Below are positions 1 to 64,000 of a DNA stretch of 64,000 bases, one piece after another. Under the pieces are notes generated by a model. That model worked only from the letters and a program-made list of their open reading frames with translations. It did no database searches and was not told the origin of the DNA. Origin of the DNA: Pyrenula massariospora (lineage: Eukaryota > Ascomycota > Eurotiomycetes > Pyrenulales > Pyrenulaceae); the NCBI GenBank assembly GCA_021030905.1, contig JAGFMI010000007.1, positions 1,054,001-1,118,000 of the forward strand, read 5' to 3'. How positions within the stretch are numbered: position 1 is the stretch's first letter; every line of letters begins with the position of its first letter. The position numbers and the translations under genes were made by a program.

Positions 1-233
1 AAAAGGTTCCGGAGGTTCTGTAACCTTGTCGATGCATCGGCTAAAGTGGTCGGACGAGATGGAATGTGCGAAGAATTAGGTCTCTCGGATGCGGGAGGAT
101 GGTCATAATTGCCAGGCTGTGCAGACGTTAGGTTCGAGGTTGACTGTGCAAGGATTCGAGGGTCAATAAGACGAAGATCAACGTCGAAAATCAAAACATC
201 AGGATCTGATCTTGGTGCCATTCTGTCTGACAT
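1..233 (-). CDS. Partial hypothetical protein, N-terminus only, cut by left edge
   Basis: An open frame starts at an ATG at 233 (second in-frame ATG at 221) and stays open for 77 codons to the window edge. The peptide begins MSDRMAPRSDPDVLIFDVDL, then becomes rich in Ser, Pro and Thr. No domain is visible in the part present, and I do not recognise it. The start is supported by two closely spaced ATGs followed by an uninterrupted frame, and by the head-to-head arrangement with the AOS1 gene across about 540 bp. The 3' part lies outside the window, so function and length are unknown. Confidence 0.5.
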   Translation of the reverse strand, partial: MSDRMAPRSDPDVLIFDVDLRLIDPRILAQSTSNLTSAQPGNYDHPPASERPNSSHIPSRPTTLADASTRLQNLRNL

Positions 234-776
234 GCAGTATAGAACGGTGTAAAAATGGAGATCGAAAGCCTTACCATAGCAGACAAAGAGTAGGACGTTC
301 TAGTCGCCCGCAGCGGTGTTCAAAGAGGCTGAATGGACGTCACTCGGCTGCCGTTTTGTAAGCTCAACGGACCCAGTTTCCATGACACCATGGAGAGACT
401 GGAGAGACGAACAGAAGAAAGCGTCTACAAAATCCTGACAGGCGGCTTCATTTCGTCTAATGTCATGTGGGAGCGGCAGACTTTGAGAGAGATGGACGTT
501 GGGCGGAATCGAAGTCGTCTTCCCCCACAACTGAAGCATGGCAGGCCGCAACGCACGGGCCATTCGGCGCTTCGTTGTGACGCAGCCAGTGGAAATCTCC
601 CGAACTTTTTACTATTTTGATATCGACCCCTGGTCGATCACTTCATCGCGACCGACAGCCATGTGAGGGGCATATGAACGTCGACACGTTTGCCTAGGGC
701 CGCGATGTGATGTGACCCTGTCTCGTTCCATATAATCTCAACGCTCCTCGACGACACTGCCCACCGTCGTCCAGCC
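234..776. promoter_or_regulatory. Divergent intergenic region upstream of AOS1
   Basis: This 543-bp stretch separates the leftward partial gene from AOS1. Short open frames on both strands (about 300-620) overlap each other and show no protein-like composition. I read it as a shared promoter region. No specific operator could be identified. Confidence 0.4.
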
Positions 777-2537
777 ATGGCGGATTCCGACCCAAATCCT
801 CATACGGCTCCCCAGCCCGACCCTCAAGCTTCACCACAGTCTGACCCTCAAGCTTCGCTACAGTCTGATCCTCAAGCTTCGCTACAGTCTGAACCTCAAG
901 CTTCGCTACAGTCTGAACCTCAAGCTACCGTACAGCCCGAACCCCCAGCTCCTTCGCAACCTGAGCCTGGAACCTCCCTTCAGCCTGGTCCTCAAGCTCC
1001 TCTCCCGCCCGACTTCACCACTGATGCTTCACTCTCTGCAATCGGCATGAACGGCATTACCAACGGTTCGCAGTTCACACCGGACATGAGCGGCCTCGAT
1101 GGTACGGCTTTCCCTGATCCATCGCTCATGTCTGGAACACTTGATCCAACTATGATGCCTATGCCGGCCATGCCCAACATGCTGAACGGTCTCGATGGTG
1201 CGTCAGCTGAAGCGATCAGCGCCGGTAAGAAACGCATTAACTGTCTAACGAAACGTACAACTTACCCCAACCAGATGAGATCGCCCTCTACGACCGTCAA
1301 ATCCGCTTATGGGGGGTCAAAGCGCAAGAAAAGTAAGCCGCTAGCCAGGAGTTAAAGATACACCTGCTGATACTGTCAAGGCTTCGCTCCGCTAGTATCT
1401 TGATCGTCGGCGTCAAAGCTCTTGCTGGCGAGATTGCGAAAAACCTGGTACTTGCAGGCATTGGTTCTTTGACAATACTTGATCACGAAGTGGTCACAGA
1501 GGAGGATCTAGGCTCTGGATTTCTCCTTTCAGAAGAACATGTCGGGCAAAATGTGTGTATTCTCACGTATATCATGCTACTTCGAGTTGACACGGCTATA
1601 GAGAGCACAAGCAGCATCGGCCAACTTACAGAAGCTTAACCCGCGTGTTCATCTCACAGTCGACACCAATCATATCACGTTGAAGACGCAGACACCTGAA
1701 TACTTCTCTCTCTTTAACATCACGATCGCTACTGCTCTCGACATGGATACTCTCTCAGCTATCAATATCTCCTGCCGGATGATGAATTGTAAATTCTATG
1801 CTGCCGACATTCACGGGATGTATGGGTACATCTTCGCCGATCTTATTAGTCACGACTTTGTACTAGAACGCACAAAAGCTAATGTCGCAACACCTAAACC
1901 GGGTACACTCGAAACACCGACCCGCACTATCCTTTCCTCAACTACTAAGAAAGAATCTGGCAAAGTCATTGAAATGGTCTCAAAGCGCGAAATTTACTCA
2001 CCACTCCTCCTCGCCAATTCCTCCCCCTTACCTGTCGACGTAACCCGCAACCGCCGCAAAAAGCTCCAAGTCACTCCTCTTCTTACCTGTCTCCGCGCAC
2101 TCTTCGAATTCCAACGCATGAGCGGTGGACGCCTTCCCAGCAGAGGCAACCCACAAGATCTCCAAGTCTTCACCTCTCTAGCAGGTCAGAAACACCAAGA
2201 ACTTCTCCTACCTGCCGAGACCCTCCGTTCCGAAGTCCTTCGGGCATTTATCCAGAATCTCGGCAGCGAGATCTCTCCCACCGCCGCCTTCCTAGGAGGA
2301 AGCCTGGCTCAAGACGTCATCAACGTGCTCGGCCAGAGAGAGCAGCCTCTGCAAAACCTTCTCTTGTTCGACGGCGAGGAATGCAAAGCGCCCATCTACA
2401 GCATGCATTCGATCTTCGAGGAGGACGCAGGGAACATGGCAGCCATGAGCGCGGCGAACGGCACGGCGGTGGAGAACGCGATGGAAGACCAGAGCGGGAT
2501 GCCGGGGCCGAGTACCGCCGTGCCTGCTCCGGCGTAG
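777..2537 (+). CDS. aos1: SUMO-activating enzyme E1 subunit AOS1 (SAE1-like)
   Basis: Small subunit of the heterodimeric SUMO E1, which with UBA2 adenylates SUMO in the nucleus. Four exons fit in phase: 777-1224, 1275-1332, 1396-1552 and 1602-2537, giving 532 residues. Residues 1-149 are a low-complexity extension with a PQASLQSE-type repeat. The ThiF/E1 fold then starts at EIALYDRQIRLWG, the family hallmark, followed by ILIVGVKALAGEIAKNLVLA, GIGSLTILD and RAQAASANLQKLNPRV. The C-terminal part carries FLGGSLAQDVINVLGQREQP. AOS1 proteins lack the catalytic Cys, which sits on UBA2, and none is expected here. The N-terminal extension makes it longer than the usual roughly 350-450 residues. The third exon joins as QENILIV where relatives have a longer linker, so that junction is the least certain. 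Confidence 0.9.
819..938 (+). repeat. Five tandem 24-bp repeats inside AOS1
   Basis: Consecutive 24-bp units encode eight residues each, (D/E)PQASLQS with small changes. The first four copies are nearly identical at the DNA level, the fifth is diverged, and looser Pro/Gln-rich echoes run to about 1010. The period is a multiple of three, so copy number can change without shifting the frame. Confidence 0.9.
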
Positions 2538-3187
2538 ATGCAGCGGCGGTAGGTTGGGGAGTTTTTGGCGTTAGGGGAGCGGGCCTGTAGAGCGGGCAAC
2601 TTTTTATAGAAAGCCCTCTACCACGTAGCGTGCGGCCATAGGTACCTAGGCTCAACATGGGCAGAGAGGCAGGCGCGCAAAACGTATTGTACGATAGCAG
2701 ATCAAGCAGATACCTAGAGTGGAGCGCCAGTCTCGTTGCAAAAGTAGGCAGAATAGTCTCGTGCAATCTACGGCGGCATCGGACGTATTGTTAAATGAAG
2801 AAAATAATGCGGCGTCTAGTTCAAATATACCGGATGTAACCTTTACACTTGCGGTTGACGAATATAGCGACGACTCGTTCCAAGGAATCGCAGGGGAATT
2901 ACTACAATGGTATGTCTCAGCCGGTTTTTTTTTTACCCATGCCGGTTTTGATTCAGGTATAGTTGCCTATTATTCTATATCTTTAGCTTTTATTTACTGC
3001 CATGCTCACGACCTCATCAACCTGCCAACCGCTCCAAGCCACCCCTCCCCTTCCTCAGGCTAGACACACACCGGAGCATTAACACGAATATAAAGCTACA
3101 GAATCCAAAACGGCCACCTCCCCATATGCAAGGAAAAGACAATGCAGTATGCAAAACTCCATCCAATGCCTCGCTGCGCTCACCATC
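2538..3187. other. Convergent intergenic region, no supported gene
   Basis: These 650 bp lie between the convergent AOS1 and alpha-actinin genes and hold both 3' untranslated regions. A 114-codon frame at 2719-3063 has no family signal and is crossed by a T-rich tract. I see nothing else. Confidence 0.4.
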
Positions 3188-5328
3188 TCAAGCAAACCTC
3201 TTCGTCGGGCTCACACCCCCATTCCTCACCGCCGGCGGTGACGCCACATTCTCTTTCCCAGCCATCCGCACTGGACTACTACTGCCGCCCTCGTTCCTCT
3301 TCTTCGGGCCGTCAGGCGCGACGATCATCTGGTCTTCGCCGGCCATGCGCTCCATGAAGCGGACGTAGTCGAATTTGCGTACGTCGCGGTCTTCTTTGAG
3401 TTCTGGACCGTGATGCTCCGGCATGGATTGAAGGAGGTCGTCGATCAGGTCGTCCGGGATCAGGGAGTGGCGGAGGTCGAGTTCGGTCACGTATGGCTAC
3501 GAGTCGACGTTTAGCGAACCAGGGTCATAGAGAGGAAAGAAAGGGGAGCGACATACCTTCCCATCAGCGACCTCCCTAAAACTCCGAAAGACCTGCTCCG
3601 CCGTATTCTGATCCTCGGTCACACTGACCATAAACCGGATAAATTGCTCAAAACCGACTCCCCGCTTCACTCCTCCACAAACCTCAAGGTACACATCATG
3701 CATCTCGGCCTCATCATACACCAAGCCCAGACTCGCCAGAGCGGCCGAGAACTCAATCTCCTGGAGAGTATTACTCCCATCGCGGTCGAAGTGGCGGAAC
3801 ACGGACTCGAATTCTTCAAGCTGGATCGGGGTCAGGTTCGTCATGTTCCTAGCGACCATCTGATTTTCGAGAAAGGCGAGTTTCTTGGCCACAGAGTCGC
3901 GCACCAGGGATAATTCGTACGCTAGCTCGTCGTAGGTGTAGGTTGTGAAATCGTTTTCTTCGATGTTCGCTTCGCGCAGCTGGGAGTCGAGGTCGGAAAT
4001 GGTTTCGAGGAATTGCTCGAGCGGGGAGAGACTGGTGCTGAGGCGCTGCACGTGCGAGAGTTGATCCTCAATGTCGCCTTCGAGGCCGGATATTGCGAGA
4101 GAGAGGGTGTTCAGCGTGAGGGCAAAGTCGTTGGCTTTGTCGGCAAAGGTGCGGCGGAGAGAGTTCTTAATATCGCGAATAGTTTCATTGATGAGACGGC
4201 TTCGGGAGTGCTCGTCAGATGTGAGGCCTGCCCAAGCAGTATCAAGGGTCGCGAGAGAGAGTTCCGAGGGTGGTGAATAGGGGCGGAGGCGGTAGGTGGA
4301 GAGTTTGGTCTTGATGTTACCAAGAAGGGCCGCAAGGTCGGACTTTTCAGCGACCCACTTACGCTTCTGGATTTTCTTGTATTGATTAAAGGCATTGGAC
4401 TGGGCCTTGGCATCGGAGTAGGTGCCTTCGAAGCGGGAGTCAGACCAAGCCCGTCGTTGTGAGGCGATGGCACGGAGAAGCTCTTGCATGCGCCGTTCGT
4501 AAGCTGACTCCATCTCCCACGCTCCTTGCATGTTCGTGACAAACTTTTCAACCCGGCGTCCCGCGTTCTCTACTCGTTCCATAGCACTGAAAGCGTGGAA
4601 CCAGTAGGCAATGTAAGTCATAAGTGATCGCTCGTCTGGCCGTCCTACATCAACAACATCTTCAACATCAAGAAGATCAGGTATGCCAATTTCTTTGGTA
4701 GCGATGTCAAATGCCAATTGCATGTTCCCGCGGTGGTCTGATTTATCCAAAGAGTCATAGTCTATTAGATCTGGTCGGTGAATGTCCAACAGGGCACAAA
4801 AAGCGAGGCCATCATTCCAAGAAGCAGAGAAGTCTTTAACTTCAACACCTTCATAGCATGCTGTTTTCCGTTGACACCAGAGCAGTAGCCCTTCTTTCGC
4901 GGTCATGCCAGCCTCGTTGATGTCCGATATCGTGAAGCGGAGAATTAGGGTCCATATTAAGCCCAAAATGATCTTACGATTGCCGTCGACTACATCTTCA
5001 GCACCAATATTGGTCATGTGAATCCCTCGGGCTCTGATGTAGTCCAGGGACTTGTTGACATTTTCAAAACGCTGCACTCGCAGCTTCGGGTTGGAGGCAT
5101 ATCGGCCGAGGGACTCGCTGCTGAGGACTTCTAGGAGGTGGATGAGGATAATTCCGTCAGAGAGGTCGCGGACCAAATCTTTCACGCTCACATCACGGGC
5201 AGCTATCTTGCTATTGAGCCTGTAGCATGTCATTAGCTAAGAGCTAAAGGAGGCGCAATTAGTGGCACATGCCATTTGGTGAAGGTCTTTTCCTGGACGT
5301 TTACCCACTGCTTCTCCAAGACATGCAT
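3188..5328 (-). CDS. Alpha-actinin, actin cross-linking protein
   Basis: Cross-links F-actin at septation and contractile-ring sites in filamentous fungi. Three exons fit in phase: 5328-5273, 5219-3557 and 3496-3188, giving 675 residues. The short first exon encodes MHVLEKQWVNVQEKTFTKW, whose end is the conserved start of the first calponin-homology domain. CH1 spans roughly residues 5-115 and CH2 125-230 (SASWNDGLAFCALLDIHRPD). Two spectrin-like helical repeats follow (about 240-480), then EF-hands (about 490-675) with a canonical loop DRDGSNTLQEIE. The first intron (5220-5272, 53 nt) begins with GC rather than GT, and only this donor restores KWLNSK. The last intron is 3497-3556. A third, weaker EF region and a Ser/Pro-rich tail end the protein. 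Length and domain order match fungal alpha-actinins. Confidence 0.93.
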
Positions 5329-5917
5329 TTTCGCGGCAGCAACATTTGGTGCAGGGTTATGACAAAAATTTCGAATGAGCGCGGGGACGATTGTAAAAGA
5401 TGCAGATGATCCGATGGCGTTTAGGGGCAGCAAACTGAGTGGTCGCACTGGCCGACCTCCTGATGATCGCTCGCCCTGGTGGTGCTTCCCCTTTGTTTAG
5501 ATTCACGGATTATCTTATGGCCGAACCTGGTTGGGAGAGCAACGCGCCCACGTTACACAGAACCTCCTCCTCACATCACCGTACCTGACTTTATTTGAGA
5601 ATTCACACGCATAATTTTCATCTACCTACCTAGGTAGTGAAGAGAAGGTAAGAAAGATGCACGTATCGCCTCTACTCCTATCGCTGCTGCCAAAGTTTGT
5701 GGGTATGACGCCACGACGGCCCCCGGCAGCGACTATGGAGGTCTTCCAGACACCCTGATATGACGCTTTTTCTTTACCTTTCCTCTTGAACAGTCTTCAT
5801 ATTTTACCAAGCATCTCTATAGATTCATAGCTTTAATTGAAATCTCTTGTCATTCATTATTGCTTACTAGGGGATTTTCCTCCCTCGCTACTGTGACCCC
5901 CGCTGCACCGCTCAACC
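5329..5917. promoter_or_regulatory. Divergent promoter region, alpha-actinin / glycosyltransferase
   Basis: These 589 bp sit between two divergently transcribed genes. Pyrimidine-rich stretches precede the glycosyltransferase start (about 5760-5830), as is usual for fungal promoters. A short palindromic stretch ctacctacctaggtag lies near 5620-5636; its role is unknown. Confidence 0.4.
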
Positions 5918-7273
5918 ATGGCGTTCTCAACCGGCTTCCGGACAATCTGGCGGCCAAAAAAAAGTCTCGTTGCATATGTCACGATAGTCACTAAATCGTC
6001 ATGCGTGCCCGGCGTCATCATTCTAGCCCATTCTCTTCGACGAGCTAGATCGAAAAATCCGCTGGTTATCCTTGTCACACGGTCCTTAAGCGCTCGATGT
6101 GTGCTTACTCTCCAGATAGAAGCAGAGCTGAACCCGCTCATCGGTGTTTACGAGATCGAACCCCTTCACCCTCCGAAGCCCATCACCGGCAGAGTTGCAG
6201 AAAGATTTGAGCATACATATACCAAACTCCGAGCCTTCGAGACCTACAAACTTGGCTATCGCAAGTGCATCTTCCTTGATGCGGATACGGTAGCATTTCA
6301 AAATCCTGACAGGCTATTTGACGTTGTTCTGCCGTCTAGTGGCTGGATTGCAGCCTGCCATGCCTGTCTCTGTAATGAGGACAGTGAACCATGGGCGTCT
6401 CCGCTCTGGCACAAAAGGAATTGCCCCCATTCGCCACTGTTCTGGATGAACAGTCACCCAATTCAACCTCTTCCTGGTGTCAGACCGACCTATCGAAGGT
6501 TGAATTCGGGCATGTTCGTCTTCGAACCGGGCGAGAAGCTTTGGCTGCAGCTGCTCAACTACTTTTCCGGCTCCGATAAAACCAGTGACTATCAACTCCC
6601 TTACCAGGACTTTCTGATTGACTTCTTCCGATACCGATGGCTATCTCTTCCATGGAAATACAACGCCCTCAAGACCATGCGATACATCCACCCGTTCTTA
6701 TGGTCGGGAGAGGAAGTTGTCATCCTTCACTATGTTAACGATAAACCATGGCATAAACGCATAGCCTCTGACGGTATCGCAGGCCATCTTGGTAGAGATG
6801 GTAAGACTCACCGTCCGTGGTGGGCACTGTATGATGATTGGTTCTCGGAACGCTCTGTCGCAGTGACGCTATTAGAACAGGCGACGATCCAATATGTGGA
6901 TAGAATGGTTGCTCCTCGATTGACAGGTGAATCAGATACACGACAGGTTCGGGACAACCGCCGCTTTCCGAATAACCGAGGCCGTCTCGTCTCTAAGAAA
7001 CCTCCTCAAGAACCTCCCGCGATTCCGCGCAATATACCGGTCACAAAAATAGAAAAATTTGCCATGTCAATAGGCCCAAAGTTCAGGGAGCAAGCAGGTT
7101 CATCTACGAATAAGAAGAAATCGTTGCCCCCGCTTGGAATGTTTTATGATGATGGACGACCGTCAAAGCCTTTTATCATGGTCCCTTCGACGCCATTGCC
7201 GCCTAACCTATCCGATAACAGCGACAAAACAGAGATCATTGATATGACTGATGGGCGCCATGGGGGTGGATAG
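5918..7273 (+). CDS. Glycosyltransferase family 8 protein (glycogenin/galactinol-synthase-like)
   Basis: Predicted retaining glycosyltransferase that uses a nucleotide sugar and a divalent metal. It is a single exon of 451 residues. An N-terminal strand LVAYVTIVTKSSCVPGVIIL is followed by KLRAFETYKLGYRKCIFLDADT, where DAD (about residue 118) is the metal-binding DxD of GT8. RRLNSGMFVFEP (about 193) matches the conserved acceptor-side motif. HYVNDKPWHK (about 270-280) is the C-terminal GT8 His/Lys motif. The last 130 residues are basic and disordered. There is no signal peptide or membrane segment, which suggests a cytosolic enzyme. The acceptor cannot be told from sequence. It is not obviously linked to its neighbours. 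Confidence 0.85.
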   Translation: MAFSTGFRTIWRPKKSLVAYVTIVTKSSCVPGVIILAHSLRRARSKNPLVILVTRSLSARCVLTLQIEAELNPLIGVYEIEPLHPPKPITGRVAERFEHTYTKLRAFETYKLGYRKCIFLDADTVAFQNPDRLFDVVLPSSGWIAACHACLCNEDSEPWASPLWHKRNCPHSPLFWMNSHPIQPLPGVRPTYRRLNSGMFVFEPGEKLWLQLLNYFSGSDKTSDYQLPYQDFLIDFFRYRWLSLPWKYNALKTMRYIHPFLWSGEEVVILHYVNDKPWHKRIASDGIAGHLGRDGKTHRPWWALYDDWFSERSVAVTLLEQATIQYVDRMVAPRLTGESDTRQVRDNRRFPNNRGRLVSKKPPQEPPAIPRNIPVTKIEKFAMSIGPKFREQAGSSTNKKKSLPPLGMFYDDGRPSKPFIMVPSTPLPPNLSDNSDKTEIIDMTDGRHGGG

Positions 7274-7573
7274 CTGGCAGATATGGTCGGTGAAAACTCT
7301 TGTTACGCTAGCTTTGAATACAAAATTCTGTTGTCTTTGCGTATATATGGTACAGTCAAGTCCCAGCATAAGCAAATGACATTCATCCAACTGCAATCTT
7401 CTCACAGCAACCCTGCTCCCCTCTTTTGAAGCAGCGGCCCTCATCGCCATACTCATAATCCATCGAGGTCGATGAGACACTGTCAAAGGTGTACAGAATT
7501 CAGTGATCAAATTTCCTAATCTTCCAAAGAGTTTGCTTACATCAATTCATGACTGTAGTCTACTGTGCTATAC

Positions 7574-10500
7574 CTACTCGATCGCCTCGCCGATCCACGC
7601 CCACATCTTCTCAAGCACATCCTCATCCAGCGGTTTAACTTGCCTCATCGTCTCCGAAACTTCCCTCGCCCTCTGCACGTCGAACACAAGTCCACACTTC
7701 TTCGTATTCCCCCCGCCCTCCCCCTCCCGCTTCCCGTAAGCGTCATTCCAAAAACCGAGCAATTTCCCGCTGGGATGGTCTTTCCACCTCGGCGTTGCGA
7801 GGGCTTGTTCGAGCTTAGCCAGCCAGATCTCGGGGGCGACGATGTCGAAGGATTGGGCGGACGGGGAGTGGGATCTGTCGAGGCGTTGGAAGAGCTCGAG
7901 GGCTTCGGTCCAGGTGGGCGTCGTGTGCGGGTTGAGGATGTGGTACACCGGTACTCCGTCCGATGATCTGTCTCCGTCAGCGCGCGGGCTCGGGTTTTCT
8001 AGTCGATCGGGGTTGTCTTGTGTGGCGATCTCGGCGACGACCTGGCCCGCGAGGTCGAGCGGGAGCCATGACAGGGTTTCGGAGAGGGATGGTAGGCAGG
8101 CTGTGAGTTTGCGGGTGCTGAGGAGGAGGGGGTAGGCTTCTGTTGCGTTCCAGATGCCGGTGTTGGTGGAGGCGGTGAGTTGGCCGAGGCGGAGGATGGA
8201 GATTGAGAGTGGGGATTGTGGGGCGAGGCGTTGATGGATGGCGAGGGCACAGATGTGTTCCGCGGTGTATTTGGAGAGGGCGTAGCCGATTGGGGAGGAA
8301 TGCATGGGGGATTGTGGGATGGATTCGGGGATGGGAGAGATGGGTATAGAGGTTACGGTTGCTGTGGAGGAGCAGAAGTAGAATGAGACGGGTTTGGTCG
8401 AGGTGGCGGATTGAATGGAGAGGTTGAGGAGGGAGGTTAGGAAGGTGAGATTGTCGTTGAAGTCTGGGAGGGAGAGGTTGAAATTTACGTTCCAGGCTGA
8501 GTGGATGATTGTTGTGGTTTTGGTGAGGAGGGAGGTGAATGTCGAAGGAGGCAGACCGAGGTTGGGTGCTGTAGGAGATACAGGAAGGCAGTGGATGCGG
8601 TTTTCGAGGTCCTGACAAGGAAGTTGAGGGAAACGTTCTGTGAGAGTCTGCTTGATCCGTTCTTCAGCCTGACTAGGGCCTTTTTCACGGACAAGGCAGG
8701 TAATTCTAGAAACCCCGGGTGTTTTGCTGAGGCAGTGAAGGATGTGAGCACCAAGAGCTCCCGTAGCACCGGTGAGAAGAACATGGTAATTTGAAGGAGG
8801 TTCGACAGGGGCATTCAGCGAGCCTTGGAAATCAAGGAGCTTTGAGCCGAATTCTTTGATCAAGGCTTCTACCAAATCAAGATCTTGGTTTTCACGTCTC
8901 TTATGGGTTCGGCCTGCGTTTAGGCTGGTGAAATATTCTACTACGCTTCGTATGGTTCCTTGCCGATAGACGATATCTCGAGGTACCGCAAGCCCTCTTT
9001 CTCTGTTGTGAGCGAACAGCTGCACTAGTCGACTTCTGAGTTGCGTCGCTTGTATAGAATCCACTCCACGTGCGTAGAACCTCTCATCTGGCTCAATGGT
9101 CACCGAAGTGATCTCTCGGACTACTTGCGTAATGTTCTGGATGGAAGGATTGACTTTGGAACCGTCCGCAGATATCTCAGGATCGAAAAGTCTGGTGTAG
9201 AGGTCATTTATCTCCTGTTGATATCTATCTTCTGCTTTATTACGCAAAATTGTTCCTTTGCTGCTCTTCTCTAAAGGTGCATTTCCAGCAGGGGTTTTAT
9301 GAACAACTAAGGCAGCTCGAGATAACCTAGAATGTCTGTCCAAGGAAGTATTGAGCGCTTCAATCTTAAGCCACAGCCGCTGTACCATCTCATCATCAAT
9401 CATCGTGTTCTCATCCTTGGGAAAGAGTAACGCGCCGGGACACAGTCTATCATTGCCGAAAACTAAAACATCTTGAAGGAGATCAGTAGCATAAAGAATC
9501 TTCTCTTCGAGCGGCGCCGGATCAAACTTTTTCCCGGTACGCAAAGTAATCTGAGCGTCTGCTCTACTGTGGTATCGATACGCATTAGGTGTGTAAGAGT
9601 GTTTCTCAAGTAAGTCGGAAGTGGCGTACGATCCATCTGTCCGATTTCTCTTGACTAAGCATGGCCACTTGGTGCCAACAACCAATTCGAAAAGGCCGTT
9701 ACCTTGAGGCTCGAGCTTGAGACGATCAGAGCCCTTGCCAAAACGCAGGTATTGCCACTCGATATCAGTCTCGTAGTCTCGATGAGAATTTAGCAGGAAG
9801 CCGCACTCTGTGCTCCCAAATCTGGATACCAGTTTCACTCCCTTCTGAACCAAGTCGTTCCCAAATTCGAGTGGCATAGAGGCGCCACCGACACCGACAA
9901 GATCCATTGAACGAAGAAAATTCATGCCTGGCTCATCGGATGCGAGCATAATGAGCACCTGTGGTACAGAGGAGAAATATGTGACCTTGGGTAAGGACTC
10001 AATCCTGTCGTCTGCGTCAGTGAGCGTGCTCTGGGAAGAACTGTAATTTGTGCCCACTGATGCTTCGCTATCAGGTGAATCGGCCACTCCTTCAGAGGCT
10101 CCGTAATTCCTGGCTTTAAGTCTAATGACACTAGAAGTTCGAGAACACTGTTCCGCGAACGTCAAGCACATTAGGAGATTTGGTCCAGTGATGGCATCCT
10201 CATTCTCCGGAAACAACCAGATCATTGCGCCACTGCTCCAAGCGCGCAAACAATCAGCGACTCCACCATGATATAGCGGCGTAGCTGAGAAGGTAGCATT
10301 CGCGCTTCCATCTAGACGAGCTAAGACGCCGAGTCCTTGCCAGTGCGTCAGTGGTAGGGACTTGGGAAGACCAGAAGAAGTTCCAGAGGAGTGATGTATG
10401 TAAGCGATATCAGACGACTGAACGATTTTCTTTGATGCAACGTGTGGTTCATCGGACAGCTCTGGTATTTGGCAACACAAGTCTGGAAATTCCTGAGTAA

Positions 10501-10957
10501 CCCAAGCATGTGCGGAATCATGATAGAGGACTTTTACATTATTGTCTTTGCACAAATGACGAACAGCCACTGCGTTGCACTGAGGCGCAAGGAGCAGCAC
10601 TGGCACTCCGTGTCTAATCAGGGACAACCAGACACGTACAAAATGGGGACCGCTCTTGCAAAGCAAAGCTGCGGACGGAAGCGGCTCCTCTGGTTTATGG
10701 TGAAGCCTCGTATGAAGTGGGAAAGCAATAGATAGCTCTTTAAGCTCAGCGTACGTCACATACGGCTTCCTCCACGGATGGCCATTGGAATTACGAGAAC
10801 CGAGGCTTGGAAATCCAACCGCAGGAAAATGCGGTATCTGAGCTGCTTGCTGATCTAAGAGATCAACGATCGTCTCAAAGGCTTTTGCTCTATTTTTCTT
10901 CAGTAGGGATGCCTCCCCGAGCGTGCAAACAAAATAATTGGTACCAGTGACTCCCAT
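7574..10957 (-). CDS. NRPS-like enzyme, adenylation-thiolation-reductase (A-T-R)
   Basis: Activates a carboxylic acid with ATP, loads it on a phosphopantetheine arm and reduces it, usually to an aldehyde. It is a single exon of 1127 residues from the ATG at 10957; frame to the left of it lacks an ATG. The A domain (about 30-540) has the core HHSSGTSSGLPKSLPLTH (about 190) and RFGSTECGF. The carrier site is GVDSIQ (about 630). The reductase (about 720-1127) starts LLTGATGALGAHIL and keeps the SDR catalytic pair in GYALSKY (about 890). There is no condensation domain, so it cannot make peptide bonds. Aminoadipate reductase (Lys2) is a relative, but it is longer and has a different A-domain lead. 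The aldo-keto reductase on the other strand could reduce the released aldehyde. Confidence 0.88.
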   Translation of the reverse strand: MGVTGTNYFVCTLGEASLLKKNRAKAFETIVDLLDQQAAQIPHFPAVGFPSLGSRNSNGHPWRKPYVTYAELKELSIAFPLHTRLHHKPEEPLPSAALLCKSGPHFVRVWLSLIRHGVPVLLLAPQCNAVAVRHLCKDNNVKVLYHDSAHAWVTQEFPDLCCQIPELSDEPHVASKKIVQSSDIAYIHHSSGTSSGLPKSLPLTHWQGLGVLARLDGSANATFSATPLYHGGVADCLRAWSSGAMIWLFPENEDAITGPNLLMCLTFAEQCSRTSSVIRLKARNYGASEGVADSPDSEASVGTNYSSSQSTLTDADDRIESLPKVTYFSSVPQVLIMLASDEPGMNFLRSMDLVGVGGASMPLEFGNDLVQKGVKLVSRFGSTECGFLLNSHRDYETDIEWQYLRFGKGSDRLKLEPQGNGLFELVVGTKWPCLVKRNRTDGSYATSDLLEKHSYTPNAYRYHSRADAQITLRTGKKFDPAPLEEKILYATDLLQDVLVFGNDRLCPGALLFPKDENTMIDDEMVQRLWLKIEALNTSLDRHSRLSRAALVVHKTPAGNAPLEKSSKGTILRNKAEDRYQQEINDLYTRLFDPEISADGSKVNPSIQNITQVVREITSVTIEPDERFYARGVDSIQATQLRSRLVQLFAHNRERGLAVPRDIVYRQGTIRSVVEYFTSLNAGRTHKRRENQDLDLVEALIKEFGSKLLDFQGSLNAPVEPPSNYHVLLTGATGALGAHILHCLSKTPGVSRITCLVREKGPSQAEERIKQTLTERFPQLPCQDLENRIHCLPVSPTAPNLGLPPSTFTSLLTKTTTIIHSAWNVNFNLSLPDFNDNLTFLTSLLNLSIQSATSTKPVSFYFCSSTATVTSIPISPIPESIPQSPMHSSPIGYALSKYTAEHICALAIHQRLAPQSPLSISILRLGQLTASTNTGIWNATEAYPLLLSTRKLTACLPSLSETLSWLPLDLAGQVVAEIATQDNPDRLENPSPRADGDRSSDGVPVYHILNPHTTPTWTEALELFQRLDRSHSPSAQSFDIVAPEIWLAKLEQALATPRWKDHPSGKLLGFWNDAYGKREGEGGGNTKKCGLVFDVQRAREVSETMRQVKPLDEDVLEKMWAWIGEAIE

Positions 10958-11643
10958 GGTATTTGGGTCTCTATGGGTGCTATACTTCAAGGAAATGGAG
11001 GTACGAACACACCCATCACTCCAATAATAGAGAACATGGCAACTTGACCGCTAGCAGTTATTCGTCTCCAGGTCTTTGACAATGTGGAAACAGTGGAAGA
11101 AGATGTTCGATTATTGACAGAGAACGAGGATAATTTCCATGAAACCAAGATAAATACCTAGTATGCTTAGCATATAGGTGCCTACCTTGATTGGCATTAA
11201 TGGAAGGATCTCCTCAATCTACAATTGAGATCCAGAAAACAGCTCATCGTCTCAAATTGTCCAATCGGTATGGATTCCTGAGGTGGAAACCAAAATCATG
11301 ACGGCAGGATGGAAGAATTCTCCTCCGGTCTTATCGATAAAGGGGAATGGCGTCATGACGGGGATGGTCTGTGCTCAAAATTTTGGAGCTCACGAAGACG
11401 TGAAATAAACCCAACTTCAAGAAATTTCACCGCGAAGATTTGGATTACCCAACCGTGTCATGCGTCCGTGAGTGCAGCCGAAGCGTACAACATTTCGATA
11501 TTGATAACTAACACAGGCACATCTCCCCACACCACGTGAGACTTCCAGACCATCTCCAACCTGCCTCCGTCCAGCAAAAGCTCCGCGAAGAGCGCGAACA
11601 GCAACAACAGCAAGGCCAAGAAGAGCTACAAGACTCATCAACA
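10958..11643. promoter_or_regulatory. Divergent promoter between A-T-R enzyme and aldo-keto reductase
   Basis: A 686-bp region shared by the two divergent genes, compatible with co-regulation. Frames in it are short and have no protein signal. An in-frame extension of the reductase upstream to 11536 has low-complexity QQQQ sequence and is judged untranslated, because the reductase family starts near 11644. Confidence 0.4.
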
Positions 11644-12495
11644 ATGTCCTCCAAACTCAGTCTAAGATCCACAATTCCCCTGCCAAATTCCAACGTCCTG
11701 ATGCCCCTCCTGGGGTTTGGCGTCTATCAGTCGACACCCGCTCAATGCGTACAGTCTTGTCTCAATGCTTTTCGGGCTGGCTATCGGCACATCGATTCTG
11801 CGCAGTATTACCGGAATGAAGCTCAGGTTGGTGACGCTACGAGAAAATCCGGCATTCCTCGATCCGAGATCTTCTTGACAACGAAGATCCTGGCGAGCGC
11901 TGGGAGTGTTGCGGAGAACCACAAGAAGTGCCTGGCGAGCATTGAGTCGATAGTAGGGAAAGACGGATACCTGGATCTGTTTCTCGTACACAGCCCGCAC
12001 GGCGGCAAGAAAGCAAGGCAAGATATGTGGCAGGCACTAGAGCAACTGAAAGACGAAGAGAGGGTAAAGTCGATTGGCGTGTCAAATTTCGGGATCGGAC
12101 ATATCGAAGAGATGAAGTCATATGCTAAAGTCTGGCCGCCACAAGTAAATCAGATAGAGCTTCATCCATGGTGTCAGCAGCGGGAGATCGTCAAGTACTG
12201 CCAGGACAAGGGGATCGTGGTTCAAGCGTACTGCCCATTAGTGAGGAATCAGAAAGCGTATGATCCAACTTTGCTGAAGATTGCGGATGGACTTGGGAAG
12301 ACTACGGCACAGGTCTTGATACGATATTGCTTGCAGAAAGGGTGGGTGCCATTACCGAAGAGTGATAATCCGGAGAGGATTGCGAAGAACGCGGAGGTCT
12401 ATGATTTTGAGCTTGGTCCGAAAGATATGGAGACGCTGGATTCGGTGGATGAAGGGGCTGCGGGAGCGATTGTGGAGGCTGTGTCGAATAAATGA
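11644..12495 (+). CDS. Aldo-keto reductase
   Basis: NAD(P)H-dependent reductase of aldehydes or ketones in the cytosol, with a TIM-barrel fold. It is a single exon of 283 residues from the ATG at 11644. The catalytic tetrad of the family is visible: Asp in HIDSAQYYRNE, Tyr in the same segment, Lys in FLTTKI and His in LFLVHSPHGG. GVSNFG and QIELHPWCQQ are typical barrel motifs, and VPLPKSDNPERIAKN is the cofactor phosphate-binding stretch. Length is normal for single-domain fungal AKRs. Divergent pairing with the A-T-R enzyme suggests it may reduce that enzyme's aldehyde product, which is an inference from position only. Confidence 0.9.
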   Translation: MSSKLSLRSTIPLPNSNVLMPLLGFGVYQSTPAQCVQSCLNAFRAGYRHIDSAQYYRNEAQVGDATRKSGIPRSEIFLTTKILASAGSVAENHKKCLASIESIVGKDGYLDLFLVHSPHGGKKARQDMWQALEQLKDEERVKSIGVSNFGIGHIEEMKSYAKVWPPQVNQIELHPWCQQREIVKYCQDKGIVVQAYCPLVRNQKAYDPTLLKIADGLGKTTAQVLIRYCLQKGWVPLPKSDNPERIAKNAEVYDFELGPKDMETLDSVDEGAAGAIVEAVSNK

Positions 12496-14387
12496 TGGGG
12501 AAATACCTCTCACAAGCGTACCTCAAATGTCATGCCAACGTACATGATCCAACATGCTGTTCGGAATCCCAGTCTAAGCTCTGCAAGCTGTAAGACCATC
12601 CATTCTAGCCATCATACCACTTGTGGACGGATCGTATATCCGAGAATCTCGAGCAAAGGTATCTCTGCTCATAGTTTGCAGTACACAGAACGCGGTCGCA
12701 TTCGTGGCGCAAGAAAGGTTGAACAGCGAAAATCTTATTTGCCGCTGCTCTTCCAGCCTGAGGTTCGACTGTATGTGATCGCCAAGCAGAGGTACCCAAA
12801 GCGGAAAACAACGGAATTTAAACACCCTTATTGGTATGCACACCCCTGTGATTCATGCTTTGAGAGTAACGGCTTCGTGCCTTAAGTGCACGGAGCCCTA
12901 TCACCATTGCCTTTTTCAAGCGACGTTTCCCGTAAACAGTAATTTCCGCTCTTGACTAGACCAAAAGCTGAGTACTGGAGCAGTATCGGCCTTCGAAGAT
13001 AAACTCGCTGCGAATCCGGTTTGAATCCGATCAGGAGTATAGTTTGGGAAATTTAGTAACCTATTCTGTTAGACTGAATAATCTGTGACAGTGAGTGACG
13101 GGAGGGTTTTGGCGTTCAGTAGATCGCACAACAATCCGTTCACGCATCGATGCTGTACTAAATTGGTCATGGAACTGTTTTTCGTGTGTCTTGACATGCA
13201 GGACCAGGTTCGGCTGCAGTATGGTCGGTGTCGCAAGGGACTTTACGTTCGGAAAGTGTGCCATTTTTCGCGAGAGGTTTTTCTCTGTATGACAAGCGCA
13301 TACAATCGCTAGTTTTCAAGAAGCTACAGTATGAGTCAGCATCTGTACCTTGTAGACCAGCCAGGAAGTACGAATCACCTAGGCTTTTTGCTCGTCCTGT
13401 TCAATTGCATTCGTCTCAACAATTTCGTAAAGCACACACAGCCGTCGTGCTTTCACAACATCTTGTCATGTTCTTCAAGATCCCAACCATTCGAAGGGAA
13501 CCGTTGCATGTTAATCACTCGTCCTGAGGACGTGAAAGACTGGCTCGTCATCGTAAACCTTTTCCGGGAAGTTTGTTAGCGCCAGGTTAAGTAGGTGACT
13601 AAGAAGAGAATTTAAGTCTTTGACGAATACGTCTCGACATGAAATTCATCACTGTAAAATTGTAAGGTGGAGAAACTCAGCAACGAAGCAAATGAGGAAG
13701 ACCCATTCGTTGTTGTCAAAGAGATACTGCGGTCTAAGGTTATGGTAAAGTAGATTATTAACAGAACACGAGCGCTCGATCAGCGATGGTCCGTAGCTTT
13801 AGCTTGTCCAGAGATGCTGCGCTATTTTGAACTTTCAAGAGTTCGATAATTGATGAAGCCCTGATCTCTGCTGAAGATTGTGTTCGAGACTGCGATGAAA
13901 GAAATAAACTTCCACGAAGAAAGTCACCGCCCGTTCACAGATGCTTGCACGTTAGCATGAATACAGATTCGCTCCACGACACTGTCAATGTGATTGAAAG
14001 TCTGACAACGCGGTTTAAGAAGGTCCTGGTCTGAAGTGAGGTCAGAGGACCAAGGTCCTCCACTAAGGACAACAGAGAAGAAAAGTGTGAAAAAACGGAA
14101 CTCGAGATGTGAACGGAGTTTGGCATACAAGGCTGCGCTAGACCCTTCTCAGATAGGAGAGCCTAGCCTTGCGTTCGCGCTCGCTTCGCTTTAGACATCC
14201 CACAGGAGCACGCTCGTAATAAAATCGTTCCTTTGCCTTCCTTCAACCTTTGTACAATATCGTTCATTGAATTTCCGAGTAATTTGGACAAGACAGTTGC
14301 TACTATGCGCTCCCTGACATGCGGCAGGCAGGAATCTTCCGAGGCCAAGGCGAGTAGATCGTCGGTCAGAATTGGCAGTACCGTCGT
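12496..14387. other. Gene-poor stretch, no supported gene
   Basis: Nearly 1.9 kb with only short overlapping frames on both strands (60-117 codons), none with a recognisable family or consistent splice structure. It marks the left edge of the accessory island. I cannot exclude decayed coding sequence. Confidence 0.35.
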
Positions 14388-15637
14388 TCAGAATCTCCTG
14401 CTAGCTACCACGATAGTGTCATCGTCGAGGCCTTCTAGTTCCTCTTCAATCATATCCCAATGAGCGTCAGCATCCTCAGCCTCAGCCTCGCCTCCAGAGC
14501 TTCCTGCTTGATCTGCCAAGCCATCGGTATTTGGTCGACTGCGACCTATCGGCCTGCTCTCAGTCTCCGAGAATGATTCGTCTTCGACAACGGCTGCACT
14601 GTGTCAACTTCTCGAAGATCACAAGATTTGGAGTTTCAGACCTGTAACAGCCCCCTCTCCGGCCACGTGATTCAAAGTTGAGAGAGATCCTGGACGAATT
14701 ATCTCTTGTCCTAGGACAGAATCTGGTCGACTTTTCGTGCCTTTAGGCTGCTTCCCTACATCCTTCCGATCAGCGCACACGTGCTTAGCGCTCTCTTTCC
14801 CAGCCATCCGTGCCTTCTTGTCCCGTGGCCAGCGGGCCAATTTTTGCGATTGGACGAACCGACGGCGGCGCACATCGACCGTGTGTCTTTGCATGGGTTC
14901 AAGCCTTCCCTCTCTTCCGCTTTTGGGTAGCATCCTCTGAATGAAGTCATAGGCGTCGATTCGGCCATCCATGCGCAATGTTTGTTCCATACGCCATCCT
15001 TCAATCTGTCTGGACACTTTGATGGGCATAATGTTTGGGTCAAAGTAACGCAGTGGCTTGGATTTGGCCACATCAATGACAATCCTTGGAACGATCTTGA
15101 CCTCCAGAGTACTCTGCTGTAACAGGACGCTGTTATTCCCCTGGATGCAGTGAACGCCAACTACCCACTCTGGAACCTTTCCAGGTTTAATCCAATTTGC
15201 AGGAGGGGCATCTTGGAGAAGAATCGGTGCCCAATCTGCTTTCTTTTTCCCCCCAGCTCTTCTGACTTTCAACATAAGCCGTAAAATCTTCAGAATCGTT
15301 ATCGTCGCTTTTGGCCGCATGGTCTAGATATCACGTCAATCTCAAACAAAAAAGTCAGATGCTTTATGCACACCATAGTTACTATCATCGAAGAATTCAG
15401 GGTTGACTGCACAAACACTGATCCAGTATTCTCGAATGTCTATGGCGGCGTCTGAAAGAGTTCAGCTCAACGACAAACTTAATTCACGAGCCACTGCTTA
15501 CAATAGAAGCGTCCATGAAGGACCATTGTGCCCATCCCAGGATCATCGATCACATTTGACTCCTGATCGGTTTCTGTCCTAGGTAGGCAAGGAACGTCAT
15601 TGAGGGTGTACTGAGGACTGGGATTCTGTGCCTGCAT
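14388..15637 (-). pseudogene. Paralogue family A, copy 1, frameshifted (unknown function)
   Basis: I do not recognise the family, but it is clearly related to the gene at 19714-20986. Exon 1 (15637-15502) encodes PSPQYTLNDVPCLP and VIDDPGMGTMVLHGRFY. Exon 2 (15451-15374, 78 nt) encodes AAIDIREYWISVCAVNPEFF. Exon 3 starts at 15323 with SEDFTAYVESQKSWG. The frame then has to shift by one base in a run of six G and five A (15244-15254) to continue as KKKADWAPILLQ, VPEWVVGV and NIMPIKVSRQIEGWR. The shifted frame ends at 14619. A coding-like acidic segment on the same strand (EEELEGLDDDTIVVASRRF, stop at 14388) probably is the last exon, but its splice is unresolved. Either a single-base lesion or a base-calling error in the homopolymer explains the shift. 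Confidence 0.6.
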
Positions 15638-16583
15638 TTTCCACGGCCGCAGGATTGCTCGAGAACCAAATGGCTTTGAAAAGTTCGGAAAGAAAATCCG
15701 AAGATTTGTGTCTCAAGATTGGTGGCCGCGTCAATCAGCTGCGTTTGGAGATGATCCAAGACAGTGAAGCACGGGTGTTGTGAGTTTGGCAACATAACGA
15801 CACTACAACACCTGAGAGCTTCCGACTGAGGACGGCTAGCCCTAACGTGAAATAGCAAATAGCCGCGTTTCAGCAAGCGTCACCACCCAAACTGCACCTA
15901 CAGCACGTGATCGATACGAGTATTCCCCAAGGTGGCAAAATTTAGACGGGGAGATGTTTGAAATGCCAAGTGCACAGGCAAAAACATTGTGAAGCCTTTC
16001 TTGACAAATGGTGGTTTCTAAAAGGAGATCTACCTCGCTGGAAGGTAGAAGGCACCTAAAGAAGCAGCTCTACGCAGCAAGTAGCTTCTACAAAATGGCA
16101 AAAAACATGTCTCTATCGCCAGATATTCCAGTAATCTCGCATTCGGTCTCTGGCTGATAGTGTCGAAAAAGCTAATGAAGGCTTCCCGTCTTCAATACAA
16201 GACCAGGGAAACCAGGCGATTGCTGCTCTGATTGTCCAACAGAACTCAAGCAATATGTGCCCCGTTGCTTGATACAAAGATTCGCTGTCAACTCCGGGCG
16301 AAAATGGATATTCAGCATCCTGCACACCTATTGATAGCCATGACAGTCTCGCGGTTCCAAGTTGCAGAGGAAACGCGTCGAGCTCCTCAGAGAGCTGCTT
16401 TGTACTGATATTAGTCCCGGCTCTTCTATCTTCGCGTCACCTAGTCCTGCCGTCTCCAATCTCATTAGACATAACGTCCTTATGCTCGCCATTTCTTCTC
16501 TGCCTTGTTCTCAGGACCCTCTACGCTTCAAGAATCTTCCCACCCAGCAGAAAAACCGATGTATTGAGCCATAGCCCGCCTCA
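15638..16583. other. Intergenic stretch, no supported gene
   Basis: About 950 bp between the family A copy 1 and the gene at 16584. A 70-codon minus-strand frame at 16113-16325 is the only notable one and has no family signal. Confidence 0.35.
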
Positions 16584-18632
16584 TCAGGAGAGCTCTTGCT
16601 CTGGGAACGGTTGATGGCCTATGCCTTCAACAAGCTGTCTGGCCCGTAGCTCATCGATGCCCAAGATATCCTGCATAGTATGCGTATCAGCCGCAATGGG
16701 GTCGTCATTCGATTCAGGATTGAGATGAGATTCTTGAATATGTTGTGGCATTTGGCGATCCTCCATTCCTTGCCACTGATATCCGCCATGTTGCTGTGCG
16801 TGAAATTGGTCATCTCTTTCCTCGAGCGCAATGCTCTCAGATGAGATGTATTGACGGCTATCGACCACAGACGGGCGTTGACCAACGTTTCTGAAGTTCT
16901 CATTGGTGTGTTAACCCACAAATTCTTGTGGCTCAGCACGGAGATTTTGTACTTGTGTATGAGGCAGTCTTTGAAGTTGACTTAGCGGATTCACAAGCCT
17001 TGTTCGATATTCTTGACGAGGGGCCTCTCGAGCCAGCTCATTGCTTTCCCATATGCCCCCTGTGCAGCCTTGTCTAACTTGCTCTTGCTCACTAGAATGT
17101 TCTGTTCTCTGTCTCTTCCATTGATCCTCGACATTCTCATTGTTGTTGGATTGATCGGATCGGAGGCGCTTGGTAAGGACTCTGTCTTCAGGATGCATAC
17201 GAGTCTCTACAAGAGGGAGACTTCGGCCACCGGCACACGGAAAAGAGTATGACCCATCATTGTCTATGACAATGAATCAGTAAACCGTCAAGTAGGAGAT
17301 TTGAAACTCACTTGTCAGGCTCCCCGGGGCCTGGAACTGAGAAGGCGAGTCCATGTATATGGGAAAGCCTGCGACACTGCTTGATCCACGACGTCTAGCA
17401 TCTGGAGTATCCACTGCCCCGTGGCAGCTCATCTCGTTCGCATTAGGAAGTCGACTAGGATCTGAGCTACGCAACAGAAAAGACTGGTTAGAGCTCATTT
17501 GAGGTACACGATTGTCGAAAAAAGCGTATTCTGTCAGATTGGATGCGTGCTGGGGGCGACGCGCGCCCCCGGCGACCATTGTGCCACTACCATGATCTCT
17601 TTTAGCAGATCTTTCAATCGTCTGTGTCTGCCTTCCACTGAATTGTCCTCGCCCTCCTGCTCCAGGGTCTCCAAAAATGGCGTCGCTCCGAGCTTGGTGT
17701 GTGCGTCGAGCGTCCGCAAGATTCTTATTTATCCCAGCCTCGTAGTTTGGATATTGACGATTCTGGGCGCTGGCCTCAGCAATTTGCCTTGTGAATGCGT
17801 CATTGCGGCCCATATCCCAGGCTCTCGCATCAGGACCTGGGTACGGGGGATAGCCACTTCCAAACGGCGCTGAAGCATATGGATTGTGACCCACATAGCG
17901 ACGCTGATCAAAACCATAGTGTTGATAGTTTTGCTGAGTTGGGACGGACGAAAACCCTTGATGACTCGGGTTGTACGGACGATGATCTTTTATGCTCATA
18001 CCAGATGAGCTCTCGGCTGGGTAAATTTCCTTCCTTGCACCATGCCCGTCAGATGTTGCCATGCCTGGTGATGTTTCTGTGTTGGTCTGCTGATGTACTT
18101 CAGCATGGTCTTCTTGAAATGATGAAGGCGGAGTTTGTGCAACAAAGCTGGACGCAGCAAGTGTATCGCTAGGTGGGGAGGGAGCCTCCAAAAGACTAGC
18201 AAGTTCATCGTATCGAGTTCGGTGGTTGACATTCAAGGCTTGTCGCCTTCTTTGGGATTGAATTAGAGTATCACTGGATATGCGATCCTGGTCCCATTCG
18301 CCAGCAGTGGCGTGATACGATAGAAAAGGGTATTTTTCTTTGTGGGCCTCACCAAATTGTGTCATCTGCTGAGCATAGGGCTGGGGAAGCTTGGTGCTCG
18401 ATGAGACAAGGTGACTTAGCAGATGAACTTGACTAGTGGCAGGGACGTTGTTGCAGTCGAACTCTGGATACATTGGATTCAACGGCTGGACCGGTCGTCT
18501 TGGGTTGACTGACGCGCATTGACACTCGGCCATCTCTTCGTTGAAAGACTTCCAGAACGTATCAAAATCCCTGGCTAAAGGATATCCTGTTTTTTCAAGT
18601 AAATGCAGGCTTGATCCTAACAAACTCTTCAA
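16584..18632 (-). CDS. Disordered Gln/Ser-rich protein, unknown function, interrupted by one in-frame stop
   Basis: I do not recognise this protein. Exon 18632-17312 is rich in Ser, Gln, Tyr and Pro (GFSSVPTQQNYQHYGFDQ, YASAPFGSGYPPYPGPDA) and looks disordered. A 48-nt intron (17264-17311) joins in phase to NNDGSYSFPC and a basic stretch LTKRLRSDQS that could be a nuclear signal. The frame then meets TAA at 16911-16913 but continues open in the same frame, with the same Gln-rich style, to 16584 (MPQHIQESHLNPESN). No ordinary intron removes the stop. There is no ATG before 18533 in this frame, so the first exon must lie upstream. Coding-like bits on the same strand at about 18640-18760 (LDDEDFEEFVRIKP) could belong to it, but I could not fit the splice. 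Confidence 0.5.
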
Positions 18633-19713
18633 AGTCCTCGTCGTCTAGACTCAGGCTGTATTCAAATTATGGCGTCCAGAGCGTGTTTCGTCAAATTTTC
18701 TTCGGCGTGGTCGTTCCAACAGCTCTCAAACGCGAAAAATGATCGATTTAGTATCGTTAGCACCGACTTTCAATTCTTTGACGATGGCAAATGTGAGCAA
18801 AGGGGTGCTGACATGAGCACCTAGTCACTATATGCGAAATAGTCGATGAGGAAGCTGGAAAAGGTCGATCTAGAAAACCCTGTTTTGAATCATGAATATG
18901 CTAGTATCAGGACATACAAATGCAGTGCTTTTGGATCTTGATGTGGTTTCAAGAGTTGAGGCTGCCAAATTTTCTCTCTCTCGAAGGTGGGTACCACTCG
19001 CGGAGGAACGGTGATAAGACACCCAGCAAGCACCGACGCACCCCGTCCACTTTGAGGCTTTAGTGAAGTGACATCTCCCCGGTGGGGCAGCAAGATAGCC
19101 TGTCCATTTGCCTGACCAAGCCAACGTTGTCAGACCTGCTCACGGTCCACTATGGATCCATTTTCTTCATTTTGCGTCTAGCAAAAGCGTTCTACCTCTC
19201 AGAAATGTCTGATGTCCCAGGACCGATCTCTTCATTCATACCACTCTTGAGTACGTCCCTAGTGCTGGGAATCTTGTTTTCAGACTTTACAACTTATCAT
19301 GCGCAGTATATTCTAGACTGATATGAAAGCGAAGTTGGTGGGATTGTCTGCAAAATTTCACGAAATCCCACAGAAGATGATCGAAATTAGAGAGTGCGAC
19401 TTTAGGGATTGAGGGACTCGAGTAAGGGGCTTGTCTTCGCTTAGAAAATGTTTATGCTCGTCTAGCTGGAAGGCAATGATCCTCTGACTGTAGCTCGGCT
19501 GAGCATGCCATAACGAAGAAGCCAGACTAAGCTAGACATCTCGCGTTGTGACTAAAGTCTGTCAAGATCGAGCTGAGCTTGAACAGTCCATGTCTCGGCC
19601 AAAAAGGGAGATCAATGTTACAAAGGGACAGTCCCGCCATGATGTCTGACAGAGAGGGTGTTCTGCCAATTACCAGATATTACTTGTGAATGAGAATCTT
19701 GCCCTCGTCCGGC
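18633..19713. other. Stretch with possible 5' exon fragments, otherwise empty
   Basis: About 1.1 kb. The first 130 bp on the minus strand carry coding-like fragments (FESCWNDHAEENLTKHALD; LDDEDFEEFVRIKP) in different frames, probably the 5' end of the neighbouring gene. The rest shows nothing I can support. Confidence 0.35.
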
Positions 19714-20986
19714 CTACTCTTTGTCTTCCTTAAAATCATTATCTTCTTTATCGCTGCTGACGTCGTCTTCGACCGTGTATTCTTTGTCCCTGTGAATCTG
19801 AATGTCGTCGGGCTCTTCAGTGGCAACAAAGGAAGTGTTAGTATCAGATCTAGGAAGAGCTTCGTCTAGGTTGCTGGATCTCCTGCTAGCTTCGAGCGGC
19901 ACCTGCTGTTCGGGGTTCTTCTCTGCATCGTCGTTGTTTGAAGGTGCCTTTTTCTTCCCTAGATCACGTCAGCGGTTTCTTGAAAGTCTTCCAAAAAGCC
20001 AGATTTACCTTTCCGCCTCGATTTCTTTATATTTGCCATCTCTGCAGCAGACAACAGTTTCAGCGCGGCCGTTGTATTGTTCGCTTCTGTGTTTGGATCT
20101 TTGGTTTCCAGTTCTTTCCAAAGCCAAGCGTCGAAACGCGTCATCTCGTCGCCTTCTTTCAAAGGCCATGCTAAGAGACGCCCTTGCTCCCGGAAACGCC
20201 GATACCGCATGTTCAATGCATGCACTAGATTCTCCATATGCGTATTGAATCGCACCCATTCGCCAACTCTCATCTCCCTGTGCACAGGAATCATCCGCTG
20301 CACGAAATCTTCCGCGTTTATCCTGCTGTCAGATCTCATGATCTGCGCGATCCGATAGCCTTCAATCTTTCTAGACACCTTTATAGGCATCAGGTTCAAA
20401 TCGAAGAAGTTAAGCATGTCCTGGTTGAAAGCGTCGACAATGACCCTGCATACCCCATCGACACGGACGACCCATTTAGGTACAGGCTCATGCTGGTGTT
20501 TCTCGAAATCGTTAATAGTAGGCTTAAGCTGGAGACAGATGGGTGCGTAGGTTTCGCGATTCTTTCCGCCTCCAAATGCATGCTGGCTAGGTACATAGGA
20601 AGTAGCGTCAAAGGGGTCCTCCTTGTCGCGTTTTATTGGGCTGAACTCTGTGCTTTGTTAGGACCAGAGAAGTTGATCTTTGTGGGGGAACGTACTGTAC
20701 TGAGTCGAATCAAAAACGCTCGGATGTTGGTGTGCGAGGCACTGCCAATAGGTCATCGTCTCGATTGCTGCATCTAGAGGTAGCAGTAAGCATCAAGGAC
20801 TTCTACCATGCCTTCTTGCTCACAGTAACGGTCTTTCCTGCGGGAGAGCACTGCCAACCCAATGTCAGGATCATTGACGGTTTGAGGTAGAGAGCTGTCA
20901 AGTGGGTGAGTGACTGCTGCTTCTTTTAATTTGAATGGTACGTCGCCAAGGGTGTACAATGGTGCGCCAGGATGCAAGAAGGCCAT
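19714..20986 (-). CDS. Paralogue family A, copy 2, intact (unknown function)
   Basis: I do not recognise a known domain. Four exons fit in phase: 20986-20824, 20773-20696 (78 nt), 20647-20009 and 19958-19714, giving 374 residues with introns of 50, 48 and 50 nt. The start MAFLHPGAPLYTLGDVP matches copy 1 (YTLNDVP). AAIETMTYWQCLAHQHPSVF matches its exon 2. The core PVPKWVVRVDG, LNLMPIKVSRKIEGYR and FVQRMIP is the best conserved block. A basic stretch KKSRRKGKKKAP (about 290) may be a nuclear signal, and the C-terminus is strongly acidic (DDVSSDKEDNDFKEDKE). Exon 2 has the same length and phases in both copies, so duplication came after the introns. No signal peptide or membrane segment is present. 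Confidence 0.75.
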
Positions 20987-21483
20987 TTTCTAAGCGCTAG
21001 TCAGTCTTCTTCCATTTGAAAATTATCACTTAAGAAATCCACGTCGGTTGAAAGACTGACCAGCAGCTCTTGGTGAGATCCAGATGTGGCCTAATTGCCT
21101 GAAATGTTTGGTAGAAGAATCAGAATCTCACGCTTGAACAGATGGCTAACCAGATGTTTGGCAATACTGTTGTGGAGCTGTCCCGGATATCGAGAAGTGG
21201 AGGGCTAACTCCGGTACTTTCGTGTCAGACCGGCACGAGCCGCCTACCTTAATAGCGGCTGAGGAGACCCACCACCGGGATGGCGATAAGAGCTCGAGTT
21301 CTTGACCCGGAAGCATACCAGTCTTCCCTCTGAACGCTGCAGAAGATCCTATTCAGCCGATATTATTTAGTTGATGCCTGTCAAGGCCTGTTCTTTACCA
21401 CACTAGAACCTCTCTTCTATCTCAGATGTCAGGAGTCACTCTTTCAATCACCTTGCACAATGATAGACGCTTCTTAAAGGTGA
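20987..21483. other. Intergenic stretch, nothing seen
   Basis: About 500 bp upstream of family A copy 2, probably its promoter. No repeat or regulatory motif stood out. Confidence 0.35.
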
Positions 21484-22386
21484 ATGCTCCCCCTTGAGAC
21501 TTCCATGGACACAAAAGAACAGACTACAAGCCTCATGCATCCTCCGCTGGTTGAAATGGATCCTCAGAATCTCACCAAGGAAAACAGTCATCATGGAAAA
21601 CTACAGACGTTGCACGCTTTCTTCCAAGAGAATGCTCTTCGCCTCGAAGCTTACACAACCACCAACATCAGAGACCCATTGTCATAGGTTTCATCTTATC
21701 AAAATAGCGCTCGGAGCTCGGCCTTGAGACGCAGTCACGGCAGACAATTTACAAATTACACATCTCAAGATGATTGGAGAGGCAGGAGATAGAGTGACGG
21801 TCAAAGAGTTAAGGAACGAAGCTGGAACCTACGCCACAGTTTCGACGAATTGGCTATCTCATACGGTAGCTTGCACGGTCAGGGAGCATGACGTGCCGGA
21901 AGGCCAGAAGTCCTTCAGCGTCAAGCAATATGAGGACTTGATAAGCTCACTGCGCTCGAGTTCCATATTTTGTCAGCAGCAGAAAAGAAAAGCTTCGACA
22001 TAGAGAATCCTGTCAAGGAGCGCGGAGAATCAGGAATTTGATTTACGGCTAGTGCAATAGATGCCTCGAGTTTCCTTGCTTATTCCTTCTTCTAATTTAG
22101 TGCCCAACATTCAAAATTCGTCTCAATGCTTGAAGTTGTTAGTAAGAGCAAGGACCTGAGGAAAACAGTCACACACCATATGGACCTTATCGATAAATCT
22201 CATACCGGATCTGGGCGCGAGGTGTCGATACAAACAGGAAAGAAGCAACGTCTCGGTTCAGGAGGACTTGGGCGCGCTTTCCAGGCTCCCCTACAGGCAG
22301 CATCGAATATGTGCTGTACTACCGATAGCAACGACACCCAATACCATCCCATTATATCCTACAGCGAAGCAGGTACCAGTTGGTGA
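21484..22386 (+). CDS. Possible multi-exon hypothetical gene (three short frames)
   Basis: Three consecutive plus-strand frames have plausible protein composition: 21484-21687 (HPPLVEMDPQNLTKENSHHG), 21770-22003 (GDRVTVKELRNEAGTYATVS, DVPEGQKSFSVKQYEDLI) and 22126-22386 (SGREVSIQTGKKQRLGSGG). They may be exons of one small gene, but I could not find a splice set that joins them in phase. There is no recognised family. It could equally be decayed or non-coding sequence. Confidence 0.25.
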
Positions 22387-22797
22387 GGCACAACTGCAAG
22401 CACTAGAATTCTTGATATACTTTATGGAATTAAAGTCACAACGAGAACCGACAGGAATGGTGTTTACTCTTCAAGCTTGCTATACATAGAGATGTAGAAT
22501 CTCGCCCATCTATTCTAGCAAAAATCAACAGGAAGAAGGGGTTGGAACTCCATAGACAAATGACATCTTCTCTCTCCTACTTTCCACCCTCCTCCAGATT
22601 TCTAAGAAACCATCTTCCAGGCGCGATTCTGTAGCAAGAATCATACAAATTTTCAATACCCAGTCCCACTTCCAATCTCGATGAAACACAATTTCTCAAA
22701 CCATCTGAAAGACCTCCTTAGAGTCAGGTATCATCGAGCCAAACCAAGTCTCAAACTGAATGTCTCCGTATTTCAATATTTGCCCTCACTCGCTCGA
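22387..22797. other. Intergenic stretch, nothing seen
   Basis: About 410 bp between the doubtful plus-strand frames and the 3' end of the large minus-strand gene. It probably contains that gene's 3' untranslated region. Confidence 0.35.
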
Positions 22798-25050
22798 TCA
22801 TTCAAAGTCCACATTCCAGTCCTGAGTATTACCAGAACCAATCAAGTAGTCCAGAGGAAGGTCAGTATTAGATCCCATTAGGCTTGGATCCATAGTGTAC
22901 TGTGAAGTATTTGTCTCCGGCATGACGGGCCAAGAGGTATACTCATTGGAGTTATCACAATATGGTGTAGCCATCTGATCCCAATGCTGTGTATTGTTCG
23001 GCACGAAAGTCTGGGGAGACATGCCGACTACTTCACCACCACTCACAGGTGGCACACAGGAGGTGCGACTCTGGTAGCCGCTGTCGTTTAGGTTTTCGTT
23101 CTGCGGTGTTGGAAATGTGTCAGATTGGAAATGGCTGACACCTGTGCCTGGGAGCTGCCAACTTTGAGCAGTATTTTCATTGATATTGGCCCCATTAGGT
23201 TTTGAAGCTCTTGAATCGTCGAAATTTGGTTCGGTGGACTGCGATGACAACAGAGATGCGTTGGGAAGCGGCTGGTGATCACTTCCATTCCCATGATACC
23301 GCTGGTCGACGGCCGCAGGTTGCGTCAATTCTTCATCCGTCAGCCGAACTGTCTCATTAGTACCTTGGCCTGACTGATATCTCGTATTTGGCTGAGTGTT
23401 TCGGTTCTTGTCTTGATTACGTCGCCGAGCGTTGGCTCTGTCTGCGCCTACAGGCGTCGACAGCACCCTTGTCGTGTTTTGGCCCCTAGCATTGGCGCGG
23501 CTTTGCAGATGCGGAGTATTATGACGGCGACTAGTGCGAGGATCTCCCTCAAAACGAGGCGAAGACCGAGCATGGTTAGCAGCCTTAGACTTTCGTCTCG
23601 GCGTCTTTTGACGCGATCCTTGCTGTTTCGATGGCTCCACTCGAGGAACCAATGGCAAAGTATGGCCGGTGATACCTATCTCAGGGTTCATTGGATAGAA
23701 GTGGACCAAGGGTTTACCCCATGGATCAAAGATCAGGTGACGATGGTATTGATCTGGTGGGAAAAGGGGGAAGGAAACATCGTCGTTAACAGGACGTCCC
23801 CGTAGTATGTCGACGTACTTCTCCAAACCGCTCCAGTGGGGAGGGGGTTGAAAGTGAGTCCTTCGACGTTGCTGAAGCCCGGAATTGGGCTCTTGAAGGC
23901 CATTGTCACTAGCTGGACCGTGTATTTTGATTGACGTGTCCTTGTGATCGGTCTTCAATTTTTTGGCTCGACGAACCGGTTGCGGCTGAGAAGCTTCTCT
24001 ACCGCGGAAGGAAGGAGTCGAGTCGTCAATGTTGCAGCCAGGCCCATCATCAAGATCCGATGAAGAGCCTGTTGAGTCATAGCTCCTCTTCTTCCTCTTG
24101 TCATGTTTTTGTTGCTGCACTTGATGGCTTGGTTTCAGAGCTTGGGAATGTGCAAGTTTGTATGAAGGCCAAAGGCTTTCTTCGTCTTCTTCATCGATGT
24201 CTCTGGCACTTCTATTGGGACTATCAATCTTAGAGCGATGTTGCGAGGGAATCGGAACCTGTGCACTGTGGGGAGAGCGTTGTCCAACTCTGTTGTCATT
24301 CCTCTGTGTCTGCTGCAGATATGGTCCGAGATATGTGGTGCTGTTGATTAGTGCGGCGATGTCGGTGTCCTCTCTGCCATTACGTGTCTGCGGCGCTCTG
24401 AACTCCTTTTGATGATTGCCTGGATTTTTGTCGTGCCTGCATCCCTCCCCAATATTTGAATGGTTCTTTTGCTTCTGAGAGGTTGGATAGAAAGGTTCTT
24501 GTAGAATTGGTTTTGCTCCATTTTCATATCTCTCTGGGAAGACGGACGTCGACCTATCCTTGATGGGATTTAACAGTCCTCGTTGCTCAGGAATACCAAT
24601 TTCAAACTCTGAATGACGACTGTTAGGCCGAACACTGGATTGACTCCGACCGTACGATCGATTGTCGGGAACCGAGTTCATTACGTCGAAATAATGTCCA
24701 TCATAGCCTGAAAGGCTGTCGAAATCAGGAACCGCTTCACCATTGAACCGATTTTCCTGCACAAGATCGGCGGTCTCCGAGTGGACACTCTCAGTCATGA
24801 TAGGATCTGTGCCCATTGCTAAAAGGCCACCATCGTTGGTGGGATGGAGCATATTATCATGAGACTGAATGTTGTGGGTATCGATTTCTTGGGAGCTTCC
24901 GTTGCTTGTGCTTTCCGTGCTTGATCTTGGAGACATTTCCATTAAACGCGGGTCTTGAAAGGAGCTAGAAGCGTCTACAGCACTGGATGCTGTATCGATA
25001 TTCAGGGTTTGGGAGACAATAATGTTCAAGATAACTTCATAGTAGTGCAA
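22798..25050 (-). CDS. Large disordered basic protein, unknown function
   Basis: An uninterrupted frame of 750 codons whose composition (Ser, Asn, Gln, Arg, Pro) is that of a mostly disordered protein. Candidate nuclear signals include KHDKRKKRSYD and RRAKKLKTDHKD. The only segment that looks folded is WSGLEKYVDILRGRP plus FPPDQYHRHLIFDPWGKPLV and HFYPMNPEIGITG (about residues 400-460). The frame has no ATG near 25050 and stays open upstream to about 25190 with coding-like sequence (FRAIKENKNWARPLHYYEV), so a further 5' exon is needed. A frame at 25252-25482 is the candidate. Position between the two paralogue pairs puts it in the accessory island. I cannot assign a role. Confidence 0.55.
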   Translation of the reverse strand: MHYYEVILNIIVSQTLNIDTASSAVDASSSFQDPRLMEMSPRSSTESTSNGSSQEIDTHNIQSHDNMLHPTNDGGLLAMGTDPIMTESVHSETADLVQENRFNGEAVPDFDSLSGYDGHYFDVMNSVPDNRSYGRSQSSVRPNSRHSEFEIGIPEQRGLLNPIKDRSTSVFPERYENGAKPILQEPFYPTSQKQKNHSNIGEGCRHDKNPGNHQKEFRAPQTRNGREDTDIAALINSTTYLGPYLQQTQRNDNRVGQRSPHSAQVPIPSQHRSKIDSPNRSARDIDEEDEESLWPSYKLAHSQALKPSHQVQQQKHDKRKKRSYDSTGSSSDLDDGPGCNIDDSTPSFRGREASQPQPVRRAKKLKTDHKDTSIKIHGPASDNGLQEPNSGLQQRRRTHFQPPPHWSGLEKYVDILRGRPVNDDVSFPLFPPDQYHRHLIFDPWGKPLVHFYPMNPEIGITGHTLPLVPRVEPSKQQGSRQKTPRRKSKAANHARSSPRFEGDPRTSRRHNTPHLQSRANARGQNTTRVLSTPVGADRANARRRNQDKNRNTQPNTRYQSGQGTNETVRLTDEELTQPAAVDQRYHGNGSDHQPLPNASLLSSQSTEPNFDDSRASKPNGANINENTAQSWQLPGTGVSHFQSDTFPTPQNENLNDSGYQSRTSCVPPVSGGEVVGMSPQTFVPNNTQHWDQMATPYCDNSNEYTSWPVMPETNTSQYTMDPSLMGSNTDLPLDYLIGSGNTQDWNVDFE

Positions 25051-25251
25051 GGGACGGGCCCAATTCTTGTTCTCTTTGATGGCTCTGAAATTTCTGGCAC
25101 AGTTTGGAGAAAATGGAGGGACAATAGGTGATTGTTGAAGAGATTGGGATTGAAGAAGTCTTATAGAATGGACTTCGGTACCAGATGTGTCTCACAAAAT
25201 TGAAAGGGCTAAAGGAAGCGCAAATGGAGTTGGAATTTAAGCTAACGATGT

Positions 25252-25482
25252 TTAAAGTGAGTCTAGGTCCGGGAAGAGGCCTCTAAAAGCCTGCCTACTG
25301 AGTATGGTGAAGCCAAGATTCACCAGGTGATAAGAGTAACCCCAAATGGTACCAGTAATTGAGACGCGTCCCTCACTGGTGGGATGCCTGCTACCCTTAT
25401 CTCCCATTATTTCACTGTCATGGAAGGAGCGGAGTTTATGCCCTGCAAGGAAAGGGACAGGGCTGTCAAAACCGATCCTCAT
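25252..25482 (-). CDS. Candidate first exon of the 22798-25050 gene
   Basis: ATG at 25482 opens a 76-codon frame (MRIGFDSPVPFLAGHKLRSF, then GTIWGYSYHLVNLGFTIL) just upstream of a large gene that lacks its own start. Composition is protein-like and strand agrees. I did not find a splice pair that joins the two in phase, so it could also be a chance frame. Confidence 0.3.
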   Translation of the reverse strand: MRIGFDSPVPFLAGHKLRSFHDSEIMGDKGSRHPTSEGRVSITGTIWGYSYHLVNLGFTILSRQAFRGLFPDLDSL

Positions 25483-26489
25483 ATCGACATAGCGGACTTA
25501 TGCCAGCTCAAACTTCGTACACTGATGAAGACAAGGTGGATATAGAATTGATGTGATCATCTAAAAATGTTCATGCCGTATAACCAGCAACTAATATTTG
25601 TGCTATGGATTGTAAGCACACGTTGGGATGTTCATTCCTTTTGTCTGAAAAGAGAGATGTTGAAAGCCGAAAATTTCGAGCTATATACATACCGACCGTT
25701 TCTGCGCACGAAAATCTTCATATCGACAATTAGGTGAACGTTGGAAAAATTGCCCGTGCATTTCATTGCAGCAGGATGTTCGTGTACGTCGACAGAGATG
25801 ATATGCTGGCGTATAGAATGTATGTTAACGCAGACGGTTGTATGTTATGAGGGTTCGATATGGCAAATCTTTGAGCGTTGACTGACCTGCTTACTCTTCT
25901 TCGGCGAGTGTATCTATGGAAAGCTTGATTTGGATAGATTGTTGGCTCGTAGGCTTCCATCAAAGCTTTGATCTTGACTCTTTGCAATGAGTAGCTCCTC
26001 CAGCCCTTTTCCAACAATTTCATGGAGCCTTAATCTGGTCTAGCCTATGAAACTAGAGCAACGATCAATTTTATAGTTCCAATCGCTAGGTCTGAAGGCA
26101 ATAGCTTCATAAATTAACTTTTCGATAGCCTCAGCCAGAGAATGACGGCTCAATTATTGACTTCAGAATTTTGGGAAGACATTTCTTCATGGAAACGAAG
26201 TGCGTAGCAGTTTCTGGAATCATATCAATTAAATTTTAAAACGAAGTTTGTACCAAAGCACCACCTTCAAAGATACAAAATTGTTGTATGAATAATTTTT
26301 CAGCGCATCTGTATCTACTTGTCCGCAAAACAACCCTTTTTCAGGCAAGAAGTCGTCCTAATTACCTATCGTGGTCTTTGACACTCACAGGAAATCTTTG
26401 CTGTAGGCTTTCAGCCCCGCTTCCAGGCTTGAACATAGTTCGGCACATCCACTATGCGAGGCCATGCAAGGTCCCATAGCACCCTACCT
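25483..26489. other. Gene-poor stretch, nothing supported
   Basis: About 1.0 kb. One 86-codon minus-strand frame (25763-26023) has no family signal. The segment near 26030-26330 is A+T-rich relative to the flanks. Confidence 0.35.
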
Positions 26490-27116
26490 CTACCCGAAGA
26501 ATTGCTTGAACAGCTCTTGATCATCAAGCTGAGCCTGGAAAGCTGCATCCATAGCTGCATCCTCTTCGGCTGTAGGCCCAACAACCGGTCCGAGAGTAGT
26601 CTCCTTTGAGTGTTGGTGCGTGAGACTAACGTCATCCTGCTTCGAAAGCGTCCTTTGATCTCCTTTGTGCACCATTAAATTACCTACGAGAGGTTTGAGT
26701 ATTCCTGCTGATGACCGTGTAGCTGTTGGTGATGGAAGGGAATCGTTTATTTCATTTGTCTGATGATTCGGCTCAAGGTTTGCATCAGTCTTCCTCTTAC
26801 TGACACATTCTGAAAGCTTTCCGCTGGTCGTGCCCTCGGTGGAGTCTGGGTGCTTTTCAATTTCCTGTTCTCGCGCGTCAGCATTGTTAGGGCTCGATTC
26901 TTCTTCAACGGACTTGGAGGCTTTGTTTCTTGAAACTCTTGAGATGCGTCGTTGATTGCTTCTGCGCCACTCTAAGACCTTCTCAAGATCTCTCTCTGGA
27001 GCTGGACCAAGGGATCGAAGTGCTCGGCGACTACTTCTCCTTGTTCTAAAGTCAAGCATTATCGGAAGTGGCTGTTGCAAGAATGACTCTCCAAAAAAGG
27101 TCTCGTGTGCTGCCAC
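26490..27116 (-). CDS. Small charged hypothetical protein
   Basis: A frame of 208 codons, with the first ATG at 27059 (189 residues, MLDFRTRRSSRRALRSLGPA). The coding-like lead before it (HETFFGESFLQQPLPI) may come from an upstream exon through an acceptor near 27110. The N-terminal third is Arg-rich and helical (ERDLEKVLEWRRSNQRRISR). The middle is disordered. The C-terminus is an acidic amphipathic stretch (EEDAAMDAAFQAQLDDQELF, then KQFFG). I do not recognise it. It lies in the accessory island, head to head with the family B gene at 27608. Confidence 0.5.
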   Translation of the reverse strand: MAAHETFFGESFLQQPLPIMLDFRTRRSSRRALRSLGPAPERDLEKVLEWRRSNQRRISRVSRNKASKSVEEESSPNNADAREQEIEKHPDSTEGTTSGKLSECVSKRKTDANLEPNHQTNEINDSLPSPTATRSSAGILKPLVGNLMVHKGDQRTLSKQDDVSLTHQHSKETTLGPVVGPTAEEDAAMDAAFQAQLDDQELFKQFFG

Positions 27117-27607
27117 AAGGGATATCTTCCCTCAAGATTTGGACGATTGTTAAACAAAAATGTTTCAACAGCGTCGGGAGATCACATTTCTCGGTATATA
27201 TTTATTTCAGGAAAGAAGTCCTGAAAAGGCAAACACCCATGGCTTCTAAGCTTGACTGCGGGAGTGCATTCAATTGTCACCTGCTAGATTCCGTGAAAGT
27301 ACACCATAAAAATCCAGAACATGACTGATGCAAAATAAGATCGCTCACCATAAGGGTCGCCCTGTTGATGAAAAGCAATACTTTCACCTATTTTCATTTT
27401 CACCGATACTCATCACAGAGTTAATTAGGCTCAAGCGAATTAAACTAGTGATAATATCATTAGATACATTTATCTATGCTAGACAAGACTAGCGGCGTTG
27501 ACTGGACTCACTATTTTGTCTCTTCCTGCACAGCAGTCCGGAATTTCAAACGAGAACCTAGATCGCGTCAGGAGAACCTCAAGCATCGGCGATTGCCACT
27601 CACAGTC
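27117..27607. promoter_or_regulatory. Divergent region upstream of the family B plus-strand gene
   Basis: About 490 bp between divergent genes. The frame of the 27608 gene is open to 27476, but the ATG at 27608, in the context cagtcATGg, is the more credible start. Nothing else was identified. Confidence 0.35.
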
Positions 27608-29857
27608 ATGGACCCATCGCATTTCTTTCGGCATGATCATGGATCCCCTCAAGATTCTAATTCTAGATACCCTCAAGCTCCTCAATACTCCTCTTTGTCC
27701 CGTGAAGGAGGTCGCACTCAGCAGAGATACTATCCTTCGTACAACCCACCCGTCGGACAATCTCAGCTGCCTTCAAATGATTGGAACCGAGCTGGTTTCC
27801 ATCCAAGTCCTGCATCCAGGTTGAGAAATCCTTCGTTAAGACAGACTAGTCGACCTTTGCGTCCCCTTGGATCTTCTAGTCGAGACTCGAGAATAGCGGA
27901 ATTCCGCAGCGCTGAAGATTTTCCTCATACCCCTCTAGCAGATCCTTCGAATAGGTCATCAATCAGCAGTGACCGACCTCACAGGCTAGAACACAGAACC
28001 GGTTCGACAGCTCCGGACAATTTGTCTAGTCAACAGGATACTAAAGGCGTTCCTTTAGGGCAACGAGCACCCCAAACAAACAAAGCTCTCCTGTCTACCC
28101 ACCGCGGTACCAAGCGTGGATTTGTCGAAGAGGGCGATTCCATGACAGGTTCATTGAGCCGCAACGACAAGGAGAAGATTCTAGAATTTCTTAAGGCTTG
28201 GTGCATGGATAAATTTCAAAAAGATATCGATCAGGTCCCTTATGCCGCGGTCAAGGGATGGCAAGAGCACCTCGAAGACAAGGCTGCAAAGCGCAAGCAA
28301 GATGGAAGAATACAATATTTACCAAGCTTCGAAACACTTCAGGAGAATCGGCACCAGCAAGTCCCACAAAACACTAACAGGGATCGCGATCCCCCGACAG
28401 GCTCTTCAAAGAAGCAAAAGAGATCTCACGCAGATCAAGCCGATGTCACAAGGGTAGGGGATGGCGCCTCATACCATCATTCGATCAGTGAGCAAGATAA
28501 GCCAAACAGCACACAAAACTTTGGTTCCAAGCCAGCAACCTCCGCCTCTTCAAGAGATTTCTCAGACCCTCGGGACGGCGCAACGAAAGAGCGCAGCATC
28601 ATCAATCCTACACCAGCATTGGCAAGAAAACGAAAAAGTGATGGTCAAATGTCTCATATTCTGGAGTATCATCATTCAGGACAGGAAAACACCATGAGAA
28701 AATATCAATCGTCGCAAGGAGCACCTACATCGACCTCGCTTCATCAACCTGAAAGCCTGATACCTAGTGCGGGACCTCCCATTATTAGAAACTCTGCCAG
28801 TGTCCGTGGAACACAACCTCAAGATAGCAGAAAGCGACATGCCGACGACTCATCAGAATATTCACGAAAACGCGCTAGGAAGGAGCAAGACTCGAGAGAC
28901 AGATCCAACGAGCCGCCCATTTCACATCCTTCCCCACCGTCAGCCCCGAGTGATGGCGCCAAGGCATCTACGCAGCGTAGTGAAGGCAATGCAGATCTGG
29001 TATCATTCGGATTCGAAGCACATGATCCTCCCACCTCCCAGTCGCAATCGCAACCACCCTCTGCACAGAAAGCTAGCAGCGGACCAGCTATAACATCCAC
29101 CATGGGCTCAGTCCAGCAACATCCTTCTTCTTCTCTCGATGGCATTCCCTACCCACTTCCCAAGATCTATATACCAGGTGAACGCGTCCCACAGTGGTAC
29201 ATCGACACAACGAAAGAATGGGTAGTAAAAAACCTCACCTTCCAACCCAACGGCCCAGCCATTGCCCCAAATGGAGGTTCCAGACTCGACGCACAAGCCT
29301 TCACACAGTCCCTCCGGACCCCAGACGAAATATCCGAGCCCATAACCAGCAAGGCAGATCCAAATCTCGTCATGACCGAGGACCTTGACCGTAGTCTGCA
29401 CGGCGCAATCATGAAAGCTGCCGTCGAAGACCCCAACAGCCACGTCCATCGCGGGAAGAACGGTGCTGCAAAGACGATGCAGACGCTCGACCCGAATACG
29501 GAAGGCGGGTATTATGTCCTAGGCGCCATCCGTAGGGTCAGTGTGGATCAGTGGGTCGACTGGGCAGCCCTGAAGCGGAGGCAGTTCCAGCTTTATTACA
29601 GGGATTTCGAGTGCATTCATGAAGCGTGGGCTTGGTGTCCACAGCTTTCGTTGTTGAGAGGGCCGAGTGCGGCCGGTGGGGGACGGTTTGGGTTCATCGA
29701 TGGTATTCCACAGTATGGTGAGGATGGAGCTGTCGTACAGAGTCAATCGTGGGTGATGAATCAGGATAGATTCGTTGATGATGGGAAGATCTGGATGGAC
29801 CTGGAGTTGAGCAAAGCTGGAGGGTGGTGTGTGAGCTTCTACAAGGGCGTGCACTGA
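27608..29857 (+). CDS. Paralogue family B, plus-strand copy: long disordered protein with conserved C-terminal domain
   Basis: A single exon of 749 residues from the ATG at 27608. Residues 1-180 and 250-510 are Ser/Pro/Gln-rich and disordered. A helical segment DKEKILEFLKAWCMDKFQKD lies near 185-235. The C-terminal about 235 residues form the part shared with the convergent gene 29922-31043. Shared landmarks are TTKEWVVKN, AFTQSLRTPDE, VEDPNSHVHRGKNGA, TLDPNTEGGYYVLGA, DWAALKRRQFQLYYRDF and EAWAWCPQLSLLRG. Basic clusters (SKKQKRSH, SRKRARKE) suggest a nuclear protein. I know no family with this signature. Only 64 bp separate its stop from that of its paralogue. Confidence 0.7.
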   Translation: MDPSHFFRHDHGSPQDSNSRYPQAPQYSSLSREGGRTQQRYYPSYNPPVGQSQLPSNDWNRAGFHPSPASRLRNPSLRQTSRPLRPLGSSSRDSRIAEFRSAEDFPHTPLADPSNRSSISSDRPHRLEHRTGSTAPDNLSSQQDTKGVPLGQRAPQTNKALLSTHRGTKRGFVEEGDSMTGSLSRNDKEKILEFLKAWCMDKFQKDIDQVPYAAVKGWQEHLEDKAAKRKQDGRIQYLPSFETLQENRHQQVPQNTNRDRDPPTGSSKKQKRSHADQADVTRVGDGASYHHSISEQDKPNSTQNFGSKPATSASSRDFSDPRDGATKERSIINPTPALARKRKSDGQMSHILEYHHSGQENTMRKYQSSQGAPTSTSLHQPESLIPSAGPPIIRNSASVRGTQPQDSRKRHADDSSEYSRKRARKEQDSRDRSNEPPISHPSPPSAPSDGAKASTQRSEGNADLVSFGFEAHDPPTSQSQSQPPSAQKASSGPAITSTMGSVQQHPSSSLDGIPYPLPKIYIPGERVPQWYIDTTKEWVVKNLTFQPNGPAIAPNGGSRLDAQAFTQSLRTPDEISEPITSKADPNLVMTEDLDRSLHGAIMKAAVEDPNSHVHRGKNGAAKTMQTLDPNTEGGYYVLGAIRRVSVDQWVDWAALKRRQFQLYYRDFECIHEAWAWCPQLSLLRGPSAAGGGRFGFIDGIPQYGEDGAVVQSQSWVMNQDRFVDDGKIWMDLELSKAGGWCVSFYKGVH

Positions 29858-29921
29858 TGATGTCGATCTCTTTGGCCAGCCTGAGGAGAATCATTCCTTG
29901 GACTAGAATGAGAATAAAATA

Positions 29922-31043
29922 TTAATTGTTGGATGAAGATTGCTCAACCTTCTCGATCCAATCCTCAATCCAATGGTTCAGCTCGGACTGTGTACGACCA
30001 CGTTGCTCCTGAGCCTTCATCAATGTACCAGGGAATAGTCCTTCGTAGATAGTTACTGTCCATTCACCATTCTGACCCATCACCGGCTGCATCCAAATTT
30101 TATCCTCCTGTACAAAACACGTGGAGACAAGTCCATGCAAAGACTTGTCTCCCGTCAAACGGCTCCATTGAAGCCTCTTTAACAAAGTCTCAGACCACTC
30201 TCCAATGGTACATCCTTTAAGAAGGGGTAAAGGCGGGCACCATGCCCATGCTTCACGAGTGCATCTGAAGGAGCGGAAAAATGGCATGAATTGCTGTCTT
30301 TTAAGAGCAGACCACATTTGGTAGTAGCTGATCGCGGTATCTGTCGATGGTATCAGAGTAGCGTCAGGGGTGCTTAGCCGCAAGTGTCGAATGGTTGTAT
30401 CAAGAGCTATTTTAAGATTTTTCGTGGCCGTGAGGGATTTTCGGGCATTCATCGAAGGATGGCCTGGAGTCTTTATGTCTTTCTCGTCGAAGTTCCATAT
30501 ATTAGGCGTTTTATTGGACCCAAGAAAAGAGTGAAGGGCATAATAGCCTCCTTCTGTGTCTGGGTCAAGGGTTTCCAGCGTCACATCAGCCTCATCCTGG
30601 CCGACTTGCAAATGACTATTGGGGTCCTTCATGGCCACTCCGGCCAAAATGCGATCAATCGCCTCGTCAAGCTTTCTATTTTGTACCAAGTTGATTTTAT
30701 TCCCCCACTTTTCATCAAAAGCATTCAGTTCTTCCTGACTCCTCAAGGATATTGTGTATAATCGAGCATCGTGCTGGTTTTTTCCGCCAATGCCAATTGC
30801 TTTGCCGTCAGGCATGTCGAAAATCATACGCTTCCGTATAAAATTTTTGGTGGTAGCAATGAATTCTGCCGAGGCACAGGGGTAACCAGGATCTTCGGAT
30901 GGCGTCTCCTAGATGCATCTATCACTGACATCTTCTTCGCCTAGGCTCTCAAGAGGCCGCATGGCTGCTTCTTCGGAGGCGCTTGCTTGAGTAGGAATAT
31001 CGGGATCAACGACTGGCTCTTTCTCAGAGGAATGATAGCTCAT
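29922..31043 (-). CDS. Paralogue family B, minus-strand copy, with an in-frame TAG near its 5' end
   Basis: The shared domain aligns from FIATTKNFIRKRMIFDMPDG through VAMKDPNSHLQVGQDEA, TLDPDTEGGYYALHS, MWSALKRQQFMPFFRSF and EAWAWCPPLPLLKG to the stop at 29922. It has an insertion of about 60-70 residues that the plus-strand copy lacks. Homology begins upstream of the ATG at 30827, so that ATG is probably not the original start. The same frame runs back to an ATG at 31043 (MSYHSSEKEPVVDPDIPTQA) but is broken by TAG at 30909-30911. A 105-nt intron ending at this TAG (weak donor gtcgtt) would keep phase; a stop mutation is the alternative. Function is unknown. Confidence 0.6.
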
Positions 31044-32000
31044 ATCGATCTTAGTAAAAAATGCTAACAGAAAATTTTCGGACCTCTTTTCCTCCTTTAA
31101 AGAAACACAAATGCTGTTAGTGCGTCAAAACGATGCTTAAGCGAGGTAGCGGTCAAAGAACAGCAGCCTTGGGTCTCTGCCGCGATGTATTGGTCGCCGC
31201 TTCTCCGTTTTCACTCCGAGACGGGAAGGATTAATCCAATCCGCCGTCCACCTTCCGTTTTCTAGCACTTCATCCCTGCGTGTACTACTGAAAATAAGTA
31301 TAGTGCAGCTAGACAGTCTCGTCATTGTCATTACCATCTCAAGTCACCTACTGGGAAGAAACTAGCTCCTGATGGAACAGTGAGTCCGGCAGTAAGTGTG
31401 CTTATGCATTCACGAACGCTTGGCTTCTGTACTTGGAGTACTCCAACAACCAAGGAAACAGAATCTGAGAGCAGAGTTATTAGCCTCATGGCTGTCTTCT
31501 ACTCTTCTAGCGAGCATGGCGTATATTTATTTGAGGCAGGTAAGGTGGTACTGATGGCCTCGTGAGGTGCGAGGAGGAAATTATAGGGATGCGTGGCCGC
31601 AAAGTGCGTACTTACATTTAGCAGTGGTTTACTTCATTAATTATTTCGCGGAATAGTCAAAAATCCACGCACTTTGCAGCCAATACCTTTAAGAGTGCTG
31701 CACGAATTTTGTTTGCTCTCTTATAAACTATCGTGATGATACTCTTCAAAGGCTACAAATTTCCACCGATCTCAAGGCCATGTTACTGTTGAATTCTTCA
31801 TACAGGACGTGGATATGCTTTTTTCTACTTCACTCTTCATATGAAGACTTATTTCCGCTGTTCCTGATCATCGCACGAGGCATCTGCTGATGTCGCGTAA
31901 TTAGAAGCGGCGACCTACTCACCCGTATAATTTAACCCATCTCTAGAATTGGGACGAAATATCATTCTGGTACTCTTATTTGCTTTGAAATTCCGGCTGC
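31044..32000. other. Intergenic region between accessory island and PKS-NRPS
   Basis: About 960 bp with no supported gene. It contains the fold-back element listed separately and the 3' flank of the PKS-NRPS. Confidence 0.4.
31594..31682. repeat. Short fold-back element with 16-bp inverted ends (MITE-like)
   Basis: TGGCCGCAAAGTGCGT at 31594-31609 is matched by its reverse complement, with one mismatch, at 31667-31682. The 57 bp between are A+T-rich. Size and structure fit a miniature inverted-repeat element or a simple hairpin. No clear target duplication is visible. Confidence 0.4.
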
Positions 32001-35000
32001 CTACCTTCGTGACACCAACTTGGTATCATTTCTGCTCAGACTGACATTCTGCGACGCCAGCAAGTATCCGAATCCGAGAGCCTTGATCCTTCCCATCCAT
32101 CGGATGCCAGCCATCCTCTCATAGCCCGCCTGTTCCTTCTGCTCCAGCATGTATCCCTTCATGTCATCTACCTCAATGCCAATCTCGCACGCGTGGTGGG
32201 TGTAGCGCGCTCCATATGTTCTGTCAGCCCGCTCGTTGACCACTGCTTCAGACAGCTTGCGAGCAGCCTGCTCGGCGGGCATTAGATCAATACGGCCCTC
32301 CCAGCCGTCAAGATCCGGTGTCAGTTTGGACACGTCCGTAAACCGAGCGAATTCTTCGAGCACCGAATGAACCGCATCTTGATCCTGCAGCTGTCCTGTA
32401 TTTGATGGCACGAACCGGTGAATCGACACAGGTAGTCCTAGCGTCTCGGCTGCGCGCTCGAGGACCCTCTCGCTGACCCACTTGCTTGCGACATACCCAT
32501 TTGAGCCGTCAGCAGGAGGCACGTTCGCTGCTGCTGTGCCGGCGCCGCTCTCAGGTGCTTGCAACACGCCGGCTGAAGAGGTGTAGAGGATTGGTATGCG
32601 CCGGGTAGCGGCCAGCTTCACGAGTTCTTTCGTCGCGTTCACATTCGTGGGCCGCAGAGTGTGATAGCTGTCCCAAAAGGAGCGCGCGGCCCCCATGTGG
32701 AGCACCACATCCACCTCGCCCGAAAGAGTCGCAAATTTCGATTCCGAGAGCCCGAGGCGGGGCAATGATAGATCGCCCTCATATGAGATGATTTTCGCTC
32801 CCGTGATGGCTCGCTTCGAGAGTGTATCGGTGTCTCGCACGGCAACGCAATAGACCTTGCTTACACTTGGATTGTTAACGAAAAGCGGCAGGAGGTACTT
32901 CGCGAGGAAACCAGTGGCGCCCGTCAGCAGCACCGTCTTCTGATCATCGCGTACTGGCCGAGCCTTCCCATACGCGTCGAACGCTGGTACGTCCAGATCA
33001 GGCAGCTCTATTTCCCTATCCCAATCGATCATCTCGACAACGCTGCTCTCCTCAATCTTCTGTGCCATCTCGCCCAGCGTATTTGCACCGAGCAGCTCCA
33101 CAATGCGAACCACAACATGGAAAACGCCACGGATCCGAGATTGTAAGCGTACAATTAGAAGAGAGTTGCCTCCAACAGCGAAGAAGCTGGTCTTGGGAGT
33201 AATGTTGAATTTGAACTGATTCCCCAGAACATCCTCCCAGACTCGCTTGAGCAGGACCATTGTTTCGCTGAGTTCGAGTCCTGAATTTCTTTCGATGCTA
33301 TGCGTTCGACGGGGTAGTGGCAAGTCTTGGATTGCTTTGCGGTCCACTTTAGAATGGTTACTAAGGGGGAAACGTTCAAGGGGAACCGCCATGACTGGAA
33401 TCATGTATTGGGGAATGGGTAGCCGGCTTAGCAAATGATGAAGGAAATCTTCTTTGTTTGTGTGACCATTCTGTGAAGCGAACACTACGTGCGCGACCAG
33501 AATGTCGCCTTCGCGAAGAGTAACGACTGCTTCCCTGAGAACACCACCGGCTGCGCAGAGGATATTACTCTCGATGTCGCTGAGCTCTATGCGGAGTCCT
33601 CGTATCTTAACCTGCGTGTCGCCTGCAACACGGCTATGGAAAACAAGAGCGCCATCTTCAGTGAGGTGTCCGATATCACCCGTACGATACATTCGCGTCC
33701 AGCCATTGGCAATGTATCCGGGATGTCTCGCGGCGTATGGGTCCGGCATAAAAGCTTTCTCGCTGAGCTCCTCGTTAAGATAGCCCTCGGCGACACCAGC
33801 CCCGCCAATAAAGACTGCTCCGGGCATCCCAGGAGGCAAAGGCTGGAGCTGGTCGTCTAGGATGTATGTCACATAGTTCGGAAGCGAGTATCCACATGGA
33901 ATACGTCCCTCTCGAAGGTCATCACGGTATGCAATTTCCATCTTGTGTGAGGAGATAGAGATCTCGGTCGGACCGTAAGAGTTGAAGAATCGGAGCCGTG
34001 GAAGATTGAGAGCCCCAAAATCTCGCAAGACGGTGCTTGTCAGCGTCTCACCTCCACCAAAGGCGAATTGCCAATTAGAAGCATGCCGGAGGTTGTTGAT
34101 CCCATACTGTAACCAAAGCGAGTATTCCGATGGCGTCGCTTTGGTATATGTGATGTTGTACCGCCAGATGATGTTAGTGATCTCAAGTGGGTCGCCTCGC
34201 TTGCTCCAAGGAACGATGTACACCATTCCGCCATTAACCTTGAGAGTCTCGGTGTTAGCGATTTTCCATCTGGAATAAAAAGAACCCTTCCCTCATGAGA
34301 TAAGAGAAAGGATGTAGCTTACTAATCCCGTATACATCTGATCGGAAGAGTGATTGAAGGTAAATGAACTCTGCTGCAGAACGCGTTCTGCACCAAGCTT
34401 CCAGGTCTTTGTATATCCTTCAATTTCGTTTCGTAGCCCCGAGTGCTTGATGAGTATTCCCTTTGGGGTGCCTGTCGACCCACTCGTGTAGAGAATCGCG
34501 CCAATCGAACCGGCCTGAGCACGATTGGGCACGGGAGCTGATGGCTTGGCGGCCACGTTGCTGACGTTAATGACTTTGGCGAGAACATTCAATTGCGTCG
34601 CGTCATTTACTGTGGTAGCATCCACAAGGATCCCACTTGGTTGACAGTCTTGAGCAATACTTGCAAGACGTTGTAGAGGGTTCCGAAGATCCAGAGGGAC
34701 GTAAATGCCCCCGATACGCATAATTGCAAGCATGGAACATACCCAGTCCGAAGCAGCTTGCTGGAAAACAAGTACCCTGGAATCGGTGCCGAGTCCGGCG
34801 TTGACCAATGTCTCTCCGATTGCTTCTATGCGTTGGACCAAGCCAGCGTAGGTAACAACACTGCCCATGCCATCTACAACAGCAATCTTGTCCTTATTTG
34901 ATGACATGTCCGCAACCTGATCGATGCGATGGGGAAGGGTTTCGGGCCAATCGGATTCTAAGTTCGGACCTGAAGACGTAGTCAGTAAGCGCCAATGATG

Positions 35001-38000
35001 AGAGAGCACGAAACAACTCACCACGGCCAAGCTTGAATGCGTCGGTCAGCTTTTTAGAACTGAATAAGGGAGCGTTCTCCCATGGTAAAGAGACATCTCT
35101 ACAGAGCGCCTCCAACAGTCCCATGTAGGTGTCCAACAACAAGTCTGTGGCCGCCTGATTATATAGGCTCGTCTGCGTCCTGATGGCAAGAATTGTGCCC
35201 TCAACACTCTCCGCCACGTCCAATGTGATATCGTAGGCGGTTCTTCCGGGGAGGGCATCCATCATTTTGAATTTGCAGTTGTCGAAAACATGCATATCTT
35301 GCCCTCCTTGCCGATAGTCGAAAAAGGCTTGGAACAAGGGGCTGGACTGGGAATACCGCGGCACATTGAGCTCCTTCAGGAGCACATCAAAAGGCAGACT
35401 TGAAGCAAGTGCTGCATAGGCTGTGTTACGACCCTCGATGATAGCATCAGCAAATGTTTGGCCTGATATGCGACGAAAGCGAAGCGGAAGGAGGTTGAGA
35501 AAGAGACCGATAGTGCTCATTGCGTCACCGCCCCGACCGGCATCGGCGATACCAATAGTCAAGTCCTGGGTTCCAGTAAATTTGAAGAGCATGACATTAA
35601 AAATGGCCAGATATAAGTGAAAAGGAGTGGACCGTTGTGCCTTGGACATTTGCTTAATACGGGGAGTCAATGCGGGGTCCAGCCGGCAGTGTACCTGGTG
35701 AACGTTGAACGCGTTCATTGGTACACGAGAACTGACTCTTGCTATGGGTAGTAATGGCAGAACTGGTGGATCTTCTGAGAACACGCTCCTCCAGAATGCA
35801 AGAGCCTCGTTCATCTTCCCATCTTCGTAAGCTTCGCGCTGCATCTTCGAATGAGAGGTAAGTTGACGCGGAAGAGGGCCAAGAGAGTGGTTCTTGTACG
35901 CTTTTTCCAGGTCGCTTAAGAAAATTTGTACGCTGATTCCGTCCATGACTATGTGATGATAACCAACAAGAAGATAATGCGTGGACGGGCTAAGTGAAAG
36001 CAGAATCAGACGCATAAGATCTCCACTCTCAATTTCGAACTGATAGTCCTTAAGCTTTGCATAGTCGACTTTAACATCTTGGACGCAGTCGATTTGCTTC
36101 TGCTCTAATCTTAATTTAGAAAATTCCATGATCTTCTGATAGGCCGTATCGCTCTCAATCTCGTCCCCGACGAAGCACGTGCGGAGTGCTTCGTGTCTGG
36201 AGCCAACGGCGCGAACCGCTTTCTCCAAATCGTCGAGGCGCAGGTCTCCTGTGACTTCGTAATAAAACGTCACGTTGAAAGTAGCCTGATTCTGGATCAA
36301 TAGCCTCAGGAACCAGAATCGAGATTGGGCGAAAGACACTAGCTCGCTTTTTAGGAAGTTAGGTGGAGGCTGGATAGCTGTGAGTAGCAGCGCCTTCTCC
36401 GGCTTAGCCGGTTCTGCCAGGCTGGTAGATGAAGCTGCTGAGCAAATTTCATTCGAAACGTCATCAGGTGATGAGCTCTCTAGTGGCGTGGATGCAGAGT
36501 CCGTGCTGGAAAGCGAAGGCTCGGGCTTTGGCTGCGACATGGGGATGGGGATTGGTTTGACGGAGGGCTTGGCGTTGCCTCCCTTTTTTATGTCAGCAAG
36601 AACATTTTCCGGCATTTGATTCAATGCTTGCTCGCTGAGATCAGCGATTGATCCACCTCCAAGAATCTTGAGAACTGGTAAATCGACCTTCAGCTCCTTT
36701 ACAAACCATGATCGTACCTCGACAGCGATTAATGAATCTATACCGTGGTCGATGAGTGGCACATATTGGTCGAGATGCTGTTCGGTGATTTGTAGTATCA
36801 CTTTTAACTCGGCAGTGAATGATGCTACAATGACTTTAGCAGAGGACTCTGTCAAGTGTTTGCCATCCAGTTCAATAACGCACCTTTTAAAATCTCCAAT
36901 GCCTCGTCCATGTTCGTCGCGCTCGAGAGTTGGTCGAAGACGGAGAGACTGTTATTTCTGTCATCTCGCTGTTCCCGTGTGCCTTTAGGATCAGCAACAA
37001 TGCAATGCGAGAAGCGAGGGTCATCTGCCCAGCGTGGTCTATACTCGTCGTCTATCGCGGAAAAAATGGCTGTTGTGAGCACAGGGGACGATTCACTGTC
37101 CGGATGGCTAGCCAGGATCGTTTCGGCGAAGAGCTGATGAAAGTCAGCTTCGGAGATGGGCAGGTATTTTTGTTTGATAAGCTGCTCCTTGACCATTGGG
37201 TCGGCTCGTTCAACATATCCAATTCCAACCACACGGCCAATATCGAAAGTAGATGCGGCCAAGCCACGTTTGCGCCTCTGCTTCGCGAGGCTTTGCATGT
37301 AGGCATTAGCCGCGGCATAGTTGGATTGTCCTGGATTGCCGACGACGGCCGAAAGAGATGAGAACATAACAAAGAAGTCAAGCTGATCGTCATGAAAAGC
37401 CTCAGCCAGGTGATTGCTCCCGTCAATCTTAGGCTTCAGGACCCTTTCCATCTGATCATGCGACATGTCGGAGAACAGAACATCATTCAGAACCATGGCC
37501 CCATTAGCAACACCTGCGACGGGTGGACATGTGGCTCTAACTTCCTCTACAATCTCTTTGACTGCCTGTCTATCAGAAACGTCCCTAACAGCCATCAGTG
37601 AGTGACTACTTTGATCACAAAGAGCTTTGTGATAGACTTACATGGCGAAAACCCTCACGATGGTGTTGAGAGCCTTAAAAGAGTCCAGCCACTGCGCGCT
37701 TACGTTGGGATGGCGACTCGTTAAGCAGATACATCCTGCACCGTTCCGTGCCATCCACTCACAAATGGACTGTCCAATCTGCCCAGTCAGACCCACAAGG
37801 AGATATGTCTTGTGTTTGGAGAAGAGGCGTTTGGCGTCGATAGGGGCCATTTGAAGAGTTAGAAAGTCGCTCGACGTCCAGTCGATAATAGTCATAGGGT
37901 CACTTGCGTGGCTAATCTGACCAAGTGGGATGAGCAGATAAGGCGGGATTTGGTGGGCGGCATGGGTTTCTACGTGTGCGTGGGAAACAGCATCCTCAAG

Positions 38001-41000
38001 CAGACCTAACAGGTCGGCTTGACCACAGAGTGGTGGGCGGCTTTGGCGACGGAAGAGATCAGAAACATCAAAATGCCTGCAATCCAGTGGTAGAGCTTCG
38101 GCAAGGCTATTACTGACAGCACTAGACGCAGCATTCGTGCTGAGATCCAGGAAATGCGTCACATCTGCAGGCAGCTTCCTCCGGATTGCATGCTTTGGTG
38201 TCCATGCCTCAATTCTTGTCCAGTCAGGATTGTCCCCGTCTGCGGATGCGGTACTGAAGTTGACGAGGACTTCTTTGGCAGCCGCTCGTCGCGTCAGTGC
38301 CATCGCGAAGGACTGGATTACGGCAGGCTCATGAACGAGCAATTTGCTCCCAAACGGCAACGTAGATATCAAAGATGCTGCTAAGAGCTCGCCTACAACG
38401 GCGGTGAGTATACTGGGAGACTCGTAGTCAAGGGATACTGCCACGAGGGGGTTTATTCTCGATGACATGTCGTTAGAAAGAGCAATCTTTTTTTCCTTCG
38501 TCGCCTCGTTTAGACCGATGCTTAGGAATGAGAAAACGTTAGGAGCTACATGGAGAGCTACAAGGACCGATTTCTCCACTCGAATAACGCCTCGGCCACC
38601 TTTTTTGGGGAGCAGAATGTCTTCCTGCAGAACCGGAGGCCATTCGGAAAGCTGTGAGATGCTGACAGTCGAATGTGACGGTGGTACAGTCTTGGTGATA
38701 GACCGTACTTGAGAGTTGAATCTATCATTTTGGCCGTGATTAGCGACCAAACGAGGTATCATTAGCTGCCCGTTCTCCAAGAGATACTCCAGCTCCTGAG
38801 ACCAAAGCAAGTCCGGTGACTGCCACTCGTTTAGAGCGCATTGGCGGAGAAGACACTCCGTGATAACTTTGGCGGTATTGTGGTTCGAATGTGAAAGGTC
38901 GAGATATCCTAAGGTCAGATATGGTATCTCATGCCGTAAGGCGCGACCGAGACCAATGCTGGCCATTTGATACGGGTCCTCGTCCTGGGCGCTACGGGTG
39001 ACCCAGACAAGATTTTTTGCAACCTCATAGATTCGTTTCAGCCCGGCCATCTTCTCCTGAGACAGGTTCCTGAAGACTGCTTCGTCGAGGTCAATAAGAC
39101 TAATCATTGTATTCATAGGCGAAGGGGCATCTGACTCGGTTGGTAGGCCAGGCAAGATGGTCACCTTGTCGCAGAAGCGTCCCACAAGGTCCGCTATCTC
39201 TTCGGCGATGCGTGAGGTCTCAAGAGATGCAGCTCCGAGTATCACAATCTCTTTGAAATGCAACGCGAGTGGCGAAGGCGAAAGTGGGCGACGCAAAAAG
39301 TCGACTTGATTGTTAACAGCCTGTGTAGCTATGGCAGAAAGCGGCCATGTCAGGTTGTCTAGCGGTCGCGTAATGGCATCGACGCCCGAGAAGCCAGCTT
39401 TGCGCAACAAGCTGTGCCATGCTTCGGGTGTGACGAGCGGGCCATTCTCGCGGCCGTCTTGATAACTCCACCAGCCTGAGAGACCGGCCGCCATATTTGA
39501 GAATCGCAGCGCGGTAGGCTGTGTAATTTCGACGAGTATAAGATGGCCACCCGGCTTGAGAAGTTTTCGCGTGTTTTCTAGCGTTCTTTGCAGAGATGAA
39601 GTAGCGTGTACGACATTGGCTGCAATTATCATGTCATAAGAATGAGCTTCAAACCCTTGGGCCGCTGGAGAGTGCTCAATGTCAAGCACCTTGAATGCCA
39701 TCTTGCTGCTATATGCCTTGAACGTCTCCTCGGCTTTTTCGAAAAAGCTTTCTGATATATCAGTGAAAGTGTAAGATAAGAAGGCGTTATCAATTGTTTG
39801 TAAGACCTCCTTTGTCGTTCCACCGGTCCCAGCACCTGGAAGATACCAGATTGTATCAGTCAGTTCAATTTTCCAAGACTGGGAGGAAAGATGATTGCAA
39901 CAAGGTCTTACCTATTTCGAGAATCCTAGCGTTCGGATACCGATGCACAAGCTGCTGTACCATCCCAGCCAAGTACGCACTATATTTCGAGAATCCGAGG
40001 GCATTGACGTACATTTCTTCCATCATGCCGGCCAAGTGCTCGACCATAGTTACCTCCCCCCTCACAACAGCCGGGATGTGCTCTCCAACGGTCTTGATGA
40101 CTTTGACATCAATAGTATCCGAGTATCTTTTCGTGAGTTTAGTGCAAAGGCTACATGGTAGTCAAGGCTTATGTGCATACCTCCTAATCAAAGGCTCGAT
40201 ATCACCGAAAGTATCATTAGACCATTTCTCCTCCACCCAAGGGTGCTCTCTCCGGGCTATGATCGACAGCGCGTGGTTCATGTAATCATGAAGACGGTGA
40301 TGATGCGGTTGACCGTTGGCCCATTCCTCGTCGCTGATTTCTGATTTCCACTTTCGGAGGTAGAAGTACGACATTCTCTCGCAAAGAGTGGCGATCTCAA
40401 TTTCCTCTACGGAAGGATGATCATCACCTATGACGAAATTCGCATTCGGTATGTCAAAGCCCCATTTCACATAGGTGAACGGGCGACGATCATCATCGGC
40501 GGTGGCTGAGTACAAAGGCTTCATCTCCAAGCCTTCCGCCTGTATAAGCGTCTGCTGGCCGTCCTCACTGAAAACCTCGATGCTACTACTGAAGGCGTTG
40601 GCTTGTCCCCTGTGTATGTTGGCGCATATTGGCAGCAGGGTCTTAAATTTGGGTATCGCAGAACAGAGCTTTGGATTAATCCGGATGCGTCCGATTAATG
40701 TGGGAACTGATAGTGTCCGGAAGTTCTCGTCTTCTGGATGAGAGCCAGCCACTAGTGATGCTTGGATGGCTACGTCGAGCCACGTAGGATGCACCATAAG
40801 AATAGCCGCATCGTCCGGGTAGGTGTAAGTTGACACTAGTGCCGACGTCTGGTCTAACTTCCGTTTGATGGACGACATGCCTCTGAATGCTCCCGTATAT
40901 CCGTATCCAAGTTCGGAGATAGATGAATAGAAAAGATCTTCATCAATATCATTCATATTTGAAGTCTCGAGTGGCGTAGACGCCAATGTGGTTGAGGAAG

Positions 41001-44000
41001 GAGTGCTGTACACAATCATAACCTTCCCGCTAGTCACAAGATCCAAGCTGGTCGGTCCGTTGTTGGCGCATGAGTGACATGAGAAGTCGGCAGTCTGAAT
41101 CTTGTCATGTTTCCCGATAGTACTAATTGCCGAGAGCGTGACGAGGGTCTCGACGGCAAAGTTGGAGTCGTCTTCGAATGAAATAGCCTTGCCGATAAGG
41201 AGGTCTCGAATTTCATAGAGCTTGACATCTTGGTCGCCAGCCAGCTTCTTGGCAGCTTCGAGAACCATGGCAATGTAGCCCGCTGCTGGAAAGACCATTT
41301 GATTCTGCAGTCTGTGTCCGTCCAGCCAGGGTATCTCAGACGCCTTTAGTAGGTTCTTCCAGCGTCTGCTGATGTCGGTAGAGTCTGGAGAGACCGTGCC
41401 AAGTAGGTCATGGAAAGGTTCACTCCTTGACCGTATCATCTTGGACTGACGAGATTCATGCCAATGCCTTCTCTCGTGGTTCCACTGATACAATGGAAGT
41501 CCCGCCACAAACCTAGGCGGTGCTCCGGTCGACATCAAGTCCTCATAGGACCGAAAATTGACGGCGTCAGAGCCAAGTTGGGCCCAGACGAAGCCTAAAG
41601 CATCTGCGAAAGCCTCAATATCGTCTACGCCCCGGCTCAAGACCCCACAGTAAGCGAGTGGCGATCTAACCTCCAGAATGTTCTGGGTTGCTGGACCTTG
41701 GAGAGCTGGATGGGGCCCAACTTCAAGCGCAAAGTTCAGCTTATCACTTGCGGCAATCTTGATCGCATCCGCGAAAAGGACAGGCTTGACCATATTATCT
41801 CTCCAGTATACATCCTGGAGCGCTTCTGTGGGTTGCATGGGTGTCTCCCCTGGGGTAACGCTTGAAAACCAGGAGCAAGAAACGTGTCGTTCCCGATTTA
41901 CTCGGATTCCACATGCCCGAAGCGATTGGATATAGGGATCTCCACAGGGAAGCATCTGATGAGAATGATATGCTGTGTCGACTTTGAGCGCCCTAGCGAA
42001 TTTCTTTTCCTCGTGAAAGATTTTTTCCGCGTGGATAATAGCATCAACGTCTCCAGAGAGAGTTACACTCGCAGAAGAGTTGTGCGCAGCAATGGAAATG
42101 CGTCCTTTAAATGCAGGGAGCTCAACCAAATCCAGCGCATCTTCCCAGGATGTCCCTACCGCAAGCATGGCGCCTTTCTGCCCATAGCCATTAGGGTGTC
42201 CTGCAAGATGAACATGTAGTCCCCGATAGTATGCAATACGAATTGCATCGCGGGCCGATATGAAATCGGCAGCGTATGCAGCAGCAATCTCTCCAGAAGA
42301 ATGGCCTACAACTGCTTCGAAAGAGATACCAGCCTCTTTTAAGAGATCGATAAGAACGACCTGGATAGCTGTACATAGTGGCTGCGATAATTCGGCCTCG
42401 CCAATCCGTGAAGTCTCTGTGCCAGCTAGAATTTCATCTTGTAAACGCCAATTTGGACGATCCAAAACGGGTAGACCAGCCAATGATTTTTCGAGGTACT
42501 CCAATCTACCGCGAACAAAAGCAGAGGATCGGATCAGACAACCCCCCATAGCTACCCACTGGGCGCCTTGACCGGTAAAAACTCCTAGGATACGAGGTTT
42601 TCCGGGAGGTGATCCCACCTTGTGGATATTCATATCGTTTTGTTTCATTGTTGAGACAACATCGTTCATCTTGGAGACAAGTCTGTCGATGGTCCTCGCC
42701 GAGAAAGTCATTTTGATGGGGAGCGCTGATTTGCGAGTCTGCAATGTCCAGGCCAGATCGAAAAGGTTGATGTCTGCCCGAGCCTTCAAATGTTCCGAGC
42801 AGGCTTCAAGATGTGCAAAGAGGCTACTTTCGGACACGGCGGAGAATGTGAAAGGAGTAAAAGGGGCAGCCCTGCGCTCAGTAGACTTGACGCTTGTGGT
42901 GATTGGAGGCTGGTAGCTCTCCACAATAGCATGTGCATTGGCGCCGCCGAAACCTGTTCAGAACTCTTAATCAGTACACAAAATAGCTCACATAGAGAAT
43001 TGATCACTACAAACCGAAGCTATTGATGCTGACTCGTCGAGGGACCCCCTCAGGCAACTTCGGCCATGCCACGGCGCTGGTGGGGACATGCAACCCATGA
43101 TAGAAAGGCTCGATGGCCGGATTCAGACGGTTGAAATGTAAGTTAGCCGGAATGAAGCCGTGCTGGACAGCAAGAGATCCCTTAATAAGACCTGCGAGAC
43201 CAGCAGCGCCCTCAGTATGGCCAATGACAGTTTTGATGGATCCAACATAGAGAGGATGTTCAGAAGCACCATTTGAAGCCACGCCGAAGCATTGCTGGAT
43301 AGCCTCGGCTTCACGAGGATCTCCAGCTTTCGTGCCTGTACCATGCGCCTCAAAGAACTGAGGTCGGTCTTGGGGATTGCGAGGATCCAATCCAGCCTTG
43401 GAGTACGTCTGCCGGATCAAGGTCGCTTGTGCTGCAGAGCTTGGAACTGTTAGGCCCGCGGAGTGGCCGTCTTGGTTGGATCCCGTCTCACGAATCAAAC
43501 ATTCAATGTGATCACCGTTGGCAAGAGCGTCGCTAAGTCGCTTCAGTATGACGACTGCAACGCCTTCGCCCCGTGCGTATCCATCTGCGTCAGCATCCCA
43601 CACTACGATACCCAAAGTCAGCCTTCAGAGGGAAATAAGAATAGAGCTCAGGTCCTTACTGCGGGATCGACCGTTAGGAGACAGCATGTTCAACCTGTTC
43701 TCAGTCATAAACGGATCTGCATGATGCTATCAATCAGCTCAATTCTTTCGGAGCTGAATCATGCTCAGAACGGAGAAGCTCGCACCTGCTCCCAGGATCG
43801 TCGTCGTACCGCAAGCCACGGCTACATGAGACTCGCCTGTGCGTAGTGCCTGAACCCCCTGGTGAACAGCGATCAAACTCGAAGAGCACGCGGTGTCAAT
43901 AGTTAAACTTGGGCCGTGCCAATCGAAGAAATATGATATTCGATTCGAGAGAATAGCTCGCGAGATACCAGTGGCAGCATACGTAGGAACGCTGTCCAGG

Positions 44001-44422
44001 TCCCGCATCAGGATATTTTCGTAGTCGAGGCCCATAACTCCGACGTAAACAGCAGTATCACTATTACGCAAAGCCTCGATGGTATGGCCACCTGATTCTA
44101 AGGCCTCGTATACTGTCTCCATTAGCATCCGCTGCTGTGGGTCAATCGAGTCTGCCTCTTTCCGGCTAATGTTGAAGAATCCGGCGTCAAAGGCGCGCAC
44201 ATCTTCGAGAAGATATGAATGTCGGACATTAGTAGTACCATGGTGAGCGGCATCTGGGTGATAGTACCCTCGTACATCAAATCGATCGGAAGGTATATCT
44301 TTGCGTATGTCGCGAGGGTTCTGAAGCAGCTCCCACAAGGACGAAGGTGAAGATGAACCACCAGGAAAGCGACAGCCGCTGCCTACGATGGCAATTGGCT
44401 CTCGTCGTTGCGAAGCCATCAT
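32001..44422 (-). CDS. Hybrid highly reducing PKS-NRPS (KS-AT-DH-MT-KR-ACP-C-A-T-R)
   Basis: Core synthase of the cluster; joins a C-methylated polyketide to an A-domain substrate. Ten exons fit in phase: 44422-43786, 43716-43660, 43602-43015, 42953-40181, 40126-39912, 39835-37642, 37584-36884, 36848-35022, 34969-34323, 34238-32001, giving 3958 residues. [62 protein letters not shown] (about 1350-1560): [15 protein letters not shown] (about 2100-2280): GLTGQIG, NYAAANA. ACP: GIDSL (about 2426). C: HHIVMDG (about 2685). [12 protein letters not shown] (about 3155), NSYGPTE. T: GGNSL (about 3567). R (about 3640-3958): LLTGATGF, with Tyr/Lys in GYVASK. No ER domain is present; the gene at 58011 probably supplies it. 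The intron between KR and ACP is only 35 nt. A4 reads FNHS instead of FDxS. Confidence 0.93.
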
Positions 44423-45826
44423 CACTTCGTTGACTAGTTGCAGAGGTAGGTGATAAGAATGTAGGCTTTTCAAGTCACCGTCTTGTCGTCCGTCATAATA
44501 GCCAAGTAATGAACCCGCAATGTAGCGAAGCTGTCGTTCTATACCCGGTGCATTTCCCTCAAGTATTTCGAGTTTCTCAAGGTTCTGAGCCTCTCGCCGC
44601 TTTCACCTCGGCGCGGTACCCATGATGGCAGACGCACATTTCCGCGACAGATGCCGAAATCAGATTCAGTATGCTCCAAGCAGTCAATCCATCCCAGAGC
44701 CTCGCAACCATGCACCAAACACCACCGAACGAGGTGGAGTACCGTGACATATCGCCGTAGATTTTCGGCGAGTTGCTACTGCTGCCAATTTGAAATACAC
44801 CGATCAATTCAACGGGTACATACGATTATTGGTCAATGTAGATATTCCGCTCAAATGTTGCTCCATATCTTGCTCGCGATCCCATGTGGTGTGTCTACTT
44901 GCTTCTCTCTTCCGTAATAGGTCGTGAGCCTGGGAAAGGATCCATTAAAGGAAGCGGAAGGGACGCTCTCGAATTGTCTCCTCAAGGCTTGTGTGCGCCA
45001 CTGTCGTACACGATGATCCCTATCTAAGTTAGGAGCTGGGGCGCTTCATTCCATGCCAACCTGTAATCACGTTGGCGTGGCGAAAATGCTGTCACCATAA
45101 TCAAGCGTCCCTGTTCGAGTAAGCGGTTGGCTGTACTGGCTGGTCTAAACTCGGCTAAGAGGCGTTTGCAGACCGTCATTTTGTTCGTTCCAAGGTATTC
45201 GAAGGGAACGTGCAGCACGGCACGAACCGTGCCGCTCCGGATGGCGTAGAATAGTCTCGCTGATCAGAATTCTTGTTTCTGTATTGACCGCCACTTACCC
45301 TCTTGGGCTGCTTACATACCTAATAAGCTTTATGCCATACCCCCTTCTGGCCAACGAGGCATCGATCGAGGTCCCAGGGAACGGGAAGCGAATGATGCAG
45401 ACCCTGCTGAGATTTTGTTTTTTCTTTTATTGACAGGGGCCCCATGTGGGAGGGTCGATTGTGTGCATGCGTGAGGCATGTCGGTCCGAAAGATGGCAAG
45501 ATTGACTTCGCGCCGGTTATCAGCTGTGGTGCAACACCGCTCGCATTCTGCGCTGTCTGGTGCTGCGCGCAGACGCCCTTCCCCGCACCATCTCTCGTTT
45601 GTTGAATCGCACCGCGCCCCCCCAGATTGACCCCCATCGCACGATCTCATTCAAGTACCCTGCCGCGGTGTTCACATGAGAAGCAATTCTTGTATAGGAG
45701 AAACTCACCATCATTATAACCATCGTCGTCGTGTCCGCGGTCGTGCTAAAAACCCCCCAGCCATGATTTCCAGATAAACCTTTCGCCAGGTTCCTCCCTG
45801 TTTTGACATCGAGTCAAGCGTCAGCC
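44423..45826. promoter_or_regulatory. Divergent promoter, PKS-NRPS / AflR-like regulator
   Basis: A 1.4-kb region between the synthase and the regulator that probably controls it. Short frames here (such as 44577-44807 and 45320-45650) overlap on both strands without family signal. The PKS frame is open for 17 codons upstream of 44422 but has no ATG there. I could not pick out a binding site with confidence. Confidence 0.45.
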
Positions 45827-47217
45827 ATGGCCCATCGTGATCACCCGGCGCAGAGGCTGGCTTGTGACCGTTGCCATGGCCAAAAGCTTCGCTGCACTCG
45901 GGGGTCTTATCCGAACGGCGCGTGTCAAAGGTGTTTCAAAGCAAGGGAAACATGCCAGTACGGCCCGCCTCTTCGTCTGGGCAGGCCTGCTAACAAAACG
46001 GAACCCAAATGTGCTGATGAGGGCAAGGGGGGAGGCGTGGCGCCCGCGAGCATGATCAATAATTGGCCTACCAAGCCCCCTACAGCCACCGACGCTGTGG
46101 AGCGGCCGCTAATGGACGACGATGCCCATATAAATGTCCCACCGCTCGAGATCGAGGCAAACCGTACGTTCATCTCATTTTGTTTGTATGCCACAGATTA
46201 GACGGTCGCTAGTGCCTTCCCGCCATATGAACTGCTTTACATATCCCAAGCTTGCGAGTGGTGATTCGACCAGCTCGCTAAAATTATGATTTAGTGTTTG
46301 CTGCAAGAACTCCAGTCCTTCAGGGACTCCCTGGGATGAACCAGACCCAAAATGGAGTTCCCACGGACTCATCCAATCCGGAATCGTCAGACTTCATCTT
46401 AGATGACGACAAGACTCATTTCATACAAGACTGGGCACACATTCTGGACGCACAAGTGGCCAACGTAGCTAATTCCTCCAATACCACTATGACCAACTCC
46501 GGGGGGGGCCTGTCGATGGGCACGTTTCCGGCCCATCAACCCATCGGAACAGAGCCAACACTCCAGCCGAATGCTCAAAATGATGCACAACGCCAATTGA
46601 GCGAGCTGCTAAAGGGTGTGTACGAGAACCCGTGTCCAATGACGTCCAACACCAGCCATGCTAGCAACTCCAATCTGCAAATGATGGTCGAGACTGTCAA
46701 AGCTGCGAACACGTTGCTTAGCATCATCGACTCGCTCAAAGTCTCGGAGAAAATAGCATCTAATCCCAGCGCTCTCCCAGATATTGCTGATGCTGCAGAC
46801 AGCGACATCGACGCTGACACTGTTTTCCTCATCGCGGCGTGCTATTCCCGCATCTTTCGCAATAGCAATGCGCTAGCGATAGTCTTGCACAATGCAGTCT
46901 CTGTTAACAACATGGGCGCTTTACAATCGATGCCTAGCATAGAAATCGGGTCGCTAGCACCCTTCCTAACGATATCTCCGACCATTCAACCAACCCTCTG
47001 GGTTCAGCTTCTACAACAGTCGCTGCGGGAGCTCAAGAAGCGACTCCTAGCGCTTTCCCGTCCTACCCTACAAAGCCCCCCCGCGCCGCAACTTTCCTTC
47101 CGACCACTGAACAAATCACATGTCGCCGATTTGGCCAGGTCCATCGACGCGGATGTTGCAGGGCTAGAGGTCAGCGTTAGTCATTTGCTCAAAGCCACGT
47201 TGGACATGCTGCGCTAG
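45827..47217 (+). CDS. Zn2Cys6 transcription factor, AflR-like
   Basis: Likely pathway-specific activator of the cluster. Two exons, 45827-46163 and 46295-47217 (intron 131 nt), give 419 residues. The zinc cluster at residues 10-38 starts CDRCHGQKLRC and ends CQRCFKARETC, the C-x2-C-x6-C-x9-C-x2-C-x6-C spacing of Gal4-type binuclear clusters, followed by a basic/proline linker. The C-terminal half resembles the AflR regulatory domain: helices around VETVKAANTLLSIIDSLK, then FLIAACYSRIFRNSNALAIV and QPTLWVQLLQQSLRELKKRL. The ORF runs leftward past 45827 only through codons without ATG. It is transcribed divergently from the PKS-NRPS, the usual arrangement for a cluster regulator. Confidence 0.88.
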
Positions 47218-47855
47218 AAAAGCATCTGACGCCTTGTCTGGCGTACCAATGCGATGGGCAGCGGATTGATTGAGCCTTTGGTACACCACGACTAGACGTC
47301 TAAATGTGAGTTTTAGCCTGCCGCTTCCTTATTCTTTTTATTTCTTCTTTCTCCCTCTTTTAACAGACAAGGGTTTGTCTTTGCTCATCACGATTAGGGA
47401 TGCTTGAGAAAATGTTTAATTTAACTGAATTGAATTCATCACTTTATCGCTGTAAGAGCCGTGTCAGATACAAGGGGAACACAGGGAATGAGCATTTGCA
47501 TAGATAGAGCCATTGATTTATTGAAGTGGTCTTCAAGGATTGCCAGAATCGTTAGATAGAACAATACGACAGTACTTGACCCCAGATTAAATGAAAAGAT
47601 GCATGTATTTAACATTTAGAAGGCTAGTTGTGCGATAAGTGTGTGATGATTGTGACTTCAGTCTGAGACCATGCCTTCTGCTGTGACAGAGGACTGATAC
47701 AACGGGAGTCAATAAACGGCTCCTTGACAGTGAGATCAAGGGCTCCACTTAGTCGAAAATGGTTCTCGCCAACGTATCATAACTTTTAAAAAGTGCGCCG
47801 ACTGTCCATAAAGCCATTCTCGCTATAGGCCATCTCGAACGAGCCAATAGCTTGA
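47218..47855. other. Convergent intergenic region between two regulators
   Basis: About 640 bp that hold both 3' untranslated regions. T-rich tracts follow the AflR-like gene near 47330-47360. Nothing else is supported. Confidence 0.4.
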
Positions 47856-49883
47856 TTAATGCCATGGTATGCTATCTAACGTATTAGGCAGCATATGAAG
47901 GCTATAGAAGTCCATGGGCTCGAAGGCAAACGGCTCCTCGGAGGCACCCGGCATTCCTGGCCCTTGGCTTGCACTCTGCCCTCTCTCTTGTGGTCTTAAT
48001 TCGCTCTGCCAGGCCGTCTTAAGGGCTTGAAATTTCTTGATGGCCAAGCATACGGCTGGATCGTCTCCATCATCCGGAGCCTGTGTTACTGATGCAGCCT
48101 TCACTTGTTCAAAGGTGTAGATTATTCTGTCTACTGTTTGCAACAGATTCACAACAGATTGTGCTGCATCTGGACTCCAAGTGGCATCCCTGATCGTTGC
48201 GATTTGGTGCAGAAAAACCACAACATAGCACAATTGTGAGTAAGTGCTGCAGGATACGCTGCTGAACATGTCCAAGGGCATTGAAAAAAAAAGATCAAGC
48301 CATGCCTTGATGGAGTCGGCACAGCGTTGATACACCTCATATCGCCTTAAGTCTGGTTCATTCCGTGGAATGGATGGTTTGACCATTATCCACTCACGTA
48401 TAGTAAGTGTTGTATAATGGTAGAACCCCAGCATTGTTGCTGAAGCCAAAAAGTAAGTTCAAGATCAATGCGAAAAATCAGTCACTCACACTCGCTTCCA
48501 AATCCTAAGCTTTTTCCATTCACGACACCGATCAATTCATCAAGTTGTGACTGTAATATATCCACCCAAGCTATTGGAATCTCCATATTACTCGTCCTCC
48601 AAGAAGATTGGCGGGCCTGGTTGCTAATAAGCTGCATTTTTACTTGTCTCACAAGAATCTTGTCCTGTGCTACCGTGCTGTGATGAGAAACATAGGCGAG
48701 GTATTCGTCAAGATACGGCGACCAGCGGAGCCCATCAGCCACCTTGAAGGTTTGCGACACCCTGTGCCTTTAGTCAGTAACCAGGAACGAGGAGGTCAAT
48801 CTTTAGGACAGAGATAGAGAGGAATAGGATACGGACATAGAAGTGATGACAAACGCTCCCAGCACAGCGCGTTTTTCTTCGATAGTGCGTTGCTTCCCAA
48901 TCGACTGTTGTATTATGTATGTAGCCTGAACAGGGGGGAATCTAGTAGGCTGCTCCGGTGGCGGCATCTGAAGACCTAAGTCCCAGACTAAGGCGACGGC
49001 AAGCTGTGATGCTAGAGATGCAAATTGCTTGTCCATTGGGAATAGATGAACCCTGGTTCAAAATTAATCAGCAGCCTTCCAAATACTTGGGAGATCCGTG
49101 ACTTACCAATTGACAAAAGTGAGTATCCCAAAGAGTAAATCAAGGCTCCTCTCGCCACCAGCAACAACTTTCTCGATCATGATGCGCCTTGCCTGGAAGC
49201 TAAGAGAGTTCCGCGTCTTAGCCGATTTTGATGTGACACCCATAATGTTCAACCACAGGAATGGATACGTCTGTCGAACCTGAACAGATGTCATATCCAT
49301 AGGAAGGTAAAGATATGGAGTAAACAACTAAACTGGTGTCAGCGAAGAGTGCCAAAACAATTAACACAAATTGACTCACTATCATTTCCTCTCGAAATCT
49401 CTGAAGGGATCGGTCGGCCTCCACGAGTGACGGTTCAGTAGGGTCATCCTGGTCGGTCGACGGAGTCAAGAGGAGACTCGTTGATGGCGAATTTGCGGGG
49501 TCGTCCAATTCCAAGTCATCACATCCGGAATCACGGTCGCCATTGTTGTCTTGATCGGGCTGTCGAGCTCTAAGAAGAGCAACGAGATCGTCCAGTTTCT
49601 CCTCCAGCCTCGCTGACCGTGAGGCTGAGCCACGCTTGGGTCCACGTTGTTTTGCTGGGGTTGCGGCCATACAAGTCTTGCTTAGACGGTGACACCTAAA
49701 TTTCACGCATGATGTGAGCTCTCCATGAAACGTACCACATTAGAGAGGATAAGCCACAGACCTCTCGCAACTGGCGCCATTTGCTCGTGGGACACACTTG
49801 CACTTGACACGAGCGCAATTGGTGCAAGCTTTGCTGCTGGGATTTTGATTTTGATTTCTGGGCAATGCCGACAATTCTTCCAT
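47856..49883 (-). CDS. Zn2Cys6 transcription factor, second regulator of the cluster region
   Basis: Six exons fit in phase: 49883-49762, 49695-49380, 49327-49107, 49052-48837, 48761-48490 and 48439-47856, giving 576 residues. The zinc cluster is split by intron 1: CTNCARVKCKC in exon 1, then C-ER-C across the junction and CHRLSKTC in exon 2. A Ser/Asp-rich linker follows RLEEKLDDLVALL, a likely dimerisation helix. The middle domain (LFTPYLYLPMDMTSVQVRQT, LAVALVWDLGLQM, DGLRWSPYLDEYLAYVSHHS) matches the fungal-specific regulator region. Donor 4 (gtccgt) is weak but is the only one that keeps phase. It may regulate the MFS exporter with which it shares a promoter, or the whole cluster. Confidence 0.87.
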
Positions 49884-50421
49884 GTCAAAGTTCCGTCTCC
49901 GCTGGCTTCTAGCAGTTATCGGCGTTCGTAGTGTGGAACCGACTGAGGACGAGCAGAAGTCTCTGCAGCAAGCAGTTGAACGACAATAAATAGTCCGGCG
50001 GAGGCGGACGTTTCTATTCACCCGTTACCCGGCTCAACCATCACTGAAACCTGCAGTACCTATAGATCGGCACATTCCGACCAAGCACCCACTAGTCCTA
50101 AGGTAAAGCAAACAGCCAGGTACGTTCCCTCCCTTGGTACGTTAGATAGGCAAACCGGAACTTAGAAGCGGCTTGTTTTCCGGGTCCGTTTCGCGATTAG
50201 GGAGTCTCCCTGCATCGTTTCTCGATTATCTCCCTGCAAGATTATCTTCCTGCGTCGTTTCTCGATTATCTCTCTGCATCGTTTCTACAGTCCTTCTTCA
50301 CGTCCTTTTGTGCTAGCATACGATCCATTATTTAACGCGTTGTTCCACCTTGAACCGAGATGCATACGACTTAAGTTGCTGTGTCTTCATGTTTGAGTCG
50401 CCAAGGTCTGAACAAACGGTC
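49884..50421. promoter_or_regulatory. Divergent promoter, second regulator / MFS exporter
   Basis: A 538-bp shared region that includes the spaced direct repeats listed separately. The MFS frame is open upstream to 50350, but the ATG at 50422 fits the family start better. Confidence 0.5.
50185..50287. repeat. Direct repeats in the MFS promoter
   Basis: TCGTTTCTCGATTATCTC followed by a CTGCA end occurs at about 50214-50238 and again at 50254-50278, 40 bp apart. A shorter copy (CTGCATCGTTTCT) follows at 50274-50286, and a diverged one (TCCGTTTCGCGATTAG) sits at 50185-50200. Spacing of about 40 bp in a divergent promoter is compatible with regulator binding sites. Confidence 0.6.
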
Positions 50422-52493
50422 ATGGATATCCCAAAAGTGTCCTCCTCAGACCTCGAGGATAGAACCGAGAAACCAACAGCGGCGGACAATACGGAGCCAG
50501 TCACTGGAGTCAAGTTTACTTGGATGATGCTCAGCCTGACCCTCGCAGGTCTTTTGGTCTTTCTAGATACCTCCATTATCTCTACGGTAAACGACACTAA
50601 TGCGAAGAAAAATTCTAATTTCCGCCGGACTAATTATATCCTTTGTTAGGCCGTTCCAAAAATCACGGACGAGTTTCACTCTCTCAAAGATGTTGGCTGG
50701 TATGGAAGTGCTTACCAACTTGGGAGGTATTACTTTCGGTTTATCGCACTACGTGAGGTGTGAATACTAAGATGGCTATCATAGTGCGGCTTCCGGCCCG
50801 TTGTCAGGAGGTCTTTTCCACCATTTCAGTTTGAAGGTAGGTGGACCATAGAGACTGTCTACATATTCAAGCTCATTAGAGCCACACAGTGGTTGTACTT
50901 GGTATTCTTCGCTGTGTTCGAGCTGGGATCTGCCATCTGTGGTGCGGCGCAATCATCTAGCATGCTGATCGTCGGCCGCGCCATTGCTGGCGTTGGGGCA
51001 GCTGGTATAAGCAGTGGCGCATATAACATCTTGTCGGCTACGATGCCCCTTGAGAAGCGGCCTGGTAAGTTCTCCCACACGAAAGGCAAGCTCGAGGCTG
51101 ACAAGTATGAAATAGCAACTCTAGGATTGCTCATGGGAAGTGAGGATCCTCTATTTAACGCAGCTAGAGCTTTGTCTAATGTGAGCACTTCCAGTTGCCC
51201 AGCTAGGTACGATTAGTGGTCCTCTTGTTGGAGGTGCGTTCACGACAGGATACACTTGGCGATGGTGTAGGTGAATTCACGTAAATTAAATAAAGTGAGA
51301 TATTGACGATTGCTAAAAGGCTTTTACGTTAACCTTCCCCTTGGTGTCTTGGTCGCAGTGCCTCTCCTCTTCCTGCACATTCCTGAACAAGTCGTGAAGA
51401 AAAATCCTGGCATGATCCTTCGAAATCTCCATCGCCACCTCGACTTGCTCGGCTTCGCTCTATTCGCTCCAGCCGTTGTCCAACTTCTTCTTGCTTTGCA
51501 ATTTGGCGGCAACCAATTTGCTTGGTCATCCTCGCAGGTCATTGGTTTGTTCTGTGGTGCCGGCGCTACCTTCATCGTCTGGGCATTCTGGAACTATTAC
51601 AAGGCTAACGATGCTCTACTCCCGTTCCCTATCATCAAGCGCAGAGCAGTTTGGACAAGCGGTATCAACTACGCATTCATGATGTCAACCGTCTTTGGAT
51701 CTACATACTTTCTCCCCATTTACTTTCAGGCTGTGAAGGGAGTCAGCGCTATAATGAGTGGCGTGTATCTCTTACCAATAGTCGTGCCCCAACTATTGAC
51801 AGCGGTCATTAGTGGTGCATTCGGTGAGGACCTCCGCAATGCCCTCTTGCTAAGCACTCAGCATACTAAAGTAAAGCAAAGTAACAAAAGTCGGCTATAT
51901 ACCCCCTTTCGCTCTGGTAGGAGGAGCACTCGGATGCATTGGAAGTGGCTTGTTCTCTTTATTTCAGCCACACACGAGAACTGGTGAATGGGTCGGCTAC
52001 TTAATTATTGCCGGGCTCGGCCGTGGTGCTAGTCTCCAGATGGTAAGATATTGGCTGTCTCGCCAATATGGTCCCTGAGCTAACAAGCTGCTAGCCCCTC
52101 ATTGCCATACAGTCAGCTGTCTCGCCAGAAGAGATGTCTCCAGCGATGGCCTTCAGCGTATGGTGTCAGTATATTGGACCTACCATTTTTTTGACCTTAT
52201 ACAACACCGTATTCGATTCAAGTCTTCGATCACAGCTCCCTAAATTCGCGTCAAGCGTTAATGCCGAAGCAATAATTGCTGCTGGTGCTACCAGGTTTCG
52301 TAACGTTGTGAGTGCGCAGGATCTGCCCGGGGTATTGGTGGCGTTCTCAACGAGCTTGGACAATACATTCTATCTTCAGGCTGCAGCCGGTGTTGTGGCT
52401 TGGGTTGCCGCTTGGGGCATGGGTTGGAAGGATATCCGAAAGAAAAAGGAGACGCCGCTTGAGGAGCCTGCAGAGTCGAGCTCAAAGGCCTAG
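50422..52493 (+). CDS. MFS transporter, drug/metabolite exporter (DHA type)
   Basis: Proton-driven exporter, probably plasma-membrane, for the cluster product or self-protection. Nine exons fit in phase: 50422-50586, 50650-50726, 50785-50836, 50890-51064, 51116-51139, 51195-51266, 51320-51823, 51882-52042 and 52095-52493, giving 542 residues. The first membrane segment is [53 protein letters not shown] and the exporter signature [13 protein letters not shown] follow. [20 protein letters not shown] is typical of 14-segment fungal exporters. The many short exons are usual for this family; every junction restores a family motif. The C-terminus is short and polar ([15 protein letters not shown]). 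Confidence 0.9.
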
Positions 52494-53930
52494 CATGACG
52501 ACAGGGCGGGAGGCTCAGAGGAGGAGAACTTTTCAAACTAGCCCTTCTTCACTAGACGACTTAAGATATAGAGTCAGAGGTAGGCCCCTCTGAGGACAAA
52601 GGGCCTTCTTAGAGAGGAAGGACTGTTCTTGTGCAAATAAGGCTCCTTGAGAGCCTTGAGGTAGCTCTGGGTTTTAGCACAATAATAACGCTATGTTGAG
52701 ATTCCCATCTGGTGTTCTAGTAGAACTTGCCCTTAGAGAATCTTCTAACTCAGGGACGTATCACCGTATACTCATAAGATCGTGATCGGAATTTAGACTC
52801 ATCCGAAGCGACAGGCTTCGTTGGTCAGATCAAGCCAACTATTAGGTCCTTGATAGCCTCCGGCTCATGTCACTTTTCGACTTGTAGAAATAGAAGTTTG
52901 TCCTACAATTTCATAGTCTCTTTATTACAATACGGGTGTTCTTTAGATATCACGAAGTCTACAAATTCTTTTCGGGGCATAGCGATAGTTCCTACGCCTA
53001 ACCTGTACTTTGAAGCACTGCTAGCTTTAAATCAAGGATAGACAATTTCAGACAAAATAATCAGTATAGCTGCAGATATGTCTGTTCAGATATGCTCGTC
53101 CTCGAAGATCGATCGTTAGATCGATGTTGATGATTCTGTGGAAAAATGCCCTGGTCACTACCGACATCTAAACGCGCGTACGACGTAACAGCCTCTTCGC
53201 CAGAATAGGTTAGCGTGGTGAGAGGATGGCAGAACCGGAGTTATTATTTTTTCCGCCGGAATGAAGTTTTTCTGCAGTCCTTTTGCGGCTCTGGTCTCAA
53301 CTGTCGAGGTTGTTGAATTCGGCGACACCATCGTTCGGCTATTCAATCGCTCGGAGGGGCTTGGATTGATCTTTGGTAGAGGCTAATGCAAGTAAACAGC
53401 ACTCAGCAGATCTCGATCGGCGAATTTTGCCACCTTGAATTCCTCAAGGAAACCCGACCCATTTTTTTCACCACTTTCATGCCTACAGCCATGGGACCGC
53501 GGCGCTCAGTATCAGCTTGGATCGCATCGTACCATTTCACCTGGGTGCCTTGTTTCCCTTTCCACGGTTGTGAGTGAGACATAGCTGTATGGACATGGAC
53601 CTCATCCCTACCGAGATCGACGAATCGAGTGTGTGCCATGCATGAATAACATACCGGTTGAAAAGCGGTAAATGACAGGAAAATGTATGTAAAGAGGAAT
53701 TCTAGTGATATAGCATATTGTCTCTGGGCGAATTCGGCGACTTTGCAGCAATTATGCTTATCAATTAATTCCTGTATGGTAAACTCCAAGAGCGTACTCA
53801 CTCTAGTAGTCTCGGAATGGCCATCATTTTATCCTCATTCTAACCTGTCTTTGTTTGGGTCCTATCCTCTCTACACATCATCTTATTATCGTCACAGCAT
53901 CGCTTTCCCTCTATCTCTAAGTGTGTAGCC
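52494..53930. other. Intergenic region upstream of the P450-reductase gene
   Basis: About 1.4 kb. A minus-strand frame of 132 codons at 53403-53801 and shorter ones have no family signal. The last 150 bp before 53931 are pyrimidine-rich, as expected for a promoter. Confidence 0.4.
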
Positions 53931-56900
53931 ATGGAGTGTCCCATCAAGCATGCCCAATTTAGCATCGATCGGTCCAAGCTGGAGAAGATACCTAAACCGC
54001 CAACGAAGTATTTCGGCCTGTTGGGGCATCTACCTGAAATCGATCCGAGCTTTCCAGTCAGTTCGCTCTGGGGGCTCATGGACAAACATGGCCCAATATT
54101 CGAGGTCGACTTACACGGGCGCAGAGTTCTCGTCGGCAATCACGAGCTATTCGGGGAGCTCTTAGACGAGAACACTTGGCTCAAACAGCCATCTCCAGCA
54201 CAAATACAATTACGAGACATGGGTCGTGATGGCATGGTGACGGCTTATTCTGGAGAAAAGAATTGGGGAATTGCTCGGCGGTTGTTAAATCCGTCGTTTG
54301 GTATGTCTTGGAGATCATACTTAGACGTATACCAAAATAGCACTGCTGACAACCGTACAGGCCCTCTTGGGCTCCGGAATATGTTTGATGACATGTGTGT
54401 TGACCAATTCAAGTAAGCTGGAAACCACTAGCTAATATAGCTGGCTTTATAGGCTAGAAATTAGCTCCCAACTGGTTCTAATGTGGGATCGTTACGGTCC
54501 TGACAATGAGATTGAATGTGTCGAGGACTTTACACGGCTTACCTTCGACACGATTGGGCTCTGTGCCTTCAATATGCGGCTCAACCAGTTCTACATGCCA
54601 AATACTCACCCTTTTGCAGAGCTGCTCGCGCGGACTCTCATCGAATGTGGCAAGAGGGCTAATCGTCCGAAATTCGTCAACAACTGGCTCTTCTTTCGAG
54701 CGGAGCAGAAGCGACAGCGCGACATGGTCGAGATCACGGAATTTTGCGATAAAGTTATTCGTGATCGAGAGGTGAACCCGAACCCTCAGGCCACTGATAT
54801 ACTGAATGTCTTGCTACATGGTGTCGACAAGGAAACGGGAGAGAAGTTGCCAAGGGAGAACGTAACATGCCAGGTAGGGACCTTCCTTGCCGCTGGATAC
54901 GATACCACAGCCTCGTCGTTGAGCTTTGTCTACTACTACTTGTGCGATAGTCCAGACGCTCTCCTGAAGGCGCAACAGGAGGTAGATGAAGTCGTCGGCG
55001 ACAAGGTCGTTACTATGGATATGCTGCCAAGACTCGTCTTTCTGAGTGCCTGCATCAAAGAAGCGCTACGCCTCAACTCGCCGGTCAACATTCTCAACAG
55101 AGATGCGACCAAAGATGCAATTCTTGGGGGCAAGTACTTCATCAGCGAGGGCGTTCCCGTTTCGACTGTTCTACGCCATCTGCACCGCGACCCCAAAATT
55201 TGGGGAGATGACGCTGACGTATTTCGCCCGGAGCGCATGTTGGATGGTGAATTCGAGGCTCTACCTCCCAATGCTTGGAAACCAGTATGTCTTCTAACCT
55301 AGGATTCCTGTTCTATTCAAGTATTCCCAACTCATTGACTCCAGTTTGGTAATGGCTCCCGAGCATGTATCGGCCAAGGATTTGCGGAGCAAGAAATGCT
55401 CATCAATCTTAGCCAAGTGTTACAACGCTTCCAGATCCAGAAAGCAGACCCGAGCTATAAGCTTGTCTTGAGGGCCACGATTACGACCAAGCCGGATGAT
55501 TTCAAAATAAAGGTTCGTCGCCGGCCCGGCAGGACCATCACTTTTGGCATTCCTGGTGGCGCTCTAGTCGAGAGCACGCAGGTTCAGCCCCGCCAGCACG
55601 GAAGGATCATCCACAAAGAAGGAAAGGCAAAGGCTGTCTCTGTATTAGTTGGTGGCAATATGGGTACCTGTGAAGGTTTGGCTCATAACTTGGCTGAGAA
55701 GGCACCAGAATTTGGGCTGGAGGTTGACATCCGAGATTTGGATTGTGCGGTTGAGAACTTACCTCCTGACAGACCCTACGTTGTCATCACAGCCTCCTAT
55801 GAGGGCAAACCACCAGATAACGCCAGGAAATTTGTGGCATGGATTGAGGAGCTGTCTCGCAAATCCTCTAAATTGCCCAAGGGCATTCAGTATGCAGTAT
55901 TCGGCGCAGGGAACAGCGACTGGTTCAGCACATTTCACCGAATCCCGAAGCTGGTCGACGAGACACTGGCTAAGCTTGGTGCCGATCGAATCATCGAGGC
56001 ATGCCACAGCAACGTCAAGCTAGGTGTCATGGGGCCATGGGAAGAATGGAGTGAACAGCTTTGTGTGAGCTTGTCCGACAGCAAGAGCACGAGCCAGGCG
56101 TCGGTCGGGGTCGAAGTCAGCATCGACGACGCCAAAATTCGCCGTCCGACGCAAGGCAGCGAGGAGATGGACAACGCGACGGTGCTATCCAGTACTGAGC
56201 TGGCCGACACTTCCGTTGGCGCTGCAAAGCGACATGTAGACATTCGCCTTGCTCCAGGTTGTGAGTTCGCCTCGGGCGACTACTTGGTGATCCAGGGCCG
56301 CAATCCGGAGGAGACTGTGCGTCGAGTGATGAAAAGATTCGGCCTTTTGCGACACGACATGATGACTGTCAAAGCCTGCAAGAAATCATTCCTCCCAACG
56401 CAACCAACCCCAGTCGGTCACTTCCTATCCACCAGCGTTGAACTCGCCACGCCCGTCACAAGGCGACAACTTTCGGTGCTTCTTCACTGGGCGCAGGAAG
56501 GGAGTGAGGAGTACAAGAGGCTGGAGACAATGCAGGAGGATGGGGTTTACGAGACACTTCTGGAGAAAAAATATTCTATCATTGATATCCTCGAAGATGT
56601 CCCTAGGCTCCGCCTTCCATTTGGTGTCTATCTGGACCTTCTCTTGCCTCTGACTCCCCGCCAGTATTCCATCTCTTCATCACCACTAGAAGAGAGTGCT
56701 GACGAGGGATATGGCCCCATCTCAAGTGTCACTTTCGATGTCCTCGAGGCCCCAGCGATGAGTGGTCATGGCACTTTCCGCGGCGTCGTGAGCAATTACC
56801 TCTCCGCCTGCCGGCCGGGAGACCGTATCCAGTGTTTTGTGCGCCCAAACAATCTCGGCTTTTGCCTGCCGCCCAAGATTGAAACGCCCATGATAATGGT

Positions 56901-57424
56901 GGCAGCAGGCACAGGTATCGCGCCGGTCCGTATCTCCCGCTTCCCAAGCTTCATTCGTCTTTACTCTAGTGGGTTATGCTTCAGTTACTGACAATTCAGC
57001 ACAGATGCGTGCCTTCATCGCGGAACGTGCCGCTGTCAAACAAGCAAGTGTGCACAATCTGGGACCTGCTGTGCTCTACTTTGGTTGCCGCAACCCAGAG
57101 AGAGACTACATCTACCGCTCCGAACTCGAGAAATGGGAAGACGAAGGTGTTGTGGAAGTCATCCCGTGCTTTTCGAGGCCCGATGGTGCACAGAAAGGGC
57201 GACACGTGCCTGAGGCGCTTTGGGAAGATCGAGACCGTGTATGGGACACTTTTCACAAGGGTGGGAAGATCTATGTATGCGGTAGTGCGGCTAAGCTGGG
57301 ACAGAGCTCGGCGGACATGTTCAAACGCATCTGCATGGACAAGACCGGAAAGGGCGAGCTTGAAGCAGACCAGTGGTTGGATGAGATGAAAACCAAAGGG
57401 ATGTATGTGAGGGATGTCTACTAG
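53931..57424 (+). CDS. Self-sufficient cytochrome P450-reductase fusion (CYP505 / P450foxy type)
   Basis: Hydroxylates its substrate using an internal electron chain from NADPH through FAD and FMN to haem. Five exons fit in phase: 53931-54300, 54361-54412, 54453-55284, 55345-56925 and 57005-57424, giving 1084 residues. P450 part: AAGYDTTASS (I helix), KEALRL (ExxR) and haem loop FGNGSRACIGQGF, with the Cys ligand near residue 426. Reductase part: FMN-binding VLVGGNMGTCEGLAHNLAEK (about 516), FAD-binding RQYSISSSPLEES (about 856), NADPH-binding AGTGIAPMRAF (about 940) and VCGSAAKLG. Length and order match P450 BM3-like fungal fusions. No N-terminal anchor is present, so a soluble or peripheral enzyme is expected. 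CYP505 members include fatty-acid hydroxylases and fumonisin Fum6; position here suggests it oxidises the PKS-NRPS product. Confidence 0.93.
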
Positions 57425-58010
57425 CACCGGGCATACACAACTGGGACAAGGTTTGGAGGCCGTGGCTTAATCTCTACCAAATTGATTCTCTACATCAAAC
57501 AGATACGATGCTAAGCCCTCCTCCTGTGCTACCTATGAATAAAGCTTGATTCCTCGATGCGTGTAATTTTAGCCTCTCTGCGTCTTCAAGGATGTCAGGT
57601 GTATTGAAAGCTGGTCTCTCGCAATCAAGCTATCCATCTCATCATCATAGGGGGAAACCTCTAGACACCGAAAAGGTCGGCGTAATACGTGCGTCACGAG
57701 ATAAGACCGAATAGCCCATGCAATCTTTCGGCGTCTTTCTTGAGCTCGTTCACAAGGACTCGTTCGGCAATTCGAATATGTGCCACGCAGACGCATCTTG
57801 CGCATTATCAAAAAGAAACCGAGGGGGAGGGGGTCATCTATCGACATGTGAGCCTCCCAGTCCACGACCATTCCTCCTTCAGAACAGGCAGCAAGAAAGA
57901 AACATAAGATGTCAGAGATAGACTAATTGTGGCAGTATCTCAACGAGCAGTTGAACATCCAAAGATCTTGAACATAGCACCATCCTCGACCTACACAACG
58001 TGTCATTATT
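57425..58010. promoter_or_regulatory. Intergenic region upstream of the enoyl reductase
   Basis: About 590 bp between two co-directional cluster genes. Overlapping short frames on both strands lack family signal. It probably holds the terminator of the P450 gene and the promoter of the reductase. Confidence 0.4.
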
Positions 58011-59141
58011 ATGCATATCGCCCCGGTACCCACCTCCCAGACGGCCCTTGTGGTTCAAGGGCCCGGGAAGCTTGCGATTCAACGTGATATCCCGGTGCTA
58101 CCAGTGAGCGATGCCGGTGCCATCATCAAAGTCGCTGCCGTGGCAATCAACCCAGTGGACGCGAAGATCCTCGACCTCAGCCCGGCTGTAGGAGCGGTCC
58201 ACGGGCACGATCTCGCCGGCACCATTGTGGCCCTGGGCCCGCACGCACCTAATCATCTCGCGGTGGGAGACCGTGTGGCCGGCACAGTGCATGGCAATAA
58301 CTCCTTGGAACCCGGCGTCGGGGCCTTTTGCGAGTACGCGGCGGCCGATGGAGACTTGCTAGTCAAGCTGCCCGAGAGAATGAGCTTCGAGGATGGCGCG
58401 ACCATCGGTATCGGCTTGGGCACGGCTCTGCTGTGCATCTTCAGCGAGTTGAAGCTTCCGGGCCCTCTGCACCCACGCAAATCGTCCACCGATGGCGACT
58501 TCGTGCTTGTCGCGGGCGGAAGCACGGCCACAGGCACTCGCACCATCCAGTTGTTGAAATTGTAAGATATAGAAGACTCCTCAGGGACTCATGAGACGCT
58601 GACCGCACCTACCAGTATGGGACTGCGCGTAATCGCGACCTGTTCTCCGTCCAGTTCCGACCTTGTCCTCAGATTCGGGGCCCATAAGGTTTTCGATTAC
58701 CGTAGCTCAGCCTGTGCGGCCGACATCCGCGCCTACACGCGCAACACCCTGGCGTACGCGATCGATTGCGTTTCCCAGGCCGATACCACCCAGATGTGCT
58801 ATGGAGCCATCGGTAGGGCGGGAGGCCGCTACATCTCGCTTGAACCCTACCGCGAGATCATCACTTCGACCCGGCCAACCGTGACACCTTCCTTTGTCAT
58901 GGGGCTGACCTTGTTCGGCAAAAAGGTAGCTCTCGAGGGAGTCTACGGGAGAGAGGCACAACCTCAGGATCGAAAGATGGCCGTAGAGATGTTCCCTCAG
59001 ATCCAAAAGCTCATGGACAACGGGCAGTTTTGGACGCATCCGGTAAAGTCTATGCCAGGGGGATGGGCAGGGATATTGGAGGGGGTTAATATCATCCGTA
59101 CCCAGAAGATGTCGGCTCAGAAACTGGTCTATACCGTGTAA
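58011..59141 (+). CDS. Trans-acting enoyl reductase (LovC/TenC type, medium-chain dehydrogenase family)
   Basis: Reduces alpha,beta-unsaturated thioesters on the PKS during selected rounds, replacing the missing ER domain. Two exons, 58011-58561 and 58616-59141, give 358 residues, close to LovC. The N-terminal GroES-like domain has AVAINPVDAKILDL and HGHDLAGTIVALG. The nucleotide-binding part has FVLVAGGSTATGTRTIQLLK and LRVIATCSPSSSDLVLRFGA. The C-terminus HPVKSMPGGWAGILEGVN is typical of trans-ERs. The usual zinc ligands are absent, as expected for this subgroup. A general quinone reductase is the alternative, but the trans-ER features and the nearby ER-less PKS-NRPS make the assignment strong. 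Confidence 0.88.
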
Positions 59142-59676
59142 TCATCCGGATACAGTTACGTGAATGGTTGCCTGGGTCTAGAGAGCGGGAGAGATGTTAG
59201 CTGGTGCACGGCTGAAAGTGAGAAAGTCATCATTAGTCATAGACATCTCAGGTTTTAGCTCTTCCACCAAGTAAATCAAGACCGCCCGTAATAAGAGAAA
59301 GGTCTCGCTAGAATGCAGCTTCGTAGGCAGGTATTTCTGCTGATTCTTTGTCCACGTTAGCATCAGGATTCTCGTCATTTGAAAGCTTTGCAGCATATTA
59401 TATTCCTCAATGTCATCATGAACCACGCTGAAGGCTCTATCTTGCCAGCCGTTTATAAGTTGTGGAAGACTTGGTCGCTTGTAAACGTGAAGTCTTTTAC
59501 GTGTTGTTGGACATAGAGCAGGATGGAAATAAGCCCAGGGTTCCAGCCAGGTACGCACTCAGAAGGGCCAAAACGGAATGATATAGGTAACATCCATCAA
59601 CAACTAAAATTTGGAACCCGACGAAGGCAGCTCCTACCAAAATTTATAGATCAGCGAGGATTTTTTGTGCGAAGCT
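59142..59676. other. Intergenic stretch at the right edge of the cluster
   Basis: About 530 bp. A minus-strand frame at 59178-59558 (126 codons) has some protein-like composition but no family signal and no obvious partner exon. Confidence 0.35.
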
Positions 59677-61357
59677 TTAACCCTTGACCTCTTCAAGCTC
59701 TCGCTTTAGATCATCGATCTCAGCCGCCAATACTAGCAGCAGCTCCACCGCATTGCTCAGCATATCCATAGTTTCTTGCGACTGTCGACATCTATCGACC
59801 CAAAATGTATCAATCTCGTCTTGTTCTTCCTCTGGGCTTTGCGCGAATTGGCCAGGGTTTCGCATATTCACAAGTAGAGAATGATAGCCCGCGACCCACT
59901 CCACACTCTCTTCGATTGGGTCCGGAATATCAGAATAAAGACTGACAAGTGACAGATTGACATCTCGACAAGCGTCATGATACTCTTGCTGTGCAACCGC
60001 ATATTCCCAATCCGTTTCAGAGGGAAGCTTGGATGTAGTATAAGTCGGTGCACAGTAAGAAGAGATATGTGAGATATCAACGAGCGTCGAAGCGTGACTT
60101 GAAGGCAGTGTCCAATGTTTGAATATTTGGTTTCTGATTCGAATTCGTGACGCCTGTTTCCGTAGCTTTTGAAGTAGTGTCTAATTCTTCGTTAGTAATC
60201 AAATTCCAGTAGTTCTTGCAAAATCAATACACTGGCGCTGACCAGGCCATCTTGGCAGTCATCCTCAATGTCTAGTCGTGCCCTCATCGCCTTTGGCTGA
60301 AGAGTAGCCTCATCCCCATTTATCTGCGAGTAAGCGGCGTTATCCTCGTAAGCATTCCTATGTTGTCCGTTGCACAGTATTTTTTTGACGAAGACCTTTT
60401 CTGACTTTAGTTCTATACAAGTCTCGTTCTGATGCCATTCATTTGCGTTTTGAATTGATTGCAATACAGGGAAGAGCGTTGTGTGAAGCATCGCCATAGC
60501 TCTGTGAAAAGATCTCAACCAGAAATTCTCTTATCATAGATTCAGAACATACGTTATGAAGCAATGGTAGGACCCTTTTGAAGTATGGACGAAGGGCTAA
60601 GAAGACAAACGCGCGGTAATCGTCCGAGGCTATGAGTCTTAAGGCGAAATGGCAATCAGCGCTAGGTAGGAATTTCTAAAATCCGTGAGCTAACGTAGTT
60701 CCGCATCCTCGATACAAGAGTCCTTTCACTGTCACCTAACGCTACAGAAGGTGAAAATTCGGAATGGTTGCTGGGGCGGCAGGTGGTGACCTTCAGCAAC
60801 ATTAAGCACGATTGATGATAATCATGACGGTTCGAAGCCTTAAATCACCAAAAAGATCTCACAATGAATGAGCCAGGCAAAAAGCAGACGATTTCCCGTG
60901 AGGAAACGAACAGAACAGTGAAATAGATTGCTCATTAGTTGCGTAGAACCGGACATAGTAGAGTTCCCTGGGTATTCTTCAGCCACATAAATTGATCTAT
61001 TTGGCTTCTTTCGATCTAAGTTCCACTTAGAGCTATGTGGGCGGTTTGTGAGAATTTTGAACAAGTACGGCGTCACGGTCAACATAGCAAAGGCGACGGC
61101 CATGAGGATCGTGAATACAGAAAAACTATCTGAATAGAGAGAACGTAGATGCTTTCGCAGACACCATACGGCAAAAATAGATCGATTCGACAGAGGAGCT
61201 TAGGATGAATGGTCCCATACAGCTCAAAATATGTCCCGATATTTTCCTTATGAAAGAAACGGACAGTATCGTGAGCATCGGTAGTACGTTTTTCGGCTGC
61301 GTAAGACAATGAGCTCATCCGCTTGCAGTGTAGGACCGGGAGCCAGTCGTTGAACAT
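59677..61357 (-). CDS. Multi-exon hypothetical membrane protein with C-terminal coiled coil
   Basis: I do not recognise the family. Coding-like exons on one strand run from the ATG at 61357 (MFNDWLPVLHCKRMSSLSYA) through a membrane segment (FSVFTILMAVAFAMLTVTPY, near 61110-61050). They continue with SADCHFALRLIASDDYRAFV (60640-60590), a block ending DIEDDCQDGL, and the last exon 60180-59677. The last intron joins DGL to TLLQKLRKQ in phase zero and contains a perfect ttactaac branch site. The protein ends in a likely coiled coil (VLAAEIDDLKRELEEVKG). Other junctions are tentative; one near 61100 would be only 35 nt. It lies just outside the cluster and shows no biosynthetic motif. Confidence 0.5.
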
Positions 61358-62103
61358 TTAACTTCATGCTGTCAGATATTCAATCCTCCTCAACTACGAT
61401 TGCCAGAATCTGCTGCTCATGCTGTGTTGTGGCCGACCACGCCCTAAGCCCTAAGTTACAAAAGTAGATACCCGATGGTTTGAGGAACTGCTCGCCGTCA
61501 AGTTTCAAGATCTCAATTACGCTCTACACCGGCCTTCCAAGGGTGATTTCAACTCCACAATTTCTCGTCCGAGGCATGATTTTTTTCTGTCATGAATTCG
61601 ACGGAAAGATCTAAGCCGAGGCCAAGGCTCCAAGCTTTCTGACTGTCGCTGCCTCAGCATGTAAACGGTCGTTTCTGCTTGGCAGTTTCAGCAAAACATG
61701 CAACACTTCCCGTCTCTAGCGATCTGTTCTCATGTTCGAAACGCCGGGATCTCAGCTTCCTACGTACCAAGCATGGTGGCTTGAGAGCCAAAAAGCTTAG
61801 CACCATCCTCCGGATTCGTTGCGTTGTAGGGTCAGAGCTACGCTGTACAGAAATCATAGTCCCTCATGAAACAAAATTCCGGTCCCTGCTGAACGCTTTC
61901 CACGCTGCCCGTGCCGAGCGTGATCAAGCGCTCGATGTTCGGTTGACGGTTTAAAATATGATTACTTGCTCAAATCACGCCAGCTTCAGCGTAGCTTTTC
62001 TGTGTAGCCGTTGTTCTCAAAGTTCTTTGCTTCTCTGTGCTGGTCACCTTCGCTTACTACCGCTCCACCTCACGTTCGTCTTCTCAACCAATCTTCTTTC
62101 ATC
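61358..62103. promoter_or_regulatory. Divergent region upstream of the repeat precursor gene
   Basis: About 750 bp between divergent genes. A plus-strand frame at 61679-61954 (91 codons) has no family signal. The 130 bp before 62104 are C/T-rich, typical of a strong fungal promoter. Confidence 0.4.
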
Positions 62104-62744
62104 ATGCGATTCACCATTAGCATCTTCGCTGCCCTTGGGCTCCTTTCTGGCGCTGTCTTGGCCCAGGGTAAGCTATAAGCAATTTCATATTATCGGTTGA
62201 GACTACGTGTCAAAGTGACTTGATACTAATCATATATTCAGACGATGTCAACTCCATCCTCTCCGCGCTTGCCTCTGAGAGCCCCGATGATGCCAGTGCT
62301 GCAAGCTCCCTCATGAACGGTCAGCAGCCAGCTCAAAAGCGACAAGACGATGTCAATTCTATCCTGTCGGCGCTTGCTTCTGAGAGCCCCGATGATGCCA
62401 GCGCTGCAAGCTCCCTCATGAACGGTCAGCAATCAGCTCAAAAGCGCCAGGATGATATCAACTCGATTCTGTCCGCCTTAGCCTCTGAATCACCCGACGA
62501 CGCTAATGCAGCGAGCTCCCTCACGAATGGTCAGCAATCAACTCAAAAGCGTCAGGATGATCTGAACTCCATCCTCCAGGCTCTCGGCCAGACTTCTCCA
62601 GATGATGCCAGCGCTGCCAGCGCTGCTGCAAACGGACAACAGCAGAAGCGCCAGGACGATATTAATTCCATTCTTGACGCTCTTGCCCAAGAAAACCCGG
62701 ATGATGCGAATGCCGCCAAGGGAGCAATGGGCGGGTCGGCATAA
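62104..62744 (+). CDS. Secreted Kex2-processed repeat precursor (KEP-type), five QDD units
   Basis: Small secreted precursor of 188 residues. Exons 62104-62167 and 62242-62744 are joined by a 74-nt intron. A clean signal peptide (MRFTISIFAALGLLSGAVLA) is followed by five tandem units. Each starts Q-D-D-(V/I/L)-N-S-I-L and contains SPDDA or NPDDA near its middle. Units 1-4 end with Lys-Arg, the cleavage site of the Golgi protease Kex2; unit 5 ends at the stop. Units begin at about 62164, 62343, 62448, 62553 and 62652, with lengths of 35, 35, 35, 33 and 30 residues. There is no Cys and no Tyr, which argues against a disulphide effector or a ustiloxin-type cyclic peptide. Processing would release four or five related acidic helical peptides with N-terminal Gln. 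Their function is unknown. Confidence 0.85.
62164..62744 (+). repeat. Tandem 105-bp repeats in the secreted precursor
   Basis: Units 2 and 3 start exactly 105 bp apart, as do 3 and 4; the next is 99 bp. Units 1 and 2 are almost identical in protein, with synonymous differences in DNA, while units 4 and 5 are more diverged. This gradient points to recent duplication at the 5' end. Confidence 0.85.
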
Positions 62745-63466
62745 GCTGCGAGATCAGCGTTGAGTCATGGCAGGTGGGGTTAGTGGATGGAGTGGCGTGC
62801 TCGAATCTGTTGTAGTCAATCCTTCTTGTCTCCATGGAGCAGTGGAACTGTTCTTTGCGAGATCCCTCGCATATCTATGTGAGGTTTGCATTTTTACAGT
62901 GGTTTCGTTGAAATTGCATAGCGAGAGAAAATACCATCACGGATCACTGTCTTTATATGTTTTGTTTACGTGATGCCGTAAAGACGGTGATCAGGATAAA
63001 TGGCAAATTAGATTGCATCTAGACAGTCGGCTCAATCAAACTCGCTTAGCGACTGGCTTTCGAGACTTCTTGCTCGAAATAACCAATGCCCTCTCCTGGC
63101 ACAAAAGTCTGGTAGGCAGAAAGTGGTCTTTTAGGGGCTATGGTGTGTGCGGAAGCATTCCGCAGCAAGCACCGCCCAGCCAGCCACTCCCCCCAGCCAC
63201 AATCTTCCGACCTCGTCGCGTCCACACGCGCAACTGAGATAGCCCTTGCCAACCTTTTATGAGCCAGTGAAGACGGGTTCGAAGCGCAGCCCACGTAATA
63301 TGATTCGACAAGGCCTGATGCTGCTCTTCGGCTTTGTCGAAAGCATTCGCTGCTACTGCAAGCACAAGTAGCAACCTCTTTCCTTTGTATTTCGTATCCC
63401 TTCCTCTACTATTTAGTCTTCATTGTTGGCCTATAACTTCTTTGCAGGTTATTCACAATTTACACA
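62745..63466. other. Intergenic stretch, no supported gene
   Basis: About 720 bp between the repeat precursor and the last gene. Overlapping frames at 63013-63374 lack family signal. A ggttcgaagc sequence near 63275 resembles a tRNA B box, but no tRNA fold surrounds it. Confidence 0.4.
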
Positions 63467-64000
63467 ATGCCATTCATCGGCCGAACACCAGAAGCCTTAC
63501 TTCCTCGATCTGACTCAAAGAATCCGGCAACCACATGCAAAGGAATAACGTCCAACGGACGACCTTGTCGAAGAGCTCTGGCAGCTTCCCCTCGAGCCTC
63601 GCCCAGAACATCACCTGAACCACCTTCGAGTAATAGCGCAGGTGTCCTAGCAATTCTCCATGATGCAGAAGATTCGAGTAGCGATGCAGCTGCTTTTTAT
63701 TGCTGGCAACACAAGGACCAAGCTGACCACTTAGTTGCGGGGAACTTAAATGAGACCGAGATCATGCCGCTCAAAGAGAGGACAAGTATTGATACGTTGG
63801 TGGAAAGGGTAGGGATATTGGACTTAGACGAAAGTCAGGAAAATCGAAAGACGAGCAACTCCAGACGGCAGCACGGAACACGCGTCAAGAAAAGGGACAC
63901 GTTGCCGCCCTCCTGGCATGATGTGCCTGGTCCATTAATGACTGTGCCAGAAGAAATTGTTCGCCCGAGGCCTCCACAGGGAAGACCAAAACCTGTAATG
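63467..64000 (+). CDS. Partial Cys/His-motif protein, cut by right edge
   Basis: ATG at 63467 opens 178 codons without a stop to the window end. The peptide starts MPFIGRTPEALLPRS and carries TCKGITSNGRPCRRAL followed about 50 residues later by FYCWQHKDQA. The pattern C-x-G-x-T-x2-G-x2-C ... Y-C-x2-H is the kind of small zinc-binding motif seen in DUF5763-like proteins; I infer metal binding from the Cys and His only. The rest is charged and partly disordered (RRQHGTRVKKRD). The gene is incomplete, so length and role are unknown. Confidence 0.6.
   Translation, partial: MPFIGRTPEALLPRSDSKNPATTCKGITSNGRPCRRALAASPRASPRTSPEPPSSNSAGVLAILHDAEDSSSDAAAFYCWQHKDQADHLVAGNLNETEIMPLKERTSIDTLVERVGILDLDESQENRKTSNSRRQHGTRVKKRDTLPPSWHDVPGPLMTVPEEIVRPRPPQGRPKPVM

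Follow-up and report, generated by a model that had tools for sequence, protein, structure and literature searches.

The locus described here lies close to the right end of a 64,000-nucleotide stretch of Pyrenula massariospora DNA (the window), and it raises the question of whether a small gene made up almost entirely of near-identical repeats encodes the precursor of several secreted peptides, or a repeat protein of some other kind. The gene occupies window positions 62104-62744 on the plus strand, equivalent to positions 1116104-1116744 of its contig (C31), in a genome of 37.8 Mb and 33 contigs. An earlier note on this DNA had proposed a KEX2-processed repeat protein (KEP) precursor, consisting of a signal peptide and five near-repeat units separated by Lys-Arg (KR).

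The unspliced reading frame encounters a stop codon soon past the signal peptide. When seven AG acceptors were tried with the GTAAGC donor, two of them, 62241 and 62172, left no stop other than the terminal one. Acceptor 62172 was dismissed because the intron would be 5 bases long, which is too short, while acceptor 62241 gives a single clean frame and an intron of usual size. The coding region as first delimited is thus retained, with a 74-base intron inside it, and the spliced precursor is a protein of 188 residues from two exons, laid out as follows.

62104-62167, plus strand: exon 1, with the start codon, the signal-peptide-like segment, Gln1 of unit 1 and the first base of codon 2
62104-62163, plus strand: signal-peptide-like segment, residues 1-20, by hydrophobicity, with the VLA/Q boundary read from the sequence
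62168-62241, plus strand: GT-AG intron of 74 bases (GTAAGC...TTCAG), with a branch-like TACTAAT near its 3' end
62242-62744, plus strand: exon 2, with the remainder of unit 1, units 2-5 and the stop codon (62742-62744)

Residues 1-20 were judged by eye to resemble a signal peptide, with a basic Arg2, a hydrophobic stretch at residues 4-19 (Kyte-Doolittle mean 2.1) and Val-Leu-Ala before the boundary. The units, which are near-identical and arranged in tandem, account for 168 of the 188 residues (~90%), and nothing lies outside them after the signal segment.

62164-62342, plus strand: unit 1, 35 residues including KR, interrupted by the intron
62343-62447, plus strand: unit 2, 35 residues including KR
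62448-62552, plus strand: unit 3, 35 residues including KR
62553-62651, plus strand: unit 4, 33 residues including KR, with a two-codon gap ahead of QKR
62652-62741, plus strand: unit 5, 30 residues, without KR, ending at the stop

At the DNA level, Tandem Repeats Finder reports an array at 62240-62575 (period 105, 3.2 copies) that spans approximately the first three units only, and its score of 437 is the highest of the four rows reported for the window. Elsewhere in the window, a 24-base tandem repeat at 822-950, within an open frame at 711-1355, encodes PQASLQSE-like repeats.

The unit consensus is QDDxNSILxALxxxxPDDAxAAxxxxxG, followed in units 1-4 by a Gln-rich linker and KR; the paired Asp residues that had been remarked upon at two spots are those of QDD and PDD. 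KR occurs at all four unit junctions and there are no other dibasic sites. Within the mature part of the protein, all four Arg and four of the five Lys residues sit in these KR pairs, and four KR were reached in none of 200,000 residue shuffles. The mature part is free of Cys, Tyr and Trp, as the earlier note stated, and also of Phe and His. Each predicted peptide has a computed pI of 4.05, in keeping with the acidic character ascribed to them.

Two published definitions of KEPs, as worded in the text of their sources, bear on this layout. Umemura (2020) asks for three or more dibasic-bounded repeats, each 8-100 residues long (PMC7329392), and the present protein has five units of 30-35 residues with KR at 4/4 junctions, as counted with a program other than Umemura's own. 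Le Marquer (2019) requires at least four fragments bounded by KR or RR, with the repeated motif making up at least 15% of the protein (PMC6339444). Here there are five fragments, and units make up 168/188 residues, according to a script that is likewise not the original. Apart from the signal peptide, which was assigned by eye only, the predicted protein is a KEP under both definitions. Across the window and a further 20 kb on the right, 49 frames contain at least four dibasic-bounded fragments, and the precursor gene alone passed a repeat filter of our own making. A single P_proprotein match occurs in the genome, its frame also encoding a Peptidase_S8 domain, and serine carboxypeptidase (PF00450) yields 22 exon-level rows, none of them identified as Kex1. 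Judged from the five KR-bounded repeats, their ~90% coverage and the convertase match, the protein is probably a KEP that is processed by Kex2, so that the earlier interpretation gains support.

In the processing envisaged, signal peptidase would take off residues 1-20 and expose Gln-Asp-Asp, and a Kex2-type convertase would cut behind each of the four KR pairs in the Gln-rich linkers, which are presumably exposed. The P4 residues at these sites are Ala, Ala, Thr and Gln, and Ala is among the P4 residues that Kex2 accepts (PMC8528282, in the text available). QD follows KR at 4/4 junctions, and the cuts would give units 2-5 the Gln-Asp-Asp start. Because unit 1 begins with QDD directly behind the signal segment, signal peptidase and Kex2 would together give one and the same N-terminus on all five peptides. 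Release by Kex2 at Lys-Arg, as described in the earlier note, would accordingly apply to the internal ends, while the first N-terminus would come from signal peptidase and the last unit ends at the stop codon. Basic tails would probably be trimmed by a Kex1-type carboxypeptidase, and an N-terminal pyroglutamate is possible on the released peptides. The expected length of about 33 residues holds for units 1-3 (33 each) and not for units 4 and 5 (31 and 30). The products would be five linear, acidic helix-Pro-helix peptides of 30-33 residues, acting outside the cell. Once KR is trimmed and with Gln kept at the N-terminus, their calculated average masses for units 1-5 are 3318.4, 3308.4, 3349.4, 3086.2 and 2973.1 Da, and pyroglutamate would lower each by ~17 Da.

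The units were also compared at the nucleotide level. DNA identity is 90% between units 1 and 2 and 59% between units 4 and 5. Units 1 and 2 differ by nine synonymous changes and one nonsynonymous change, for a dN/dS of 0.024 (Nei-Gojobori-type counts), and values of 0.08-0.15 were obtained for unit 1 against units 3, 4 and 5, in counts from non-independent unit pairs that gene conversion could alter and in which synonymous sites are saturated in 6/10 pairs. Sixteen columns are invariant across all five units, and synonymous codon variation is present in 15 of them; the Arg of KR is kept at 4/4 junctions through three different codons. On these counts, strong purifying selection acts between units. 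Invariant columns that carry synonymous changes imply repeats that are old enough for silent sites to have been scrambled while the protein sequence was kept. Against processing, an uncut repeat protein would also show selection on its units.

Such a protein is the foremost alternative, namely a secreted repeat protein that is never cut and forms an extended or bundled array of helical repeats, with the KR pairs as incidental linker residues. Structure models bear on it. A single unit was modelled as unit 2, with units 3-5 supplied as an alignment (four rows), and the five models had mean pLDDT values of 81.2, 76.0, 71.4, 70.0 and 64.6. The predicted fold is a helix at residues 2-14, the Pro16 region and a second helix at 16-33, which continues through the linker as far as residue 33, although there the confidence is lower. 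For helix 1 the alpha-type hydrophobic moment lies at 0.38-0.50, with shuffle p values of 0.07, 0.07, 0.06, 0.01 and 0.02 for units 1-5, its amphipathicity being no more than nominal in units 1-3 (p 0.06-0.07). Helix 2 shows no amphipathicity, and there is no rise in the beta-type moment. The chain encoded by exon 2, modelled without an alignment, yielded a low-confidence structure (mean pLDDT 56.5, pTM 0.29) that is helical throughout and whose long helices take in each of the four KR sites. This would suit an uncut protein, as would our own comparison of the ~34-residue two-helix units with solenoid repeats. At its confidence, though, the exon-2 model neither favours nor excludes a folded uncut protein, and the contrast between a pLDDT of 56.5 for the chain, without alignment, and 81.2 for the unit, with four rows, speaks against the uncut protein only as an unequal comparison.

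Database matches point both ways in a similar manner. TAL effector repeats are 34 residues long, and a search of PDB with the whole precursor matched a TAL effector at E 1.4e-12, together with three weaker rows that include two TPR-named chains at E 0.004. With one unit alone, however, PDB returned no sequence at E up to 10, and since the matches vanish with a single unit they look like repeat inflation. An uncut protein also leaves it to chance that KR stands at each junction and nowhere else, and the reading is considered unlikely.

Relatives were not recognized in the collections searched. Within the same genome no paralogue emerged: the only rows were the two exons of the precursor gene and a 27% match (E 0.011), the latter in a frame beside what we read as bZIP-like sequence and taken as chance. 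Among 14 Pfam rows with E values of 1 or less, none exceeded the cut-off (the best was HLH at 20.3 versus 20.7 bits, over 20 residues), PHROGs gave ten weak rows, and NCBIfam gave five rows, all under the cut-off. All of these are taken as low-complexity helical matches. Scans of viral_contigs with the single protein (11 pattern stretches) and with the five-unit alignment (101 stretches), and of the prokaryotic genome_contigs with the five-unit alignment (53 stretches), confirmed no match, although collections of these kinds say little about fungi. Six unit fragments had no text occurrence in 5.39 million open-access papers.

Far less probable is a second alternative, in which the gene encodes the precursor of an ustiloxin-type (dikaritin) RiPP whose cores are oxidatively cyclized. 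The KEP layout is common to dikaritin precursors in the text seen of PMC9769878, and the genome is rich in UstYa (PF11807), with at least 88 exon-level rows of E ≤0.01, at least 79 of them over the family cut-off, which suggests many ustiloxin-type loci elsewhere in the genome. Dikaritin precursors are expected beside a UstYa gene and with aromatic cores, whereas here, among the matches listed, the contig has a single UstYa, which lies at 407484-407645 and is separated from the precursor gene by about 0.71 Mb, and the units lack Tyr, Trp, His, Phe and Cys. Together, this distance and this composition make ustiloxin-type cyclization unlikely. A six-frame search that took in the window plus 20 kb on its right side located seven HxxHC pentapeptides, of which four are in frames of <50 residues, two in NRPS-type frames and one beside the stop of a 100-residue frame; none was read as UstYa.

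The surroundings of the gene are otherwise varied. To its right are a T5orf172/MUG113 gene, a pair of related small proteins, a C2H2-like frame just short of the cut-off, and PIG-X, RFX and PEX3 genes. To its left, 32001-44602 on the minus strand encodes KS, AT, DH, methyltransferase, KR (here a domain name) and ACP domains as well as condensation, AMP-binding, carrier and reductase domains; 53844-56991 on the plus strand encodes a P450 with reductase domains (a fusion); and 57978-59141 on the plus strand holds an alcohol-dehydrogenase-type pair of frames. A TRI12-like fragment, below the cut-off, lies on the plus strand between the PKS-NRPS frames and the P450-reductase. By its domain content, 32001-59141 is a PKS-NRPS hybrid cluster, and the precursor gene begins ~3 kb past it, an adjacency from which no tie is claimed. 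The earlier statement that no modifying enzyme is visible in the 1.3 kb to the right edge can be extended, for UstYa, to the whole contig among the matches listed, save the one 0.71 Mb off; on the left side this P450-bearing cluster is situated.

Several further features were recorded nearby. AMP-binding, carrier and NAD_binding_4 domains at window 7574-11050 identify an NRPS-like reductase. Two frames of 797 residues, at 22798-25191 and 27464-29857, were considered as a duplicated pair because of their equal length and rejected (best BLASTP E 2.6; no 60-base inverted repeat). In the right-hand stretch L014, small frames at 2462-2911 and 3367-3810, ~2.5-3.8 kb right of the window, are 47% identical over 87 columns and share a PCTPTGP..CN.GF motif, and on the minus strand at 5957-7471 there is a 504-residue frame with a hydrophobic start and Gly-Lys-Gly and Ala-Ser repeats; Pfam matches none of these with E ≤0.01.

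Alpha pheromones carry a two-Cys motif. Patterns for this motif, which agrees with the one printed in PMC6339444, and for the PYGxPxG motif from the same text were used to look for a pheromone gene. The stricter versions of both had no matches. A looser two-Cys pattern had 20 matches versus one for the control, and the frames read for 16 of these had no KR (14) or a single one (2), so that none of the 16 is a KR-repeat frame. It is most improbable that the present gene is the alpha-type mating pheromone precursor of P. massariospora: the precursor layout is the same and no other pheromone gene was recognized with these patterns, which leaves the true one unaccounted for, but the Ste13 XA/XP motif is absent behind KR (QD in 4/4), the peptides have 30-33 residues as opposed to 9-24 for alpha pheromones (PMC6339444, in the sections seen), no pro-region separates the signal segment from unit 1, and the units have no Cys or aromatic residues.

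With a Kex2-processed precursor as the preferred reading, several known systems offer points of comparison. KEPs as described in the text of PMC6339444 and PMC7329392 have the same signal-peptide-like start, at least three near-identical units between KR sites and coverage of most of the protein. The unit here is without the conserved core motifs printed in section 4 of PMC6339444, and no motif printed in the sections seen of either paper resembles it. Rep1 and Hum3 of Ustilago maydis are secreted and amphipathic, with Kex2-type junctions and units of 34-55 and 31-36 residues, respectively, and Rep1 peptides form surface fibrils (PMC4617103, in the part seen). Unit size, junction type and secretion are alike, the likeness being one of description and not of sequence. 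In contrast, the number of units is five here but 12 and 17 in those proteins, the acidic peptides are helical in the model and lack a raised beta-type moment, and the hydrophobin domain that follows in Hum3 is missing. Ece1 of Candida albicans has seven KR sites cut by Kex2, with one 31-residue product trimmed by Kex1 (PMC5784256, as far as seen), and its units are non-identical (PMC6339444). It is similarly a precursor with KR sites, whereas the units here are near-identical and acidic, and no sequence likeness is claimed. Dikaritin precursors share the layout (PMC9769878) and differ in that no UstYa gene neighbours this one and its units have no Tyr, Trp or His.

By analogy, a role at the surface or in the extracellular matrix, like that of Rep1/Hum3 peptides, is slightly favoured for the products, although tentatively so; a signalling peptide and a peptide for biotic interactions are each a little more doubtful. 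On similarly speculative grounds, the gene may represent an uncatalogued KEP family, whose acidic helix-Pro-helix peptides of ~33 residues, with the same Gln-Asp-Asp N-termini, would act as helical hairpins that self-assemble or bind receptors.

KEPs are widespread among fungi, with 7878 reported in 1345 of 1461 strains (PMC7329392, in the text seen). Their functions are largely unknown, and in Coprinopsis cinerea six KEP knockouts had no apparent phenotype (PMC9769878, likewise). The precursor gene alone leaves the understanding of this class unchanged. It does provide a clean case, in that all post-signal residues lie in units, the five predicted peptides share an N-terminus and selection between the units appears strong, and for these reasons it should be readily amenable to peptidomics and deletion. 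Should the helical-hairpin proposal be true, the peptides would constitute an unmodified fungal class unlike the pheromone, cyclic-toxin and amyloid-repellent products.
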